Positions 1 to 64,000 of a stretch of 64,000 nt of DNA are shown piece after piece. Source of the stretch: Pseudomonadales bacterium (GTDB lineage Bacteria; Pseudomonadota; Gammaproteobacteria; Pseudomonadales; Azotimanducaceae); NCBI GenBank assembly GCA_012103505.1, contig WLWP01000001.1, positions 2,356,001-2,420,000 of the forward strand, written 5' to 3'. Numbering within the stretch: position 1 is the first letter of the stretch; the number at the start of each line of letters is the position of its first letter. The position numbers and the translations under genes were made by a program. The notes under the pieces were generated by a model. The model saw nothing but the letters and a program-made list of their open reading frames with translations, was not told the DNA's origin and searched no databases.

Positions 1-1370
1 ATTTTCACGCGAACAAAGTCAGCCGCCTTTAACGTCCCCACCAACATGTCATCTTGCCAGGCGGGAAAAGCGTCACCACGGTAGAAGACAAAGCTTGAAA
101 CCGCCGGTGACGGTGTCCAGTCAACAACGGGTTGTTCGATATCGGAGAGTTCAACTTCACTCTCTTGGCGTCCATGTGCAACTTCAGAACCGTTGTAATT
201 CTGTCCTTTGGAGAAAAGTGGCCAGCCGTAGTTTTTGCCAGGTTTCAGTAGATTTATCTCATCCCCACCACGAGGTCCGTGCTCGGTTCCCCAAAGCTCT
301 CTTGTATTAGATTCAAATTTGAGTCCTTGGGGACTGCGATGGCCGTAGCTCCAGATCGACTGTAGTGCTGACTCATGACCTGTAAACGGGTTATCGGTCG
401 GGATGCGTCCATCGTCGTGCAGTCGATGTATTTTACCGTCGGGAAACGCAAGGTTTTGGATGGCGTCCCGGTTACGCATGCCAACACTGAAAAACACGTA
501 ACCTTCTGGATCAAAGGTTGTGCGCCCGCCAGAAGCAACATCCGAACTTGCGCCATAGTGTTCAACGTCAGCTTGCCAAATCACTTCTTCGTTGATCCAA
601 GCGCCATCCTTGATTCGCCCTCTGACGATGCGGTTCATGGATACTGATCGATCTACTTTGCGGCTGAGTGCATTGCAATCTTCACAGCGATCGGTGTGAT
701 GCAAGTAAATCCAGCCGTTCTCCGCATAATTTGGATGCACTGCGACATCTAACAGCCAACCTTGACCGTAAAAGAGGCCACCCCCACCTTTGCGACCAGC
801 ATCGAACACGTCAGGCGTCCCGGTAATAAAGTCGGACTTCTCTCCTTCCGGAGAAATTATTCGCAGACCACGCATTTTTTCTGTGAGGAGGAGGGAGCCG
901 TCAGGGAGAGCCGCGATCGAATACGGCAGTGGATCAAGCCCATCCACCAACGTTTCCACAACAATCGTGTACTTCTCTGTTGCGATCGGTTCTTCTGGCA
1001 GCGCCAAATCGCTATTGAGGTTGAACTCCGAGTACAACAGCCCATCCCTATTTTCAGGGATCCAAAGCGCCATGCTCTTAAGTTCTTGCTCGGTGAACAC
1101 ATCTCCCCAGGCTGGCATACCGGCTTGCGGAAACCCTTTGCTCACGCTGTTAGTCAACTCGGTCATCGAATCACCATGTGCCAGCTCAAGCCCGACCAAC
1201 GCCGTGCCTTGTGCTGAACCCTGCATGCGCTCACCGTGGCAGACTGCACAATTTTCCTGAAACACTTTATCGATGGTACGAATTCCAGACAGGACGGGAT
1301 CTTGGGCGAACCCCGGAACGCTAAGACCAAGTAGAACGATTAAAATTGCGACTTGAGTTTGGTTTCCCAT
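1..1370 (-). CDS. PQQ-dependent sugar dehydrogenase-like protein with N-terminal cytochrome c domain (C-terminus cut by window edge)
   Basis: The reading frame is open from an ATG at 1370 to the window edge, about 456 codons. An SD-like GGAGA precedes the ATG. Residues 1-22 form a signal peptide, so the product is periplasmic. A haem c motif CAVCH lies at residues 41-45 in a short cytochrome c domain. From about residue 130 the sequence resembles the beta-propeller of soluble glucose/sorbosone dehydrogenases, including GPRGGDEINLLKPGKNYGWP near residue 370. Such enzymes oxidise aldoses or alcohols in the periplasm, and the fused haem would pass electrons onward. The order here is haem first and propeller second. 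The substrate is unknown. The gene diverges from the cyclase gene at 1427. Confidence 0.85.
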   Translation of the reverse strand, partial: MGNQTQVAILIVLLGLSVPGFAQDPVLSGIRTIDKVFQENCAVCHGERMQGSAQGTALVGLELAHGDSMTELTNSVSKGFPQAGMPAWGDVFTEQELKSMALWIPENRDGLLYSEFNLNSDLALPEEPIATEKYTIVVETLVDGLDPLPYSIAALPDGSLLLTEKMRGLRIISPEGEKSDFITGTPDVFDAGRKGGGGLFYGQGWLLDVAVHPNYAENGWIYLHHTDRCEDCNALSRKVDRSVSMNRIVRGRIKDGAWINEEVIWQADVEHYGASSDVASGGRTTFDPEGYVFFSVGMRNRDAIQNLAFPDGKIHRLHDDGRIPTDNPFTGHESALQSIWSYGHRSPQGLKFESNTRELWGTEHGPRGGDEINLLKPGKNYGWPLFSKGQNYNGSEVAHGRQESEVELSDIEQPVVDWTPSPAVSSFVFYRGDAFPAWQDDMLVGTLKAADFVRVK

Positions 1371-1426
1371 CACTATCTCCAGACGTGTACGATCAGCTTA
1401 CTACGAGAACCAATAGGAAGGGCAGG

Positions 1427-2368
1427 ATGAAATCTTTTGCAGAGAGCGCTTTGCTGGCAGCCATGATATGCGCAAGTTCGACAGCGTGGGCGGAGGGTGC
1501 GTGCAAACCATCCCCATGGGGAGCGGATGACCAGGTAGGAAACGCCAACCTGATTACGCAGTCTTCAGTCCTCGACGCTGCCAACTTAATCCGCACCGGC
1601 AAGACTTACAGCCTTGGTATCACCATCGATTCATCAACACCCGCGTTCGCGCCACGCGGCTTGTCTCTGCAAGTCGTCCAGCCCGGTCAACAGGAGAGCG
1701 CACGCCCAAACGTCGGCATGACTTACAACGATGACATCTTTCAAGGCTGGTTTGGTATCGGCAGTCAGCTAGATGGGTTAGGACACCTGGGTTTCGAAGG
1801 CATGTACTACAACTGTAACCATGCCCACGACTTTGCTGATATCGGCGGTCTAAAGAAGCTCGGTATCGAAAACGTGCCCCCACTTGTCGCTCGTGGTGTG
1901 GTCCTTGATATAGCGGGACACTTTGGCAAGACTCATATGGATGCCGGTGAGCATTTCAGCGTCGCCGACATGGAAGCCGTCATCAAGAAACAGAACACCC
2001 CGATCCGTGAAGGGGATGTGGTGCTTTTCCACACCGGTTGGACTGACGCCAAACTGAAATCAGACCCCCAAGCTTGGGTGTCTGGCGAACCTGGCCAGTC
2101 GGAAGAAGTTGCTCAATATCTAGCCGCAAAGAAAGTCATCGCAGTCGGAGCAGATACCTGGGGGGTCGACGTGGTACCACCACAACATCCAGATCGTCCG
2201 TTCCAAGGTCATGTCATCTACTTAAAAGAAAATGGTATCTACATCTTAGAGACGATGAATACCGGACCATTGGTGAGAGACGGCGCCTACGAATTCATGT
2301 TTATCCTCGGACACGCCAAAGTCCGAGGCGCTGTGCAGATGTTTATCAACCCGATTGCCATCCGCTAG
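1427..2368 (+). CDS. Secreted cyclase-family protein (kynurenine formamidase-like fold)
   Basis: A 313-residue protein. The ATG at 1427 is preceded by AGGAAGGGCAGG; an upstream in-frame ATG at 1346 would run into the promoter of the divergent dehydrogenase and lacks an SD. Residues 1-22 form a signal peptide ending in SSTAWA. The fold is the PF04199 cyclase family, metal-dependent hydrolases that include bacterial kynurenine formamidase. The metal-site region reads SQLDGLGH near residues 112-119, where the classical family has H-x-G-T-H-x-D-x-P-x-H, so the central His is Gln. Later conserved blocks include HTGWTDA and GVDVVPPQHP. The substrate is unknown. The M3 peptidase gene follows 35 bp downstream. 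Confidence 0.8.
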   Translation: MKSFAESALLAAMICASSTAWAEGACKPSPWGADDQVGNANLITQSSVLDAANLIRTGKTYSLGITIDSSTPAFAPRGLSLQVVQPGQQESARPNVGMTYNDDIFQGWFGIGSQLDGLGHLGFEGMYYNCNHAHDFADIGGLKKLGIENVPPLVARGVVLDIAGHFGKTHMDAGEHFSVADMEAVIKKQNTPIREGDVVLFHTGWTDAKLKSDPQAWVSGEPGQSEEVAQYLAAKKVIAVGADTWGVDVVPPQHPDRPFQGHVIYLKENGIYILETMNTGPLVRDGAYEFMFILGHAKVRGAVQMFINPIAIR

Positions 2369-2403
2369 GATAGCGACAGCTCTAAAAGACCTCAGGAATT
2401 CCT

Positions 2404-4425
2404 ATGATCCGCACACTTGTTTTGACACTTACCGTTGTCATGGTGTCATGTCAGACATCAAACGACGTTCCCCCACCAGTCGCGGTATCAGAGCCTGTAG
2501 CTACGACAGACGCAATGTTGATGGACGGCTTTGCGCCAAACACGCCACCAGATGAGCTCACGGCGATGTGTGATGCCAACGTAGAGCAAGCGACGGCAGA
2601 ATTCCAAGCACTAGAAACTGACACTTCACCAGCGACCCTTGCTTCCGTCATCGGCGGGTTCGATCGTTTGAGCGCCAAGATCGATGACCTAGTCCACACC
2701 TTTCATCTAAAAGCAGTCCATCCTGACGAAGCAATACGGGACGCTGCGACGGCTTGTAGTTTGAAGATCGAGGACTTCGTGACCATGACCGGTTTGTCAC
2801 GCGGATACTATGATCGGCTCGTAGCGATTGACCAAACCGATTTGGGTGCAACTGAGCAATACATGCTGGCGAAGATCATCCGGGCTTACGAGCTCGCTGG
2901 TGTGAATCGCGGTGCAGCAGAACGAGAGAAACTTCGAGCCCTGCAAAAAGAAATCACCGCCATCGGCAATGCCTTCGATAAAAACATCAGAGAGGATGTT
3001 CGATACGTTGAGACTACGCTCGAGGGTTTGGCTGGACTTCCAGAGGACTACATCAGCAACCACCCGGCTAATGAGTCCGGCGTGATCAAAATCTCAACCG
3101 ACTACCCAGATCTATATCCGGTGATGACCTACGCGCACAACGACGACTTGCGTCATCGTCTGCGTGTGGCTGCTCGAGCACGAGGCTATCCAGATAACAA
3201 ACCCATTCTGAAAGAGCTGATCACCAAGCGTCGGGAACTGGCCGAGCTTCTTGGCTTTGAGACCTTCGCCGAATTGTCTATGAAAGATAAGATGATCGAG
3301 CATCCAGATCGCGCGGCCGAGTTTTTAACGTCCATTCGCAAAGCCCTACAAGAACCCTTGACCCGCGAAACAGAGATTTACCTAAACCGGCTGCGTAAAA
3401 TTGATCCCGCCGCTGATGTGGTCCAGGTCTGGCAGGCCAACTATCTATCAAACCTATTGCGCCAAGAGGACTACGCTCTCGATTCAAAACTAGTTCGAAC
3501 CTACTTCACTTACGATCGTGTCCGTGCCGGTATTTTTGGACTGACCGAGGACCTTTTCGGTGTGACCATTGAACCGTGGACTACCGAAACTTGGCACGAA
3601 GATGTTGAGACGTACCAAGTCGTCGAGAACGGACAGATTATTGGCCGTTTCTACATGGACAACCATCCGCGGCCTAACAAGTACAAACACGCGGCACACT
3701 GGACCATTCGAACAGGGATCAAGGGCAAGCAGATCCCGCTGTCGGCTCTGGCACAGAATTTCCCGAACGGCTTGATGGAACACTCTCAGGTCGAGACTTT
3801 TCTGCATGAGTTCGGTCATCTCATCCACAACATGTTTTCTGGTACACAAACCTGGTCTGCACTCGCAGGTATGAGTATGGAACGCGATTTCGTTGAAGCA
3901 CCATCACAGATGCTCGAAGAGTGGATCTGGGACTACGACACGCTGAAAAACTTCGCCTTGAATGAGAATGGTGAAGTTATCCCAGAGGCATTGGTCGAGA
4001 AGATGAATCGTGCTCGGAATTTTGGTCAAGCAAGCGCCACAGCGACACAAATCTATTACGCGCGCGTCTCTCTGGATTACTACACACGTCCACCAGAGAG
4101 TTTTGACCTCGACGAGCTGATGTTGGAGTTAGCAGCGGAGTATTCACCCTACCCTTACGTTGAAGGCACTCATTTCTACGCCAACTTTGGGCATCTGTAT
4201 GGATACTCTTCCAATTACTATACCTACCAATGGTCTTTAGCTATCGCGACTGACCTTTTTTCGCGCTTCGAGGAAGAAGGCCTGCGTAACGCCCAAACAG
4301 CCCGAGATTACCGCCAGCGCGTATTAGGGGCCGCTGGGAGCAAGCCTGCCGGTGAGTTTGTGGGAGATTTTTTGGGCCGTGAGTTTTCCTCGGACGCCTA
4401 CATTGAATGGCTACGCTCACTGTAA
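2404..4425 (+). CDS. M3 family zinc metallopeptidase (oligopeptidase), predicted lipoprotein
   Basis: A 673-residue thimet-oligopeptidase-like enzyme that should cleave short peptides. The zinc motif HEFGH is at residues 468-472 and the third ligand is expected at Glu498 in DFVEAPSQ, a spacing close to thimet oligopeptidase. The N-terminus MIRTLVLTLTVVMVSCQ looks like a lipoprotein signal with Cys16 as the lipidated residue, so the enzyme is probably anchored in the cell envelope, whereas many M3 enzymes are cytosolic. Length is typical of the family. Its 3' end overlaps the first codons assigned to the downstream transporter, so the two are likely cotranscribed. Confidence 0.92.
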   Translation: MIRTLVLTLTVVMVSCQTSNDVPPPVAVSEPVATTDAMLMDGFAPNTPPDELTAMCDANVEQATAEFQALETDTSPATLASVIGGFDRLSAKIDDLVHTFHLKAVHPDEAIRDAATACSLKIEDFVTMTGLSRGYYDRLVAIDQTDLGATEQYMLAKIIRAYELAGVNRGAAEREKLRALQKEITAIGNAFDKNIREDVRYVETTLEGLAGLPEDYISNHPANESGVIKISTDYPDLYPVMTYAHNDDLRHRLRVAARARGYPDNKPILKELITKRRELAELLGFETFAELSMKDKMIEHPDRAAEFLTSIRKALQEPLTRETEIYLNRLRKIDPAADVVQVWQANYLSNLLRQEDYALDSKLVRTYFTYDRVRAGIFGLTEDLFGVTIEPWTTETWHEDVETYQVVENGQIIGRFYMDNHPRPNKYKHAAHWTIRTGIKGKQIPLSALAQNFPNGLMEHSQVETFLHEFGHLIHNMFSGTQTWSALAGMSMERDFVEAPSQMLEEWIWDYDTLKNFALNENGEVIPEALVEKMNRARNFGQASATATQIYYARVSLDYYTRPPESFDLDELMLELAAEYSPYPYVEGTHFYANFGHLYGYSSNYYTYQWSLAIATDLFSRFEEEGLRNAQTARDYRQRVLGAAGSKPAGEFVGDFLGREFSSDAYIEWLRSL

Positions 4426-5879
4426 ATCCCATGAACCAATCCCCTCTGAGTTTTCCGGTCAAACTATCCTTTGGGATCGGCCAATTTGCTGAGGGTTTGA
4501 AGAACGCAGCATTTGGCACCCTGCTAATTTTCTACTACAACCAAGTGCTCGGGCTGCCAGGTACGATGGCTGGGATCGCGGTCGGGATTGCCGTCATTGT
4601 CGACGCGTTTACCGACCCGCTCGCAGGGTCAGTTTCAGACCATTGGCACTCCCGACACGGTCGCAGACACCCATTTATGTACGCGTCCATGGTGCCTTTG
4701 GCCATCGCTTTTTACTTCCTGTTCAATCCTTTGGTCAGCGGTGAGTGGGCGCTCTTTTTCTGGCTTCTCATTTTCACTAACGCTACCAGAACGGCAATGT
4801 CCCTCTACCATGTGCCACATATCGCCCTCGGTGCAGAAATGACGGTCGACTTCAGCGAGCGCTCCGAACTCGTCGGTTTCCGCATGTTCTTCTCCAACTT
4901 CGGCGTATTGTTTGTATTCGGTGCCGGTTTTGGCTACTTCTTCGCTGCGACCCCAGAATTCCCGAATGGGCAGCTAAACGCGAGTGTGTATCCCAATTTC
5001 GCAGCCGTTGTCTCCGTACTCATGGTAATCACCATTTTCATCAGCGCGTGGGGAACACGTTCGGTTATCCCATCCTTACCAAGCGCTCCAGATATACCGA
5101 GGGCGAGCGCTCTTGAGGTAATTCAACGCGTGTTCAAAGACTTGTTTGCGGCAATGAAGAGTAAGTCGTTTCGCTGGTTGTTTTCTGGTGTATTGGTTGT
5201 CTTCATCATGGTTGGCGTCAATACAGCCCTCGACCTTTACATTTTTACCTACTTTTGGGAGCTCGAACCAGGCAGCGTCCTGTACCTCATCATTGCCTAT
5301 CCTATCGGCGTAATGATTGGCAGCTTCGCATCCCCGGCTTTCTTCCGTCGTTGGGGTAAAAAGGCAGGACTGATTTTTGGCGGGCTGGCTTGGCCGTTGT
5401 GGCAAGTCGTACCAATTGCGTTACGTCTCTTGGGTTGGTTCCCAGAAAATGGCGACGCGCTACTCTTACCTCTACTCATCTTCATCAAGTTCTTCCAAGG
5501 GGCGTGCACTGTTCAAGCAAATGTTGCTTTTGGATCCATGGTTGCCGACGTGGTCGATGAGTACGAATACGACACCGGTAAACGCCAAGAAGGCATCTTC
5601 TTTGCTGCCAGTTCTTTTTCAGCCAAAGCGACAACTGGTGTAGGAAACGTAATCGCAGGCTTTTCCCTCGACATCATCAATTGGCCGCGCGGCGCTCATA
5701 TTCGCACGGCTGCCGACGTCCCAGCGGAGACGATAATCGATCTTGGGCTCGTTTATGGCCCCCTAGTGGCAGCTTTTGGCTTTTTGTCGATATGGTGTTA
5801 CAGCCATTACAAGTTGACCCGAGAACGACACGAAGAGATTCTCGAATCCTTGAACTCGCAGCGGGCCAGCCAAGGTTAG
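4407..5879 (+). CDS. MFS/GPH-type cation-sugar symporter
   Basis: A 490-residue polytopic membrane protein with about 12 hydrophobic helices. SFGIGQFAEGLKNAAFG at the N-terminus and DAFTDPLAGSVSDHW near residue 70 are typical of the glycoside-pentoside-hexuronide (MFS_2) family, which takes up glycosides or related solutes with H+ or Na+. The start is uncertain: 4407 overlaps the peptidase gene by 19 bp, and an ATG at 4431 would also give a complete first helix; neither has a clear SD. The stop codon lies in the first unit of an 11-bp tandem repeat. Placed after a peptidase, it may import a breakdown product, which is inference. Confidence 0.85.
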   Translation: MATLTVNPMNQSPLSFPVKLSFGIGQFAEGLKNAAFGTLLIFYYNQVLGLPGTMAGIAVGIAVIVDAFTDPLAGSVSDHWHSRHGRRHPFMYASMVPLAIAFYFLFNPLVSGEWALFFWLLIFTNATRTAMSLYHVPHIALGAEMTVDFSERSELVGFRMFFSNFGVLFVFGAGFGYFFAATPEFPNGQLNASVYPNFAAVVSVLMVITIFISAWGTRSVIPSLPSAPDIPRASALEVIQRVFKDLFAAMKSKSFRWLFSGVLVVFIMVGVNTALDLYIFTYFWELEPGSVLYLIIAYPIGVMIGSFASPAFFRRWGKKAGLIFGGLAWPLWQVVPIALRLLGWFPENGDALLLPLLIFIKFFQGACTVQANVAFGSMVADVVDEYEYDTGKRQEGIFFAASSFSAKATTGVGNVIAGFSLDIINWPRGAHIRTAADVPAETIIDLGLVYGPLVAAFGFLSIWCYSHYKLTRERHEEILESLNSQRASQG

Positions 5880-5912
5880 TCCGAGGTTAGTCCGAGGTTA
5901 GTCCGAGGTTAG
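5874..5912. repeat. 11-bp tandem repeat, about 3.5 copies, at a convergent gene junction
   Basis: The unit GGTTAGTCCGA is repeated perfectly three times plus a partial copy. The TAG of the transporter (5877-5879) and the stop codon of the RND pump on the other strand both lie inside repeat units, so the repeat appears to have grown over the 3' ends of both genes. Confidence 0.95.
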
Positions 5913-8900
5913 AGCATCTGAAGAGCCTACGAATAAGCGACGTGTTCGGTCACGTATGTCGTTAATGATTAGATAGGCAGACGGTACGACAAAGAGCGTG
6001 ACCACGGTCGAGAACAGAACGCCAAACGCCAAAGACACTGCCATCGGTACGAGAAACTGTGCTTGTACACTCTTGTTCAACATGAGCGGAGATAGACCAA
6101 CAAATGTGGTGAGCGATGTCAAAAGAATTGGCCGACACCTCGAAACCGACGCATTAACAACCGCATCCAACACCGTCTCTCCTTGTTGCATCCGATGATT
6201 AATACTGTGCACCAACACAAGACTCGAGTTCACGACCACCCCAGAAGCTGCCACAACGCCCAACATAGACATCATCGCGAGGCCTGAAACGTAGCCAAGT
6301 GTCTTCATAATCCAATGTCCCCAAATCGCGCCCATAAACGCAAATGGAATGACACTCATGATGATTAGCGGCATGGCATACGACTTAAGTGGGATAGCTA
6401 GTAGCGCGAAGATGACAAAAAGTGCCATCGCGTAAAGTGGAATCAGGCTTTCTATAGACTCGCTTTGATCAGCTTGTGCACCTTCAAGGCTAAACGACAC
6501 CCGCGGATACGGTGCCATCAGCTCCGCCATCACGCCGCTGCTTAGGTCAGCGATCACTTCGTTCGCAGTAATTTGCGTTCGATCGACATCAGCCACCACG
6601 TTAACAACGCGTTGTGAATCGGAACGCCGTATGGTCGAAAATCCACGCCCGAGATCTGCTCGTGCAACCGTCGCGAACGGCACTTCCGAACCATTGGGTG
6701 TTCGGATGCGCATCGTATCCAACGCCGCCAACGTACTACGCTCCTCGTGGGTATAGCGAACCATCACGCGGACATCGTCTCGCCCGCGTTGTATACGCTG
6801 CGCCTCTTCGCCGTAGAACGCCTGTCGCACCTGTCGTGCAAGATCTCCTAGGGACAACCCCAGTGCCTCACCCGAGGGCAAGATCGACAACTTAAGCTCT
6901 TGTTTCCCAGATCGGAATGAATCAGTGATATCCACAACGCCTGGATACTCAGCAAGTTTCTCCCGCAACTTCTGGGCGATCACTCGTAACTGTTCAACGT
7001 CATCGCCTTCAAGTTGTATATCGATGTCGTTGCCAACACTGAATAGATTGGCATTGAATTTGAGTTCGACAGCATCAGCAATTGGACCGTTCACTTCTCG
7101 CCACATATCAGCAATCTCGCGAGTACTGAGATCACGTGTCTCACTCGGCGTCAGCTGCATAACCACTTCACCGAGATGGCTCTTTGCGGTCGTACCAGCC
7201 GCGTCACCGGCACTCGGCGGGCCGCCACTGGCGCTGGGCTGATCACCAATGGCTGCCATGATGTGATTGACTGGCGGTGCTTGAGAAAACTGCTCGTTTA
7301 ACCTTGCTTTGAGTGACTCTGCCGAACGCTCTAGTTTCTCTATCGCTTCGTTCGTGACCCGTGCGCTCGTACCTAAGGGCATTGTCAGCTGTGCCATTAC
7401 TTGATCGGATGCGAGCGGCGGGAAGAACGAAAACGGCAAACGGCCACTGGCCAACACTGCTACGGCGGATAAGAACGCGACGAAAGCGATCGTTGCGACA
7501 ACGTATCTCGCTGCGAGCGCGGCTTGTACCGCTCGTCTAAAAGGATTGTGAATAAAATTCTGTAATCCATGGGCAAATTTCGATTGCACAAGAAGAATTC
7601 GCTCAGCAATCGGTGCAAAGAAACCAGCCGCATGCAGGCTTAAAAAAATCGCACCAACGCCTATGGCCAAGCCGATGTAAGTGCGGACATCAGTGGCAAA
7701 GCCTAACAAGACAATCGCAACAATCGGCAACAACATTAAGCCAACTTCGCCTGTTGGCGTTTTCACACTGCTGTGTCCAAGGTGGGCAGGTAGCACCATC
7801 TGGGATTCAATCAGCGAAAACACAAGACAACATATCACCGTGGATGCAATGACGCCCATAACTTGGCCCATGAAGCCAACGCCAAAAATAAGCGGCAAAA
7901 ACGCTGCAACTGTAGTCAGTACACCGAACGTCACAGGAACGGTAACCCGTTGCGCGCCTTCGATCGCCCCAGGGAGCTGAGGAATCCCCTCTTGATGCCT
8001 CGAGTGAACGCTTTCCCCGACAACGATGGCGTCGTCTACGAGGATACCTAGAACGAGAATGAAGCCGAATAGCGAGATCGCATCTATCGATAGTCCTATG
8101 GCATTGGTAAGAAATATCGCTCCCAAAAATGCGACCGGTACGCCTACACTCACCCAGAACGCCAGGCGTGGACGTAAAAACAGCGCGAGCAGGATCAATA
8201 CCATTAGAAATCCTTGCCGCCCGCTATCCATGAGCGTACTTAAACGATCTTGTAGGATCTCCGAATCATCATTCCATATTGTGAGCTCGACCCCTTCAGG
8301 CAAGCGACTGCCGACGCCTTCGATAAACTCACGCACGATCGAACTAATGTGCTGCACATCTTGTTCACCCATGCGAGAAACCTGAATAAGCGCAGCCGGT
8401 CGCCCGTTGAACCGAAGCGTTTGGTCGGTATCAGCAAAACCATCAACAACTTGGGCCACGTCCTTTAGATAGAGTCGCGTGCCATCAGGTCTTGTCTTTA
8501 CAACTAGATCTTCGTACTCCGCACCCCAGTACGCCTGGCCCTTAGTTCGTAGCAGAATTTCACCCGCTGCAGTTTTGATCGAACCGCCAGGCAGATCGAG
8601 TGACCCTGTACGCACCGCGGCGGCAACCTGATCGAACGAAAGGCCGTTGCGTCGTAACGATGCTTCTGAGACTTCAATCGATATCTCATAAGGTCGAGCA
8701 TTAGATATCGAGGCTTGTGTCACCCCAGGCAGTTTCGTGATGTCGTCGCGGATTTGCTGAGCGATCTCCTTTAGGGAGCGTTCGTCGGCAGGACCCGTCA
8801 ACGCTATATCGAGCACATTACGGATGGGTGTCACTAAGTTCACGACTGGTTTTTCAGTCTCTTCAGGAAAGGTATCGATGGAATCTATTCGATTCTTAAC

Positions 8901-9224
8901 ATCGTCCAATGCCTTATTCTCGTCAGCGCTTTCGAAGATCTCGACTGATACCGTACAAATGCCTTCGTTGGCATTGGAGCGAATTTCTTTCACCCCCTCG
9001 ATGCCCTCTAATTCCTCCTCGATGCGGACACAAACACCTTCCTCGACCTCCTCTGGCGCGGCTCCCAGATAAGGCACAGTTACATTCACCTGTGGAACAT
9101 CAATGTCTGGGAAGGACTTTTTCGGCATCTGCGGCAGACTGACCAGCCCCGCCAATATGATGAGTCCCATCAGCAGGTTGGCAGCTACATGATTGTTACC
9201 AAACCAGGCGATGATCGGTTTCAT
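5898..9224 (-). CDS. RND efflux pump, inner-membrane permease
   Basis: A 1108-residue AcrB-superfamily transporter with the usual two halves, each with a large periplasmic loop after the first helix. GILVDDAIVV near residues 391-400 contains the paired Asp of the proton relay. Residues of roughly 476-540 between the halves form an extra stretch with two additional strongly hydrophobic segments, making the protein longer than the usual ~1030-1050. It should exchange protons for export of a hydrophobic compound, together with the adaptor encoded upstream (ATGA overlap). No outer-membrane channel gene is nearby, so a shared TolC is likely. Its stop codon falls in an 11-bp tandem repeat. Confidence 0.95.
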   Translation of the reverse strand: MKPIIAWFGNNHVAANLLMGLIILAGLVSLPQMPKKSFPDIDVPQVNVTVPYLGAAPEEVEEGVCVRIEEELEGIEGVKEIRSNANEGICTVSVEIFESADENKALDDVKNRIDSIDTFPEETEKPVVNLVTPIRNVLDIALTGPADERSLKEIAQQIRDDITKLPGVTQASISNARPYEISIEVSEASLRRNGLSFDQVAAAVRTGSLDLPGGSIKTAAGEILLRTKGQAYWGAEYEDLVVKTRPDGTRLYLKDVAQVVDGFADTDQTLRFNGRPAALIQVSRMGEQDVQHISSIVREFIEGVGSRLPEGVELTIWNDDSEILQDRLSTLMDSGRQGFLMVLILLALFLRPRLAFWVSVGVPVAFLGAIFLTNAIGLSIDAISLFGFILVLGILVDDAIVVGESVHSRHQEGIPQLPGAIEGAQRVTVPVTFGVLTTVAAFLPLIFGVGFMGQVMGVIASTVICCLVFSLIESQMVLPAHLGHSSVKTPTGEVGLMLLPIVAIVLLGFATDVRTYIGLAIGVGAIFLSLHAAGFFAPIAERILLVQSKFAHGLQNFIHNPFRRAVQAALAARYVVATIAFVAFLSAVAVLASGRLPFSFFPPLASDQVMAQLTMPLGTSARVTNEAIEKLERSAESLKARLNEQFSQAPPVNHIMAAIGDQPSASGGPPSAGDAAGTTAKSHLGEVVMQLTPSETRDLSTREIADMWREVNGPIADAVELKFNANLFSVGNDIDIQLEGDDVEQLRVIAQKLREKLAEYPGVVDITDSFRSGKQELKLSILPSGEALGLSLGDLARQVRQAFYGEEAQRIQRGRDDVRVMVRYTHEERSTLAALDTMRIRTPNGSEVPFATVARADLGRGFSTIRRSDSQRVVNVVADVDRTQITANEVIADLSSGVMAELMAPYPRVSFSLEGAQADQSESIESLIPLYAMALFVIFALLAIPLKSYAMPLIIMSVIPFAFMGAIWGHWIMKTLGYVSGLAMMSMLGVVAASGVVVNSSLVLVHSINHRMQQGETVLDAVVNASVSRCRPILLTSLTTFVGLSPLMLNKSVQAQFLVPMAVSLAFGVLFSTVVTLFVVPSAYLIINDIRDRTRRLFVGSSDALTSD

Positions 9225-10408
9225 GTTTTATCTGCCTCCGATCGACCATCCGTATCCCCAATCATCGTCGGCTCCATTGGGCGGACACTCATCCCTTCCA
9301 CAGCGTTACTCACTGTAGATAGACAGATAGTCTCGCCTTGCTGGAAGCCGCTGGAAACATAAACATCTTCGTCGACGACTCTTAAGATCTCAACATCACG
9401 GAACTCGATAGTCCGGTCAGCGGTAACGACATAGACCTGACTATTCGCTTGTAGAGCCGATCTAGGCAGCACAAAAATGCCATGCACTTCGCGGCCGTGA
9501 ATTTCAGCTTCAACGAACAGACCCACTGCTAGTGGTGGTCTGCCAGCCATCGGCTCATAGGGAGCATCCACCTGGGCGACGAGATTGATCATTCGCGTCT
9601 GCGGATCGATTTCTCCTTCGGTGCGAACGATTTTGCCTGCCCAGGTGTGTTCTTTACCAGCAAATTGAGCAGACAGCATCGCAATCGGTTCGCTTTCGAG
9701 TTCCGGCTCCAAGCCATCGAGCTGGAGATCAAGGTAGGCCAGTTCTTCATCATGCACAGGCAATCGGACCTCTGCATAATCTGTGGCGTACAGCATAGCT
9801 ACGGAAGCACCGCGGTTAACAAATTGTCCAACGTCGACTCGTTCAGTACGGACCCGACCATCATAAGGCGCGGTAATCGTCGTACGCTCAAGATCTCTTT
9901 CTGCTCGAGCAATTCGTGCTTTAGCCTCACGTAAACTCGCCTCAGCAATACGCAATCGATTTAACGCGTCATCGCGCAAAGATTCACTTGTGGACTGCTT
10001 GCGCGCCAAATCGATCTGTCTTGCATGCGCGCGCTTGGCAATCGAGAGTTCGCTTCGTGCAGATGCAAGAGATGCTCTTGCTTGCTCCAAGGCAACGGCA
10101 TAGTCCAACGTTTCGACCTGGAATAACTCATCCCCCTCTTTAAAAAAGCCACCGGATACCATCGAATCAGAAATCATCGTAATTCGACCAGACACCTCGG
10201 GGATTAGTTCTGATTCGGTACGTGGTAAAACGGTGCCGTGAGTACGAGAAGACATCTGCACGGTTTGCGGGCTTGCAACCCATGTGCGGACTAGTGGTGC
10301 GCTGGAGCCTGGCGGCTGTTGCTTAAGCTCCGGGCCAGTCGCCACGATGCCTGCCGCGATGCCAACCCCGACGATGAGAATGACTATCGGTAATATGATT
10401 CGCTTCAC
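9221..10408 (-). CDS. RND efflux periplasmic adaptor (membrane fusion protein)
   Basis: A 395-residue HlyD/AcrA-family adaptor. The N-terminal hydrophobic segment (residues 3-22) anchors or exports it. A biotinyl-lipoyl-like domain is split by an alpha hairpin rich in Ala, Arg and Glu at about residues 105-170, followed by a beta-barrel domain. It bridges the inner-membrane pump and an outer-membrane channel. Its stop overlaps the pump start (ATGA at 9221-9224), and its own start overlaps the regulator stop at 10405-10408, so TetR, adaptor and pump form one operon. Confidence 0.93.
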   Translation of the reverse strand: MKRIILPIVILIVGVGIAAGIVATGPELKQQPPGSSAPLVRTWVASPQTVQMSSRTHGTVLPRTESELIPEVSGRITMISDSMVSGGFFKEGDELFQVETLDYAVALEQARASLASARSELSIAKRAHARQIDLARKQSTSESLRDDALNRLRIAEASLREAKARIARAERDLERTTITAPYDGRVRTERVDVGQFVNRGASVAMLYATDYAEVRLPVHDEELAYLDLQLDGLEPELESEPIAMLSAQFAGKEHTWAGKIVRTEGEIDPQTRMINLVAQVDAPYEPMAGRPPLAVGLFVEAEIHGREVHGIFVLPRSALQANSQVYVVTADRTIEFRDVEILRVVDEDVYVSSGFQQGETICLSTVSNAVEGMSVRPMEPTMIGDTDGRSEADKT

Positions 10409-11100
10409 TCAATTGCTCCTAACTGCTCAATACCGGCGACGGTAAACGCCACCAATTTATCTAGGCCGACTCTAAACTCGTTATCCCGATCAGCTACCCC
10501 AATCGGCGTGTGGAACTTTAAAAACTGAATCATCGACCCGACCATGAAGTGAAATCGCCAACGCATCTCTTGCTCTGGCACTCCTGGACAAGCTTTGAGC
10601 AACGCGGCGACAAAGCGACTCGCCACTTCAGAAAATTCCTCTTCAAGGATTGGCTGCGTCAGTGTCGCAGGCTCGGCGTAAATGCGCGCAACCAAACCAG
10701 GCAGGATTGTTAATAATTCCGATCCTTCAGCGTCGTAGAACGGCACAAAAAACGCTTTCAATATTGCGTCTACCGTCAAAGGTTCACTACCTGCCTCAAG
10801 TTCCGATAATGCACCTAGACGGGCAATACCCACTGGGCGCATACGGCGATGAAAGACAGCCGCGAGCAATCCTTGCTTCGAGCCAAAGTGATAGTGCGTG
10901 GCTGCCAAATTGACATCAGCTGCATTGGCAATCGCTCTCAACGACGTCGCGGCAAAGCCATGCTGGATAATAAGGGACTCCGCAGCATCCATGATTTTGA
11001 GCCTCGTCGCCTCACCAGAGCTCGATTCCTGTTCTGCGCGATTAGACATAGCTACCATTCGTGCTTTCTTGCTCTGATGGCGAAATCCTAATTCATTCAA
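10405..11100 (-). CDS. TetR family transcriptional regulator
   Basis: Up to 231 residues. The helix-turn-helix lies about residues 45-75 (SLRAIANAADVNLAATHYHF), followed by a helical ligand-binding domain. The start is uncertain: ATG at 11100 gives the longest form, while ATG at 11058 or 11049 would start just before the first helix; none has a clear SD. As the first gene of an RND operon it probably represses its own operon until a toxic ligand binds, as AcrR- and MexR-like regulators do. A good palindrome lies upstream at 11132-11151. Confidence 0.9.
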   Translation of the reverse strand: MNELGFRHQSKKARMVAMSNRAEQESSSGEATRLKIMDAAESLIIQHGFAATSLRAIANAADVNLAATHYHFGSKQGLLAAVFHRRMRPVGIARLGALSELEAGSEPLTVDAILKAFFVPFYDAEGSELLTILPGLVARIYAEPATLTQPILEEEFSEVASRFVAALLKACPGVPEQEMRWRFHFMVGSMIQFLKFHTPIGVADRDNEFRVGLDKLVAFTVAGIEQLGAIE

Positions 11101-11131
11101 ACGACCGTTTTAATTTAGGTCGAAAAGCCGG

Positions 11132-11151
11132 CTTACGCAAGCCTGCGTAGG
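11132..11151. promoter_or_regulatory. Candidate TetR operator (palindrome) upstream of the efflux operon
   Basis: TACGCA-AGCC-TGCGTA forms a perfect 6-bp inverted repeat with a 4-bp centre (11134-11149), and the outer C/G pair at 11132 and 11151 extends it. Size and symmetry fit a TetR-family operator. A second inverted repeat, CGACC and GGTCG with an 11-bp spacer, lies at 11102-11122. No T-run follows, so a terminator for the gene before it is less likely. Confidence 0.45.
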
Positions 11152-11193
11152 ACAATTCCTGCAAAAAGGAGTGTTTTTGGGAGCTAGATTCGG

Positions 11194-11613
11194 CTATTTC
11201 ACGCCTAGCGCTATTCGTGCGCCTTTGATAGCCCCGGCGTAGATGCCAGTGGCAACATTTATCGCTTGAGCTTCATCGCCTTTCGCGTCAAACGTACCTG
11301 TCCAATCAACTGTACACGTGCCATCACCGTCATCCGCGATATTGACTGTCGCTGAATAGTTCGCAAATGGCAGAGGCGCATCGTCGTTGATGATCGCATA
11401 GGTAAACGTCCTTGCAGCATCGTCATGTACCTCAAGACGTTCAACAACCAGACCACCACCCATACTTAGGTTGCGTATCATGCCAACCCCTTCACCCTCG
11501 TAGGTGACGGCTTCTATCGGACCACCAGGCTTGATTCCAGTAAAATTGCTCAGCTCAGCCCAAACCACGTCCGCAGACGCCTCAACCTTCTTAACTACTT
11601 TCGCTTCAGCCAT
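11194..11613 (-). CDS. SRPBCC family protein (START-like lipid/ligand-binding fold)
   Basis: A 139-residue protein similar to polyketide cyclase/dehydrase-like SRPBCC proteins, which bind hydrophobic ligands in a helix-grip cavity. The N-terminus AEAKVVKKVEASADVVWAEL and the C-terminal GIYAGAIKGARIAL helix fit the fold. The start at 11613 has AGGGGAAGAG upstream; an ATG at 11637 has none. It ends the 20937-11194 collinear block, directly after the two paralogous membrane proteins. The ligand is unknown. Confidence 0.8.
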   Translation of the reverse strand: MAEAKVVKKVEASADVVWAELSNFTGIKPGGPIEAVTYEGEGVGMIRNLSMGGGLVVERLEVHDDAARTFTYAIINDDAPLPFANYSATVNIADDGDGTCTVDWTGTFDAKGDEAQAINVATGIYAGAIKGARIALGVK

Positions 11614-11642
11614 TTCTCTTCCCCTAGGTAAATTCAAATGCT

Positions 11643-12101
11643 CTAGCCACTAATGTGACCGATCCAACGACCTGCAAAGATAGCACTCAACCAAAAAATG
11701 AGCGACAAGCCAGCACCGACCTTCTGGCGCCGGAGCACCTGCAGCTTTTCAGACCGGTAGTAGAACCAGACGTTGAGACCTGCGAGCACCAGCAGCAGAA
11801 TCTTGATCTGGAACGCGACATTATCGACATAACCTGCTGGTCTCGAGATAAAAAGGCCCAACCCAGTTATGACGGCAGGAACGAAGGTAAACCAAGCCAC
11901 GTGAACGTATCCACGTACATAGACAGATAAAGGTTCATCTAGCGCCATCCGACCAAGGACTCGTAAGTCTGCGAGGATAATGGCCCCGACCAGAGTGACT
12001 ACAAATAGTACGTGTAGCGACTCGACGAACGGAAAGAGCCAGGTCGCACCAATCTGAAATGCGAGCTCTGTGTTACCAAGCCACTCCCAGAATTCCGCCA
12101 T
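11643..12101 (-). CDS. Four-helix integral membrane protein, DUF6644-like (copy 2)
   Basis: About 152 residues with four hydrophobic segments. It shares with the gene upstream the pattern hydrophobic helix - SLHVLFVVTLVGAIILADLRVLG - helix - SRPAGYV - helix - IFAGRWIG. The HVL and RPAG motifs and the C-terminal FAGRWI are common to both, so they are paralogues, about 150-170 residues each. The start codon is either ATG 12101 (TGATG overlap with the upstream stop) or GTG 12104. The family assignment is from memory and tentative. Function unknown. Confidence 0.75.
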   Translation of the reverse strand: MAEFWEWLGNTELAFQIGATWLFPFVESLHVLFVVTLVGAIILADLRVLGRMALDEPLSVYVRGYVHVAWFTFVPAVITGLGLFISRPAGYVDNVAFQIKILLLVLAGLNVWFYYRSEKLQVLRRQKVGAGLSLIFWLSAIFAGRWIGHISG

Positions 12102-12610
12102 CACTCGTCCCAGTACAAGTAGTCAACGTAAGCAATCCAACGACCTGCAAAGATAACGCCTATCCAGGCGACTACGGCTACAAGTGAAAGTCCACGTGTG
12201 GCCCAAATCACATCGCGCCAAGCGCCGGGACGCTGCGCCTCACGACGAAATAAAAATACAGTGAGCGCAATTGCCACGAGAAAAAAACCGAGTTTCCAGC
12301 CAGCAACTGGATTCAAGAAATAGCGAGCAGGACGCGCAATAACGAAGGCGATGCCACTTAGGAACGCCACACCGATGGTCCAGCCGAGCCAGGGTCGATA
12401 ACGGCTTATCAGCGTACTGGGTGACTGGTTCCAGATAGCAAAACCAAGAATTCTAAGGTGAGTCAGTCCAACAGTTCCGATTAGGACGGCTACCGCAATG
12501 ATGTGTACTGACTGCAGAATCGGTGGCAATCCCGGAACATTCATCAGCAACCAAATCACACCGTCGCGAACTTCGCTTTGTGCAATGGCACGCGTAATGT
12601 CTTCTAACAC
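12101..12610 (-). CDS. Four-helix integral membrane protein, DUF6644-like (copy 1)
   Basis: A 169-residue paralogue of the following gene, with LQSVHIIAVAVLIGTVGLTHLRILG, then ARPARYF and VIFAGRWIAYVDY near the C-terminus. It starts at a GTG; the SD is weak. The tandem pair overlaps at the stop/start, suggesting stoichiometric expression, perhaps a heterodimer. The single His in helix 2 and the Arg of the RPA motif are conserved in both copies and could bind a cofactor or ligand, which is inference. The pair lies between an amidohydrolase gene and an SRPBCC gene. Confidence 0.75.
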   Translation of the reverse strand: MLEDITRAIAQSEVRDGVIWLLMNVPGLPPILQSVHIIAVAVLIGTVGLTHLRILGFAIWNQSPSTLISRYRPWLGWTIGVAFLSGIAFVIARPARYFLNPVAGWKLGFFLVAIALTVFLFRREAQRPGAWRDVIWATRGLSLVAVVAWIGVIFAGRWIAYVDYLYWDE

Positions 12611-12664
12611 GTCAAGAAGAGACAGCCCTGAGGCTGCCTCCTTATAGAAAAATCCGCGACGGCC

Positions 12665-14356
12665 TTAGTTCCGGATGAAATCGCGGATGACTGTGCCTTT
12701 TCGACTACCGGTATGTTTGCCGTTCTCGACCATGATTTGTCCGGAAACGAGGGTCGCGATATAGCCTTCACTTTCAACGATGTAGCGACCGCCATTATGC
12801 GGAAAGTCGTTTACATAGTATGGGTAGCCGGTCTCGAGGTTTTCATAATCGATCACGTTGATGTCGGCGTACCATCCTTCACGGATTGTGCCTCGTTCTT
12901 TTAGACCCAGGAGCTCAGCCGAAGCCTGCGTGATACGACGGACGGCTTCCGGCAATGTATAGACCCCTTGCCTGCGAACCAACTCACTTAGGAGAAATGT
13001 TGGCGAATCTGTATCGGTAAAAACACCAACGTGTGCACCGGAGTCAGCCAACATGGGAATACAGTAATCCATGTTCATATAAGCCCACTGATTTTCCAGC
13101 CGACCGCCAAACGCCCAGTAGTTCCACAACTCACGGCCCTCTGAAGCGATCAAGCGATCGACGTAAACATCAATGGGATCGCGGCCTTCTCGTTCAGCAA
13201 TCTGCGCAAGACTATTCTGCTGCGCCATATCGTAGTCCGGTCGAGCATCGACGCCCATGCTGTGCATCTGCTCTGGGTTGGCTGTCAATCCGGTCTCTTT
13301 TGAGCGCGCTATGAGACGAGTCTTAGTAGCCGGATCTCTTAAGGCTGCAAGCCGATCATCGACTGTCGGCAGCGCCATCAGCTCCTTCCAAGGGGTATTG
13401 CGAAACGGGATCGCTTGCACAAGTCCAAACATCGCGCCACTAGGTCGAGTGTGGCAAATACTTGTAATCTTGCGGCCCTCTTCGTTGGACTTATTTAGAA
13501 ACTCAGATGTCCGACCAACGCCACCATCAGCACTTGCGCCCGTGCCACCTGAATACACTACCTGACAGCCATGCTCTGCCGCCTGGGTGAACATTTCAAA
13601 CTCTCCTGCACGACGGCTTTGCATATCAGGCGCGACCTGGAACAAACCACCACGACCACCACCAGCAACGACGGCCCGCTGAATGGCATCTGTTTCTCGA
13701 GAATCCGCCCAGGTTCCGGGTGTCAGGCGACCATCAGGCACTCTGTGGCCTAAGAATCGTGAAGTTGAGAAGCCAACGGCGCCTTCTTCTACCGACTCAC
13801 GAACCAGGCGACTGATGTGATCAAGCTCATCGTCTGTAGCTTGCACACCTTCATCCATAGACTTATCACCCATAGCTTCAAATCGAATTGCAGAATGACC
13901 GGCTAAGCCAACAACATTAATCGCTGGCTTGAGCGCTTGAACCGCATCGAGATATTGACCATAGCTGGTCCAGTTCCAGGGCAGGCCATCCATGATGGCA
14001 TCTGCCTCGATGTCCTCGACAGCCTCCATAAGCTCGGCAAGGAGTCGATGGTTTTTCTCGCTTACTGGCGCAAACGTGACACCGCAGTTACCGATCAATG
14101 CCGTGGTAACGCCGTGATAGGAACTTGATTTCATTTCTGGATCCCAACCAACTTGGGCATCCAAGTGCGTATGCAGGTCTACGAATCCAGGCGTAACCAT
14201 TTTGCCCGTTGCATCGATCGTGCGCGCGGCTTCCGCCCCCGACAAATCACCAACACGAGTAATTCGCTCACCGTCAATTGCAACGTCTGCCCGAACTGGG
14301 TCCGCCCCGGTTCCATCAATAACAGACCCGCCCGAAATAATTAAATCATGTGTCAC
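12665..14356 (-). CDS. D-aminoacylase-type amidohydrolase
   Basis: A 563-residue amidohydrolase-superfamily enzyme. It has the HTHLD metal motif near residue 60 and GNCGVTFAP near residue 90, which in N-acyl-D-amino-acid deacylases supplies a metal-binding Cys. TDTDS near residue 450 would hold the catalytic Asp. The segment where D-aminoacylases usually have a His-rich QISH motif reads CQVVYSGG, so substrate preference may differ. Starts at GTG 14356, chosen because GGGGAG lies 6 nt upstream. Predicted reaction: hydrolysis of an N-acyl amide or similar cyclic amide in the cytoplasm. Confidence 0.85.
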   Translation of the reverse strand: MTHDLIISGGSVIDGTGADPVRADVAIDGERITRVGDLSGAEAARTIDATGKMVTPGFVDLHTHLDAQVGWDPEMKSSSYHGVTTALIGNCGVTFAPVSEKNHRLLAELMEAVEDIEADAIMDGLPWNWTSYGQYLDAVQALKPAINVVGLAGHSAIRFEAMGDKSMDEGVQATDDELDHISRLVRESVEEGAVGFSTSRFLGHRVPDGRLTPGTWADSRETDAIQRAVVAGGGRGGLFQVAPDMQSRRAGEFEMFTQAAEHGCQVVYSGGTGASADGGVGRTSEFLNKSNEEGRKITSICHTRPSGAMFGLVQAIPFRNTPWKELMALPTVDDRLAALRDPATKTRLIARSKETGLTANPEQMHSMGVDARPDYDMAQQNSLAQIAEREGRDPIDVYVDRLIASEGRELWNYWAFGGRLENQWAYMNMDYCIPMLADSGAHVGVFTDTDSPTFLLSELVRRQGVYTLPEAVRRITQASAELLGLKERGTIREGWYADINVIDYENLETGYPYYVNDFPHNGGRYIVESEGYIATLVSGQIMVENGKHTGSRKGTVIRDFIRN

Positions 14357-14411
14357 TGTAATCTCCCCAAATAGTCGTTCACTCCGCTAACCGCGGCATT
14401 TTATCACATTC

Positions 14412-15383
14412 TTAAATGTCGTCGCCTGCGGGCTCGAGTTGAGCCTCCGCTTGCGTAACGACGTCTAACACAATCTCTCTGGCGGACTCTCTCGTATTGA
14501 TAAACTCGATCGACTCTCCAGCGTACAAACACATTGCATCCACCCGCCCCTTGCTGTGTATATTTGGTGGCGCTACGTTGAATCTAGGAACAGGCACGTC
14601 TTGATCTCCGATGCGCGACGTTCCCACAGGCTCATCCGACGGCAATGCGGTGGCAGCTTCAATGCATGACTTCAAAACGCGGTGAGGCGCTTCCGGCCAA
14701 CCACCGCTATAAGCGAGCGTATGGACGGTATCATCCGCTCCTGATGCGAGCAGCGCAGCAATGTACGTTGGATGAGCAACAGACTCGTGTGCCAACAGAA
14801 ATCGACTACCAATTCGAACGCCATCTCCGCCCAACTTAATCGTCGCCGCCAAGCCAGTGCCAGTACTCACGCCACCTGCCGCGAGCACAGGCACGTTGGT
14901 GAATTGACAGACGGCCTCCAGAAGTTCTTGCACGGGCTGCGTACCCCTGACATGTCCGCCCGCTTCGACACCTTGGGCAATCAAAAAATCGCATCCCACA
15001 TCGACCGCTGCTTTGGCTTCATCAACCGATCCTACCTGCCAAGAAACCAGCGCGTTGTGCTGATGCGCCCTCGCGACAAGATTGGCGTCCGGTTCGCCAA
15101 AAAAGAACTCAACGACATCGGCAAGTGCCGATCCTGCTTCAACGTCAGCCTCGTTAACAAAAGGCACCAAAAAATTCAAACCGACCTTGCCAGACGTCAG
15201 TCCGCGGATGCTCTGGAATGCGCTGACTATCGCGGCTTCGTTTAGCTGCACAGCTGCGATCATGCCAAGACCACCAGCATTTGAGACAGCAGCTACCAGC
15301 TCGGGGGATGTCATTCCTCCCATACCGGCAAGCTGTACCGGAGTCGTGCAACCAACTAACTCGGTGAATCGCGTCGTTAGCAT
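14412..15383 (-). CDS. Nitronate monooxygenase-like FMN enzyme
   Basis: A 323-residue TIM-barrel flavoprotein of the 2-nitropropane dioxygenase family. The N-terminal VQLAGMGGMTSPELVAAVSN, the GVEAGGHVRG phosphate loop and AAGGVSTG are family signatures. Members oxidise alkyl nitronates, and some act as FabK-like enoyl reductases. The start at 15383 is 10 bp after the stop of the upstream crotonase; a longer in-frame start at 15458 would overlap that gene by 65 bp and is rejected. Lies in the Baeyer-Villiger gene block. Confidence 0.85.
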   Translation of the reverse strand: MLTTRFTELVGCTTPVQLAGMGGMTSPELVAAVSNAGGLGMIAAVQLNEAAIVSAFQSIRGLTSGKVGLNFLVPFVNEADVEAGSALADVVEFFFGEPDANLVARAHQHNALVSWQVGSVDEAKAAVDVGCDFLIAQGVEAGGHVRGTQPVQELLEAVCQFTNVPVLAAGGVSTGTGLAATIKLGGDGVRIGSRFLLAHESVAHPTYIAALLASGADDTVHTLAYSGGWPEAPHRVLKSCIEAATALPSDEPVGTSRIGDQDVPVPRFNVAPPNIHSKGRVDAMCLYAGESIEFINTRESAREIVLDVVTQAEAQLEPAGDDI

Positions 15384-15393
15384 TTTGTCGCGC

Positions 15394-16230
15394 TCACTTA
15401 TGAAATACGGGTGGCCGCTTTTCCATAAATGCAGATATCGCTTCTTTAGACTCACCATCCCCCGAACTCGAGATTAAGTGTTCAGCCTCGAGCACTAAAC
15501 TTTCGCGCAAGCCTTGGTCCATGCCACTGTTAAGGTTGACCTTCATGCGTCCGAGTGTATTTGTTGGGCCATTCGCGACGCTCGCAGCAAACTCTTGGGC
15601 GTCTGCGCGGAAGGTATCCTGCGGGAAAACCCGGTTAAAGATACCCAGCCGCTGTGCCTCTTCGGCATAAACACGGTCTGCGGTGTAATAGAGTTCTCGC
15701 GCCTTGGCGAGACCGATCAGCCGCGGTAGGAACCAGCTGGCACCGTAGTCCCCCGACAACCCGATATTTTTAAATGCCGTCGTGATGAACGCGTTATCAG
15801 AGGCAATGCGCAGATCACACGAGAGCGCTATCGACAGACCCGCTCCTGCAGCCACTCCCGGCAGTGCCGCGATGGTTACCTTGGACAACTCGTGTATCCG
15901 CAGAGTTAATGTCGCTTGTTTGTGGACGAGCTCGGCGACACGCTCACGAGGCGTTGGCGGCGGACCTTGCGGTTTTGCACCGCTACCCATGCCACTAACG
16001 TCACCGCCCGAACAGAAAGCATCGCCAGAACCGGTGATCATTACGCAGCCGACCCGATCATCGTCATCAAGAGTGAGCACCGTCTTTCTAAGCGCTGGCG
16101 TCAAAATGTCGCCGAGCGCATTCTTCTTGGCTGGTTTGTTAAGCGTAATAACACCAACGCGATCCTCGATGTAACACAGGAGTTCATCCGTGCCTGTATC
16201 GATCTCTATCTTTTTTGCTTCATTACTCAC
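15394..16230 (-). CDS. Enoyl-CoA hydratase/isomerase family protein (crotonase fold)
   Basis: A 278-residue crotonase with the oxyanion-hole segment GDAFCSGGDVSGMG near residues 68-81 and ALPGVAAGAGLSIALSCDLRIAS near residues 120-142. Starts at a GTG preceded by AAGGGGAGAGG. It should act on an acyl-CoA double bond in the breakdown of an oxidised ring or chain. A second crotonase is encoded 14 bp upstream; the two share little beyond the fold, so they probably act at different steps. Confidence 0.9.
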   Translation of the reverse strand: MSNEAKKIEIDTGTDELLCYIEDRVGVITLNKPAKKNALGDILTPALRKTVLTLDDDDRVGCVMITGSGDAFCSGGDVSGMGSGAKPQGPPPTPRERVAELVHKQATLTLRIHELSKVTIAALPGVAAGAGLSIALSCDLRIASDNAFITTAFKNIGLSGDYGASWFLPRLIGLAKARELYYTADRVYAEEAQRLGIFNRVFPQDTFRADAQEFAASVANGPTNTLGRMKVNLNSGMDQGLRESLVLEAEHLISSSGDGESKEAISAFMEKRPPVFHK

Positions 16231-16244
16231 GATACCTCTCCCCT

Positions 16245-17027
16245 TTACTCGCCCGTGAACTGCGCATCACGCTTTTCGATGAACGATTGCATGCCCTCTT
16301 TCGCATCTGCCGACCCCAGTGTCCTCTCCCGCATAGCAGGTATCTCATCAAATGCCGCTCGTTCACCTTTTTGGAGGTAAACAAAGGCAGCTCTTTTGAT
16401 TTCTTGCACGGCAAGCGGCGCACATTCTGCGATTTCAGATGCAATCGTTCGTGCCCTATCTACTTGATCACCAACCGGTACGACTTCTTGCACAAAGCCG
16501 AGTTCTAACGCTCGAGCCGCATCAAATTCATCTGCCCGAAGCAGGTGATACATCGCATTCCCCCACCCAGCCCGCTGCACATAACGGACATGGGCACCAC
16601 CAAATACGGCTAGCCCGCGTTTTGGTTCCAGTTGTCGGAATCTACAGTTTTCTGCAGCGATGACTATGTCGACGCCAAGCATCATCTCAATCCCAATGGT
16701 GAAGGTGACACCCTGCACTGCCATTACGACCGGTTTAGTACAGCGTCTGCGCATGGCGAACGCATCGATCTGATCCTCGCCGCTTGTTCTTGATTCTGCA
16801 TTTGGACCGAAGAACTTAGGCATATCTAGTCCGGCAGTGGTGTGTTCACCAGCAAAGGCGATGACACCGACCCAAAGCTCAGGGTCATTGTCTAGCTCAC
16901 CCATAGCGTCTGCTAACTGATCAAAAAGACTAGGCGTAAAGCCGTTCATCTTGTCGGCCCGATCGACAGTCATCACAAAGACATGGCCTTCCCGTTCTGT
17001 CGTTACAACACCATCTTCATTACTCAT
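16245..17027 (-). CDS. Enoyl-CoA hydratase/isomerase family protein (second crotonase)
   Basis: A 260-residue crotonase-fold protein. The oxyanion-hole region reads GEHTTAGLDMPKF instead of the common G-x-x-F-C-A-G-x-D, and VMAVQGVTFTIGIEMMLGVDIVIA follows. EPKRGLAVFGGAHVRYVQRAGWGNA sits at the usual substrate loop. The ATG overlaps the end of the GST gene by 8 bp, showing translational coupling. Substrate unknown; the operon context suggests CoA-ester catabolism downstream of a Baeyer-Villiger oxidation. Confidence 0.88.
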   Translation of the reverse strand: MSNEDGVVTTEREGHVFVMTVDRADKMNGFTPSLFDQLADAMGELDNDPELWVGVIAFAGEHTTAGLDMPKFFGPNAESRTSGEDQIDAFAMRRRCTKPVVMAVQGVTFTIGIEMMLGVDIVIAAENCRFRQLEPKRGLAVFGGAHVRYVQRAGWGNAMYHLLRADEFDAARALELGFVQEVVPVGDQVDRARTIASEIAECAPLAVQEIKRAAFVYLQKGERAAFDEIPAMRERTLGSADAKEGMQSFIEKRDAQFTGE

Positions 17028-18063
17028 TAGGCGACATTTCCTTCACTAGCGCTTCACACCCAGTCCCATTCAGAATGGCATCAACTCGCACGCGGTCGTC
17101 ATCGCTGAGGCGAGCGTATTCAATCCGCAACCATTGCAGACACTTTCCTTGATACGGAAAAGGCTCCTGTACCCAGGGCTTACCCTCGACTTCGGTCTCA
17201 GCCGAGTCGGCGCCCGTTTCCAACGCCTGCGCGTTCGCCAACATCACCGGCACGTAGGTGCGACCAAGCTCGCTGAGAATTACTTTGAGCGTATCCGGCA
17301 CCGCGTCGGCTTGGATGAAGCCGTCAGGCTCAGGTTCCCAACCTGAATGGTCTTCCATCTTACTCACCCACGCATGAATCCTTGGGTAATCCGCAATCGC
17401 AACCTGGGAGGGCGTCGGGTCAAATTGGGTGAGCTGCGTCAGCTGCCCAAAACAGCCAAAGTCCGCAGATCCAGGTCGTTGACCCATTATAAATGGGTGA
17501 TTTTTCAAATGGTTATTCAGACAGTCTAGAAACCGCTTGTAGGAATCTTCAATAACAACGGCTGTCGTATCGTTGGAGCCGACCACATAGAGACGAGAAA
17601 TCTGTCGATCAGCAAAGACCTGCTTCATCGTCCTGAGCTGATCATCTGGCGCGGTGACGTCACCATAATGAGGTAACACACTACCGGCCATATCGATGTC
17701 GGCGTCGTAGTACCAACGATAGTGGAACATCGCCTTGGTCAGCCACTCATCTCCATAGTCCTCCAACAAGAAGTCGATGAACGCGATCACCGGATCTGTC
17801 GGTATGACTGAGCGACCGGGATACTCTTGCTCGAGTCTGCGGATAATCGGAGAGCTATCTACTTCAGCAGACAGCTCTCCCTGAGCATCGCGAAAGTAGA
17901 AGATCGGGACAAGCTGTACTTTCGGTTTGGGCAAGTCGTCTTCAACACCATGACCGCCTTGTACATAGCGATAGGGAATACGACGGTAGCGAAGGACAGC
18001 CAGCATTTTGCGCGTATAAGGAGAACCCGGCGAACCTTTCACCGGCAACAAATCTTGATCCAT
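17020..18063 (-). CDS. Glutathione S-transferase family protein (long form)
   Basis: A ~347-residue protein with an N-terminal thioredoxin-like GST domain (KGSPGSPYTRKMLAVLRYRR) and an all-helical C-terminal domain, plus an extra ~100 residues beyond the usual GST length of 200-230. Starts are possible at ATG 18075 or 18063; 18063 has GGTG 6 nt upstream. A longer TTG start at 18090 would lie inside the hairpin at 18074-18098. It lies between the monooxygenase and the crotonases, so a role in glutathione conjugation or isomerisation of a reactive intermediate is possible. Confidence 0.78.
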   Translation of the reverse strand: MDQDLLPVKGSPGSPYTRKMLAVLRYRRIPYRYVQGGHGVEDDLPKPKVQLVPIFYFRDAQGELSAEVDSSPIIRRLEQEYPGRSVIPTDPVIAFIDFLLEDYGDEWLTKAMFHYRWYYDADIDMAGSVLPHYGDVTAPDDQLRTMKQVFADRQISRLYVVGSNDTTAVVIEDSYKRFLDCLNNHLKNHPFIMGQRPGSADFGCFGQLTQLTQFDPTPSQVAIADYPRIHAWVSKMEDHSGWEPEPDGFIQADAVPDTLKVILSELGRTYVPVMLANAQALETGADSAETEVEGKPWVQEPFPYQGKCLQWLRIEYARLSDDDRVRVDAILNGTGCEALVKEMSPNE

Positions 18064-18073
18064 TGATGACACC

Positions 18074-18098
18074 ATAGTCCGATATTTCAACGGACTAT
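18074..18098. other. Inverted repeat at the BVMO/GST gene junction
   Basis: ATAGTCCG and CGGACTAT form a perfect 8-bp stem with a 9-nt loop, between the stop of the upstream monooxygenase (18120) and the GST start codons. It could act as a transcription attenuator or a translational control hairpin. No T-run follows. Confidence 0.5.
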
Positions 18099-18119
18099 AG
18101 CGTCATCCAGCGCTACCTG

Positions 18120-19979
18120 TCAGGTGCTGGCGCGCCCAAACTCATAAGGCTCAAGCGATTCTTGGGCTTCGACGCGGTACTTATGCCAACGGCCACCACC
18201 GTAGTAGGCGAGACTTCCTGGCTCTGCTTCGCCGTGTCCGTTGTAGTAGGTGATGCAGTCACGTAGCGGTGCAGTCGCAATATCCGCCTGCTTACAGTGT
18301 TCGGCGTAGCGCTCCTCAGGCTCCTTTTTAACGTCAACCACATCCACGCCCTGTTCGCGCAATGTTTCCAACAACCAAACGATGTAATCGCCGTGCTGCT
18401 CGATTGCATTTGTGAAATTAAAGCTGCCACCGCCCCCTTGAGGTCCGCTGACGATCAAAAGGTTCGGAAAACCTTGGCTATGCAATCCTAGGAACGTCTT
18501 AGTGCCCTCTTCCTGCCACTTTTCACGCAAAGTACGACCACCACGGCCTTTGATCATGTTAAATGTCGATGTGGCCATCCACTGAAAACCAGTCGCATAG
18601 ATCAGCACATCAAGGTCGTACTGCACACCTTCATGAACAACACCTTGCTCATTGATCTCAGACACACCGACAGGTGCGGTGTCGACTAGGTGCACGTTGG
18701 GCTTATTAAACGTTGGCAAGAACTCGTCATGGAAAGTCGGCCGCTTACAACCGTATGGATAATATGGCTTGAGCGCTGCCGCAGTCTGAGGGTCTTCAAC
18801 GATCGCATCCACGCGAGCGCGGATTTGCTCCATGATTCGAAAGTTTGAATCGAGCTGTTTTTGGATCATCTCTTCCGGGGTCAGCTCGCGGTCATATTCT
18901 TTGCGTTCTTTAAAGTCAGCGACTTTGCCAGACAGATAGTCATCGTTAGCTTGAATCGCGCTTCGACCGGTCGAGATCTTGGCGAATCGAGCGCGACGCT
19001 TCTTCGCCCAATTCTCTTCCAGAGCCCACTGCTCCCGCTCATCATCAGTGGTCTCGCGTTGGTCGCGCACATCAATCGATGAAGGGGTACGTTGAAACAC
19101 ATAAAGGTCGTCCACCACTTTCGCAATTTCAGGAATGACCTGGACGGCAGTGGCGCCAGTTCCGATGATGCCAACTCTTTTTCCAGTCAGGTCGATGTTG
19201 TAATCCCATCGAGAGGTGTGGAAAGAATCACCCTGGTATTTTTCCATGCCTTTGATCTTGGCAAGCTGGGGCGTGGTCAAAATACCATTCGCGAGAATGA
19301 CATAACGCGCCTTCATCGCGTCACCCCGATCTGTATGCACGGTCCACCTTGAGGCGTCTTCGTCCCACTCAGTTCGATCTACGGTCGTGTGAAACAGGCA
19401 GTGATCATAGAAACCAAACTTTTCCGCCATGCTCTGGCAGTACTCCATGATTTCAAAGCCCGATGCAAACTTCATAGACGGCACATACCCCATCTCTTCG
19501 AGGAGGGGTAGATAGCTGTACGCTTCTACATCGCACGCAATCCCTGGGTAGCGATTCCAATACCAAGTCCCGCCGACATCACCACCTTTTTCACAGAATC
19601 TGACGTCTGCAAAGCCCGCGTTCTTGAGTTTGTGCCAGAGCAATAAGCCCGCAAATCCAGCTCCGACGACAAGAATTTCGCATTCATCATCCAAGGCATC
19701 ACGTTCGATAGGATCACCGGAGTACACATCCTCCAAGTAGCGCGAGAACTCCCCGTCCATCGACATATAGTCCGCCGCACCGCGACGCGACTCTTTGAAA
19801 TCACGATAGGTTGCTTGCTCATTGGCGTTAAAGACTGCACCGGCAGGCTGCTCGGGTAGTGTCTTTAGTGACTGATCATCAATGGTGCCGTAGCCTTTAC
19901 CGACAATCTTGTCGGTCGCTTGCGCAGCTCGGGTGTTAAATACTTTTAGGCCAGTTGCTGGATCTATCGAAACCGCCAT
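18120..19979 (-). CDS. Baeyer-Villiger flavin monooxygenase
   Basis: A 619-residue FAD/NADPH enzyme. The first Rossmann motif VVGAGFAGLLLWHKL is near residue 107, the class B fingerprint with G-x3-H-x3-W reads YQGDSFHTSRWDYN near residue 245, and the NADPH motif GIIGTGATAVQVIPE follows near 264. The ~100-residue N-terminal extension before the FAD motif is as in cyclopentadecanone- and phenylacetone-type relatives. Such enzymes insert oxygen next to a ketone to give an ester or lactone. An SD (GAGGGAGAG) precedes the ATG. It heads the GST-crotonase-NMO-amidohydrolase gene run, 64 bp after the sterol-desaturase-like gene. Confidence 0.95.
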   Translation of the reverse strand: MAVSIDPATGLKVFNTRAAQATDKIVGKGYGTIDDQSLKTLPEQPAGAVFNANEQATYRDFKESRRGAADYMSMDGEFSRYLEDVYSGDPIERDALDDECEILVVGAGFAGLLLWHKLKNAGFADVRFCEKGGDVGGTWYWNRYPGIACDVEAYSYLPLLEEMGYVPSMKFASGFEIMEYCQSMAEKFGFYDHCLFHTTVDRTEWDEDASRWTVHTDRGDAMKARYVILANGILTTPQLAKIKGMEKYQGDSFHTSRWDYNIDLTGKRVGIIGTGATAVQVIPEIAKVVDDLYVFQRTPSSIDVRDQRETTDDEREQWALEENWAKKRRARFAKISTGRSAIQANDDYLSGKVADFKERKEYDRELTPEEMIQKQLDSNFRIMEQIRARVDAIVEDPQTAAALKPYYPYGCKRPTFHDEFLPTFNKPNVHLVDTAPVGVSEINEQGVVHEGVQYDLDVLIYATGFQWMATSTFNMIKGRGGRTLREKWQEEGTKTFLGLHSQGFPNLLIVSGPQGGGGSFNFTNAIEQHGDYIVWLLETLREQGVDVVDVKKEPEERYAEHCKQADIATAPLRDCITYYNGHGEAEPGSLAYYGGGRWHKYRVEAQESLEPYEFGRAST

Positions 19980-20043
19980 GTCTCTCCCTCAAACAGTTTT
20001 CGCATACAAGCCCAACAGTATACGCGATCTGTCTGAAGCGATT

Positions 20044-20937
20044 CTAGGCGGCGATGTTGCTTGGCGCTGTGGCCGTATCCTCAGGTTCACGCACTGGCAT
20101 GATCAACTTTTGCCAAAGGCTGGGTTCAGTGGGTCCGGTGCCCGTGTCGACCGTTTCTGCATCCGCAAAAGTACCGAAAATCCGATCCCAAATGATCGCA
20201 GAACAGCCGTAGTTTGTATTGCTCTCCTCAAGAATAGAGGAGTGATGATGCACGTGGTAGCGGTTGGTTGTGAACAACCAGCCAACGACGTTCGCATTCA
20301 TCCGCAGATTTGTGTGCGCGATCGTCGCTTGAGTGACGGAAAACACCGCAGCACCAGCGGCAGCTATACCTACACCAAAGAAAAGTTCGACCAAGGCGCT
20401 CGGTAAAGCAATGAAGAATAGCTCCAAGGGATGATTCGCACCGAAGTTGATCGCGCCAAGGTGCTTGAACGAATAATGCGCACCGTGGCCGGAGACTCGC
20501 CAAACGACACCCCACCGATGCTCGGCTCGATGCATCCAATACCAAATGAATTCACTCAGAAAAAAGACCATAAAGACCTGGACGAGCAACGGCCATTCAT
20601 GAGGCCAAATATCGGCCCCCAACGATTCCCTCAAGTCTGACAGTGGTTGCCGCAAAGTTGAATCGTATAAGCCAACAACAATCCCTGCCCCCACAGTCAG
20701 TATGACGACCAGCACAATATTGCGACTCTTCTCTCGCCACCGTTGCACCCAATCGGGTCGCGCCGGGCGCCAATGCTCGAGAACGCCAAGGATTACATTG
20801 ACTGCCAAGATAGACAGGACATAGCCGTTCGGAAAGTCTTGGTTGAAATACCAAAACACCAAAACCCCGCCTGCTAGCAATGGCTGCAAGGCGTAGAAAA
20901 TTGTTCGATCGGTAAAGCCATCCGGTAGTCGGGACAT
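20044..20937 (-). CDS. Sterol desaturase / fatty acid hydroxylase superfamily membrane di-iron protein
   Basis: A 297-residue membrane protein with several N-terminal hydrophobic helices. The His clusters that bind two irons are visible: HRAEH near residue 140, HGAHYSFKH about 15 residues later, and YHVHHH near residue 240. The superfamily hydroxylates or desaturates sterols, carotenoids, fatty acids or ether lipids. It may introduce the hydroxyl group that later becomes the ketone used by the adjacent monooxygenase, which is inference. Divergent from the lipoprotein gene at 21025. Confidence 0.88.
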   Translation of the reverse strand: MSRLPDGFTDRTIFYALQPLLAGGVLVFWYFNQDFPNGYVLSILAVNVILGVLEHWRPARPDWVQRWREKSRNIVLVVILTVGAGIVVGLYDSTLRQPLSDLRESLGADIWPHEWPLLVQVFMVFFLSEFIWYWMHRAEHRWGVVWRVSGHGAHYSFKHLGAINFGANHPLELFFIALPSALVELFFGVGIAAAGAAVFSVTQATIAHTNLRMNANVVGWLFTTNRYHVHHHSSILEESNTNYGCSAIIWDRIFGTFADAETVDTGTGPTEPSLWQKLIMPVREPEDTATAPSNIAA

Positions 20938-21024
20938 AGCAACTCACGAATCCAGTAGCGTGATACTGGCGCAATGAAATGATCTATGATCACGCCACAT
21001 AACGCCAAAGAGGGCTAGACCCGA

Positions 21025-21615
21025 ATGCGAACCATCCTCGTGCTTGTGCTACTTGTCAGTGCCTGCTCCCCAGCCACTACGGAGAGAGACGTCTCAGATG
21101 TTGATGGCGCAGACATGTCCGAAAGAGTCGAAGCAGACTTTTCTAACGGCTCTACCGCATTAGGCGAAGCGTTCATCGACGCGTTTTACTCTTGGGATGC
21201 ACCGCAACTTAGACAAACCGTCGCGACCGCAAGTCACGAAGACATCGAGCGCGTGCTCTATTACCAAGGCTGGGCGATAGGCGCGAACTACGCCATCCAA
21301 ACCCGCCGGTCTTGTGAACGCGATCAGAACACCCTCACCTGCGCGATCACGGTTACGGACGATTTCGGCAGGGCGATGGGCTACACCGCGACAGACACAT
21401 TCACTTTAGTCCTCGAGGACGAAGCGATCACCAATGTCGCCTTTGAGGGAGACGACCCACCAATATTCAGTGAACTGCAAGCGTGGATCGGTGAAGAACA
21501 ACCCGAGATTTACACCGGACCCTGCAAAGATTTATTCGCCGGTGGTACAACTCCTGGCGATTGTGCACGCGCGGTCGCCACCGCCGCCCAAGCCTTCATG
21601 AATCTTCGAAAATAA
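21025..21615 (+). CDS. Hypothetical lipoprotein
   Basis: A 196-residue protein with a lipoprotein signal (LVLVLLVSAC, lipidated Cys14). After a low-complexity acidic stretch, residues 45-190 are globular, with CERDQNTLTCAITVTDDFG in the middle and a C-terminal pair of Cys in the CKDLFAGGTTPGDC segment. I do not recognise the family; the fold could be NTF2-like, judging by the FIDAFYSWDAPQLRQTVA helix. The 3' end carries a 13-bp duplication that includes the stop codon. Confidence 0.75.
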   Translation: MRTILVLVLLVSACSPATTERDVSDVDGADMSERVEADFSNGSTALGEAFIDAFYSWDAPQLRQTVATASHEDIERVLYYQGWAIGANYAIQTRRSCERDQNTLTCAITVTDDFGRAMGYTATDTFTLVLEDEAITNVAFEGDDPPIFSELQAWIGEEQPEIYTGPCKDLFAGGTTPGDCARAVATAAQAFMNLRK

Positions 21616-21625
21616 TCTTCGAAAG
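21601..21625. repeat. 13-bp tandem duplication over a stop codon
   Basis: AATCTTCGAAAAT is followed by AATCTTCGAAAG, almost two copies. The TAA of the lipoprotein gene spans the boundary between copies. Confidence 0.8.
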
Positions 21626-21631
21626 TTTAGA

Positions 21632-21912
21632 AAGTAGACACACACAAAACGGCGCCTACACGCGGAAGCTATCACCTAGCTTCTCAATCACCATCCTCCT
21701 ACCTAGTTCCAAGCTGAGTACGGACGCGATTTGAAGCCTAGGAAAGTGTGTGTCCTTAACCGGATGAGCAAGAACCGTCGATAGAGCGTTGTCGGCGCCA
21801 AAATCGAGGACAATCTCGCACACATTTTGTAAGCCGGAAATTGTGTGTGTCCTCTCCTGGGCAGTACTTGTACGCTTGGTGTTTTGACCCGGGGAAGGGA
21901 CTGTGTCTACTT
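21632..21912. repeat. Repeat-rich intergenic element with terminal inverted arms and GTGTGTGTCC repeats
   Basis: The 287-bp gap has no credible ORF. AAGTAGACACA (21632-21642) is the exact reverse complement of TGTGTCTACTT (21902-21912) at the other end. GACACACAC (21637) recurs in inverted form as GTGTGTGTC at 21746 and 21843. Two direct copies of GGAAA-(TT)-GTGTGTGTCCT start at 21741 and 21836. This layout resembles REP/BIME-like or MITE-like elements. The GTG start codon of the next gene lies in the right arm. No transposase is present in the window. Confidence 0.6.
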
Positions 21913-22412
21913 ATAAGCACATAGCGATGGAGATGGCTCGGTATAACAAATGGCAAAATTCCATTGTTTTTGAGCTGTGTGGTGGGCTAGATCAGACCGA
22001 GCTTGATCTAGACCGCGGCGCATTTTTTGGCAGTCTGACTGCAACGCTGAATCACATCCTGTACACCGATCACGTGTTGCTGGAGTACATCCACAACGGT
22101 GAGCCACCATCGTCTTTCAAGCCAAAGACAATCGTGCACGGAAAGTTCAGTGATTTATGGAAGGCGCGACAGAATTTGGATGAGGCGATCATCCAACTCA
22201 TGGATGAGGCTACCGAAGCTTGGTTAGATGAGACCTTTAGCTTCCACAGCGATGATAAGGGAGCAATTCGAACTCGGCCCCGCGCGCTCATGATCAGCCA
22301 GATGTTTAACCATCAGACCCATCATCGATCCCAAGCGACGTATATGCTGCACCAACTTGGTTTCGACTACGGCTCGACCGACATGCCCTTTAATCCACTC
22401 TCACAGACTTAG
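21903..22412 (+). CDS. DinB family protein (YfiT/DinB-like putative metalloenzyme)
   Basis: A 169-residue four-helix-bundle protein. YNKWQNSIVFELC at the N-terminus, NHILYTDHVLLEYI near residue 50 and NHQTHHRSQATYMLHQLG near residue 137 fit DinB-like proteins, whose three His ligands bind a metal. Some members are thiol-dependent S-transferases. It starts at a GTG, chosen because GGGGAAGGGA precedes it; the ATG nine codons in would lose the first helix. The 3' end overlaps the convergent CoA-transferase gene by 4 bp. Confidence 0.82.
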   Translation: MSTYKHIAMEMARYNKWQNSIVFELCGGLDQTELDLDRGAFFGSLTATLNHILYTDHVLLEYIHNGEPPSSFKPKTIVHGKFSDLWKARQNLDEAIIQLMDEATEAWLDETFSFHSDDKGAIRTRPRALMISQMFNHQTHHRSQATYMLHQLGFDYGSTDMPFNPLSQT

Positions 22413-23605
22413 ATGATCCCACGCGATGCTAGGTCACTGAGATCATCCGCATTCTTGCCAAGCAGTGAGCTGTAGATCTCCGCATTGTGCGCACCGAGCT
22501 TTGGACCAGTCCACTCCACGCCACCTGGGGTCGCCGAGAGCTTGGGGATCACACCAGGCATCGTGATCGCTCCTTGATCCTCGTCCTCAACCGCAATCAA
22601 GCTCTCTCGAGCTCGGTAGTGTGGGTCTTCAACTATATCCTCAGCTCGATATATGCCACCGACTGGCACGCCAGCTTCGACCAACTCATTCTCAACCTCG
22701 TCGAACGTATGGGACTTGATCCAGTCGGCGACTAGCGTCTCTAGCTCGTCCGCGCACTTGATTCGATCTCGGCTCTTTAGGAATCGCTCGTCCTCGGCAA
22801 GTTCGACGCCACCCATAATCTTGGCGAGTCGTTGCCAAACATTGTCGCCGCCCGCTGCGATCTGCACATACCGACCATCGCTGGTCTCAAACGTCCCGGC
22901 CGGGGCAAAGCCTGGGTTGCGATTACCGATCCGTTCCCGGTTCTGGCCATTTTTCTCCCAGCCTGCGACCAAGCTTGCCGTAATCCGGAATGGTGCCTCG
23001 TACAACGCGAGGTCAATCATCTGTCCCTCGCCACCGTTAGCATCTCGCTCATAGAGGGCCAACATCGCGGCGTACGCCCCGAAAGTGGCGGTGTTGTAGT
23101 CTGCTGTGGGGAACGCGGGTCGCACTGGATATCGATCCGGGAATCCTGTCGGATACATATAGCCAGAAAAGCCAAGCGCGATTCGGTCATAGCCCGGGCG
23201 GTTTGAGTATGGTCCGGTTTGTCCGTAACCCGAGACTCGCACCATAATCAGTCGAGGGTTGATGGTTTTGAGCGCCTCCCAACCAAGACCCCACTTTTCC
23301 AAGGTCCCGGGTGTGAAATTCTCAATAAGGACATCCGCGTGCTCGACCAAAGATCGCAAGATCTCCTGCCCTTCCGCGACACGCAAGTTGAGCGTAATTG
23401 ATTTCTTGTTGCGAGCATCAATCAACCAGTGCAGTGGATTGCCTGCCTCGCCGTCCTTGGGTGTGCCGCGCAAGGCATCACCAGTTCCTGGCTGCTCAAC
23501 CTCGATAATTTCTGCACCGAAGTCACCAAGAAGTGTGGCACCCCACGGCCCGGCCAACAATGTACCGATATCGAGCACCCTAATTTTATCCAATGGCTTG
23601 TTCAT
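22409..23605 (-). CDS. CaiB/BaiF family (class III) CoA-transferase
   Basis: A ~398-residue enzyme with the N-terminal IRVLDIGTLLAGPWGATLLGD segment that holds CoA and the catalytic Asp expected in RPGYDRIALGFSG. It moves CoA between acyl groups to activate a carboxylic acid. The start at 23605 has GGGGAGG upstream; the ATG at 23617 has none. It overlaps the methyltransferase gene by about 20 bp and ends the LLM-BVMO operon. Confidence 0.9.
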   Translation of the reverse strand: MNKPLDKIRVLDIGTLLAGPWGATLLGDFGAEIIEVEQPGTGDALRGTPKDGEAGNPLHWLIDARNKKSITLNLRVAEGQEILRSLVEHADVLIENFTPGTLEKWGLGWEALKTINPRLIMVRVSGYGQTGPYSNRPGYDRIALGFSGYMYPTGFPDRYPVRPAFPTADYNTATFGAYAAMLALYERDANGGEGQMIDLALYEAPFRITASLVAGWEKNGQNRERIGNRNPGFAPAGTFETSDGRYVQIAAGGDNVWQRLAKIMGGVELAEDERFLKSRDRIKCADELETLVADWIKSHTFDEVENELVEAGVPVGGIYRAEDIVEDPHYRARESLIAVEDEDQGAITMPGVIPKLSATPGGVEWTGPKLGAHNAEIYSSLLGKNADDLSDLASRGII

Positions 23606-24473
23606 GAGCCTCCCCATTTTTTTTCAGCAATACATTGAAACCACGAACACCCAACTCCTCGTCATCGAGGTCTCTGAATTCCGGTGCCATCTTGTTTCTA
23701 GGTATAGGCAAATTCAAAAATCGATCACTGCACACCTCGACGATCGAAAACCCTGCATCGCCCATCCGTCGCAATATCTCAGCCCGACGCAGCCGATTGG
23801 TGTAGAAACCAGAGTTAGCCCACCAATCCCGTTCCCAAAACTCTGTAGAGAACCGAAGGTTGTGCAGTGAATGATCCAGGTGATCCTGCAGATCCACTCG
23901 ATGGGAGGCTACACTCCCAACCTTCATCACTCGATGTAACTCAACCAAGGTGTCGTCAAATTCACCAACCCGTACGTGCTCGAGCACTGCTTGTGACCAA
24001 ACGAAATCAACTGAGTTATCAGGAATATTCCGCAACGAAGCAAGCCCATCGACAAGATACTGCGCATTCATTTGGCTCAACATTTCATCGCTCGTCTGCA
24101 CCCCATCGATGCTCGGGCAGTCCAGTCCAGCAGCGACCATCGCAGACACTTGGCGTCGGTAGACTTCGACCTCGACTTGGGCAAAAGAACCAGCGTCTAC
24201 CAAGAATGTCTGGCTCGCACCGGCCCCCTTGGCCAACAGCGCACTCGTCAATGAATCACCTGGTCCCAGTTCCAGACACGTCATACCCGTCAACGAACTC
24301 AAACCAGACCTACTTAAATGGTCCTGAAATACCTCGAGGGCATAGTCAACATTTGCCATCTGACCGTGACGGAAAGCACCGAGACGCGCAAATAGAGAAT
24401 AGGAAACGGGGATCCGAGAGAGGAGCAGCTTGGCGCAAATCTTCGCCCACCAAGGCACTCTAATTCGTGGCAA
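23586..24473 (-). CDS. Class I SAM-dependent methyltransferase
   Basis: Up to 295 residues. The SAM motif reads TCLELGPGDSLTSALL near residue 65, and SVDFVWSQAVLEHVRVGEFD near residue 155 fits the Methyltransf_11 motif. The substrate is unknown. The start is uncertain: TTG 24473 overlaps the peptidase stop, or GTG 24458 just after it; neither has a good SD, and translational coupling is likely. It lies between an M20 peptidase and a CoA-transferase. Confidence 0.8.
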   Translation of the reverse strand: MPRIRVPWWAKICAKLLLSRIPVSYSLFARLGAFRHGQMANVDYALEVFQDHLSRSGLSSLTGMTCLELGPGDSLTSALLAKGAGASQTFLVDAGSFAQVEVEVYRRQVSAMVAAGLDCPSIDGVQTSDEMLSQMNAQYLVDGLASLRNIPDNSVDFVWSQAVLEHVRVGEFDDTLVELHRVMKVGSVASHRVDLQDHLDHSLHNLRFSTEFWERDWWANSGFYTNRLRRAEILRRMGDAGFSIVEVCSDRFLNLPIPRNKMAPEFRDLDDEELGVRGFNVLLKKNGEAHEQAIG

Positions 24474-25845
24474 ATTCGCGCACCAGACGATTCAGATATT
24501 CAAGCCCATCATAGAAACACTGCGCGTGAATTCGTTCGTTCTGTCCATGCGCACCGCTACCTGACCTTTCTGTAAAGATGCCTGATGTGCCGTAAACCGG
24601 GATACCGGCTTGACGAAAAAAGAGTCCATCCGTCGCACCTGTACTCATCGCGGGCACCACCGTCACGCCCGGCCACATGTCTTGAGTGACACGATAGATT
24701 GGGTCCATTACCTCTTCCGTTAAGGGAGACGCTGGACTGGACATCGCTACCTTTACCGGTGCGATCGATACCTCTGGGTCTGCCATCGCTTTGATCAATG
24801 CACCACGTATTTCTGTCATCGTCCGTCCTGGCATCATTCGGCAGTTAACAGTCGCTCGCGCAGTTTGCGGCAGCGCATTCTCAGCATGTCCACCAGCTAA
24901 CTCTGTGGCGACACAGGTCGTACGTAACAATGAGTTGATTGAAGTATCGGTTGCAAGTAACTCGACAGCCTCAGCGTCAGACGGGGACAACATCACAGCA
25001 TCGATGGCTGCAGCCCGGTCTGGCGACAAAGATGTTTTCATCTGGGTCAGCATAGAGCGCGTGACTTCGTTCATCTCTACCGGAAATTCTAAGGCTTCTA
25101 TTGCGATCAACGCACGTGCAAGTTGATAGATCGCGTTGTCTTTGCGCGGGCGCGAACTATGCCCACCAGGATTTTTCACTTCCAGGGTAAAGCTCTGGTA
25201 CACCTTCTCGGCAGCCTGGACCCCGTTGACCTGACGTTCACCATCTTCCATCACACCGCCACCGCCTTCATTTATCGCAAAAGCAGCATCAACCAGCTCA
25301 CGATGATGGGCGAGTAAATACTGTACACCGTTGTCTGGTCCGCCTTCCTCATCCGCGGTCAACGCGATAATGATGTCGCGGTTAAAATTAACGTTCTCTT
25401 CTTTCCAGCGGATCAAATTGACAGCGTGAATCGCAACCTCATCCTTATCATCAGTGACTCCACGGCCATACCAAATGCCGTCAATCTCTGTCATCTCAAA
25501 AGGCGGATAGGTCCAATCATCAGGGTGCGCATTGACAACATCCATATGTGCTAGCAACAGGATCGGTGGCTTCTGTGGGTTGCGCGCGCGCAAGCGAGCC
25601 ACCAGATTTCCTTTCTTAGGCGCTGACTCGATGACGTGTACATCTTCTTTAGGAAGTCCGGCAGCGAGGAGTCGATCTGCCAACAAGTTCGCCGCAGCCG
25701 TAGCATCACCAGTCGACTCCGTCGTGTCGATTGCTACCAGCTCTGACAACAGACCCTTCGCCATAACTTGATAGCGTTCGTCTGCAGCTTCGGCAAAGTG
25801 ACAAACGCTTAACAGGATAACCAACAAAACAAAATTAGATTTCAC
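24460..25845 (-). CDS. M20 family metallopeptidase, secreted
   Basis: About 461 residues. A signal peptide (FVLLVILLSVCHFAEA) sends it to the periplasm. Metal-site segments are clear: LLAHMDVV near residue 90, YGRGVTDDKDE near 125, TADEEGGPDNG near 160. It is like carboxypeptidase G2/ArgE-type di-zinc peptidases that cleave small peptides or acyl amino acids. The GTG at 25845 overlaps the TGA of the zinc-finger gene (GTGA) and follows GGAAGG, which fixes the start better than an ATG at 25866. Confidence 0.9.
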   Translation of the reverse strand: MKSNFVLLVILLSVCHFAEAADERYQVMAKGLLSELVAIDTTESTGDATAAANLLADRLLAAGLPKEDVHVIESAPKKGNLVARLRARNPQKPPILLLAHMDVVNAHPDDWTYPPFEMTEIDGIWYGRGVTDDKDEVAIHAVNLIRWKEENVNFNRDIIIALTADEEGGPDNGVQYLLAHHRELVDAAFAINEGGGGVMEDGERQVNGVQAAEKVYQSFTLEVKNPGGHSSRPRKDNAIYQLARALIAIEALEFPVEMNEVTRSMLTQMKTSLSPDRAAAIDAVMLSPSDAEAVELLATDTSINSLLRTTCVATELAGGHAENALPQTARATVNCRMMPGRTMTEIRGALIKAMADPEVSIAPVKVAMSSPASPLTEEVMDPIYRVTQDMWPGVTVVPAMSTGATDGLFFRQAGIPVYGTSGIFTERSGSGAHGQNERIHAQCFYDGLEYLNRLVREFATN

Positions 25846-26168
25846 AAACCTTCCTTTTCCGCACAAGCTACACAGTACTCTGCGGTCGCATCGATTTCTA
25901 ACCGCTTAGGATCCATGTCATCCGCACAATTTAGACAGTAGCCATACTCATCTTCGTCTATCCGTTGCAAGGCTTTGGCAATTGCGACCATCCGCTGTTG
26001 GCGACGACGCCTCACATCTTGCGCCAGCGCTTGCACCTGCATTGCGTCCATACGGCTTAGACGCCCGACTGCCGTCTGGTCGAGCTTAACTGGCTTATGA
26101 TCATTCGTTTCTAACACCGCAACTATTTCAGCTCGCTCGGTTAACAACTTTCTCCGTGCTTGCTCCAT
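25842..26168 (-). CDS. TraR/DksA family zinc-finger regulator
   Basis: A 108-residue protein. A helical N-terminal half with repeated Arg (DVRRRRQQRM) precedes the four-Cys zinc finger CLNC...CVAC at the C-terminus, as in DksA/TraR proteins that bind the secondary channel of RNA polymerase. The usual coiled-coil tip is short here. The start at 26168 lies 8 bp after the stop of the monooxygenase; a longer frame from 26306 would overlap that gene by 130 bp and is rejected. Its presence inside a catabolic operon suggests local control of transcription, which is inference. Confidence 0.85.
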   Translation of the reverse strand: MEQARRKLLTERAEIVAVLETNDHKPVKLDQTAVGRLSRMDAMQVQALAQDVRRRRQQRMVAIAKALQRIDEDEYGYCLNCADDMDPKRLEIDATAEYCVACAEKEGL

Positions 26169-26176
26169 TGCACCGC

Positions 26177-27796
26177 TCAGCCGAGCTCGAAACCCTTGTA
26201 ACCCTCTGCAGCGATCGCAGCACAGTGATCTCGATAGGCTCCAACACCACCAACATAAGGCATGAAGACGCGCGGCTTGCCTGGAATGTTGACACCGAGA
26301 TACCACGACGCACAGCTCGGGGTCGTTAACATTGTCCCGTCCGCTACCTCGTTAACATGTTTAACCCAGGCATCCTCCGAACCCTCTTTCGCTTCGATCG
26401 TCTGCAACTCGTTTGCTCGCAAGTACTCAAGACCATCCGCTATCCAGTCGCAGTGCTGTTCAATCGAACAGATCATATTGGACAATACGGAAGGGCTCCC
26501 CGGACCGGTCACGGTAAACATGTTCGGAAAACCAGCCACTTGCAGACCCAAGTAACTTCTTGGCCCATCTTGCCATTTCTCTTTGAGGGCTAAACCATCG
26601 CGGCCGCGTATGTCTACTGCTGTTAGCGCACCTGTCATGGCATCGAACCCGGTGGCATAGACTAGAACATCTAAATCATATTGTTGGGCTGTGGTTTGTA
26701 TGCCAGCTTGGTTTATGTTTTGCAGCGCTTCTTTACGCAGATCGACAAGACAGACATTGTCCTGATTGAATGCTTCGTAGTAACCAATATCGATCACTTG
26801 CCGCTTGCAGCCAATTGGATAACCCAGAGGTAGTAAACTCTCAGCCGCATCTTCGTCTTCAACCACCTCTCGAATGTATTCTCTATATAGTTCACACGCG
26901 ATTTCATTCGCTTCGAGATCTACCATCACGTCCGGATATCGCCGTATCGAAGGAAGCCCTTCTTCCGCCAGTCGCTCACGACGCTCAGCATCGGAGAGAT
27001 CTTTGATGTTGACGTCAGCAATATCCTGTAAGCGCCCCATCACACCATATAAAGCCATTCCCGCCATGGAACTGCGTTGCATCTCGCGTATATCGGCATA
27101 CCGAGTCTTGATATCTTGGCGAAACTCATCTGTTAGTTCGTGATTGCCCGCAGGAAAGGTGTAAACCGGTGTGCGTTGAAAGACATACAGCGTCTCCGCT
27201 GTTTGAGCAATCTCTGGTATCGATTGAACTGCAGAGCTGCCAGTCCCGACAATGCCAACCTTTAGACCAGAAAAATCCACAGGCTCGTGCGGCCACAACC
27301 CTGTGTGGATCACGCGACCTTGATAGTCATCACGACCAGGAATATCGGGCCAATTTGGAACAGACAAACACCCCGTTGCCATAACCAAAAAACGGCTAGC
27401 AAATTCTTCGCCAGACGCTGCAACGACCTTCCAGAAACTACCGTCCTCTTGGTATTCGGCAGACACAACGGCGGTGTTGAATCGAATATCTTCGCGCAGG
27501 TCATAGCGATCAGCAACATGGTTGGCATAACCCAGTATTTCTGGTTGCGCAGCCATTAACTCCTGCCAATCCCACGACTGCTCCAACTCGTCATCGAAGC
27601 TATAGGAATATTCAATCGTTGGGATGTCGCAACGCGCGCCTGGGTATCTGTTCCAATACCAGGTGCCACCAACATCATCACCTTGCTCTAGAACCGTGTA
27701 AGTCATACCTAGCTCACGCAACTTGATGATGAGATACATCCCAGAAAAGCCAGCACCAACCACGACAACATCAAGCATTTTTGTCTGATCACTCAC
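26177..27796 (-). CDS. Baeyer-Villiger flavin monooxygenase (second)
   Basis: A 539-residue class B flavoprotein. FAD motif VVVGAGFSGMYLIIKL at residues 10-25, fingerprint with G-x3-H-x3-W in YQGRVIHTGLWP near residue 158, NADPH motif GIVGTGSSAVQSIPE near 178. It lacks the long N-terminal extension of the 18120-19979 enzyme and is of cyclohexanone-monooxygenase length. Starts at GTG 27796, which overlaps the TGA of the LLM gene. Paired with an LLM flavoenzyme upstream, which could act on the same substrate. Predicted reaction: ketone to ester or lactone. Confidence 0.95.
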   Translation of the reverse strand: MSDQTKMLDVVVVGAGFSGMYLIIKLRELGMTYTVLEQGDDVGGTWYWNRYPGARCDIPTIEYSYSFDDELEQSWDWQELMAAQPEILGYANHVADRYDLREDIRFNTAVVSAEYQEDGSFWKVVAASGEEFASRFLVMATGCLSVPNWPDIPGRDDYQGRVIHTGLWPHEPVDFSGLKVGIVGTGSSAVQSIPEIAQTAETLYVFQRTPVYTFPAGNHELTDEFRQDIKTRYADIREMQRSSMAGMALYGVMGRLQDIADVNIKDLSDAERRERLAEEGLPSIRRYPDVMVDLEANEIACELYREYIREVVEDEDAAESLLPLGYPIGCKRQVIDIGYYEAFNQDNVCLVDLRKEALQNINQAGIQTTAQQYDLDVLVYATGFDAMTGALTAVDIRGRDGLALKEKWQDGPRSYLGLQVAGFPNMFTVTGPGSPSVLSNMICSIEQHCDWIADGLEYLRANELQTIEAKEGSEDAWVKHVNEVADGTMLTTPSCASWYLGVNIPGKPRVFMPYVGGVGAYRDHCAAIAAEGYKGFELG

Positions 27797-28803
27797 GCTT
27801 GCTTAACCTCAGCCTTCACCTTCGGCACCACCTCTGTAAATAATTTTTCTAAGCTGTGCGACATTTGCTCAGCGCGCAAACCAGGCGGCACGGCCATAGT
27901 GACAATGTCAGTCATGCCGAACTTCTTAATAAAGGACGCCATCTCCTCTACGCAGTGATCCACATCGCCGACAATCCAGGTCTGCGGCACCGGTTCACCG
28001 CGTCCCCCAAAACCTTCACCACTCTCTTTGAAGAAGCGGCTGTAGAGCTCCATGCGGTATCTTTCCGCCGCCCGAACCATTGGCCAATCACGCTCCTTAT
28101 CATCTGTGACAAGAATGCTACGGATGATTCCAACGCGTTTATCGCTTGTCTTACGACCAGTCGCTTCAAGCTCTTTAACCCATGGATCGAAGGAACCAGC
28201 CTTCAAACCCTGTGGTAAGAAGTTCGTGTTGTACTTCGCGGCGCGCAAGGCACCCGCCTCAGACATTGCGGCTATCCATAAGGGCGGCCCTCCCTCTTGG
28301 ACATACCCTGGCGTGATTTGTACATCCTCAAATTGCCAACGTTTGCCCGAATAACTGAACTTTTCTCCAGTAAAGCAGCGCTGTAGAACTTCGATTCCTT
28401 CGTTCATCAGGGAGACCCTGTTCTTCACTGGAAAACCGAATCCTCTAAACTCGTGCGGCGCGTAACCCATACCTAGACCCACCTCGACGCGCCCGCCAGA
28501 CAGATTGTCGAGTACCGCCAGATCCTCGGCGAGCCTAATCGGATGGTTAAAAGGCATGAGGCAAATGTCTGTACCGAAGCGGACATGACTAGTGACGCCA
28601 GACATCGCTCCCGCAACTGGTATCCAGCTTGGCAAGTAGCCATCATCTACAAAGTGGTGTTCTGTAAACCAAACCAAATCGCAGCCAATCGAATCAAGCC
28701 ACCGCACCTGATTCATGATATCTGCGTACAGGGCCTGGTCGCTCACTCCTGAGTCGGGTGGGTTGCGAAAGTCATAGCTGACACCGATTCTGACGTCCGG
28801 CAT
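27793..28803 (-). CDS. LLM-class flavin-dependent oxidoreductase (luciferase-like monooxygenase)
   Basis: A 336-residue bacterial luciferase-like TIM barrel. WFTEHHFVDDGYLPS near residue 45, RFGTDICLMPFNHPIRLAED near residue 75 and GRVEVGLGMGYAPHEFRGFG near residue 105 are typical. Such enzymes use reduced FMN or F420 to oxidise aldehydes, ketones or ring compounds. No F420 biosynthesis gene is in the window, so FMN is more likely. A strong SD (AGAAGGAGA) precedes the ATG. First gene of the six-gene minus operon down to 22409. Confidence 0.92.
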   Translation of the reverse strand: MPDVRIGVSYDFRNPPDSGVSDQALYADIMNQVRWLDSIGCDLVWFTEHHFVDDGYLPSWIPVAGAMSGVTSHVRFGTDICLMPFNHPIRLAEDLAVLDNLSGGRVEVGLGMGYAPHEFRGFGFPVKNRVSLMNEGIEVLQRCFTGEKFSYSGKRWQFEDVQITPGYVQEGGPPLWIAAMSEAGALRAAKYNTNFLPQGLKAGSFDPWVKELEATGRKTSDKRVGIIRSILVTDDKERDWPMVRAAERYRMELYSRFFKESGEGFGGRGEPVPQTWIVGDVDHCVEEMASFIKKFGMTDIVTMAVPPGLRAEQMSHSLEKLFTEVVPKVKAEVKQA

Positions 28804-28931
28804 TTATTTCTCCTTCTTAGCTGTAGGTGGAGTGGCTGGCATGGGTTTCTCGCACCAGTATTTGCTTTGCAAAACTTTTGTGTACGCGTTATACAGCTTT
28901 TATTCCACCGGACGCCACTGGAGACACCGTC

Positions 28932-29096
28932 ATGGAAGCCATCGCAGCGCCGTTAATTCTTCTCGCTGATCTCTGGGCAATCGTGCGCACTGTGCGCAGC
29001 GACGCCGACACCAGCAAGAAAATCCTCTGGGTCGGAATCGTCCTTTTACTCCCGTTCATCGGGGTCGTCGCTTGGATCCTCTTCGGTCCAAGCTGA
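28932..29096 (+). CDS. Small PLDc_N-domain membrane protein
   Basis: A 54-residue protein with two hydrophobic helices, MEAIAAPLILLADLWAIV and ILWVGIVLLLPFIGVVAWIL, separated by a short polar stretch with two Lys. The second helix with LLPFIGVVAW-x-LFGP is the hallmark of the PLD nuclease N-terminal membrane domain, often found alone. The start has GGAG 8 nt upstream. Function unknown, possibly an envelope or stress protein. Divergent from the LLM operon and convergent with the SDR gene. Confidence 0.8.
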   Translation: MEAIAAPLILLADLWAIVRTVRSDADTSKKILWVGIVLLLPFIGVVAWILFGPS

Positions 29097-29112
29097 AGCA
29101 CCTCAACACGAA

Positions 29113-29129
29113 CCAGCTAGGTTAGCTGG
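29113..29129. terminator. Stem-loop between convergent genes
   Basis: CCAGCTA-GGT-TAGCTGG is a perfect 7-bp stem with a 3-nt loop between the stop codons of the PLDc_N and SDR genes. Neither side has a clear T-run, so its terminator role is only plausible. Confidence 0.45.
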
Positions 29130-29135
29130 GCAATG

Positions 29136-29900
29136 TTAGTGGTTCCACCACGCACGGTCGCTGAACGCACGTAAATCTAGTTCGTGTGTCCATACCGAAC
29201 GATGCTGTTGGGCAATATGGAAGTAGGTGTCTGCAATCTTTTCCGGCAGCATCAGTCCATCGTTTTCCATGCCTCTGGTCTCTCGCAATTCTTGGAAGCG
29301 CTCTGCCCCAAGCATTTTGCCCAGTGTATCCGGTGCATCAACCGCACCATCAATTAGGATGTGCGCCACGTGAATACCTTGGGAGGCAAATTCGGCATTC
29401 AACGACTGGCACAACATACGACGCCCACCCATTGCCGCAGCATGGGAGTGTTGGCCTTTGTTACCGCGAACAGCAGCAGTGGCTGATGTGACCAGGATCG
29501 TGCCCTTACCGCGCTCAGCCATTTTTGGCGCGACCGACGACGCCACGCGAAATAGACCAAAACAGGCCATACGCCAGCCAAGCTCAAACGCTTTGTAACT
29601 CGTGCCAGCCAATGATCGATCACCGATCTGAGCCCCAAGGTTAAAGACGACGACCTCGATTGGGCCAATGTCCGCTTCCACAGCTTCAACCCGCTCTTCA
29701 ATCGCACCCTCATCGATCGCATTAAGCAGATGGCCGCTCGCTTCATTGCCATCTTCATGGATCGCACCGACTAACCGGTTCAAACCTTCTTCGTCGCTAC
29801 GACGACATAAGACAGAGTGGTACCCTTCGTGGGCGAAGCGACGCCCAACCGTACCGCCAATACCGGCGCCAGCGCCCATGACTAAACATACTGGTTTCAT
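29136..29900 (-). CDS. SDR family protein lacking the usual catalytic Tyr and Lys
   Basis: A 254-residue short-chain dehydrogenase fold. The nucleotide-binding loop is GAGAGIGG near residues 9-16 and the usual NNAG is NLGAQ near residue 91. After TSATAAVRG, the position of Y-x-x-x-K holds HSHAAAM, so Tyr is His and Lys is missing. This resembles SDR groups with GAN-type motifs, in which Tyr is often Phe, but there the Lys is kept. A C-terminal tail rich in His and Trp follows. It may bind NAD(P) without classical chemistry or use another residue. GGGGA precedes the ATG. Confidence 0.88.
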   Translation of the reverse strand: MKPVCLVMGAGAGIGGTVGRRFAHEGYHSVLCRRSDEEGLNRLVGAIHEDGNEASGHLLNAIDEGAIEERVEAVEADIGPIEVVVFNLGAQIGDRSLAGTSYKAFELGWRMACFGLFRVASSVAPKMAERGKGTILVTSATAAVRGNKGQHSHAAAMGGRRMLCQSLNAEFASQGIHVAHILIDGAVDAPDTLGKMLGAERFQELRETRGMENDGLMLPEKIADTYFHIAQQHRSVWTHELDLRAFSDRAWWNH

Positions 29901-29946
29901 TTATGGTTTCCCCAACAGATAAGTGGCCCTAGCATAGCCGAAAGAG

Positions 29947-30447
29947 ATGACAGAACAGAAACCAGTCCGTTACGACGCCTTCAAAGCCAAAGCAGAAAAA
30001 CTGCTCGATTCACCCGTGCGTCTGCAGAAAATGCTCACACAAGCGACTCAGAAGCTCGCAGCTCAAGGCAGCGACGGTATCAAGGAGGCAAAGGACGACT
30101 TACAGACAGCTCTTGCTCTCATCAAAGCCTGGATCAGCGGCGACTATCGTGATGTCAGTAACAAAACCCTCGTCGCGGTTGTTGCCGCAGTGGTCTACTT
30201 CGTGGTGCCACTCGATGTTATTCCAGATTTTATCTTGGGCTGGGGCTTGATCGACGACATAGCCGTTGTAGGCTATGTATTCAGCCAGGTCCAAGAAGAG
30301 ATAAACGCGTTCCGACAATGGCAGCGTGGTGACCCGCAAATAGGCGATCCACAAGTAGGCGAGCTACAGATAGGTGACCCACCACTCGAGGATGAGAAGT
30401 TGGGACTCGATGCTGCAGAATCAGATCCGGAGAATCCAGAGCGCTAG
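29947..30447 (+). CDS. YkvA family (DUF1232) protein with repetitive C-terminal tail
   Basis: A 166-residue protein. Residues 1-70 are helical and charged. VAAVVYFVVPLDVIPDFI-x-GWGLIDDIAVV at about residues 78-105 is the DUF1232 hallmark with a short hydrophobic hairpin. The C-terminal tail has four five-residue units (GDPQI, GDPQV, GELQI, GDPPL) and is strongly acidic. Function of the family is unknown. The stop overlaps the convergent CoA-transferase gene by 4 bp. Confidence 0.85.
   Translation: MTEQKPVRYDAFKAKAEKLLDSPVRLQKMLTQATQKLAAQGSDGIKEAKDDLQTALALIKAWISGDYRDVSNKTLVAVVAAVVYFVVPLDVIPDFILGWGLIDDIAVVGYVFSQVQEEINAFRQWQRGDPQIGDPQVGELQIGDPPLEDEKLGLDAAESDPENPER
30328..30387 (+). repeat. In-frame 15-bp tandem repeat, 4 copies
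   Basis: Four imperfect 15-bp units with GGCGATCCACAAGTA as a typical form encode the five-residue repeat in the tail of the YkvA-like protein. Copies differ at wobble and some coding positions, so the repeat is not brand new. Confidence 0.85.
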
Positions 30448-31742
30448 CGAAATTGTTCTTCTATCTGTACTTGCAACGCCGCCCGCATCTCCGCCGCTTG
30501 ACCGAATAACCCTTCTCGCACGCTCGTAGCGCGATCAGTCAAAGCTGCTATTTCATCTGCACTCAAACCAGCGGCGGCCAGCAATTCGGCGTTCCCTTCG
30601 CCCAGCAGTGGCGGGTTACCTTTTGGCGAGCCCGGCGTCTCACTGAGAGTGACAAGATTACCCACGGTCTTTTTCAGACCAACACCCGGCACTTCAACGT
30701 CCGTGAAATAGTTATTCTGGATGCTTTGTGGATCTTCTAGCACTTCGTTGTAAGTGCGCACGCGCTCCCAAATAATTTCCGGTTGGCTACGCAGGAAAGC
30801 ATCCCATTCCAACGCTGTCTTGGTTTTGAACCCTTCCGCCAGGCGAGTTCGAATCTGTTCGCTATCTAAATCTAAGAGACCTTCTCCTAAACGTTGACCG
30901 GGCATCTGCAACCGCGGATCAATCGCTAGGTCTGGCACGTCCGCAAACAGGCAAAGCGCGTCCCAAGCATCCAGATCCATACTGGTCGCGATTAGGATCG
31001 CGCCGCCATCACTGGTCTCATAGACTCCATAAGGACCTTGGATATTAGGATGATGACTGCCACCACGACTCAATTCGTGTTCCGTCATACTGACATGAGT
31101 CAATTCCCACTGCTGCAGCCACAATTGGGTACCGAGTGCACTTGTTTGTACTCGCTGTCCACCGGCCCCACGTTCGCGGGCCAAGAGCGCCGTCGTGATA
31201 CCAAGCGCTAAATGCATGGCCCCGCCGGTATCACCAACAATCGCACCAGGGACATTTGGCTTACTGTCTGGCGACCCTGTCATGGAGACAAGTCCTCCGC
31301 GAGCAATCGCAGCACCATCGAGCATGGCTTTGTCGGCATCCTCTCCTTCAGGACCAAAGCCGTTAACAGATCCATAGACGAGGTCCGGGTACGCGGTATG
31401 AAGGCTGTCGTAATCAAGCCCAAGCTTTACAAGTGCAGGCTCCCGATAATTAGTAAAAAAGACATCCGCATCCGCTAGGAGCGCGTTCATTGCGCGCATA
31501 CCTTCATCGGTCGTCAAATCCAGGCATACAGATCGCTTACCTCGATTGACCGCGACGAACTGGGCACCGAGCGTCCCTTCAGGCAGTGTGTTGTTCTTGT
31601 TTCGACCATACCGACTGGCATCTCCAACAGGCGGCTCCACCTTGATCACGTCCGCACCCATGTCCCGTAGATATAGTCCTGCCGCAGGACCCTGTACAGC
31701 AATGGCAAGTTCAACAACTTTGATTCCGCTCAGGGGCTCCAT
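30444..31742 (-). CDS. CaiB/BaiF family CoA-transferase
   Basis: A 432-residue class III CoA-transferase. IKVVELAIAVQGPAAGLYLRD at the N-terminus and the likely catalytic Asp in KAMLDGAAIARGG near residue 143. Longer than the copy at 22409-23605, and similar to formyl-CoA-transferase-like proteins. It should activate a carboxylate to its CoA ester using a CoA donor. An SD-like GAGAGGTG precedes the ATG. It stands alone between convergent YkvA and the GFA gene. Confidence 0.9.
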   Translation of the reverse strand: MEPLSGIKVVELAIAVQGPAAGLYLRDMGADVIKVEPPVGDASRYGRNKNNTLPEGTLGAQFVAVNRGKRSVCLDLTTDEGMRAMNALLADADVFFTNYREPALVKLGLDYDSLHTAYPDLVYGSVNGFGPEGEDADKAMLDGAAIARGGLVSMTGSPDSKPNVPGAIVGDTGGAMHLALGITTALLARERGAGGQRVQTSALGTQLWLQQWELTHVSMTEHELSRGGSHHPNIQGPYGVYETSDGGAILIATSMDLDAWDALCLFADVPDLAIDPRLQMPGQRLGEGLLDLDSEQIRTRLAEGFKTKTALEWDAFLRSQPEIIWERVRTYNEVLEDPQSIQNNYFTDVEVPGVGLKKTVGNLVTLSETPGSPKGNPPLLGEGNAELLAAAGLSADEIAALTDRATSVREGLFGQAAEMRAALQVQIEEQFR

Positions 31743-31859
31743 CGAGCACCTCTCTTCCCAACAAGATGAGTAGGAGGTTACGCAAGTTGCGCCACGATGA
31801 CTACGTCGGTCTAATCTATGTGGCGCCGGTTTTCGGTGTTAAATGCTCGGGAACAGACG

Positions 31860-32279
31860 CTAGGCTGGCGGAGGTTCTACTCCAATGGAGGCCATAAACT
31901 CAGCACCTGTCATACGCGGATGATCACCAGCGAAGTTGTACCCAGATGGTTTTTCATCGATGTATATTTCCCCGGACATGGCGAATTGTTCAGGGTCATC
32001 AAAGGTACCTGTAGCCATGATGTACATGCCAGGTTCCTTCATGTGGTAGAAGAGACTGGTGCCACAATCGCTGCAAAAGCCACGTTCCGCCCACTCAGAT
32101 GATTGATAACGCTTCAACTTGTCTTCACCTTTAAACTCAATACTGCCAACAGATGCCGCGAGCATTGGACCTCCCGTCCAGCCCCGACACATGGAACAAT
32201 GGCAAGCATGAACATGCGGATCGACATCTTCCGCACTGTACGAAACTGAACCGCATAGACACTTTCCGGATGCACTCAT
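31860..32279 (-). CDS. GFA family zinc-binding protein
   Basis: A 139-residue protein of the glutathione-dependent formaldehyde-activating/CENP-V family. CLCGSVSY and HACHCSMCRGWTGG near the N-terminus plus CSDCGTSL near residue 80 form the zinc-binding Cys set. The enzyme role in formaldehyde detoxification is disputed for the family, so only the fold is claimed. GGAG precedes the ATG. Confidence 0.9.
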   Translation of the reverse strand: MSASGKCLCGSVSYSAEDVDPHVHACHCSMCRGWTGGPMLAASVGSIEFKGEDKLKRYQSSEWAERGFCSDCGTSLFYHMKEPGMYIMATGTFDDPEQFAMSGEIYIDEKPSGYNFAGDHPRMTGAEFMASIGVEPPPA

Positions 32280-32390
32280 GACACTGACTCCTGCTACTAA
32301 TTGACCTCAGAATAGCCCCTCGTACCAGCAAAATCTCGCTTCCTGACGAACCCTACTGACAATGCTCTGTCACCAGTATAAATTGCACAG

Positions 32391-32987
32391 ATGACAGAGT
32401 CGTCCTACCTAATCCCTACACTCACAACTGCGAGACTGAAGCTCGAACCTCTGTCTCTCGCGCACTCTCAAGGGATGTTTGAAATGTGGCGCGAGGACGC
32501 TGTGCAAGAATTTTCCGGTCCGGCTCAAGATGAAGGCGGCTTTCAGATCCATCTGCCTGCACGAACCCCAGCTGATAGCGACGGCTTGATCCGATTTTGG
32601 CTCAAAGCGGCGAAAGACGGATGGGGATTTCGATGGGCGATTCTACTAAGGGCTAACGAAGCGTTTGTTGGTCACATTGGGTTTAACGCTTTGGCAGCAT
32701 GTTCTGAACTCGCCTATCACATGAATCCGGCCTACTGGGGACATGGATTTATGACAGAGGCCGCCTTGGTGGCGATTGACCGTCGTCGACAAGAAGGCGC
32801 TGACGAAATTGAGGCTTTTATCGAACCTAAAAATTCTGGATCCGTTGAGCTCGCGCTCCGTCTAGGGATGAATGCGACAGGTACTTTTTCTGAAGGGGCA
32901 CAGAGATACCGCATGTCCCTTATCAATTCCTCTTTTAATTCCTCTATCAATTCCCCTATAAATTCCCTTACTCACGGCGAGGCGTAA
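32391..32987 (+). CDS. GNAT family N-acetyltransferase with repeat tail
   Basis: A 198-residue RimJ/RimL-like acetyltransferase. The N-terminal TLTTARLKLEPLSLAHSQGM and the middle LAYHMNPAYWGHGFMTEAA fit the acetyl-CoA-binding fold. The final 20 residues are a four-residue repeat (INSS-type), coded by a 12-bp tandem repeat. The acceptor is unknown. Divergent from the GFA gene. Confidence 0.88.
   Translation: MTESSYLIPTLTTARLKLEPLSLAHSQGMFEMWREDAVQEFSGPAQDEGGFQIHLPARTPADSDGLIRFWLKAAKDGWGFRWAILLRANEAFVGHIGFNALAACSELAYHMNPAYWGHGFMTEAALVAIDRRRQEGADEIEAFIEPKNSGSVELALRLGMNATGTFSEGAQRYRMSLINSSFNSSINSPINSLTHGEA
32922..32969 (+). repeat. In-frame 12-bp tandem repeat, 4 copies, at the 3' end of a GNAT gene
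   Basis: Units such as ATCAATTCCTCT recur four times with small changes and encode INSS, FNSS, INSP, INSL. The repeat seems to have extended the end of the protein. Confidence 0.9.
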
Positions 32988-32990
32988 CAA

Positions 32991-33004
32991 CGGTTCTAGA
33001 ACCG
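32991..33004. promoter_or_regulatory. Perfect 14-bp palindrome
   Basis: CGGTTCTAGAACCG lies between the GNAT stop and the SDR start. It could be an operator for the SDR gene or a weak hairpin. Nothing in the sequence says which. Confidence 0.3.
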
Positions 33005-33058
33005 CTCAAAATGTCATACGCTAAGACCAACAGCAATCAATCGTAAGCAAGGACAGAA

Positions 33059-33862
33059 ATGGCAGACCGACTAACAGGCAAAGTGGCCCTTATTACAGGT
33101 GGCACCAGTGGTATTGGAGCCGCAACAGCAGAGCTGTTCGTGGCCGAAGGCGCCCAGGTTGCAATCGCTGGTCGTTCTGAAGAAAAAGGTCAGGCTTTGG
33201 CTGACGCCCTCGGCGACAAGGCAATCTACCTCAAGTGTGATGTCACCCAAGAAGCCGATATTGCCGCAACAGTCGCTGCCGCGAACGACGCATTCGGCCG
33301 CCTCGATATCTTGTTTAACAATGCCGGTGGACCCGTAGGTGCGCCCATCGACAAACTCAGCCAGGACCATATCGACTACGGGGTAAAATTATTGCTTTCA
33401 AGTGCAATTCTCGGCACGCGTTATGCGATCGAGCCGATGAAGGCCAGTGGTGGCGGTGTCATTATCAATAACTCAAGCGTTGCGGCGCTCCGTTATCGTC
33501 AGGGCGATATTCTCTATTCATCTTTGAAAGCTGGTGTCACACACTTCACGAAGATGGCTGGCATTGAGCTTGCACCACATAACATCCGAGTGAACTGCAT
33601 CTCTCCAGGGGCAATCGCCACACCGATTTTTTACGGCGGCTCCGGTCGGGCGAACACCCTGACGGATGAGGAAAACGCGCAGAAGATGGAAAAGCTCAAG
33701 AGCAACCTCGCGAAAGCCGTACCACTCAAGCAAACAGGCCTAGCATCCGATATCGCCGAAGCCGCGCTTTACCTCTCGAGTGATGCGGGCCGCTTCGTAA
33801 ATTGTCATGACCTCGTGGTCGACGCGGGCAGAACCTCTATGTTCTACGAGCCGAACGACTAG
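33059..33862 (+). CDS. SDR family oxidoreductase (classical)
   Basis: A 267-residue short-chain dehydrogenase. Cofactor loop GGTSGIGAA near residues 14-22, NNAGG near residue 89, catalytic Ser in NNSSVAAL and YSSLK near residues 152-156. Reversibly oxidises a secondary alcohol with NAD(P). AAGGACAG precedes the ATG. Its 3' end overlaps the convergent MFS gene by 26 bp. Substrate unknown. Confidence 0.92.
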   Translation: MADRLTGKVALITGGTSGIGAATAELFVAEGAQVAIAGRSEEKGQALADALGDKAIYLKCDVTQEADIAATVAAANDAFGRLDILFNNAGGPVGAPIDKLSQDHIDYGVKLLLSSAILGTRYAIEPMKASGGGVIINNSSVAALRYRQGDILYSSLKAGVTHFTKMAGIELAPHNIRVNCISPGAIATPIFYGGSGRANTLTDEENAQKMEKLKSNLAKAVPLKQTGLASDIAEAALYLSSDAGRFVNCHDLVVDAGRTSMFYEPND

Positions 33863-34991
33863 TAGGCTCCGCGAACCAAAACCAAGCGAGTAACGCTGCC
33901 CCGAACAGTATGCCGCCGTTCAGCACAAACGCGGCGGTGGGTGCGACATATTCATACAACACACCCCCGACGAGCGGACCGAGAGCAGCGCCCAGCCCTG
34001 CCGCCCCTTCCTGAAAGCCAATTATGCGGCCACGCGCTGCGTCGGGTGCTAAATCCGCAACCAAGGCACTGACTGCAGGACTTGCCATGGCCCAGCCAAT
34101 AGAAAACAAGATATATGACGCCCCGACAAGCACAACACTCGGCCAGAACGGTAAAGCCATAGATACCGCTGCAGCGAAGGCAATACCAACCGCGATAATC
34201 GGTCCGCGGCCAAGACGATCCGACCATGCTCCTGAATAGCGCGGCAAAATCGCGAACACAATACCTGCTGGGAAAAATACCCCTGCGAGGACCATCATCG
34301 GTAGGTCGAATTTAGTCTTCAGATAAAGTAAGTAGATCGGTTCTATCAGCGCTGAGGCAAAGCCTGTTAGGAAAACGAGAATAAACACGCGCACTAGTTC
34401 GGGAGTGAATCTCCACTCAACACTCGTAGCGGGAACAACCTCTCGAGTTTCACCAACTTTGAAGAACGACCACACGAACGCCACAGCACTCAGCACCGCA
34501 TAGCCTGCAAACGCTATCGGCCAGGCGTCCTGCAATGGCATAAATCCAAGCAACGTAAATCCGTAGAAAGCACCAACCATACTCCCTCGTACCGAGGTAG
34601 TTGTGAGGCGCCCCATTTCAACTCCACGGCTGCTCTCATCGTTCAAGTCCGCAACCATCGTGCGCGCCGTAACCCACATGAAGGAGGCACCAAGCCCTTG
34701 CAAGAAACGCGCGAAGTACAGACCGGCTACCCCTTCGGTGTTCGCAAATACAGACATTGCCGCGACGTAGAAGGCAAACGCAATAACGAAAAACCAACGC
34801 CGTCCTAACCGGTCGAGACCAATGCCAACCAATGGTCTCACTACCAGAATGGTGCCCATGAACACCGAGTAGGTGCCACCAATGACCACGGCATTCAAAC
34901 CAATCTCATCGGCATAGATTGGCAACCCAAAGTTTAAAAAAACAAAAGCTGCCGACCCCAGGAAAACAGCCGGAAGGAAGGAATTGGACAT
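33837..34991 (-). CDS. MFS transporter
   Basis: A 384-residue protein with about 12 hydrophobic helices. The loop 2-3 motif reads GIGLDRLGRRWFF near residue 55, and a second copy DRLGRGPIIAVG near residue 240 shows the two-half structure. Probably a drug/H+ antiporter-like exporter or a small-molecule carrier. The promoter region lies in the 86-bp gap shared with the divergent PRISE-like reductase. Confidence 0.88.
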   Translation of the reverse strand: MSNSFLPAVFLGSAAFVFLNFGLPIYADEIGLNAVVIGGTYSVFMGTILVVRPLVGIGLDRLGRRWFFVIAFAFYVAAMSVFANTEGVAGLYFARFLQGLGASFMWVTARTMVADLNDESSRGVEMGRLTTTSVRGSMVGAFYGFTLLGFMPLQDAWPIAFAGYAVLSAVAFVWSFFKVGETREVVPATSVEWRFTPELVRVFILVFLTGFASALIEPIYLLYLKTKFDLPMMVLAGVFFPAGIVFAILPRYSGAWSDRLGRGPIIAVGIAFAAAVSMALPFWPSVVLVGASYILFSIGWAMASPAVSALVADLAPDAARGRIIGFQEGAAGLGAALGPLVGGVLYEYVAPTAAFVLNGGILFGAALLAWFWFAEPTSRSARRT

Positions 34992-35077
34992 GGTCGTTAT
35001 GAACTGCCGTCTACATCAATGTCCCATGTCACACCAAAAAGCCCTTCAGGTATAGTCGCATGTGACGGAGGTGTTAT

Positions 35078-36157
35078 ATGGCAACGGTATTGGTAGTGGG
35101 CGCAAGTGGTCTGGTAGGCACCGCCGCGGCCAACTCATTCATAGCGGCGGGTTGGGACGTCATCGCGGCCTCGCGCCGATTTCCAGAACTTATCCAAGGT
35201 ACGTTTACCCATGTCAGCTTAGATCTTCAGGACCAAGGCGCATGCCAGAGATTCGCATCTTCACGCAGCGATCTCACCCACGTTGTGTACACCGCAGTCT
35301 TCGAGTTACCTGGGCTCATCGCCGGGTGGTCTGATCCTGTACAAATAAAAACCAACGATCAGATGTTGCGTAACCTTATCGAACCCCTTGTCACGCACAA
35401 CAACATCCAGCACATCACCTTGTTGCAGGGCACAAAGGCCTACGGCGGAGCCGTGCAACCCATGCGGGTGCCCGCGCGAGAGTCTCAGGCGAGAATCGAG
35501 CATCCCAATTTTTACTGGCTCCAGGAAGACTATTTGCGCGACAAATCCGTCTCAGCGCAGTTCACCCTAACCATCCTCAGACCCCAGCTCATTGTTGGTC
35601 CAAATCACGGCGTCGTGATGAATCTGCCGCCAGTGATCGGTGCCTACGCAGCACTGCGCCACGAAGCAGGAGAACTGTTTAGTTTTCCAGGAGGTGCAGA
35701 CTGGGTTTGGGAAGCCGTGGATGCACGCTTGGTAGGAGACGCCTGTCTTTGGGCAGCCACAAACAAAGTATCCCACGGGGAGACCTACAACTTAACTAAC
35801 GGCGAAGTATTCCTGTGGAGAGATATGTGGCCAGAGATCGCAAAGGCCTTAGGCGTTGAAATTGGTCCTGACGAGCCAACGGATATAGCTAAATACATGG
35901 AAGAAAAAGAAGAGGTTTGGGCGGAGTTAGTCCAGAAGTACGGCCTCGAGCCAACGACCCTAAAAGAAATCGTTGGCGAATCACATCACTATGCGAACCT
36001 GTGCTTTGGCTATGGATCGACTGTCTCACCGCCGCCAACCTACGTCAGCACCGTCAAGATCAAACAGGCTGGGTTTACTGAAACTTATGACAGCGAACTA
36101 AGTTTTTGTCATTGGCTGGGAGATCTGCAGGACCGCAAGATCATCCCAACGTTCTGA
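35078..36157 (+). CDS. PRISE-like NAD(P)-dependent reductase (progesterone 5-beta-reductase/iridoid synthase type)
   Basis: A 359-residue atypical SDR. The cofactor loop is GASGLVGTAAA near residues 8-18, LLQGTKAYG near residue 113 and NFYWLQEDYL near residue 145. These match plant and bacterial PRISE enzymes, which reduce enones and use the Tyr and Lys of non-standard motifs. GGAGG precedes the ATG. A reductase for alpha,beta-unsaturated carbonyls would fit the terpenoid or steroid-like catabolic theme. Confidence 0.85.
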   Translation: MATVLVVGASGLVGTAAANSFIAAGWDVIAASRRFPELIQGTFTHVSLDLQDQGACQRFASSRSDLTHVVYTAVFELPGLIAGWSDPVQIKTNDQMLRNLIEPLVTHNNIQHITLLQGTKAYGGAVQPMRVPARESQARIEHPNFYWLQEDYLRDKSVSAQFTLTILRPQLIVGPNHGVVMNLPPVIGAYAALRHEAGELFSFPGGADWVWEAVDARLVGDACLWAATNKVSHGETYNLTNGEVFLWRDMWPEIAKALGVEIGPDEPTDIAKYMEEKEEVWAELVQKYGLEPTTLKEIVGESHHYANLCFGYGSTVSPPPTYVSTVKIKQAGFTETYDSELSFCHWLGDLQDRKIIPTF

Positions 36158-36171
36158 CTAAAGATGCAGAG

Positions 36172-37359
36172 TTAGGCCGCCGCCTCGACTCGCGCTTCTG
36201 GCCACAGACGTAAGAAGTTCTCGCTATAAAACTTCGTCTTCACATCTTCACTCGCTGTTTCAAGTGTTCGCTCAAAACGACCGATCGGATCCTTGGTACC
36301 CTCAATGTGGGGGTAGTCACTTGAAAAGAGGTATAGATCTTCATTTGATTCATTGATCATCCGACCCACGTCTTCGTTTGGCATCGGCGTGAAGCCCATC
36401 TGGTGTGAGAGCTGTTCTGTTGGCGTGCGATCGAATCGAACGGACTCATCATTACGGGCAAAAATCCGGCAAACGTCGTCAAGGCGCCGGAGCATGCCTG
36501 GTACCCAGCCAGCACCTAACTCAACAGCTGCGCCATTTAGCTCAGGATGTCGATGGAAGACACCGTCGATGACCATCATGCTCAGAAACATTTCTGGTGC
36601 TTGATGCAGGACAGCCGCATCTTTCGTGCGCACATTTTCACCGCCACCCAACCAATCTTTGGACGCTTTGCGACCGTTGTTACCCCAAGACTTGTGTACC
36701 TGTAACGGCGCCCCACCAACATGCAAAACAAACGGCACACCAGCTTCGGCAAGGCGAGCCCAAAACGGATCAAAATCTATGTGTCCAGGGGCTCGGTCGA
36801 TGGGCGATCTGTGCGGAATCCAGATCGCTTCCAAACCTTGATTAAGACACCACTCCAACTCTTTTATCGCGAGCTCTGGGTCATCCAATGCAACAGCACC
36901 GACGCCCATCAATCGATCATCGGGCTGGCAAAACTCAGACATGTGGCGATTGTGGCCGCGAGCGGCGCCATAGCGAATTTTCGGATCCGTCTTTGAGCTC
37001 GGGTGAAACGCAGTGACAAGGCTATGTGTTGCAAACACCAGCTGCTTTTTAAAGCCGAGCAAGTCCATCGCTTGGGTGCGATCTCCACTATTAAATGCAC
37101 CAAGTGCTTGGATCTCCTTACTTTTCGCGATCAGCTCGTCACCCATAGCCAGCTGTGTGGCGACGTGTTCGTCGCTGTGCTTACCACCCTGCTCCATGAT
37201 TACGGCCACTTCTTCATCCGTGACAATCGAAGCGCTATAACTCACTTCAGGTATATCGTCTCGCACATCCGGATCAGCATAGGAAGTGACGAAGTCGGGC
37301 AACTCCATCACGTGACTGTCCGCATCGTAATATGGACGATCATTGGGTGCATAAGCCAT
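36172..37359 (-). CDS. Amidohydrolase family protein (ACMSD-like, PF04909)
   Basis: A 395-residue TIM-barrel amidohydrolase. DADSHVMELPDF at the N-terminus carries the metal-binding H of this family, VLHVGGAPL near residue 210 the second metal His, and FSSDYPHIEGT near residue 350 the last Asp and His. The family includes decarboxylases and hydrolases acting on ring-derived acids. Divergent from the SDR at 37457. Confidence 0.88.
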   Translation of the reverse strand: MAYAPNDRPYYDADSHVMELPDFVTSYADPDVRDDIPEVSYSASIVTDEEVAVIMEQGGKHSDEHVATQLAMGDELIAKSKEIQALGAFNSGDRTQAMDLLGFKKQLVFATHSLVTAFHPSSKTDPKIRYGAARGHNRHMSEFCQPDDRLMGVGAVALDDPELAIKELEWCLNQGLEAIWIPHRSPIDRAPGHIDFDPFWARLAEAGVPFVLHVGGAPLQVHKSWGNNGRKASKDWLGGGENVRTKDAAVLHQAPEMFLSMMVIDGVFHRHPELNGAAVELGAGWVPGMLRRLDDVCRIFARNDESVRFDRTPTEQLSHQMGFTPMPNEDVGRMINESNEDLYLFSSDYPHIEGTKDPIGRFERTLETASEDVKTKFYSENFLRLWPEARVEAAA

Positions 37360-37456
37360 GGCTATACTCGTTCAATCTAATTGGATGCGTAACTTAACCC
37401 TTTTCCTTGCCCGAGACCAAGCGCCATAATCAGAGCGAATTAAGGTGAGGAATACT

Positions 37457-38203
37457 ATGAGCAATCCATTCGATCTGTCCGGCCGTCTAGCTGTGGTTAC
37501 CGGAGCTGGCAAAGGGATTGGCCGAGGCATCGCGTTACAGCTTGCTAATGCAGGTGCAGACGTCATTGTGAGCGCGCGGACCCAATCGGACTTAGAAGAA
37601 GTCGCCGCAGCCATCCAAGCGATCGGCCGACGGGCAACCCCCGTCGTTGCAGACGTCACCATTACAGAACAACTACAGATGGTAGCCGCGGCTGCCGACC
37701 GCCCTATCGACATCTGGGTTAACAATGCCGGTGGTCTACCCGACGCCACCCCCCGCTATCTCACCAAAACCGCAGAAGACCGTTGGGACGCTCAGATGGA
37801 TCTAAACTTGAAAGCGGTATTCATCGCTACTCAAATTGCTGCGGAAAACATGGAGTCGGGTAGCATCATAAATATTTCCTCCAGCGCTTCGCGCGCGCGG
37901 GGATCGGTAAAGAACGGTCCTTATGCGGCTTCAAAAGCTGCCGTAAATAGCCTCACCGCGACCTTCGCCATCGAAATGGCACCAAAGATCCGCGTCAACG
38001 CTATCGCCCCTGGCCCTATTCCAACCGACAACTTCAACGAATCGACCAGCTTTCCAGAAGGCAAACCGGTCGAGAAAATTATCGGTGTTCCATTGGGTCG
38101 CTTAGGCACGCCAGACGACATCGGGCACGCCGTCGTCTACATGGCAAGCGATGCCGCCAGTTGGGTGACCGGACAATGTCTCTTTGTCACTGGCGGTCTT
38201 TAG
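37457..38203 (+). CDS. SDR family oxidoreductase
   Basis: A 248-residue classical SDR. GAGKGIGRG near residue 15, NNAGG near residue 85, Ser in NISSSASR and YAASK near residues 155-159. AAGGTGAGG precedes the ATG at 37457; a GTG four codons earlier would place the SD inside the gene. Reversible alcohol/ketone conversion with NAD(P). Substrate unknown. Confidence 0.92.
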   Translation: MSNPFDLSGRLAVVTGAGKGIGRGIALQLANAGADVIVSARTQSDLEEVAAAIQAIGRRATPVVADVTITEQLQMVAAAADRPIDIWVNNAGGLPDATPRYLTKTAEDRWDAQMDLNLKAVFIATQIAAENMESGSIINISSSASRARGSVKNGPYAASKAAVNSLTATFAIEMAPKIRVNAIAPGPIPTDNFNESTSFPEGKPVEKIIGVPLGRLGTPDDIGHAVVYMASDAASWVTGQCLFVTGGL

Positions 38204-38236
38204 ATACCGCCGGATTCGCCAATCTCTGCCTCGGAC

Positions 38237-38296
38237 GTCCGCCTTGGCAACGTCCACCTTGGCACCCTCCGCCTTGGCACCCTCCGCCATGGCAAC
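38237..38296. repeat. 15-bp tandem repeat, 4 copies, between convergent genes
   Basis: Units such as GTCCGCCTTGGCACC recur four times with 1-3 changes each. The array fills most of the 99-bp gap between the SDR stop and the amidohydrolase stop. On the minus strand one frame gives AEGAK repeats, but no real gene is supported there. Confidence 0.9.
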
Positions 38297-38302
38297 TTTA
38301 GT

Positions 38303-39418
38303 CTAGGCCAGATCAAATAGCGGCGCCGCGTTGTCCCAAAAAATCTTACGCTTCGCTACATCGCTAATTGGCTGACTTTCCAGATCCGCCATACCTTGAG
38401 GCCAGGTCCCATCCGGATGCGGATAGTCCGTGTTAAAGGTTAGATAGTCTTCGCCTATAAGATCCACCGCTGCAGGCAGCGTCATCTCATCCCCCCGCGC
38501 GGCAACCAAGAAATTAGATTTAAAGTACTCAGTCGGACGTTTCTTCAGCAGCGGGTGCTCTGCCTTACCGGAGAAATCAAAGTGTTGCTCTTGGCGCTGT
38601 AACCAATACGGCAGCCACCCCGCATCTGCCTCGACGTGCACGATTTTCAGGTCAGGATGCTGTTCTATCACGCCAAACCAGATCAGTGACATCATCGCGA
38701 CCATGGCCTCAAACGGATGGGCAATTATATGTCCGGCGGTATGGGTATCCATCCGCTCACCGTAGCTCGGCAGGTGGGGAGAGCCAGAATCGTGAATACA
38801 GATCGGCTTGCCCGATGCTTCTATCGCCGACCACAGTGGATCATATTCTTCGTGATAGAGGTTGCGACCGGATATCGGATTCGGCCGGAGATAGAAGCAA
38901 GCAGCACCTTTTTCAACCATACGACTCACTTCTTCAACCGCAAGATCAGGGGCTTGTACAGGCAACATTGCGGCCATCCGGAGTCGCTTCGAGTCGGCGC
39001 TACAGTATTCGAGACTCCAATCGTTGTAGGCTTGGCAACACGCCAATAGCAGTTCTGTGTCATGAAAAGGCTTGCCCAACAGCTGACCGCCGACTGTTGG
39101 GTAAATGACTTGTGCATCGACACCCTGTTCATCCATATCTTCCAGACGGCTGGCTGGATTGAAGCCTTGACTGCGCGAACGATCGAACCGTTCCATCGCC
39201 TTGCGGGATGCTGCCAAAAATTCTTCTGAATGCATCGGATAGGAGCCATCCTGCTTCGCGAGAGGTTCTCCTTCGCACATCATGCCTTGCTCGCCATTCC
39301 CCATATCGCTGATACCGGGTGCTCGGTCTTTGAAGTTGTCATCTATGTATCTAGCCCATATCGAAGGCGGCTCCATTTGGTGGGCGTCTGTATCTAGTAC
39401 TTTGTATCCGTTGCGCAT
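38303..39418 (-). CDS. Amidohydrolase family protein (ACMSD-like, PF04909)
   Basis: A 371-residue enzyme related to the one at 36172-37359. VLDTDAHQMEPPSIWARYI at the N-terminus, PICIHDSGSPHLP near residue 200 and FNTDYPHPDGT near residue 335 hold the metal-site residues. The start is the third of three ATG codons (39418), because GAGGGG lies 6 nt upstream; a much longer frame begins at 39676 but would run over the divergent gene. Substrate unknown, likely a ring-cleavage or hydroxy-acid intermediate. Confidence 0.85.
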   Translation of the reverse strand: MRNGYKVLDTDAHQMEPPSIWARYIDDNFKDRAPGISDMGNGEQGMMCEGEPLAKQDGSYPMHSEEFLAASRKAMERFDRSRSQGFNPASRLEDMDEQGVDAQVIYPTVGGQLLGKPFHDTELLLACCQAYNDWSLEYCSADSKRLRMAAMLPVQAPDLAVEEVSRMVEKGAACFYLRPNPISGRNLYHEEYDPLWSAIEASGKPICIHDSGSPHLPSYGERMDTHTAGHIIAHPFEAMVAMMSLIWFGVIEQHPDLKIVHVEADAGWLPYWLQRQEQHFDFSGKAEHPLLKKRPTEYFKSNFLVAARGDEMTLPAAVDLIGEDYLTFNTDYPHPDGTWPQGMADLESQPISDVAKRKIFWDNAAPLFDLA

Positions 39419-39544
39419 CATCATCCCCTCATTGCCTTGCTGAGATTTAACGACTAAACCCTCGCCATCGCAATCCCGCACGCCATACCCGAATAGATGC
39501 AGTTTTGCGTACCCTAACAACAAAGCAACACTCGGGGACGCAGC

Positions 39545-40525
39545 ATGACGAAGGTCATTGTCTTGCCTGGATTGACTCTCAACAAAGTAACCGACGACGA
39601 CATCGAACGCATACGTGCATCTGGAGGACCTGGAACTGAGGTTGTGGTGTGCAACTTCGCAGAAAACCCTGACCACGCGAAGCAGGAAGCCGCAGACGCA
39701 GATGTCATTCTTGGCATCGTGCCACCGGAGTTATTCGCAGCCGCACCGAAGTTAAGATGGGTACAGTCAATTTCTTCCGGGGTCGACTCTTTCATGTACC
39801 CCGAGTTCATTAATAACCCTGTCGTCTTGACGAGCGAGAAAGGATTGGTTGGTGAACATTTAGCCGATCATGGCTTTGGCTTGCTGCTGATGCTTACGCG
39901 CCAACTGGCGAGTGCAAGAGATCTCGGTCCAGATGCTTGGAATCATCGTCCTGCACTTAGGGCCCAAGAAATCGAACTTACTGGGGCAACGATGGCCATT
40001 ATCGGCCTCGGCGGAACTGGTCGTGCCATGGCTCGGCGCGCGCTCGCTTTCGGCATGAACATAGTAGCAATTGACCGCGATACGGTCGCGCCCATGGACG
40101 GCGTGACGCTACACGTTAGGTCAGATCATCTCCATGAAATTCTGTCTCAGGCAGACGTCGTCTCTATCTGCTGTCCCTTAACCACAAAGACTGACAAGCT
40201 AATCAACGCGTCAACAATCGCGCAAATGAAAGAAGGTGCCCTTCTAATCAACGTTACCCGAGGCGAGGTCATTGATGAAGACGATGTTGTTGCTGCGCTC
40301 AAATCTGGACACATCAGGGGGGCCGGTCTCGATGTCGCCCCGCGAGAGCCTTTGCCACCCGACAGTGAACTGTGGACGCTAGAAAACGTCGTCATGACCC
40401 CACATACTGCGGGCGCTAGTCAATTTCGCGCTGGCAGGAATTTGGATCGATTTGTCGAGAACCTGCAAAAATTCGTGAACAATGAGCCCTTGGATGGGGT
40501 CATCGACAAAACACTTGGGTATTGA
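39545..40525 (+). CDS. D-2-hydroxyacid dehydrogenase (NAD-dependent)
   Basis: A 326-residue protein. The Rossmann loop is GLGGTGRAMA near residue 156, VNVTRGEVIDEDD near residue 238 holds the catalytic Arg, and MTPHTAGAS near residue 288 the catalytic His. It oxidises 2-hydroxy acids or reduces 2-oxo acids. CGGGGACGCAG precedes the ATG. First gene of the plus-strand run that leads to the reductive-dehalogenase-like gene. Confidence 0.9.
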   Translation: MTKVIVLPGLTLNKVTDDDIERIRASGGPGTEVVVCNFAENPDHAKQEAADADVILGIVPPELFAAAPKLRWVQSISSGVDSFMYPEFINNPVVLTSEKGLVGEHLADHGFGLLLMLTRQLASARDLGPDAWNHRPALRAQEIELTGATMAIIGLGGTGRAMARRALAFGMNIVAIDRDTVAPMDGVTLHVRSDHLHEILSQADVVSICCPLTTKTDKLINASTIAQMKEGALLINVTRGEVIDEDDVVAALKSGHIRGAGLDVAPREPLPPDSELWTLENVVMTPHTAGASQFRAGRNLDRFVENLQKFVNNEPLDGVIDKTLGY

Positions 40526-40586
40526 CCCAAATATTGAGCAGAACGCAAACAACTCGAATCAAGAACAAGAATCAAAGGGAATCAAC

Positions 40587-41417
40587 ATGCGATTAGAAGG
40601 AAAAGTGGCAGCAATTACAGGCGCCGCAAGTGGTTTTGGCGAAGCGGCAGCACGTTTGTTCGTTGCGCAAGGCGCGAAGGTAGTCTTAGGAGACATTCAG
40701 GAAGACCGAGGTAGAGAGGTTGCTGACGAATTGGGCGATGTCGCTGTTTTCGTCAAGTGTAATGTCACTGAAGAAGATGATATCGCCAACCTGGTCGACA
40801 CCGCAGTGAGCAGTTTTGGTCGCCTAGATATCATGTACAACAACGCTGGCATCGTGGGTGCGGTCGGTCCCATCGCGACAACACCTGCGGACGAGTGGAA
40901 GTTCACTGTCGATATTTTACTCAATGGCGTGTTCTACGGCTGCAAACACGCAGCTCGCGTGATGACTCCCCAGGGCTCAGGTTCGATTGTCAGCATGGCG
41001 AGCACCGCCGGTATCTTGGGCGGCTTGGGTCCGCACTGCTACACGGCGTGCAAACATGCCGTCGTCGGTTTAACCAAGGGTGTCGCGGCCGAACTGTGTC
41101 ATCACAACATCCGCGTTAACTGTATTGCACCTGCGGGCATGGCAACCGCAATGGTCGCCAATGTCTCCACCGGCGATCACACACAACTCGATAAAACCAA
41201 AGAAATATTGGCCGCAAATTCCCCATTGAAAGGTCGACCTGGACTTGCTGAGGATGTCGCCAATGCCGCTCTATACCTTGCGAGCGATGAATCTGGTTAT
41301 ACAACCGGACACTGTCTGACGACCGATGCGGGCACGACAACCGGCGCGAGCACGAATCCGGTTGCGTTCGCGGAGTATCAGCCTCTGTTTCGTGAGGCGG
41401 GCAAGAAAGGCTTATAG
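40587..41417 (+). CDS. SDR family oxidoreductase
   Basis: A 276-residue classical SDR. GAASGFGEA near residue 12, NNAGI near residue 86, Ser in SMASTAG and YTACK near residues 152-156. An earlier in-frame ATG at 40482 overlaps the dehydrogenase gene and lacks an SD; AAAGGGA precedes 40587. Acts on an alcohol or ketone with NAD(P). Lies 61 bp after the hydroxyacid dehydrogenase. Confidence 0.92.
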   Translation: MRLEGKVAAITGAASGFGEAAARLFVAQGAKVVLGDIQEDRGREVADELGDVAVFVKCNVTEEDDIANLVDTAVSSFGRLDIMYNNAGIVGAVGPIATTPADEWKFTVDILLNGVFYGCKHAARVMTPQGSGSIVSMASTAGILGGLGPHCYTACKHAVVGLTKGVAAELCHHNIRVNCIAPAGMATAMVANVSTGDHTQLDKTKEILAANSPLKGRPGLAEDVANAALYLASDESGYTTGHCLTTDAGTTTGASTNPVAFAEYQPLFREAGKKGL

Positions 41418-41472
41418 AGAGGACGACAAAGATTCGCTAAGATCGACAACCCATAACGCACAGAGATATAAC

Positions 41473-42102
41473 GTGGCAGAAGCGACCCAACATTCAAATG
41501 ACGAGGCAGATACTGCCGAGCAGGAAGAAACCGTAGAACCCGGTTTAACCGGCATGTTGTTACGCGATATCGCAATAGCTTTCGCCGCACTCTCGCTCTG
41601 GGCTGCAGCTGATGCATGGTATCAAGTTACCGGACTGTGGTTCGCCCAGATGCTAGCCGTAGGGGACGCCTTGTTGGTCGGTCTGCTACTGGCAGCGTTA
41701 TTCCACGAATGGGGACACTACTCTGGGGCACGCGCATCGGGCGCAACCGTCTGTCGCAAAGCACCAGAGGGATTTTCCCTCCTTCGTTTTGACTTCGACT
41801 ACTCCGGCAATGATCACCGGCAATTTCATTGGATGACTTACGGCGGTCACATCCTCCATTGGTCGATACTATTATTGCTTGTGATTGCGTTGCCACTCGA
41901 TTCGCTTAGTCGCATAGCACTTGTTGGCAGCGTCTTCGGCTTTGTAGTGTTTGCGACTTTCATCGAATACAACATCGTTAAAGATACTTGGGCAGGCGCA
42001 GATCCCGGCGAGCGATTGAGTCAGATCACGCCTAAAGATTTTCAACAAGCCACAATGATTGGTGGCTTGGGCGGATTATTCGCCATCGCTGCACTGGCAT
42101 AA
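41473..42102 (+). CDS. HEXXH-containing multi-pass membrane protein (M50-like metalloprotease?)
   Basis: A 209-residue protein starting at GTG 41473. About five hydrophobic helices are visible. HEWGH at residues 78-82 lies at the end of a helix and looks like the zinc motif of site-2-type (M50) proteases, but I see no clear NPDG motif; a Glu in the segment IEYNIVKDTWAGADPGER could be a third ligand. The protein may be an intramembrane protease or a metal-binding membrane protein. Seven bases separate it from the reductive-dehalogenase-like gene, so they are almost surely cotranscribed. Confidence 0.72.
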   Translation: MAEATQHSNDEADTAEQEETVEPGLTGMLLRDIAIAFAALSLWAAADAWYQVTGLWFAQMLAVGDALLVGLLLAALFHEWGHYSGARASGATVCRKAPEGFSLLRFDFDYSGNDHRQFHWMTYGGHILHWSILLLLVIALPLDSLSRIALVGSVFGFVVFATFIEYNIVKDTWAGADPGERLSQITPKDFQQATMIGGLGGLFAIAALA

Positions 42103-42109
42103 ACTAGAG

Positions 42110-44266
42110 ATGCTTTCCCGACTCCACCGCGATGCTGGACACGCACGTGGAGTCGAATTAGGACCCTACCCGCTCGAAGCGCTTGGCCAAGGTGCTGAAT
42201 TCGCGATTCGAGAACGCGTTGCACCGCGCCAGACTCCGCACGCACCGGATGATTCAACTCTCGCGCAGACTGCAAGCTGGTATGCCAATCTTTTTCTAGA
42301 TTGCGCACAACAGGAGTCGGCTCCAGAGTCTGAAGGCAGCACTGATCCTGTGATTCGGGCGAAAGAGGTCAAAGGTGCGGCGTATTACCTAGATGCCGCA
42401 CACGTTGGCATCTGCAGGATCCCTGATTTCGCAACTGACGATGCACATTTCGTAGGCCGCTACGCGACCGTTATCCTCGTGGCGTACGGCCGTGATATAG
42501 GGACGCAAAACCTAGCCCATGAATGGATTGATGGCGCGAGCCATGCGATCGCTCAAATGCGTGGTCACGAAATCGGTGTATCCGTGATGGGACACATTCG
42601 CGCGTTGGGGTTCGAAGCCTCAATTCACACGGAAGGCAGCAACACAGTTAGCCTTGAAAGTTTGGCGTCACTTGCAGGCATCGTACAAATCAAGCATGGA
42701 GAAATCGAAAGTCCCTTCGTTGGCAAACAATTTTCTTTAGTCGCAATCAGCACAAACTACCAAATGGACTGCGACAAGCCTCTCGACCCAAGTACCACAG
42801 TTCCTCAATTGAAATACTGGCTGGGCATTAACGGTGCGGTAAGTGGTCGTGAGCGCAACCGGCGAGCCAAAAGACCCCCTCACTACAGCCGCTATCCGAT
42901 GGAACAAGTGACCCGAGTCGATGTACCCACTACCAAAATCTACGCTGACGAAGTACCGCGCGTTCCTAAACGGGCAGAGTTTTTCATGCGTGCCAGGATG
43001 GGTGATCTAGGCGACAAAGCCCAACGAGAAGTACAGCGGTTTGCCTTTAAGCACCCGCTGACCAACGGCATGATGTACCCGCTTCGGGCCATGGTTCCGC
43101 ACCAGGACGGGGATACCGAACAGGACACAGAGTCGAACCTCACCGATCCAGCGGTCAATACGGAAGCTATCAAAGCGCTTAGCTACCATTTAGGGGCAGA
43201 TTTAACCGGCATCTGCGAAATACCACGCTATGCCTGGTATTCACACGGTCCAACCGGCGAGCCGTATGAGATGAAGCATCGCTATGCAGTCGTCATGCTG
43301 ATCGATCAAGGTTACGACACCATGGAAGGTGCATCCGGCGACGATTGGATCTCAGGTTGCCAATCCATGCGTGGTTATATTCGAGGTGCAGAAATTGCAG
43401 GCGTCATGGCCGACTTCTTACGCAAACTAGGGCATGACTCCCGTCCGCAGACCAACGCCGATAGTCAGGTTTTACAGATTCCTTTGGTCTTACAAGCGGG
43501 TCTTGGCGAGTTGAGTCGAATCGGCGAGCTGGTACTAAACCCCTATGTTGGCCCACGCTTCAAGTCAGTTGTCTTAACCACCAATCTACCGCTTGTTCCT
43601 GACCAACCTATTGACTTTGGATTACAAGAATTTTGCGGTAACTGCTTAAAATGCGCGCGGGAATGCCCGGTTAATGCCATCCCCTTCGGCGACAAGGTCA
43701 TGTTCAATGGCTACGAAATTTGGAAACCTGACGTCGAACGATGCACCCGCTATCGCGTTACCAACCCAAAAGGATCGGCATGCGGCCGCTGCATGAAAAC
43801 TTGTCCGCTGAACAAGGTCGTCAGTTCCGATGGTGCGTTTATCCACCGAATTGGGACCTGGCTTGGTGTCAACGCTAGGCCACTGAAACGATTGCTTGTA
43901 CCCATAGCGGTCAGGTGGGACGACAAGCTTGGTTATGGCACTCGCAACCCAATCAAGCGCTGGTGGCAAGATCTCGAAATCGTTGACGGCATCGCAAGAA
44001 AACCAAAAGCGACCAACGAACGGGATCTCGACGTCAACGCAGATACAAGTGGCGCTAAATCACCAGTCGGTTACTACCACGCCGCCGATAACCCACCACC
44101 AAACACCAAGGTCCCAGTCGTGGCCAACCACAAAGAGGCGATTGCGCGCGCCGCTTACGTAGAAACTCCAGCTCAAGCCGCCCAAAGGCACACCGTCGGG
44201 ACAACCCCACCAGAGCACTACACACCAACACCATCGATTCCAGTAACAGATATAACGGATGAGTGA
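42110..44266 (+). CDS. Reductive-dehalogenase-like protein with two 4Fe-4S motifs and internal duplication
   Basis: A 718-residue protein. The C-terminal part has AGLGELSRIGELVLNPYVGPR followed by DQPIDFG, then CGNCLKCARECP (Cys509, 512, 515, 519) and Cys545 with CGRCMKTCP (558, 561, 565), the arrangement of corrinoid reductive dehalogenases. Residues about 95-250 resemble residues about 345-490 (shared pattern AxxYYLxAAHVGICRIPDFA / ALSYHLGADLTGICEIPRYA), so the cobalamin module seems duplicated, as in catabolic RdhA. No Tat signal and no C-terminal flavin/2Fe-2S reductase domain are present. QueG-like function is less likely. The ATG 42110 sits 7 bp after the upstream stop. Confidence 0.8.
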   Translation: MLSRLHRDAGHARGVELGPYPLEALGQGAEFAIRERVAPRQTPHAPDDSTLAQTASWYANLFLDCAQQESAPESEGSTDPVIRAKEVKGAAYYLDAAHVGICRIPDFATDDAHFVGRYATVILVAYGRDIGTQNLAHEWIDGASHAIAQMRGHEIGVSVMGHIRALGFEASIHTEGSNTVSLESLASLAGIVQIKHGEIESPFVGKQFSLVAISTNYQMDCDKPLDPSTTVPQLKYWLGINGAVSGRERNRRAKRPPHYSRYPMEQVTRVDVPTTKIYADEVPRVPKRAEFFMRARMGDLGDKAQREVQRFAFKHPLTNGMMYPLRAMVPHQDGDTEQDTESNLTDPAVNTEAIKALSYHLGADLTGICEIPRYAWYSHGPTGEPYEMKHRYAVVMLIDQGYDTMEGASGDDWISGCQSMRGYIRGAEIAGVMADFLRKLGHDSRPQTNADSQVLQIPLVLQAGLGELSRIGELVLNPYVGPRFKSVVLTTNLPLVPDQPIDFGLQEFCGNCLKCARECPVNAIPFGDKVMFNGYEIWKPDVERCTRYRVTNPKGSACGRCMKTCPLNKVVSSDGAFIHRIGTWLGVNARPLKRLLVPIAVRWDDKLGYGTRNPIKRWWQDLEIVDGIARKPKATNERDLDVNADTSGAKSPVGYYHAADNPPPNTKVPVVANHKEAIARAAYVETPAQAAQRHTVGTTPPEHYTPTPSIPVTDITDE

Positions 44267-44474
44267 TTTTTTACAGCTGGCTTGGCGTGCGGACGTACGT
44301 CAGCGAGCTCTAAAGGTTGCAGGGGTTGTAGGCACGATACTGGTCGCCATTAACCAGGGAGATGCAATTTTGGCTGGTAGCCTCAGCACCACTCAATTAT
44401 TACAAATTGGACTCACGTACTGCGTGCCCTACTGTGTTTCGAGCTATTCAAGCGTCAAGGCCATCGGACCCTGA
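44259..44474 (+). CDS. nrtS: NrtS-like nitrate/nitrite transporter (small membrane protein)
   Basis: A 71-residue protein with two hydrophobic helices. RALKVAGVVGTILVAINQGDAIL and LTYCVPYCVSSYSSV match NrtS, a short nitrate/nitrite transporter described from cyanobacteria and other marine bacteria, thought to work as an oligomer. Its start overlaps the reductive-dehalogenase-like gene by 8 bp. No nitrate reductase is present in the window, so the physiological reason for this position is unclear. Confidence 0.78.
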   Translation: MSDFLQLAWRADVRQRALKVAGVVGTILVAINQGDAILAGSLSTTQLLQIGLTYCVPYCVSSYSSVKAIGP

Positions 44475-44525
44475 CTAGGTAGCGCTAACGCCTTATTTTA
44501 ACTCGCTGCGTTCAGAGGCGGATAC

Positions 44526-45251
44526 ATGCTAACTATGCCTACGGTTTCTTACGAGATGATGCTCTTCGCCTTCATACCGAGCGTTGCAGTTTTCATCTTT
44601 ATGCGTTCTTGGTCACTCAATGTCGGCCAAGCGATGTGGGCAAACGCGCGCATGTTCATTCAACTAATTGCAGTTGGTTACGTGTTGACGTTCGTATTCG
44701 AAACCAACAACCCAATACTGGTCTGCGTGATCGTTGTTCTCATGATCGTGATCGCGACAGCCATCGCTATCCGCCCCCTAAAAGAAAAAAGCTCCCGCCG
44801 CTATCTGATCGCGCTCGCCGCTCTCGCGATCCCAGGCATGATTATTTTAGCGATCGTTACCCAACTCGTTGTTGATTTACCACGCTGGTTCGAACCACGC
44901 TTTGTCGTTCCCATCGCTGGTATGATCTTTGCCAATGCCATGAACACGGTAAGTCTTGCCGCGGAGCGATACGAAGCTGAACTTGGGCGTGCCCAACCCT
45001 ACGAGCATGCCCGCAACATCGCCATGGACGCGGCAATGATTCCGCAGATCAACGCACTACTCGCAGTCGGTCTTGTCTCACTGCCCGGGATGATGACCGG
45101 CCAGATATTGTCCGGCGTTGAACCGCTTGTTGCCGTCAAATATCAAATCGTTGTCATGTGTATGATCTTTAGCTCCGCTGGGCTGGGCGCCATTGTCTAT
45201 CTCATTGGTATGGCTTCCCAAGCAAAGAGACCGTCACCAGCCTCGACATAG
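44526..45251 (+). CDS. fetB: FetB-like ABC-type permease (UPF0014), without its ATPase
   Basis: A 241-residue protein with about seven hydrophobic helices. ARMFIQLIAVGYVLTFVFE near residue 38 and LVSLPGMMTGQILSGVEPLVAVKYQ near residue 183 are typical of FetB/YbbM, the permease of a FetAB exporter linked to iron homeostasis. The ATPase partner FetA, usually adjacent, is not encoded in this window. GAGGCGG precedes the ATG. It may pair with an ATPase encoded elsewhere. Confidence 0.85.
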   Translation: MLTMPTVSYEMMLFAFIPSVAVFIFMRSWSLNVGQAMWANARMFIQLIAVGYVLTFVFETNNPILVCVIVVLMIVIATAIAIRPLKEKSSRRYLIALAALAIPGMIILAIVTQLVVDLPRWFEPRFVVPIAGMIFANAMNTVSLAAERYEAELGRAQPYEHARNIAMDAAMIPQINALLAVGLVSLPGMMTGQILSGVEPLVAVKYQIVVMCMIFSSAGLGAIVYLIGMASQAKRPSPAST

Positions 45252-45253
45252 AG

Positions 45254-45280
45254 ACGGTCCAGAAACGGTCCAGAAACGGA
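45254..45280. repeat. 11-bp tandem repeat, about 2.5 copies, after fetB
   Basis: ACGGTCCAGAA occurs twice plus a partial copy, starting 3 bp after the fetB stop. It belongs to the same class of gene-end repeats seen at several places in the window. Confidence 0.8.
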
Positions 45281-45361
45281 GAAGAGACCGCCGACTAACA
45301 GCATCCAGGTCATGCGTTTATACTGGCCGTTCAACGCTCTTAGAAAACACCGGAACTTAAA

Positions 45362-46090
45362 ATGTCTGCACCCATCGATCTGCCTAAAGTGCTTACGCCT
45401 GACCTCGAGGCATCACTCAACACTTTGGCGACAGCGACGCTCACCCATCAGCTCCATCAACGCGGTATTCGAACTACTTTCCTACCCGGGCTGAAACCAC
45501 TGCAACCCGAACAACGTATGGTTGGTCGTGCCCGAACACTGCGCTATGTCGCCCTACGCGAAGATCAGCAGCGCACTTATCAATCTGGCATCAACGCACA
45601 GAAACGCCTGGTCGAATCTACTGAAGAAGGAGACGTTCTCGTCATGGAGGCGCGTGGTGTAGCTGAAGCAGCAACCATTGGCGATATTTTCGCTACACGC
45701 CACTTTGTGCTTGGCGGTCGCGGGATCGTCACTGACGGCGCATTACGTGACACGCCCGCAATCGCTGCAATCGGCAAACCCGTTTATCACTTCGCCTCGC
45801 ACGGAGCCGTTTTAGGTCGCAAGCACATGCCGTTCTCGACAGACGAGCCGATCACTTGTGCCGGTGTTTTCGTGGTCCCTGGAGACGTCGTGGTAGGAGA
45901 TGGCGAGGGTGTCGTTATCATTCCGATGGACCTAGTCGAAGAAGTCGTACAAGACGCACTCATTCAAGAAGAGAAAGAGGATTTCGCACTAGAGCGTGTT
46001 GCCGCAGGTGAACCCACGATCGGACTCTTCCCGCTTTCGAAGGAACGCACCCCAGACTTCGAAGCGTGGCGCGACGCAAGAAAATCTTAA
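45362..46090 (+). CDS. RraA-like family protein (HMG/CHA aldolase fold)
   Basis: A 242-residue protein. The metal-site segment GGRGIVTDGALRDTPAIAAIG near residue 118 contains the D-x-x-x-R-D arrangement of RraA and of 4-hydroxy-4-methyl-2-oxoglutarate aldolases. Aldolase members split the last intermediate of aromatic meta-cleavage routes to pyruvate. The protein is longer than RraA (~160), so aldolase or decarboxylase activity is favoured over RNase regulation. Followed 9 bp later by a RidA gene. Confidence 0.85.
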   Translation: MSAPIDLPKVLTPDLEASLNTLATATLTHQLHQRGIRTTFLPGLKPLQPEQRMVGRARTLRYVALREDQQRTYQSGINAQKRLVESTEEGDVLVMEARGVAEAATIGDIFATRHFVLGGRGIVTDGALRDTPAIAAIGKPVYHFASHGAVLGRKHMPFSTDEPITCAGVFVVPGDVVVGDGEGVVIIPMDLVEEVVQDALIQEEKEDFALERVAAGEPTIGLFPLSKERTPDFEAWRDARKS

Positions 46091-46099
46091 GGACAACAT

Positions 46100-46474
46100 A
46101 TGAGCTCACGAAGAAGCATAGAAATTGAAGGGTTATCCCATCTGACGGCGATTCCAGTCGCCTCACGCATTGGTCCACTCCTTGTATCCTCCGTTGTCGC
46201 CCCTTTCAATCCAGGCACCCGCGACGTTCCTGACACCATCGAAGATCAGTACGCCAACATCTTCCGCCACGTTGGACTCATGCTCGAAGAAGCAGGTGCT
46301 AATTGGTCTCATATCGCCAAAATGGAATTTTGGACACCGACCGCCGATCGCGGCATCTTAGATCCGTTCTGGTTGGAAAAATTTCCAGATCCGAAGTCCC
46401 GTCCTGCACGCCATACGCACGTTGGGCAAGGGCAGTCAGCCAGGGCCTCGTTCATCGCATTTATCGAAGACTAA
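46100..46474 (+). CDS. RidA/YjgF family protein
   Basis: A 124-residue protein of the Rid superfamily, which hydrolyses reactive enamine/imine intermediates. The pattern GPLLVSSVVAPFNPGT at the N-terminus and KMEFWTPTADRG in the middle fit. The usual Arg of classical RidA (near position 105) appears to be in RPARHTHVG. AAGGACA precedes the ATG. Likely cotranscribed with the RraA-like gene; ends 1 bp before the convergent dioxygenase gene. Confidence 0.85.
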   Translation: MSSRRSIEIEGLSHLTAIPVASRIGPLLVSSVVAPFNPGTRDVPDTIEDQYANIFRHVGLMLEEAGANWSHIAKMEFWTPTADRGILDPFWLEKFPDPKSRPARHTHVGQGQSARASFIAFIED

Positions 46475-46475
46475 C

Positions 46476-47345
46476 TTAAGACCTATTAAACTCGTGACCA
46501 TATGTGTCGCGCGTGTAGTACTCAGATTGGTGCGTTGCCGGACGTCCCGCGTAACCAATTTCAATCTGCCACCCAGACGGTGTTGTGAAATAGAACGAAA
46601 ACATATGATCGTTGGCGTGCTTACCTAGAGAGACTTGCACGGGATACTGGCTCGCTTGCACCAGTTCATGTGTCATGAAGACATCGTCTAGGTTATCCAC
46701 TTCAATCATCAGGTGATTGATCCGTTTCTTGCTCGGCAAGCCAAAAGCGACCGTATGATCCCGCGAGTTACAGTGCATAAACAGTACATCCGCCACTCCA
46801 CCGTCTGGCAACGGAAACTTGTATTCTACGCTCCCACGCATTCCCAACATACGATAAAACTCATAAGTCTGATCTAGGCCAGCGTGTTTCAGAATCATGT
46901 GGCCAGCACCACCATCGCCAGTAACAAATTTGCCAAACATTCGGCGGCTCGGATAGAAAGGTTTATGGGCATCGACTTGCGGGCCATGAAAAATCTCCAG
47001 CGGATTACCTGCTGGATCTTCCAACGTAACAAGATCCAGAACGCGTCTTTGCGCAGCCAATTCTTGGTTACCAGCTTCGAAAGGGACGTTGGCCGTTCTC
47101 AGCAGTCCCTGTATTTGCTCAAATTCATCTACTCCGGCAACTCTAAACCCTGCCGTTAGAAGGTCATCAGAGGCATCCTCCACCAGCTCAAAACGATGGT
47201 GATGGTCATCACTCCGAACAAACAGACTCCCCTCTTCCTCTTTGAACACCTCGAGACCAATCAATGTCTCAATCATCTCCTGCCACTCAGCCAGATCGGA
47301 GACCCCGAACCGCACGTAACCTAGTTCTGTGATGCCGCAGTCCAT
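46476..47345 (-). CDS. Extradiol ring-cleavage dioxygenase (type I, BphC-like, VOC fold)
   Basis: A 289-residue two-domain VOC protein. The first domain is at residues 1-120, the second 145-275. The iron ligands are expected at the His of GHMILK near residue 147, the His of NHLMIEV near 212 and the Glu of WQIEIGY near 262; YYTRDTYGHEF near the C-terminus is typical of BphC-like enzymes. It should cleave a catechol-like ring next to the diol. A perfect SD (AGGAGGTGAG) precedes the ATG. Follows an alpha/beta hydrolase gene as in meta-cleavage routes. Confidence 0.9.
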   Translation of the reverse strand: MDCGITELGYVRFGVSDLAEWQEMIETLIGLEVFKEEEGSLFVRSDDHHHRFELVEDASDDLLTAGFRVAGVDEFEQIQGLLRTANVPFEAGNQELAAQRRVLDLVTLEDPAGNPLEIFHGPQVDAHKPFYPSRRMFGKFVTGDGGAGHMILKHAGLDQTYEFYRMLGMRGSVEYKFPLPDGGVADVLFMHCNSRDHTVAFGLPSKKRINHLMIEVDNLDDVFMTHELVQASQYPVQVSLGKHANDHMFSFYFTTPSGWQIEIGYAGRPATHQSEYYTRDTYGHEFNRS

Positions 47346-47402
47346 CTCACCTCCTCGTCACATCCCGTCATCGACACAAACGTAACCTCTCAGATTTAGC
47401 AA

Positions 47403-47993
47403 TTAAGAGCTGGTCTCTAGCCCCAGTGACTCTCGCTCTGCCAAGCTCAGGACCATCGGTTCAACCAAGGGTTTACCATCGACAATGAACGGCGATGGTG
47501 ATCCACGACCTTGTAGACCGTTGGCAATAAGGCGACCAACTATCTTCAGGAATAATTTGACTGGCGCAGTGGGATGCGCGCCCTCACACGGTGACGTCGC
47601 ACAACGGCCATGTATCCTGGCCGATATCGGCGGAATTGATTTGAGGTCTTCATCAAGACACACCGTGGGTAAGCCGAGAAACGCGATTTTAGTACTCGCC
47701 ATGGTATTACCAATCGGCGTTTTGCAGCAGTCTGTGTACCAGCGCCAAATCCCACTGTCAGACAAACGCATGCACCGGATCTCTTGCACGCCTTGCGAGA
47801 ATGCGATTTGCGATGGCGTTACCTGGTAGATATCCGTACCCCCGTGCTCATCCAATATTTTGGCTTGGCCTAAGAACCTCGCAAACGCCTGACATGACGA
47901 ACACATACACACCAATCGATTACCCGCAGGTGAGTCCTGTAGCGTCCCCTTTACTGCACCACACTCACACTTGATCTGTAACTGTTCTGCCAC
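47403..47993 (-). CDS. GFA-like/DUF6151 family protein
   Basis: A 196-residue protein with CECGAVKG near the N-terminus and CMCSSCQAFARFLG 20 residues later, then WRWYTDCCKTPIGNT near residue 85. The Cys pattern is that of the zinc-binding GFA-like fold; the longer form and TPIGN motif match DUF6151 as far as I recall. Function unknown. Starts at a GTG three bases after the stop of the alpha/beta hydrolase gene. Confidence 0.75.
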   Translation of the reverse strand: MAEQLQIKCECGAVKGTLQDSPAGNRLVCMCSSCQAFARFLGQAKILDEHGGTDIYQVTPSQIAFSQGVQEIRCMRLSDSGIWRWYTDCCKTPIGNTMASTKIAFLGLPTVCLDEDLKSIPPISARIHGRCATSPCEGAHPTAPVKLFLKIVGRLIANGLQGRGSPSPFIVDGKPLVEPMVLSLAERESLGLETSS

Positions 47994-47996
47994 TGC

Positions 47997-48872
47997 CTAA
48001 CTCGTAAAATCCAGTATCGCTCGGACAACTTTGTCCACTTCCTGATCGGGCAGTTCATGACCAACGCCTGGCATCGGCAGCAACTTTGCCTCAGGGATGC
48101 TTTCGGCAATGGCTTCACCATGATCAAAGGGCAAGATGGGGTCTTCAGTGCCGTGGATAACAAGTGTTGGTATTTGGATAGTCGTTAAGCGGTCGTGCCA
48201 GCGATCAGTCAAACCTACGACCAGCGCGTGGTTTTGGCTACTCGCGAAATTGTTAGCTCGGTCAATCTCACGCCCGAATAAGACTCGGCGGGACGCCTCA
48301 TCGTATGGATAGGCGGATCCGGTTGTCACTCTGAACATTTCCAATCTATTCTCGAGTACGGCCGCCCGATCAGAGAAGTCCAAGCTTGCACCAGCACTTG
48401 CCGCCGCGATCACCGCTGGGCTAGGCGGTGAGAGGTTGTAGCGCGTTTCCTTGCCTGCCATTGCATCCGTCACGGCAGCCGGATCCGGTGAGGACATGAT
48501 GGGAATAAGCGTCAAAGCCCTCTTCGCGTGATTGATTCCAACTAACTGGGTGATCATGCCACCCATCGAAGCACCGACGACGTGGGCGCGACCAATCTCA
48601 TAGTGATCAAGCACAGCAACCGCATCGTCGGCCATATCCTGCATACTGTAGTTCGGCTCGCCAACAGGGCAACAGGTACTCCGCCCAACGTCACGATTGT
48701 CGAACCGAATCACGAAACGCCCACCTTCTACCAATGCGTCGCAGAAATTCTCTTCCCACATCAACATCGACGCGCTAGCACCCATAATTAGCAAGATCGC
48801 GGGATCTTTAGGGTTGCCAAAAGAATCGGTACAAATATCGATGCCATTGGCTGAAAACGTGTGTTCTTCCAT
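47997..48872 (-). CDS. Alpha/beta hydrolase
   Basis: A 291-residue hydrolase. The nucleophile elbow GASMGG near residue 103, DNRDVGRS near residue 53, and VIHGTEDPILPF near residue 235 with the catalytic Asp, followed by GVGHELP with the His. The family includes 2-hydroxymuconate-semialdehyde hydrolases and esterases; near an extradiol dioxygenase it may open a ring-cleavage product. The ATG 48872 is chosen over an ATG at 48938, which adds a non-homologous lead. Confidence 0.9.
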   Translation of the reverse strand: MEEHTFSANGIDICTDSFGNPKDPAILLIMGASASMLMWEENFCDALVEGGRFVIRFDNRDVGRSTCCPVGEPNYSMQDMADDAVAVLDHYEIGRAHVVGASMGGMITQLVGINHAKRALTLIPIMSSPDPAAVTDAMAGKETRYNLSPPSPAVIAAASAGASLDFSDRAAVLENRLEMFRVTTGSAYPYDEASRRVLFGREIDRANNFASSQNHALVVGLTDRWHDRLTTIQIPTLVIHGTEDPILPFDHGEAIAESIPEAKLLPMPGVGHELPDQEVDKVVRAILDFTS

Positions 48873-48970
48873 ACGAATATATCGCCACTTTGTCACAATC
48901 GACCACAATACTAGCAGACGAGATTGTAAGACGAGCACAGTTCCTACCTTAAAGTCTCCGTTGGTCCTAC

Positions 48971-48999
48971 TTGACGATTCATAGTAGGCAGGAGAGTAT
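48971..48999 (+). promoter_or_regulatory. Possible sigma-70 promoter for the TonB receptor gene
   Basis: TTGACG at 48971-48976 is followed after about 17-18 bp by a weak AT-rich -10-like stretch ending in GTATT. The start codon follows about 35 bp later. The -10 is poor, so this is only a candidate. Confidence 0.3.
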
Positions 49000-49032
49000 T
49001 CGGGCTCAGTTTTTATCCATGGGGAGATGGGT

Positions 49033-51507
49033 ATGCGCTTTACTCTGCCTGCTATTCTGGCGGCTAGTTCTTTAACTTTATTGTCTTTTGCTACCGAGCC
49101 TGCTCACGCTGAAGCTGCTGCCAACCAGTCTTCGTATCTCGAAGAAGTGGTCGTCACGGCTCGTCGTCGTGAGGAGGGTGTGCAAGATGTGCCGATCCCG
49201 ATCTCGGCCCTTTCTTCCGATCAACTGCGCGAACGCGGGATCACGGAGATAAAGAACATCGAGCAGATAACCCCTAACCTTTCATTCCTGAATTCAGGCG
49301 TGAACAAGGGCACCGCGCAGATCTTTTTACGCGGTATCGGGCAAGTTAACTGGGGTCCAACCCAGGATCCCAAGGTGGGCACTTATATTGATGGTGTTTA
49401 TCTCGGTCGTCCACAGGGTGGCGTTTTTGACCTTTTTGACATCGAACGGGTCGAAGTTTTGCGCGGTCCGCAAGGCACCTTGTTCGGTCGTAACACGACA
49501 GCAGGGCTCATACAGGTCATCACTAAGGACCCGACTCACGACTTTGAGATGACTGTTCAAGCCGGTATCGGTAACGACGAGCAAGTCAACACGGACATCG
49601 TGATCAACGGATCTCTGATCGATGGCGTTCTCGCCGGTCGTTTGGCGATGCAAACGCGTCGTGACGACGGATTTATGAAGGACATGGCTGGGCGAGACTG
49701 GCATCAAACGGACTCGCAATCCGCCCGAGGTAAGTTGCTCTGGACACCCACAGACAAGATCGAAGTCTTGCTCGCCGGTGAACTATTTTTCGCGGATGAG
49801 ACTGGTAGTCTCGGTCAGTGCGTCGGCGGCGTCCCAGGCGGTGGTACCGGCTTAAATTTCTTCACAGATGTTTTTGGCGTTTTGGACGATCTTGAATCGG
49901 CGTGTACTGAGAACAGCGATTTCTACCGATCCAACGACAACGATCCCAACGGCAGTAAAGTCACGACTCGAGGCCTGACTCTTGATGCCTCATGGGATCT
50001 CGAAAATGTGACCCTGCACTCGATATCTGCTTGGCGAACAATTGACGAGATCAACGAATCTTGGGGTTGGGCCAATGATTTCGTAGGCGGTCCTTCTGCA
50101 TCGATCGAAGTTTTGGGTGATCAAAACTCTCCCTACGAGCAGTACTCACAAGAGTTTAGAGTCGAAGGTCTGGCAATGAATGAGCGCTTGGCTTGGACCG
50201 CAGGCGTGTACGGTTTCCGAGAAAGCGCGACTCAACGACTAAACGTACCCTTCTGGCGTGGGTTAGATACAGTGACTCCAGATCCCGCAGATGCACCGCT
50301 GTTCTTCGTTCCGGGTGCCGCTTTCGGCCCTCCATTTGATGCCTTCCCTCTTGTTGGTAATTTCGCACAGGTTACAGCCGGTGCGATTTCCCGGCGTCAA
50401 GAAACCCACGCAACCAACAAATCCTGGGCGGTCTTCGCTGAAGCCACTTACGACGTAACAGAAAAGTTAGCTGTTACTGCAGGCTGGCGATGGACCAAGG
50501 ACACGCGCGAGTTTAAACGCTTCCAGTTCCAGACTGATGGGAGTTTCGATCCAGGCAACACCTGTCCAGGCAATCCAATTGACCCAGTTACAATGAGTGT
50601 CTTAAACGCGTCTTGCACGCAGTCATTAGACTACAACGAAGCGACGCCTCGGCTCATCGTCAACTACGACGTTAGCGATGATCTGATGATCTATGGCAGT
50701 TTCTCTCGCGGCTACAGCTCTGGTGGTATGAATGGTGACATTCGCATGCGCCCCTTCCAAACTGAAATATCTGACAACTGGGAAGCAGGTTTTAAATCCA
50801 CTCTGTTTGACGGGCGTTTGAAGTTGAACATGACTGCGTTCCAAACTAACTACGAGAACCAGCAGATCACGGTGAGTCGTCTTGTCAACGGTCAGCCAAC
50901 AGCAGACTTGATCAATGCTCAGGAAGCCACGATCGAAGGTATCGAGGCGGACCTCACATGGAGTCCCATCGAGAACTTATTCGTGACAGCATCAGCCGGT
51001 GTGATCCAGGGTGACTACGATGAGTTCACTACTGTTGATACGGAGTTCGATCCGGTTACGTTGGAAGAAGTTGAGTTCATAAACGACTTCTCCAATACTG
51101 AGTTCATTGGTGGTGCACCATATACCTACAGCATCAACGTCGCGAAATTGTTTAACCTCGACAACGGTGGCGCCGTCACGGTGAGTGGTGGTTGGTCTTA
51201 CCGTGGCCGAATTTACAACACGTTGCGGCGTTTCCGTTCGTCTCGCCAGGGTAAATACGGTATCGCGGATGCGCGTATCGTGTGGGATCTTGGTAACGAG
51301 AAAACAACGATCGCACTTTGGGGCACTAATCTCGGTGGCCGGGAGTACTATCGTGCGGCCCTTGATCTGCCGAACGGAGTCGACTCTGACGGCAATGCAA
51401 CAGGTCCAGATGGTCAGCCAATCGGACAGGATTTGGGCACTAATACGCTCTATCCCGCCGAGCCAAGACGTTACGGTCTAACCGTTACTCATCGACTAGG
51501 CGCTTAA
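49033..51507 (+). CDS. TonB-dependent outer-membrane receptor
   Basis: An 824-residue protein. A signal peptide (ends EPAHAEA) precedes the TonB-box-like EEVVVTARRR, then the plug domain (residues ~35-150 with VEVLRGPQGTLFGRNTTAG) and a 22-strand barrel ending in the aromatic-rich RYGLTVTHRLGA. It takes up a large or scarce substrate with TonB energy. The GGGGAG before the ATG G-G-T ATG pair fits the second ATG (49033) best, with 6 nt spacing. The lack of siderophore genes leaves the ligand open; many such receptors in catabolic bacteria import sterols, polycyclics or plant compounds. Confidence 0.93.
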   Translation: MRFTLPAILAASSLTLLSFATEPAHAEAAANQSSYLEEVVVTARRREEGVQDVPIPISALSSDQLRERGITEIKNIEQITPNLSFLNSGVNKGTAQIFLRGIGQVNWGPTQDPKVGTYIDGVYLGRPQGGVFDLFDIERVEVLRGPQGTLFGRNTTAGLIQVITKDPTHDFEMTVQAGIGNDEQVNTDIVINGSLIDGVLAGRLAMQTRRDDGFMKDMAGRDWHQTDSQSARGKLLWTPTDKIEVLLAGELFFADETGSLGQCVGGVPGGGTGLNFFTDVFGVLDDLESACTENSDFYRSNDNDPNGSKVTTRGLTLDASWDLENVTLHSISAWRTIDEINESWGWANDFVGGPSASIEVLGDQNSPYEQYSQEFRVEGLAMNERLAWTAGVYGFRESATQRLNVPFWRGLDTVTPDPADAPLFFVPGAAFGPPFDAFPLVGNFAQVTAGAISRRQETHATNKSWAVFAEATYDVTEKLAVTAGWRWTKDTREFKRFQFQTDGSFDPGNTCPGNPIDPVTMSVLNASCTQSLDYNEATPRLIVNYDVSDDLMIYGSFSRGYSSGGMNGDIRMRPFQTEISDNWEAGFKSTLFDGRLKLNMTAFQTNYENQQITVSRLVNGQPTADLINAQEATIEGIEADLTWSPIENLFVTASAGVIQGDYDEFTTVDTEFDPVTLEEVEFINDFSNTEFIGGAPYTYSINVAKLFNLDNGGAVTVSGGWSYRGRIYNTLRRFRSSRQGKYGIADARIVWDLGNEKTTIALWGTNLGGREYYRAALDLPNGVDSDGNATGPDGQPIGQDLGTNTLYPAEPRRYGLTVTHRLGA

Positions 51508-51525
51508 GGCTAGTCGTCATAACTT

Positions 51526-51559
51526 AGATAAGCGTTCGGGGTATCCCGAACGCCTATCT
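51526..51559. terminator. Bidirectional hairpin terminator
   Basis: GCGTTCGGG and CCCGAACGC pair perfectly over 9 bp with a 4-nt GTAT loop, and AGATA/TATCT extend the stem beyond a one-base mismatch on each side. It lies between the convergent TonB receptor and aldo/keto reductase genes. The T-run is weak on both strands. Confidence 0.75.
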
Positions 51560-51573
51560 GAGCCCTCAACGCA

Positions 51574-52602
51574 TTACGAAGTACCAATACTCAATAAATT
51601 GTCTACGGGCGTGTAGAGCGCTTCCATATAGTCCATGTCTGCCTGATCGATCACGATTTCCGTAGAATCGACCAACTCATCTAGCTGTTCAATCTTCGAA
51701 ACCCCAACGATAGGCGCCGTTACCTCAGCCTTGTTAATAAGCCAGGCCAATGCAATCTGCGCAGGTCGTTTACCGTATTTTTCTGCAACCTCAACCACTC
51801 GATCTGCCACTGGGAAAACGTGCTCACCGTGATAGAGACTCTCGGTTCGCTTCCGGTCCGCGCCCTGAGAACGGTTGGTACTCCCCCCTGCAAAGCCACC
51901 CTGGTAGGCGCCGGTCAATATGCCACGCGCCAAAGGCGACCAAGGCATCAACGCCACGCCGCTTTGTGCACAATAGGGATTCATTTCCCGTTCCTCTTCG
52001 CGGTAAACCAAGTTGTAGTGGTTTTGCATCGAGATAAACTTCGTCCAACCGTTGATTTCAGCCGTCATTTGCAACTCAGCGAACTGCCACGCAAACATTG
52101 ACGACCCACCTAAGTAGAGCACCTTGCCTGCCTTGACCATGTCGTGCAGCGCTTCCATCGTCTCTTCTATTGGCGGTTTTGCCGCACTTGGAATTCCATG
52201 CGGATGCCTGTGTATGACGAGATGGTCGATGTAGTCCAGGCCAAGACGTTTGAGGCTGGCATCCACGCCTTCGATAACGTGTTTGCGGCTCAAACCACCA
52301 GAGTTAGCACCTCGACCCATCGGCATCGAGATCTTTGTGGCCAGAACAAACTCATCACGAGGTAAGAGCTCACGCAAAAGTGCACCGACCACCTCTTCCG
52401 ACGCACCTTGTCCGTAGATATCTGCGCAATCAAAGTAGAACAGTCCCTTATCCAACGCTGCCTTGAAAATCGGCCGAGCCTGATCGATATCTAAAGTCCA
52501 ATCACCCTGATGACCCCGGCCTGGAATACCAAAATTCATTGTGCCTAGGCATAGTTGCGAGGCACGGAGGCCACTTCTCCCCAATTGAACGGGCTTTAAC
52601 AT
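51574..52602 (-). CDS. Aldo/keto reductase
   Basis: A 342-residue TIM-barrel oxidoreductase. DCADIYGQGASEEVVGALL near residue 60 holds the catalytic Asp and Tyr, the Lys is in FVLATKISMP near residue 90 and the His in HLVIHRHPHG near residue 130. Reduces aldehydes or ketones with NADPH. Divergent from the Rieske oxygenase gene. Confidence 0.92.
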   Translation of the reverse strand: MLKPVQLGRSGLRASQLCLGTMNFGIPGRGHQGDWTLDIDQARPIFKAALDKGLFYFDCADIYGQGASEEVVGALLRELLPRDEFVLATKISMPMGRGANSGGLSRKHVIEGVDASLKRLGLDYIDHLVIHRHPHGIPSAAKPPIEETMEALHDMVKAGKVLYLGGSSMFAWQFAELQMTAEINGWTKFISMQNHYNLVYREEEREMNPYCAQSGVALMPWSPLARGILTGAYQGGFAGGSTNRSQGADRKRTESLYHGEHVFPVADRVVEVAEKYGKRPAQIALAWLINKAEVTAPIVGVSKIEQLDELVDSTEIVIDQADMDYMEALYTPVDNLLSIGTS

Positions 52603-52619
52603 AGCGTTCCCTTACTCTT

Positions 52620-52632
52620 TAATAGACTATTA
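52620..52632. promoter_or_regulatory. 13-bp palindrome in a divergent promoter region
   Basis: TAATAGACTATTA is a perfect odd-centred palindrome between the aldo/keto reductase and Rieske oxygenase genes. It could be an operator for one or both. Nothing else supports it. Confidence 0.3.
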
Positions 52633-52731
52633 CGTATAAAAACCAATGTTAGAGCTTGGGGCACCAAAGGGCCACGATTTGGCCAACGTTGTTTTGTCTC
52701 GTGCCACTTGAAGATAGAAAAGAGGGAATAC

Positions 52732-54111
52732 ATGTCTTTGGATATCTACCAGCCATCTGACCCATCACTCGCACCGGGTGAAGCACGGTGCCCAGGTCCG
52801 AGCGCACAAGACATCATCGCCCGTGATGGCGACCAACCCCCAGCGCCACTGCTGGCAAGCGCGTACGAGTACCTCGGCAATGACGACATTTCCTGGTCGC
52901 GATACACCTCCCAGGCTTTCCACGACCTAGAAATGGAAAAGATGTGGACCAAAACATGGCAATGGGCTTGTCGCGAAGAACACATACCAAATCCAGGCGA
53001 CTACTACGTCTACGACATCGGTCCTTTCTCCGTGATCGTGATTCGCGGAGACGATGACCAGATTCGCGCGTTCGCCAATTCCTGCCCCCATCGAGGCATG
53101 CAGTTTTGTAACTCAGGCGAGCAAGGTAGCGGTAAACAATTTATTCGCTGTCCATTTCACGGCATGTCCTGGCATCTGGACGGCTCGTTACGTGAAATCC
53201 CTTGTCGTTGGGACTTTCCACACATCGACGAGCAGAACTTCAAATTGATAGAAGTGCCCAGTGACTCTTGGGGTGGGTTCGTTTTCATCAATCTCGATCG
53301 CGAAGCTCAAGCTTTGGAAGACTACTTGGAAGTCCTGCCTGAGCACTTCGCCAATTGGCCGCTAGAAGATCGCTACGTTGTGCTGCACACCGAAAAGGTT
53401 TTGCCCGGGAATTGGAAGATGTGCATGGAAGGTTTTATGGAAGCCTTCCATGTATTGGCTACGCATCCTGAAGGCCTGCGCGGTTCTAGCTGGGCGAATA
53501 CGCAATACGATTTGTTTAGCCCCCACGTTTCCCGCTTTTTACAAAACCTATCCAGCGGCAATCCACATTTTGAGCGCGATTACACCGAACAGGAGCTGTT
53601 CGAATTTTTGGGTCACCCTGACGAAACTCTCCCGGAAGACAAAACCGCACGACAAGCACACGCAGACGGACTGCGTGAAAGCTTAGGCGCCGCGATGGAT
53701 GTTGACCTGACCGGCGTATCGAACTCGGAATTGCTCGACAGCATCGAGTACCACGTTTTTCCCAATGCCTGCTTTTTCCCCGGCGTTGTTATCCCTCTTA
53801 TCTACCGCTTCCGTCCGCTAGGCGTCGATAAGTGCATACACGACATCATGATGTTGCAGCCGATCCCCGAGAACGGCGAGCGGCCTGAACCGGCTCCCAG
53901 GGAGCGTCTTGCTATCGACGAGCCATACGTGTCACTTGAGTCTTTTAAAACTAATCGCTTGAGCTATGTGCTAGATCAAGACACTGACAATTTTGAGCGG
54001 CAATGGGCTGGCATCAACGCGTCATTGAAAGGGGCGCAAACTTTAGGCAACTATCAAGAAGCGCGTATTCGACATTTCCACAATACGCTTGATACCTATC
54101 TTTCGGCGTGA
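52732..54111 (+). CDS. Aromatic ring-hydroxylating (Rieske) oxygenase, alpha subunit
   Basis: A 459-residue protein. The Rieske cluster ligands are Cys118-His120 (CPH) and Cys140-His143 (CPFH). The mononuclear iron site lies in EGFMEAFHVLATHPEG near residues 235-250. It would add one or two oxygen atoms to a ring or an alicyclic compound with electrons from a reductase not seen here. GAGGGAA precedes the ATG. A beta-subunit-like NTF2 protein is encoded 7 bp downstream, but a separate reductase and ferredoxin are absent from the window. Confidence 0.93.
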   Translation: MSLDIYQPSDPSLAPGEARCPGPSAQDIIARDGDQPPAPLLASAYEYLGNDDISWSRYTSQAFHDLEMEKMWTKTWQWACREEHIPNPGDYYVYDIGPFSVIVIRGDDDQIRAFANSCPHRGMQFCNSGEQGSGKQFIRCPFHGMSWHLDGSLREIPCRWDFPHIDEQNFKLIEVPSDSWGGFVFINLDREAQALEDYLEVLPEHFANWPLEDRYVVLHTEKVLPGNWKMCMEGFMEAFHVLATHPEGLRGSSWANTQYDLFSPHVSRFLQNLSSGNPHFERDYTEQELFEFLGHPDETLPEDKTARQAHADGLRESLGAAMDVDLTGVSNSELLDSIEYHVFPNACFFPGVVIPLIYRFRPLGVDKCIHDIMMLQPIPENGERPEPAPRERLAIDEPYVSLESFKTNRLSYVLDQDTDNFERQWAGINASLKGAQTLGNYQEARIRHFHNTLDTYLSA

Positions 54112-54118
54112 GACTCCA

Positions 54119-54637
54119 ATGAGCCTTACAATCGAAGAAGTCATCGCCAAACAGGAAATTACCGACCTCGTAGGGCGCTATATGCGAGGTCTAGATCGAC
54201 TAGACAAACCCCTCTTGCGCGCCACCTTCCATGACGATGCCACAACCGACTACGGTTTTTTCAAGGGTGGTCCCGATGAGTTTGTTGAGATGGCGTACAA
54301 TGCGCTGAAAGAACATCTAGCCAATCACCATATGATCGGCCAGGTGAATGTAGAGGTGGATCTGCAAAACGATCGCGCCTTCGGTGAAGTCTATTTCCAA
54401 GCCTTTCATAGGATTGCGACCGACGGCGAAGAACGAGACCTATTTATCTCTGGACGGTACGTTGATCGGTACGAGCGACGGAACGACGAATGGAAGTTCG
54501 CATTTCGCAGCGAAGTCAACGACTGGGCGCGGAATGATCCCGCAACCGACGACTACTTCACGTCCAACCCAAAATCTTTGCGCGGCGGACGGCTCGATGA
54601 CTTCTCTTATGATCGCGAAGAAGTCAGCAATCGATAG
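54119..54637 (+). CDS. NTF2-like (SnoaL-type) protein, possible oxygenase beta subunit
   Basis: A 172-residue protein with the cone-shaped NTF2 fold. IEEVIAKQEITDLVGRYMRGLDRLD at the N-terminus fits SnoaL_4 proteins. Its position directly after the Rieske alpha gene suggests a structural beta subunit or a partner isomerase/dehydratase. Compared with dioxygenase beta subunits the length is normal. ATG 54119 is chosen because it directly follows the upstream stop. Confidence 0.82.
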   Translation: MSLTIEEVIAKQEITDLVGRYMRGLDRLDKPLLRATFHDDATTDYGFFKGGPDEFVEMAYNALKEHLANHHMIGQVNVEVDLQNDRAFGEVYFQAFHRIATDGEERDLFISGRYVDRYERRNDEWKFAFRSEVNDWARNDPATDDYFTSNPKSLRGGRLDDFSYDREEVSNR

Positions 54638-54674
54638 CTGAAGCAAAATTTATCATCACTAACTGGAGCTCAAG

Positions 54675-55355
54675 ATGTACACGCTCTATATCGGCAACAA
54701 AAACTACTCTTCCTGGTCACTTCGGCCGTGGCTTCTACTCACAGAATTACAAATTCCATTTACCGAAGAACTCGTCCCTTTCGACGACGATTCAAGTTAT
54801 GAAAAATTTAGGACTTTTTCTCCATCGGGATTAGTGCCCTGTCTGATAGACCGCGACGAAACCATCTGGGAATCTCTCGCCATCGTCGAATATCTGGCAG
54901 AACGCCACTCGACGATCTGGCCCTACAGTCAGCAAGCCCGAGCCTGGGCGCGATCTGCGACCGCCGAGATGCACGCAGGGTTTAGCAACATCCGTAACGA
55001 CTGTCCCATGACTGTGGGATTGAGGATACGGCTACACTCTCAGTCTGAGGGATTAGTCCATGACATCGCACGCCTAGCAGAGCTCTGGCGACAAGGACTA
55101 ACACGCTTCGGTGGACCTTACTTGGCTGGCAGTCGTTTCACCGCGGTGGATGCCTTTTTTGCGCCGGTTGTATTTCGAATACAGACGTATGGGCTTGAAG
55201 TACCTGCAGATTGCCGTAGCTATGTTGACCTCATGTTGAAGCTTCCTGGCATGTCGTCTTGGAGTGATGCAGCACTCGCCGAATCTTTCCGAGAACCGTC
55301 GCACGAGGATGAAATTCATGCGCTGGGAGCATGGTTGCAGGACTATCGAGCTTGA
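54675..55355 (+). CDS. Glutathione S-transferase
   Basis: A 226-residue protein. The N-terminal thioredoxin fold starts LYIGNKNYSSWSLRPWLLL, with Ser in the glutathione-activating position, and a helical C-terminal domain follows. In ring-degradation clusters, GSTs often isomerise or dehalogenate intermediates. GGAG precedes the ATG. It overlaps the start of the flavin monooxygenase gene. Confidence 0.88.
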   Translation: MYTLYIGNKNYSSWSLRPWLLLTELQIPFTEELVPFDDDSSYEKFRTFSPSGLVPCLIDRDETIWESLAIVEYLAERHSTIWPYSQQARAWARSATAEMHAGFSNIRNDCPMTVGLRIRLHSQSEGLVHDIARLAELWRQGLTRFGGPYLAGSRFTAVDAFFAPVVFRIQTYGLEVPADCRSYVDLMLKLPGMSSWSDAALAESFREPSHEDEIHALGAWLQDYRA

Positions 55356-56845
55356 GCGCGCAGCAGCGCGTAGCCTTGGTTGGCGCCGGTATAGCGGGCA
55401 TGTGCAGTGCTTTGGCCTTATCGCGCAAAGGTTTTTCGGTCGATGTATTCGAACGAGACATTCCACCACCTGACGGTGGCGCCGATCGCGCATTTTTTGA
55501 CTGGAATCGACGTGGCGCTGCACAGTTTCGCCATCCGCACGCTTTCCTCGGTCTCATGTGTAGCCTCTTGGAAGAGCACTACCCTGATCTCTTAGATGAC
55601 TTCTTTGCTGCCGGTGCGCGTAAAGTGTCATTTGATCAAATGGTGCCACCACATCTGCAAGATCAATATCGCCCAGAGGCAGGTGATGAAAAGATGTGGG
55701 TGCTCATGTGCCGTCGAGCAACGATGGAAACGATTTTCCGACGTTACGTCGAAAAACAAGACAACATACGCATCGTCAACACAACCTATGTAACAGGAAT
55801 TCAAACAGAACAGCGCAATGATCAAGTCGCAATAACTGGCCTCGAGCTTACAGACCGTATTGCAGGGAACCAAAAATCTATCTTTCAGGCTGACATTTAC
55901 GTCGACGCAACGGGCCGGGCGAGCAAGTTCGGTCAATGGCTTACCGCGGCCGGTGCCGTCATCGAAGAGGAGCGGGAAGACGCAGAAATTGTCTACTACA
56001 CTCGCCACTATCAGTTAAAGCCTGGTGTTGACGAGCCTGACCGTCATAAAGAGGACCCATCAGCTGGTGACGTCGGCTACATGAAGTACGGTGTCTTCCC
56101 TGGGGATAGCGGTCACTTTGCTCTGATCATCTGCCTCCCCAACGCTGAAACCGAATTACGCGAAGCCGTCAAAGACGAGGATCGATTCGACGCCATTTGT
56201 ATGCAGATACCAGGCCTTGTGCCATGGATCTCGAAAGATAGAGCGGAACCGACAACGCCATCATTTGGTATTGGCGAGATCCATGCTGTGTGGCGCTCCT
56301 TTATCAAAGATGATCAACCACAAGTACTCAATTTCTTTGCTGTTGGCGATGCCAGCGCTCGTACCAACCCTCTCTATGGAAGGGGTTGTAGTACCGGAAT
56401 TCTGCACGCCCACATACTAGCGGACACACTAAGCACCCGCACCGATCCTATAGCTCGCGCCGTCGAATTTCAGAAGCAAACCGTAGAACAAATACGACCT
56501 ATCTACGATGCCAGTCTGAGGGAGGACAAGAACGGAATTCGGCGTGCCGATGTGGTAATGAAGGGTGGGGAGCGAGACCGAGCTGGTTCACTCAAGAAGT
56601 GGTTTGGATTTGCATTTGGCGATGCCTTAGCGGCTGCAGCGCGATACGAGATCCACGTGTTCAGAGGACTAATGCGCACTGTTAACCTCGTAGAAAAACC
56701 CGGTGCGTTTTTGGAAGATTCGAAAATCAGGCGGACGGTTTTCCGATACATGCTGAAAGGTAGAAAGAAAAACGGTCAAGCGCGAGTCCAACGCGGGCCT
56801 AACCGGCAGGAAATGTTGGCCTCTCTGTTATCCGACCAGGAGTAG
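55331..56845 (+). CDS. FAD-dependent monooxygenase-like oxidoreductase
   Basis: A 504-residue flavoprotein. The FAD loop is VALVGAGIAGMCSALAL near residues 14-30, YVDATGRASKFGQWL near residue 195 and NFFAVGDASARTNPLYGRG near residue 335 are second and third FAD contacts, as in class A flavin hydroxylases. No membrane segments. The ATG 55331 overlaps the GST gene by 25 bp; a TTG at 55352 is an alternative. It hydroxylates or dehalogenates a ring substrate; exact reaction unknown. Confidence 0.85.
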   Translation: MVAGLSSLSAQQRVALVGAGIAGMCSALALSRKGFSVDVFERDIPPPDGGADRAFFDWNRRGAAQFRHPHAFLGLMCSLLEEHYPDLLDDFFAAGARKVSFDQMVPPHLQDQYRPEAGDEKMWVLMCRRATMETIFRRYVEKQDNIRIVNTTYVTGIQTEQRNDQVAITGLELTDRIAGNQKSIFQADIYVDATGRASKFGQWLTAAGAVIEEEREDAEIVYYTRHYQLKPGVDEPDRHKEDPSAGDVGYMKYGVFPGDSGHFALIICLPNAETELREAVKDEDRFDAICMQIPGLVPWISKDRAEPTTPSFGIGEIHAVWRSFIKDDQPQVLNFFAVGDASARTNPLYGRGCSTGILHAHILADTLSTRTDPIARAVEFQKQTVEQIRPIYDASLREDKNGIRRADVVMKGGERDRAGSLKKWFGFAFGDALAAAARYEIHVFRGLMRTVNLVEKPGAFLEDSKIRRTVFRYMLKGRKKNGQARVQRGPNRQEMLASLLSDQE

Positions 56846-56902
56846 TAGAGAACAACTGCCACGTCATCACTTCAACCCCGCCTAGTCTAACCACTCGGAT
56901 GG

Positions 56903-56932
56903 GATCGGGACGCGCGCATAGGCGTCCCGATC
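56903..56932. terminator. Strong hairpin between convergent genes
   Basis: GATCGGGACGC and GCGTCCCGATC pair perfectly over 11 bp around an 8-nt loop, between the flavin monooxygenase stop and the MaoC-like stop. Probably a bidirectional transcription terminator. Confidence 0.7.
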
Positions 56933-56939
56933 ATCAATG

Positions 56940-57875
56940 TCAGCCCAATTCTTTGCCTATCGCCGCCGCCTCGTCTGCATACTTGGCATAAGAATCCTTC
57001 ATCGTTGCAGAGTTCAAAATGACCTCCGCGCAAAGCTCCTTCGTGTCGGCATCGAAAACTGAACTCTTTATCCAATTGGATTCTGTACGGCGACTTTCAG
57101 ATAACGCAATAATTTCTCTCTCTAGAAGATAGGGTTGGTCCACGAACAACGGCCCTTTTATCAACTTGATTTCTTGCCCAGCAAACAGCCCAACGGCTGG
57201 TCCTTTCGCTCGAAAGCCAGTATTACCACTAGTGTATTGCGTTAGCACCGAAATCATTTCCATCGGAATGATGGGTCTACCCCACCGGGAATCTTTTGCA
57301 CCCTCTTCCGTGTAGTACGGATGCACCTCTGTTATTGCTGAGAGTTTTTGCGCGAGCGAAAAGGGGTACAAGGCACCCATGTTTTGCTCGAACGCCATCG
57401 ATGCAGATTCCGGATTAGCCGCACCCTTCTGACCAACCGTCACCTCACTGAGTATCACCAGCTTATCCGCCGGGCGAAGTCTGGCCATACGCTGATAGGT
57501 CTCGGTCTCTCCGTAGTCCGGTCCTAGACTTGCCGTACCGGTTAGCACTGGTGTGCCATCGGGTTTCTCCGCACCAATCCTGGTAATTGTGGCACCGTCA
57601 ACAACGGGCTCTACAAAAGCGCGCACCTGCTCGCCTTCAACCACCATATTTTGGTAATGCGCACTAATGCATCCTCGCTCAAAAAAATCGGCACCAAACT
57701 GTTCTTCTAACAAGTGTACGAACTGGCTGAAGTGGGTTGGACCCTCGATCGGCGCACCTGCAAACCCGAGGTCCTCAGCCATTTTGTCATCGTGTATCGA
57801 TAGATGTCCGTCGTACTCTTGAGTACCTAACATCTGCCGTGGGTGACGGAATTCACCGTAAATAAGCTCTGCCAT
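56940..57875 (-). CDS. Double hot-dog (MaoC-like) protein
   Basis: A 311-residue protein. The N-terminal HDDKMAEDLGFAGAPIEGPTHFSQF resembles the hot-dog hydratase motif with Asp and His, and residues 60-130 and 215-300 look like two hot-dog units. MaoC-like proteins hydrate enoyl-CoA, but the catalytic pair is not certain here. A perfect SD (GGAGGGAGGAG) precedes the ATG. Divergent from the frameshifted SDR gene. Confidence 0.75.
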   Translation of the reverse strand: MAELIYGEFRHPRQMLGTQEYDGHLSIHDDKMAEDLGFAGAPIEGPTHFSQFVHLLEEQFGADFFERGCISAHYQNMVVEGEQVRAFVEPVVDGATITRIGAEKPDGTPVLTGTASLGPDYGETETYQRMARLRPADKLVILSEVTVGQKGAANPESASMAFEQNMGALYPFSLAQKLSAITEVHPYYTEEGAKDSRWGRPIIPMEMISVLTQYTSGNTGFRAKGPAVGLFAGQEIKLIKGPLFVDQPYLLEREIIALSESRRTESNWIKSSVFDADTKELCAEVILNSATMKDSYAKYADEAAAIGKELG

Positions 57876-57978
57876 AGTCTCCTCCCTCCAATTTTAACTT
57901 CACGCAAAGAACTCAAATAATAGCGCGGATGCATTACCATGTGCGGCTCAGTTTTTTGCGCTCAGGAGGGCATCAGTC

Positions 57979-58781
57979 ATGAAAGATCTACAAAATTTAT
58001 TCTCAGTCGAAGGCAAGGTCGTGGTCGTGACAGGCGGATCACGCGGTATAGGTGAAATGATTGCCGCCGGTTTCTTGGCAAACGGCGCAAAAGTCTACAT
58101 CAGCTCTCGCAAGGCTGATGCGTGTGATGCAGCAGCAGAACGGTTGCAGAAGGAAATTGGTGGCGAGTGCACTCTATACCAGCTGATATGTCTAAATTGG
58201 ACGGGATCAAAAACTTCTGTGCCGAGTTTAAGTCGCGTGAAGACAAATTGGACGTGCTTATTAATAACGCCGGTGTAGCTTGGGGGGCACCGCTTGAAGA
58301 GTTCCCAGAAGCCGGTTGGGACAAGGTGATGGACACTAACGTGAAAGGACCGTTCTTTCTCACCCAACAGCTACTCTCTCACCTTGAAGCAGCAACCACG
58401 TTTGAAGAGCCCGCTCGCGTTATCAATGTAGGTTCGATAGATGGCATCAAGACGCCTGTCTTCGATAATTTTTCCTACGGTCCTTCAAAAGCCGCCATTC
58501 ATCATATGACCCGAGTGCTCGCTGCGCATTTGATCAAACGAAACATCATCGTCAACGGGATCGCACCCGGCCCATTCCCAACCTGGATGCTCTCTACTGG
58601 CGTTGGTGGTGGCGGCGATACTGAAAACACTGATTGGGATGCTGTTGGCAAAAGCAATCCACGAGGGCGGGTAGGCTCAGCTCCCGACATCGCAGGCCTC
58701 GCCATCTTTTTGGCTTCGAAGGCGAGCGGCTTCACCGTCGGTGAAATCATTACCTGTGACGGCGGCTCGGTGGTCTCCTAG
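57979..58781 (+). pseudogene. SDR family oxidoreductase, frameshifted
   Basis: The N-terminal half (57979 to about 58170) holds GGSRGIGEM near residue 17. The C-terminal half (from about 58170, other frame) has NNAGV, NVGSIDG and YGPSK. Codons read to GEC and then need one extra base at 58168-58172 to continue with HSIPADMSKLDG, a smooth SDR sequence. Joined, the protein is about 267 residues, the normal length. A single base is missing, so this is either a real loss of function or a sequencing/assembly error. AGGAGG precedes the ATG. Confidence 0.88.
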
Positions 58782-58814
58782 ACCGCCCGACCTCTCTAAT
58801 CAAATGGCGTTTGA

Positions 58815-60134
58815 CTACGCTGGAGCGGGAACCTCCCCTCCAGCGTTCAGCGCCTCAGTTTCCTCTAGGTCTTTCCGCAACATAGTCGCACCCCAAAAAT
58901 AATGCACGGCCGCCCAAATATTGGCCAGCACCGCAAGACACAAAGCGTAGCGCAAAGAAGAAACACCGTAAGTCGGTTCTAACGCGTCAGAGAACACTCC
59001 AACCACGTATGGACCCAGACCCATGCCAATTATGTTGAGCATGAACAGCAACAATGCCGAGGCAACGGCCCGCATCCTTAGACTCACAAGCCCCTGCGTC
59101 ATCGCAAAAGACGGGCCAAGATACATGCCGCCTAGAATCGACACCATAAAGAGACACGGAATCACCGCGTATAAACCACCGTAGAGATAGGCGACAAATT
59201 GAAACGGCACCATCACGAGCGTCGCGATGCCTGACACCCACATGTACCAACGCCGGTCGTCATAACGTTTGGAAAGCTGGTCGCCGAGATATCCACCACC
59301 AAAAGTACCAATAGCACCAATTCCAGCGATCAGCGCCAACCAAGACCCCACTTCTGTAATCGGCATCTCATGGCTTCGTATCAAGAACGGCGCGTTCCAA
59401 ATCCCAGCCCCGTAACCCACAAAGGCATGCAAGCCCGCGGCGAAGCTGATGTGGCGAAACGATCGCTTCGCCCACAAAAATTTGCGCACTTCCGTCATCG
59501 AAGGCGCGCTGCTGGCAGCTTCCTCAGCAGTCGGTTGAACTTTTTCCGACATGCCACGTGGCGGTTCTTTAAGCGTCGCCAGCAATAGAAACGCGATCAA
59601 GATCCCGGGTACGCCAACCAGATAAAAAGTCATCCGCCAGCCAAGTTCTTCTGCGCCCCAGCCCCCTACAAAATTGCCGACCATTGAGCCGATTGGGATC
59701 CCAAGTGCATAGATGGACAATGCGGTGGCCCGCGTTTCGATCGGGAAATAGTCCGAAATGAGAGAATGCGAAGGTGGACTCGCGCCCGCCTCGCCCACGC
59801 CGACGCCAATACGGGCGATAAGCAACGTCCAGAAGCCGCTCGCCATACCGCAAACGGCGGTCATTGCGCTCCAAATGATCATCGAGATAGAAAGTACTTT
59901 TACTCGACTCCAACGGTCGGCCAGCGCGGCAATTGGGATACCCAACGTTGCGTAAAACAACGCAAATGCCAGCCCACCCAAAAGTCCGAGCTGGGTATCA
60001 CTTAGCTCTAATTCTAATTTTATGGGCTCAAGCAATATCGCAAGGATCGAGCGATCCACAAAGTTGACGACATAACCTAGTAACAGAACACCTAATGCGT
60101 ACTTGCGATAACGCGGGGAATATACTTCAGCCAT
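58815..60134 (-). CDS. MFS transporter (spinster-like)
   Basis: A 439-residue protein with about 12 hydrophobic helices. NFVDRSILAILLEPIKLEL at residues 24-42 and DRWSRVKVL near residue 72 match spinster-type/GlpT-like carriers common in catabolic clusters of these bacteria. Likely imports the substrate of the linked GldA-TauD-ACAD-GST genes. Starts 5 bp after the GST stop. Confidence 0.9.
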   Translation of the reverse strand: MAEVYSPRYRKYALGVLLLGYVVNFVDRSILAILLEPIKLELELSDTQLGLLGGLAFALFYATLGIPIAALADRWSRVKVLSISMIIWSAMTAVCGMASGFWTLLIARIGVGVGEAGASPPSHSLISDYFPIETRATALSIYALGIPIGSMVGNFVGGWGAEELGWRMTFYLVGVPGILIAFLLLATLKEPPRGMSEKVQPTAEEAASSAPSMTEVRKFLWAKRSFRHISFAAGLHAFVGYGAGIWNAPFLIRSHEMPITEVGSWLALIAGIGAIGTFGGGYLGDQLSKRYDDRRWYMWVSGIATLVMVPFQFVAYLYGGLYAVIPCLFMVSILGGMYLGPSFAMTQGLVSLRMRAVASALLLFMLNIIGMGLGPYVVGVFSDALEPTYGVSSLRYALCLAVLANIWAAVHYFWGATMLRKDLEETEALNAGGEVPAPA

Positions 60135-60139
60135 TGCGC

Positions 60140-60778
60140 TTAAGCTTTAGCACTATCGCGAGCAGACACCGCTTCATGCCAGCGCCTCACATTGGCACAA
60201 CTATCTGGGATCGGCATGCGCGCAGCACCCGCGGCAAAGTCAATCGTACAGAGCGCCGTTATGTCGGCAATCGTGAAGTTGTCCCCAGCAATGTACTGCT
60301 GATCTGAAAGCTCATCGTTCAGGCGGTTGTAGAATCTTTCCAAAGACGCTTTTCCGCGCTCAGCCAACTCATTTATGGCTGGCACATCACCAACATTGCC
60401 ACCAAGACCACGCGAAGCAAATCCCGGAAACGAGTTACGAAAGGCCTCCATCGCAGGTAACAACCCATCCCACTCCATATGGCGTTGACGCGACTCTACC
60501 TGTGCCTTGCTCACTGCATCAGTCCCCATAAGCGCAGGTTCAGGATGGCTCTCTTCGATATATCGACAAATCGCAACAGTCTCATCAATCACGGTGCCAT
60601 CATCCAACTGCAGGGTTGGCATCATGCCTCTTGGATTGATGCTCAAAAATTCGTCTGTCAGATTGTCGCCCTTGACGATATTGAGTTCTACTTTTTCGCA
60701 GTCCACACCTTTCTCAGCCATAAAAATCCGTACCCGCCTCGGATTAGGTGCCCCATTTGTATCGAATAACTTCATCAT
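60140..60778 (-). CDS. Glutathione S-transferase
   Basis: A 212-residue protein. MKLFDTNGAPNPRRVRIFMAEKG at the N-terminus and NPRGMMPTLQLDDG near residue 53 fit the N-terminal thioredoxin fold with Asn in the active position; a helical domain follows. Two ATG codons in a row (60778 and 60775); AGGAGGG directly precedes them, which favours the second. Its 5' leader consists of a 15-bp tandem repeat array. Confidence 0.88.
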   Translation of the reverse strand: MMKLFDTNGAPNPRRVRIFMAEKGVDCEKVELNIVKGDNLTDEFLSINPRGMMPTLQLDDGTVIDETVAICRYIEESHPEPALMGTDAVSKAQVESRQRHMEWDGLLPAMEAFRNSFPGFASRGLGGNVGDVPAINELAERGKASLERFYNRLNDELSDQQYIAGDNFTIADITALCTIDFAAGAARMPIPDSCANVRRWHEAVSARDSAKA

Positions 60779-60780
60779 CC

Positions 60781-60900
60781 CTCCTCTTTAATTCCGTCTC
60801 TTTAACTCCGGTCTCTTTAACTCCAGTCTCTTTATTTACGGCCTCTCTATTTACGGCCTCTCTATTTACGGCCTCTCTATTTACGGCCTCTATGTTCGCA
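60781..60900. repeat. 15-bp tandem repeat, about 8 copies, upstream of the GST start
   Basis: Units shift gradually from GTCTCTTTAACTCCG (near the GST gene) to GCCTCTCTATTTACG (three perfect copies at 60841-60885). On the minus strand the units carry AGAGAGGC or AAAGAGAC, similar to a ribosome-binding site. The array fills the gap between the short acyl-CoA-dehydrogenase-like gene and the GST gene. Confidence 0.93.
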
Positions 60901-60936
60901 ACCTATTTAGGTTACAGCCTCTTCTCAAACTCGCGC

Positions 60937-61743
60937 TTATTTTTGCGCGTACATCGCGATTAGTTTGTAATCGCGACGCCACAGATCAATATCTCCGCAC
61001 ACATCTTCCCGCAAGTGCCGCAACAAGCTCTGCACACCACGATCAAACTCAACCATGTCACTATGTTCGCGCGACACTTCATCTCGGCTCGATATCTTAG
61101 ACGCCATTTCGAGTAACAGTTCCACGTCCGCTCGCTCGCCAGGAAAACGTTGCCACGTAGAGGCTAAAAAGGCGGAATAGATATAGAGCACTTCGCAAGG
61201 CCCAAAACCTGGGACAAGCCTCGTATCCAGCTCGCTCCCAGACACGAGTCTTGTGTCAGAAAAATGTGCGCTACCTTGACTCAAGTCTGGCAGCATTCGC
61301 CCTGCAGGACGGGTCTCTATCTCCACATTGGGATGGTCACTAGACACGGCAAAAAATTGCTTACCTCCGCCTCGACCGGCGCTAATAATAATCTCGTCAC
61401 AGTTAGCACTAGCCGCGACCCATGTTTTGCTACCATTAATAACCGGACCATCCTTGGATGCCTGCCAAGTAACCCCCGGCAAAGGATCATTCTCGCTGCG
61501 GTCTTCAGACACAGCAAACGCCGCCCATCCGGTAAATTTCTCTTCCGGGAAAATGTGCCGAATCGCACCTTGATAACCAGCGATGAAAACCCAGGCAAAC
61601 CGATCTGCTAGGGCACCCCCAACGACCGACATCGCAAAGGGAGACAGTTCTGCACATTGCTCGAGCCAAATCAGTTTGTAAGCCGCCTCGTCAGCAACCG
61701 GATCACTCGCCTCCACAGCTCCTAGCAGTTCAACGGGGTGCAT
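60937..61743 (-). CDS. Short acyl-CoA dehydrogenase-like protein
   Basis: A 268-residue protein. GWAAFAVSEDRSENDP near residue 72 and VINGSKTWVAAS near residue 100 are the flavin/substrate contacts of acyl-CoA dehydrogenases, and SQGSAHFSDTRL near 155 ends the middle domain. Classical enzymes are ~380 residues, so most of the C-terminal helical domain seems missing or diverged. It may be inactive, act with another subunit, or be a relic. The ATG overlaps the TauD-type gene by 14 bp. Confidence 0.7.
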   Translation of the reverse strand: MHPVELLGAVEASDPVADEAAYKLIWLEQCAELSPFAMSVVGGALADRFAWVFIAGYQGAIRHIFPEEKFTGWAAFAVSEDRSENDPLPGVTWQASKDGPVINGSKTWVAASANCDEIIISAGRGGGKQFFAVSSDHPNVEIETRPAGRMLPDLSQGSAHFSDTRLVSGSELDTRLVPGFGPCEVLYIYSAFLASTWQRFPGERADVELLLEMASKISSRDEVSREHSDMVEFDRGVQSLLRHLREDVCGDIDLWRRDYKLIAMYAQK

Positions 61744-62515
61744 TACCTACTACCTGACAGCGATGGATAACACGGGCATCGTCACCATGATCGTGTACGG
61801 CATAGTGCAGCACAGATCGGTTATCCCACATTACTAGGTCACCCGCTCGCCACTGGTGTCGACCTTGGAATTCGGGTCGAATGCTGTGCTCGAATAGGTA
61901 CTCCAGCAGAGATTTCGACTCCTCTCTCGACCATTCATCGAAGCGCCGTGTGAACGCGCGACAAACGTAGAGACTTTTTCGTCCAGTTTCGTCATGGGTT
62001 CTTGCGACAGGATGTAGCGAACGTGGTGCGGCTTGTTGATCTTCGCCGTAGAGTTTCGCGAGGCCCTCCGCAGTATGGTGGGCCATCAATTCATCGACGA
62101 CCTTTTTCATCCCAACGGACAGTTCTTGGTACACTAATTCCTGGTTAGAAAATGCTGTCTCACCGCCAATTTCTGGCGCTTCTAGGGCGTACAGCATAGT
62201 TAGCTTGGGCGGCTGAACGTTATAGGTCATGTCCGAATGCCAATGCTGGTTGACGTCTCGAGACTTACCTCTGTTGGTCAGTTCAATAATATTTGGATAG
62301 TTTTCCAGCGCCATGTAGGGAAACGGAATTAACTCGCCAAACCGATTGGCAAAATCAATTTGATCCTGAGGCGTCAGATTTTGTTTTGGAAAGACCAGAA
62401 CATGGTGCTCACAAAAGAGTCGATTGATTTCTTCAAAGACATCCTCACCCGATGATCGTACATCGACGTCTTCAACAACCGCACCCAAAGGCGCACTCAT
62501 ACGTGTGACTTGCAA
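61730..62515 (-). CDS. TauD/TfdA-family Fe(II)/2-oxoglutarate dioxygenase
   Basis: A ~261-residue enzyme. The HxD iron motif is in QHWHSDMTY near residue 85, and the distal His is in NRSVLHYAVHDH near 235, with R in DARVIHRCQ binding 2-oxoglutarate. It hydroxylates a substrate such as a sulfonate, phenoxy acid or other small molecule. A TTG at 62515 is preferred: AAGGGGACAAGG precedes it and it gives the typical N-terminus LQVTRMSAPLGAVVEDVDV; an ATG at 62572 would overlap the GldA-like reading frame. Confidence 0.85.
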   Translation of the reverse strand: MQVTRMSAPLGAVVEDVDVRSSGEDVFEEINRLFCEHHVLVFPKQNLTPQDQIDFANRFGELIPFPYMALENYPNIIELTNRGKSRDVNQHWHSDMTYNVQPPKLTMLYALEAPEIGGETAFSNQELVYQELSVGMKKVVDELMAHHTAEGLAKLYGEDQQAAPRSLHPVARTHDETGRKSLYVCRAFTRRFDEWSREESKSLLEYLFEHSIRPEFQGRHQWRAGDLVMWDNRSVLHYAVHDHGDDARVIHRCQVVGNAPR

Positions 62516-62528
62516 CCTTGTCCCCTTA

Positions 62529-63724
62529 TTACGTTCGCAGTGCCCGATAGGCGCCGTCGCCTGATTCGGCAAACACCGACTGTCCTAACTCATCGCCCGC
62601 CAAGAGCCCTGACTTTACTTTTTCCGATGTCACGGCAAAGGGTAAATTTCCAAAAGCAACAAATCCCATCGCACCAGTGGTTACCGCCTCTAACCCATCG
62701 TCGTCATTTCTGGCCATGCCATTTGTTCCAAAGTGATTGGCAGTCCGACACGAGCAAAGAATTCAGCAACGCGTCTCGCCTCAGTGACATCCCCCTCCAT
62801 CATCAGCTGAGCAACGACACCCATGGCGACCATTTCTCCGTGTAAAAAATTTGCCTCAACCTGACCTACATTCGTGAACCCTTGGGCGTAGCCATGCGCA
62901 CCCGCTAAGCCGCCACTTTCAAAACCAACCCCACTTAACAACGTATTTGCCTCAACCACATCCTCAAGGGCGCCGCTGACCGTCCCACTCGTCACATCTA
63001 GACTCGCTTGCTCGCCGTGCTCGTAGAGGATTTTTGCACACAGCTCTCCCAGTGCACCCGCTGCGAGTGTCGGTCGAGTACCCAATACAGTGCGCGCTTT
63101 CGGGTTCGCTGCGCATACGCGGGCTTCATACCAAGTCGCCATGGCATCACCCATACCTGAAACTAAATACCGAGCGGATGCAGCAGCAACAACAGAAGTA
63201 TCAACGACGACGAACACTGGATTTTCTGGAAAGAACTCAACGCCGTTCATGACGCCCTCGTCTGAATACATCACGGAAAGCGCCGAACAGGGAGCATCGT
63301 TGGAAGCGAGGGTCGGAACGATTACAACGGGCACACCTACCCGATACGCGACGCACTTACCCGCATCAACACTCTTACCGCCACCAACAGCGATCAAACA
63401 ATCGATACTGGCATCTAACAGAGCTCTGCTGTGTTTCTCGACTTCCGCGACTGAACACTCGCCTTCAAATACAGCCAGGACTGATTCTCCACCTGACTTG
63501 GCTATGCTCTCGATAACTCGCCCGGCCTCTGCATTGTGACCACGGCTAGAAGCCAGGACGCCGAAACGCCGACAGCCCAGCAAACTTAAATAGTGATGGA
63601 TTTGATCGAGCACACCCTCGCCTTGGATGTATTTTGGGGGTGCAATCATGATCCGCGGGCTCGCACCATCTAATCCATTGTCATTCAATGCATAGACATT
63701 ACCTGGAATAAACGCTTCTCTCAT
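62529..63724 (-). pseudogene. GldA-like iron/zinc alcohol dehydrogenase, frameshifted near the C-terminus
   Basis: From ATG 63724, the frame encodes PTLASNDAPCSALSVMYSDEG and GLAGAHGYAQGF, close to glycerol dehydrogenase, then ends prematurely at 62690. The neighbouring frame continues from 62717 with LEAVTTGAMGF and NLPFAVTSEKVKSGLLAGDELGQSV, which are the normal GldA C-terminus. A single missing base near 62697-62710 separates them. Joined, the protein would be about 398 residues. It oxidises a polyol or secondary alcohol with NAD. GGGAG, part of the 11-bp repeat, serves as SD 5 nt before the ATG. Confidence 0.8.
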
Positions 63725-63832
63725 TGATCTCCCACTGATCTCCCACTGATTTCCCACTGATTTCCCACTGATTTCCCACTGATTTCCCACTGATCTCCCA
63801 CCGATCTCCCACTGATCTCCCACTGATTTCCC
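63725..63832. repeat. 11-bp tandem repeat, about 9.8 copies, upstream of the GldA-like start
   Basis: TGATCTCCCAC (or TGATTTCCCAC, CGATCTCCCAC) recurs ten times without spacers. On the minus strand each unit reads GTGGGAGATCA or GTGGGAAATCA, so each has an SD-like GGGAG/GGGAA. The last unit abuts the start codon and provides the SD of the gene. A frame through the repeat also gives a GNQWEISGKSV peptide, but no separate gene is claimed. Confidence 0.97.
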
Positions 63833-63970
63833 ATCTTGCTCTTGCGGCGCCTATCCGTTTACCACTCGACCTGCCTTCCGACTTACCGCAGAACTCGCCG
63901 CGCTACCCTCGTTTAGTTGTGTTCCAACAGTAGGATCCATACCATCGCATGACAATAGGGGGAGTACAAC

Positions 63971-64000
63971 ATGCCTTTAGATACAGCCATTGTGGGTCAA
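63971..64000 (+). CDS. Start of an unidentified gene, cut by window edge
   Basis: An ATG at 63971 is preceded by AGGGGGAG with normal spacing, and ten codons (MPLDTAIVGQ) are open to the edge. This N-terminus is like that of MaoC-type dehydratases, but ten residues cannot decide. It would diverge from the GldA-like gene across the repeat-containing region. Confidence 0.5.
   Translation, partial: MPLDTAIVGQ

Follow-up and report, generated by a model that had tools for sequence, protein, structure and literature searches.

Catabolic reductive dehalogenases (RDases) allow halogens to be removed by oxygen-using bacteria. For NpRdhA of Nitratireductor pacificus, a crystallised catabolic enzyme, functional roles have been described for active-site residues including Y426, K488 and R552 (PMC7565698). 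The BhbA-type enzymes (Comamonas sp. 7D-2 plasmid pBHB, Ruegeria sp. TM1040 and JtRdhA) are also proteobacterial and non-respiratory; in JtRdhA, according to its description (PMC10463259), the dehalogenase carries a fused reductase, which the protein considered here lacks. The marine Roseobacter debrominase Ros_A3X954 is presented as a heterotroph's catabolic RDase that lacks a TAT signal and acts on 2,6-dibromophenol, in a report that lists by name nine RDases active in heterologous hosts, all from taxa other than Dehalobacter and Desulfitobacterium (PMC13101508). Respiratory RdhA/RdhB systems (PceA and others) share the class III cobalamin fold and two [4Fe-4S] clusters with our protein, which is encoded in a 64,000-nucleotide stretch, the window, of a Pseudomonadales genome.

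The locus and its RdhA-like protein

Three plus-strand genes, together spanning 41473-44474, encode a HEXXH (HEWGH) membrane protein, an RdhA-like protein with two predicted [4Fe-4S] clusters, and NrtS. An earlier note on this DNA had described these neighbours as 7 bp apart or overlapping. The gene calls agree, with a 7-nt gap between HEXXH and RdhA and an 8-nt overlap of RdhA with NrtS, and the identities of RdhA and NrtS are upheld by family profiles. The trio forms the middle of a longer plus-strand run of eight genes (39545-46474), in the following order:

39545..40525, + strand: D-2-hydroxyacid dehydrogenase family protein, which opens the run
40587..41417, + strand: SDR oxidoreductase, the neighbour that tracks RdhA presence most closely
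41473..42102, + strand: HEXXH membrane protein, 209 aa, GTG start; HEWGH is residues 78-82 (41704-41718)
42110..44266, + strand: predicted NpRdhA-type catabolic reductive dehalogenase, 718 aa, without reductase fusion
43376-43378, 43562-43564 and 43754-43756, + strand: codons of RdhA active-site residues Y423, K485 and R549 (NpRdhA Y426, K488 and R552)
43634..43804, + strand: the eight [4Fe-4S] cysteines of RdhA (C509, C512, C515, C519, C545, C558, C561, C565), two clusters
44259..44474, + strand: NrtS family small membrane protein, 71 aa (NF038050)
44526..45251, + strand: UPF0014/FetB-like permease (Pfam UPF0014, 186.9 bits, cut-off 22.6)
45362..46090, + strand: RraA/LigK-like aldolase family protein
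46100..46474, + strand: RidA-like protein (Ribonuc_L-PSP, 24.7 bits, slightly below the Pfam cut-off of 27.3)

The RdhA protein passes NCBIfam TIGR02486 (187.1 bits against a cut-off of 160.35) and aligns with NpRdhA over its full length, including the N-terminal half (residues 13-693, 612.7 bits, E 9.5e-183). Each of the eight Fe-S cysteines is invariant in 35 of 35 aligned RdhA sequences. The earlier description of a two-cluster RdhA-like protein thus holds. An AlphaFold2 model (pLDDT 85.1, pTM 0.91) had PDB entry 6zxx as its best match (TM 0.90/0.92, 44% identity); with respiratory RDases TM was 0.29-0.35 normalised by query and 0.44-0.53 by target. The protein resembles NpRdhA in length, in the absence of a fused reductase, in fold (TM about 0.9) and in its catalytic and phenol-binding residues. 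In NpRdhA numbering, F291, F310, S422, M423, Y426, K488 and R552 were kept in all 35 aligned sequences and N452 in 34 of them; S419, Y423, K485 and R549 of the window correspond to S422, Y426, K488 and R552.

The window protein differs from NpRdhA in overall identity (44%), in its place in the RdhA tree and at three pocket positions, where K307 is replaced by V308, P311 by A312 and A419 by G416, so that the pocket may not accept 3,5-dibromo-4-hydroxybenzoate, the substrate of NpRdhA. The valine at the pocket entrance and the two other, smaller residues could also mean that the class III cobalamin fold serves a reaction other than dehalogenation in this pathway, such as the reductive loss of a different ring substituent. 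We consider this unlikely, given that the S, Y, K and R phenol-binding and proton-donor set, which is described as serving halophenols in NpRdhA (PMC7565698), is conserved, and that the protein is far from epoxyqueuosine reductase.

Two other assignments were rejected. The epoxyqueuosine reductase QueG was ruled out by its profile (TIGR00276, 30.7 bits against a cut-off of 200) and by TM values of 0.17-0.36. A respiratory RdhA was ruled out by the low TM to respiratory RDases, the lack of a twin-arginine pair within residues 1-60 (N-terminus read by eye) and the lack of a recognisable RdhB-like neighbour among the flanking genes. The earlier note was right that no rdhB is present, but its view of this as unusual is not supported: RDases outside Dehalobacter and Desulfitobacterium are without TAT signals in a published tree (PMC13101508), and a missing rdhB is expected for RDases of the NpRdhA kind because they have no such signal.

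The RdhA tree, which the earlier note had proposed, comprised 41 rows: the window, L032, L034, L035, L037, 34 of 80 public loci, and truncated BhbA and TM1040; L121 was left out and rows with a stop were skipped. The six RdhAs of the window's genus formed a single clade (support 100/99). Together with 23 others they were split (100/99) from a 10-row group containing NpRdhA, and the fused BhbA and TM1040 lay on their own branch, apart from the window protein. The clade of its relatives includes records labelled alpha-, beta- and gammaproteobacteria. The BhbA and TM1040 CDSs encode about 1013 and 1070 aa against 718 aa in the window, with 36.8% and 40.4% identity (tblastn). Ros_A3X954, to judge by its description, is likewise a non-respiratory RDase without TAT signal; its [4Fe-4S] motifs are placed at residues 283-345 (PMC13101508), against 509-565 in the window protein, so its N-terminal part would be the shorter. 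Purifying selection is indicated by the G009 and G031 RdhAs (dN 0.039, dS 0.315); dS for pairs that include the window RdhA is near or beyond saturation.

No match to CobQ was found in the window genome, so cobalamin would need to be imported. The best BtuB-like receptor reached 253 bits, where its family requires 599.7. The RdhA carriers G030 and G039 do have CobQ.

Gene order in the genus and at public RdhA loci

Gene order was compared at 23 genus loci (the window, L032-L034, L036-L039, L142-L144, L172, L173, L175, L176, L178-L181 and L183-L186), which were picked because RdhA, NrtS or HEXXH matched there and which cover 22 of the 37 genus genomes plus G075. The HEXXH search covered a sample of the order; contig ends truncate L033, L036, L037 and L039, and G019 and G028, with NrtS at a contig end, were left out. 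The complete HEXXH-RdhA-NrtS order was found in the window and in G008 only, whose RdhA is 67% identical to that of the window and whose genes are likewise tight and partly overlapping. At 12 of the 23 loci HEXXH and NrtS were adjacent without RdhA, and at two a Rieske oxygenase lay between them. Where the relevant side is visible, HEXXH was directly upstream of RdhA at five of seven loci (window, L032, L033, L034 and L037); the others are L038, with a deleted RdhA, and L039, where the RdhA start is at a contig end. Two RdhA carriers, G009 and G031, gave no NrtS match anywhere in either assembly. The NrtS proteins of L185 and L186 scored 23.3 and 22.1 bits, below the family cut-off of 25.

Among 80 public RdhA loci, L042 and L043 belong to the genus and the remaining 78 are of no stated genus, although L086 (71% identity, partial match) could be a genus member among them. 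HEXXH was found at one of the 80 (L042) and NrtS at one (L043); neither was found at the other 78, where the flank exceeds 1 kb at 71 loci on the HEXXH side and 65 on the NrtS side (1 kb or less at 7 and 13). The N. pacificus locus (L100) had no match to the window HEXXH, NrtS or SDR. A different Rieske oxygenase occurred near RdhA at four of the 80 loci and a TauD-type gene at three, one being L042; crude ORF calls showed no homologue of the BphC-like or the Rieske enzyme of the window at any of them. When the neighbours at the same loci were clustered, no partner family emerged as conserved. Apart from RdhA itself, the largest cluster (8 loci) was discarded as an ORF-calling artefact, its representative being an 802-aa minus-strand ORF that overlaps the L064 RdhA, and the next largest span five loci. 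A literature search joining 'reductive dehalogenase' and 'NrtS' found nothing, and the matches listed for NrtS concerned nitrate transporters of plants and cyanobacteria in general.

These comparisons bear on the earlier proposal that HEXXH, RdhA and NrtS are one unit and perhaps an undescribed reductive system. In such a system HEXXH might serve as membrane anchor, in processing or as a partner for the cofactor, and an anionic substrate or product might be moved by NrtS. The tight genes in the window and G008 suggest co-translation, and the frequent position of HEXXH directly upstream of RdhA fits such a system. Against it stand the HEXXH-NrtS pairs that have no RdhA or flank a Rieske oxygenase, the RdhA carriers that have no NrtS match, and the 78 public loci, not known to belong to the genus, at which neither HEXXH nor NrtS was found (flank over 1 kb at 71 and 65 of them). 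The earlier note had accepted that its proposal would fail if the three genes were not neighbours in related genomes, which is the case at these 78 loci as far as their flanks extend. We regard a single system as quite unlikely, and judging by gene order the three genes are not a dedicated unit. Specificity of NrtS for RdhA was rejected on the same observations.

Of six genus loci that carry RdhA or a remnant and show the upstream side, five have the SDR of 40587-41417; a homologue (72% identity) also adjoins RdhA in L044 and L049. It is also present in the RdhA-free G026 and is missing in G031. In the tree of the cluster's aldo/keto reductase (AKR; 19 loci), six RdhA or remnant loci and G026 lay on one side (96/95) and 12 RdhA-free loci on the other. 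The FAD enzyme tree gave the RdhA-bearing side a support of 92/89; the HEXXH tree required one change, but on a weak branch (64/19) for the single RdhA-bearing side, and the MhpD tree required two, with 55 of 500 shuffles equally low. Support for one RdhA-bearing side is thus uneven between genes, and the trees are midpoint-rooted. It looks as if RdhA was acquired once, by one sub-lineage, and joined a catabolic cluster that was already there; the change was probably a gain rather than a loss, within the limits of midpoint rooting.

Flanking membrane proteins and the wider cluster

In the HEXXH protein H78, E79, W80 and H82 are invariant in 34 homologues (33 with letters at H78), and E165, likely the third metal ligand, is present in 33 of the 34, with D in the remaining one. 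The HExxH within a hydrophobic stretch and the later conserved acidic residue resemble the M50 site-2 proteases; the match to Pfam M50 (PF02163), however, is weak (12.9 bits, under the cut-off of 27.2). Ten of 27 family members match M50 at E<=0.1. These features suggest a remote relative of the M50 intramembrane metalloproteases. A profile search against the PDB gave one match, at E 0.7 over 25 positions, to an RseA/zinc metalloprotease entry, and a fold model from a two-row alignment was too poor for use (pLDDT 57.8). Around 15 distant homologues recurring neighbours occurred in at most three loci each, and therefore no function could be drawn from context. NrtS passes NF038050 (54.2 bits against a cut-off of 25).

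Further genes of a degradation cluster flank the run:

33059..33862, + strand: SDR, genus cluster
36172..37359, - strand: amidohydrolase, genus cluster
46476..47345, - strand: BphC-like extradiol ring-cleavage dioxygenase (TIGR03213, 310.9 bits, below the cut-off of 366.45)
51574..52602, - strand: AKR, conserved genus-cluster marker
52708..54111, + strand: Rieske ring-hydroxylating oxygenase alpha subunit
55331..56845, + strand: FAD-dependent oxidoreductase, genus cluster
58167..58781, + strand: SDR, genus cluster
61730..62572, - strand: TauD/TfdA-type dioxygenase, genus cluster

A search of the window for the genus cluster's MhpD-like hydratase found none, and no dedicated electron donor for RdhA was identified. 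The oxygenase genes in the same window are in keeping with a dehalogenase that feeds an aerobic pathway. Nitroarene dioxygenases release nitrite, and from the NrtS family assignment and the Rieske oxygenases one might suppose that the cluster serves a nitro- or nitrogen-oxide-related compound and that nitrite or nitrate passes through NrtS. This is very improbable: families of nitrate reductases, nitrite reductases and nitroreductases gave no match among the scanned window proteins (29.1-63.8 kb), and the sole basis for a nitrogen-oxide link is the name NrtS.

Proposed role and implications

RdhA is most likely an enzyme that removes halogens from phenolic compounds in an oxygen-using bacterium. 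Its family, the conservation of its cluster ligands and active site, and the genus gene order are read from sequence; its substrate class, activity and oxygen tolerance are those suggested by the nearest characterised enzyme compared, at 44% identity. The reading that we hold with good confidence is a cytosolic, non-respiratory NpRdhA-type dehalogenase, an optional part of an aerobic degradation cluster, inserted once in the window's sub-lineage between HEXXH and NrtS, which would be older cluster genes and not RdhA subunits. Electrons would pass from a cellular ferredoxin or flavodoxin through the two [4Fe-4S] clusters to base-off cobalamin, as in NpRdhA. S419, K485 and R549 would hold the hydroxyl of a halogenated phenol, cob(I)alamin would attack the phenol's halogen and Y423 would donate the proton, after which halide and dehalogenated phenol would be released. 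The product may then enter the aerobic cluster, with its Rieske oxygenase, extradiol dioxygenase, TauD-type dioxygenase, SDRs, AKR and aldolase. A halogenated natural product, which the earlier note had offered as a target, is plausible. Counting against this reading are the three pocket changes, the modest identity to the nearest characterised enzyme compared, the missing CobQ match and weak BtuB-like receptor, the failure to identify a dedicated electron donor, the missing MhpD-like hydratase, the public RdhA loci without homologues of the BphC-like and Rieske enzymes, and the uneven tree support.

The position between HEXXH and NrtS holds nothing in most inspected RdhA-free members, a Rieske oxygenase in one lineage and RdhA in the window's lineage. 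HEXXH and NrtS might be a membrane pair bracketing a swappable substituent-removing enzyme, with NrtS exporting the leaving anion and HEXXH a metalloprotein of the pathway. This operon socket is a rather doubtful proposal; if true, one operon position would swap the first step of natural-product degradation, and the exported anions would be halide, nitrite or the like.

As an enzyme RdhA is of a known kind; what is unusual is the exchangeable position that lies between HEXXH and NrtS. The window RdhA belongs to a large clade of relatives, and its own gene context offers a pathway open to testing. Tight overlap of the genes here is no sign of a single machine, since in sister species the two neighbours have RdhA, a Rieske oxygenase or no gene at all between them; this corrects a common inference from tight gene overlap to a shared machine. 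How a degradation cluster comes by a dehalogenation step can be studied at this exchangeable position, which amounts to a natural experiment.

Gene order around the RdhA-like gene

The trio described in the earlier note, an HEXXH membrane protein gene (motif HEWGH), a gene for a reductive-dehalogenase (RdhA)-like protein and an NrtS gene, was confirmed, with all three genes on the plus strand and within an eight-gene co-directional run (39545-46474). Catabolic genes are abundant in the wider window.

41473-42102, plus strand: HEXXH membrane protein
42110-44266, plus strand: RdhA-like protein
44259-44474, plus strand: NrtS
44526-45251, plus strand: UPF0014/FetB-like permease, directly 3' of NrtS
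about 30-63 kb: amidohydrolases, SDRs, CoA-transferase, BphC-like extradiol dioxygenase, TonB receptor, aldo/keto reductase, Rieske oxygenase, GST, TauD-type dioxygenase

No ATPase partner for the permease was found among the adjacent genes scanned. The top NCBIfam matches of an alpha/beta hydrolase at 47997-48938 (minus strand) are macrolide esterases, at 322.3 bits, which does not reach the cut-off of 420.

Gene order was inspected at 23 loci of the genus, picked by an RdhA, NrtS or HEXXH match. At 12 of these HEXXH is followed directly by NrtS, without RdhA; at two others (L185 9108-10316; L186 8797-10005) the slot held by RdhA in the window is filled by a Rieske ring-hydroxylating oxygenase of 402 aa, over the cut-off for Pfam Rieske and Ring_hydroxyl_A. 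The order HEXXH, RdhA, NrtS was found at two loci (the window and G008), and HEXXH, RdhA without NrtS at two (G009 and G031), neither assembly having an NrtS match anywhere. One locus (G027) reaches the contig end after HEXXH and RdhA, and in another (G010) RdhA precedes NrtS and the HEXXH side lies beyond the contig. The last three lack HEXXH: SDR, RdhA start and contig end in G030; SDR and NrtS, without RdhA, in G026; and SDR, an internally deleted RdhA and NrtS in G006. The G006 remnant, a 211-aa ORF in the same operon position (L038 8709-9344), aligns in one frame with window RdhA residues 5-95 and 604-710; the cobalamin and Fe-S regions are missing.

Of the 14 RdhA-free HEXXH loci, six (L144, L172, L175, L176, L178, L179) show the complete cluster order of SDR, amidohydrolase, MhpD-like hydratase, HEXXH, NrtS, aldo/keto reductase, FAD enzyme, SDR and TauD; the remainder lack at least one of these genes, several lying at contig ends. 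The window has the same genes over a wider, rearranged stretch, minus the MhpD-like hydratase, which was looked for there and not found. A search of public genome contigs confirmed at least 554 RdhA relatives. Of the 80 loci kept, one carries HEXXH and one NrtS, and each of these belongs to a genus member; neither gene was found at the other 78, of which 71 show more than 1 kb of flank on the HEXXH side and 65 on the NrtS side. Thus HEXXH and NrtS are cluster genes and RdhA is an optional occupant, and the proposal that the trio forms one undescribed reductive system is not supported.

In the HEXXH protein, H78, E79, W80 and H82 are invariant among homologues; 33 of 34 also keep E165, which falls within a predicted helix further along. 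The window protein does not reach the Pfam M50 cut-off; 10 of 27 family members match M50 at E<=0.1, and by such profile matches the family is putatively remote M50-like. We infer that the protein is an intramembrane metalloprotein. Of 293 sampled genomes of the order, 29 encode a member of the family. Two more homologues in the window genome (L154 and L155; G000:C6 1381905 and 1415461) lie away from RdhA.

The RdhA protein and its relatives

Window RdhA scores 187.1 bits against NCBIfam RDH, above the cut-off of 160.35. In phmmer searches of the PDB it matched NpRdhA, the crystallised catabolic enzyme of Nitratireductor pacificus, at 612.7 bits across residues 13-693, the respiratory enzyme PceA at 108 bits across 188 residues, and the epoxyqueuosine reductase QueG at 32 bits. 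An AlphaFold2 model (35-row alignment; pLDDT 85.1, pTM 0.91) gave TM 0.90/0.92 with NpRdhA at 44% identity. Respiratory enzymes reached 0.29-0.35 when normalised by query length and 0.44-0.53 by target length, and QueG 0.17-0.36. The eight Fe-S cysteines show no variation across the 35 aligned sequences. PMC7565698 names twelve pocket positions of NpRdhA; nine are unchanged in window RdhA (F290, F291, F310, S422, M423, Y426, N452, K488, R552), but K307 is replaced by V308, P311 by A312 and A419 by G416 in 6/6 sequences of an alignment of five genus members, the window among them, and G039 from another family. From these differences, a halophenol without the carboxylate of the NpRdhA substrate, 3,5-dibromo-4-hydroxybenzoate, is a reasonable candidate substrate.

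In a midpoint-rooted tree of 41 rows, the six genus RdhAs form a single clade (support 100/99) inside a 29-row group (100/99), apart from the 10-row group with NpRdhA. The reductase-fused BhbA and TM1040 proteins have a branch of their own. We know of no member of the 29-row group with tested activity.

At contig ends G031 has further RdhA-like stretches (L040, L041) that are more remote, sharing 29-44% identity with window RdhA. The window genome also has a 332-aa RdhA-like protein (L002 1435-2433; G000:C6 near 2683433) that scores under both family cut-offs, with 108.2 bits for RDH (cut-off 160.35) and 61.5 bits for QueG (cut-off 200).

History, candidate partner and cofactor of RdhA

One side of the aldo/keto reductase tree (96/95) holds five RdhA loci, the G006 remnant locus and RdhA-free G026; the other holds 12 RdhA-free loci. 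The RdhA label changes twice on this tree (shuffled mean 5.2; as low in 2/500). The split is matched less firmly by the trees of HEXXH (one change, branch support 64/19), the FAD enzyme (one change, 92/89) and MhpD (two changes; 55/500 shuffles equally low). Given the single RdhA clade and this split, one acquisition fits, with RdhA later lost in G026 and partly deleted in G006. Alternatively, the ancestor of the whole genus may have carried RdhA, with later loss. Purifying selection on RdhA is clear between G009 and G031 (dN 0.039, dS 0.315).

A better partner candidate for RdhA is the SDR at 40587-41417. Six genus loci with RdhA or its remnant leave the upstream side visible, and five of them have this SDR there (the window, G008, G027, G006 and G030; G031 is without it). 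A homologue is also found in RdhA-free G026, and the matches listed for the remaining 14 RdhA-free loci include none of at least 40% identity. Beyond the genus, L044 and L049 have a homologue of 72% identity adjoining RdhA in convergent orientation; no other locus among the 80 public ones kept has a match of at least 45%.

Reductive dehalogenases require cobalamin. Nine genomes were searched for a single synthesis marker, CobQ, which had no match in the window genome, G006, G008, G009, G010 or G031, each with RdhA or a remnant. CobQ is present in G026 (no RdhA), G030 (RdhA fragment) and G039 (full RdhA); since the last two have both, there is no simple CobQ/RdhA rule. A BtuB-like receptor in the window genome scores 253 bits, under the cut-off of 599.7. 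Judged from its sequence, window RdhA is predicted to be a real, well-conserved reductive dehalogenase of a known catabolic kind within an aerobic degradation cluster, in an organism whose cobalamin would have to be scavenged.
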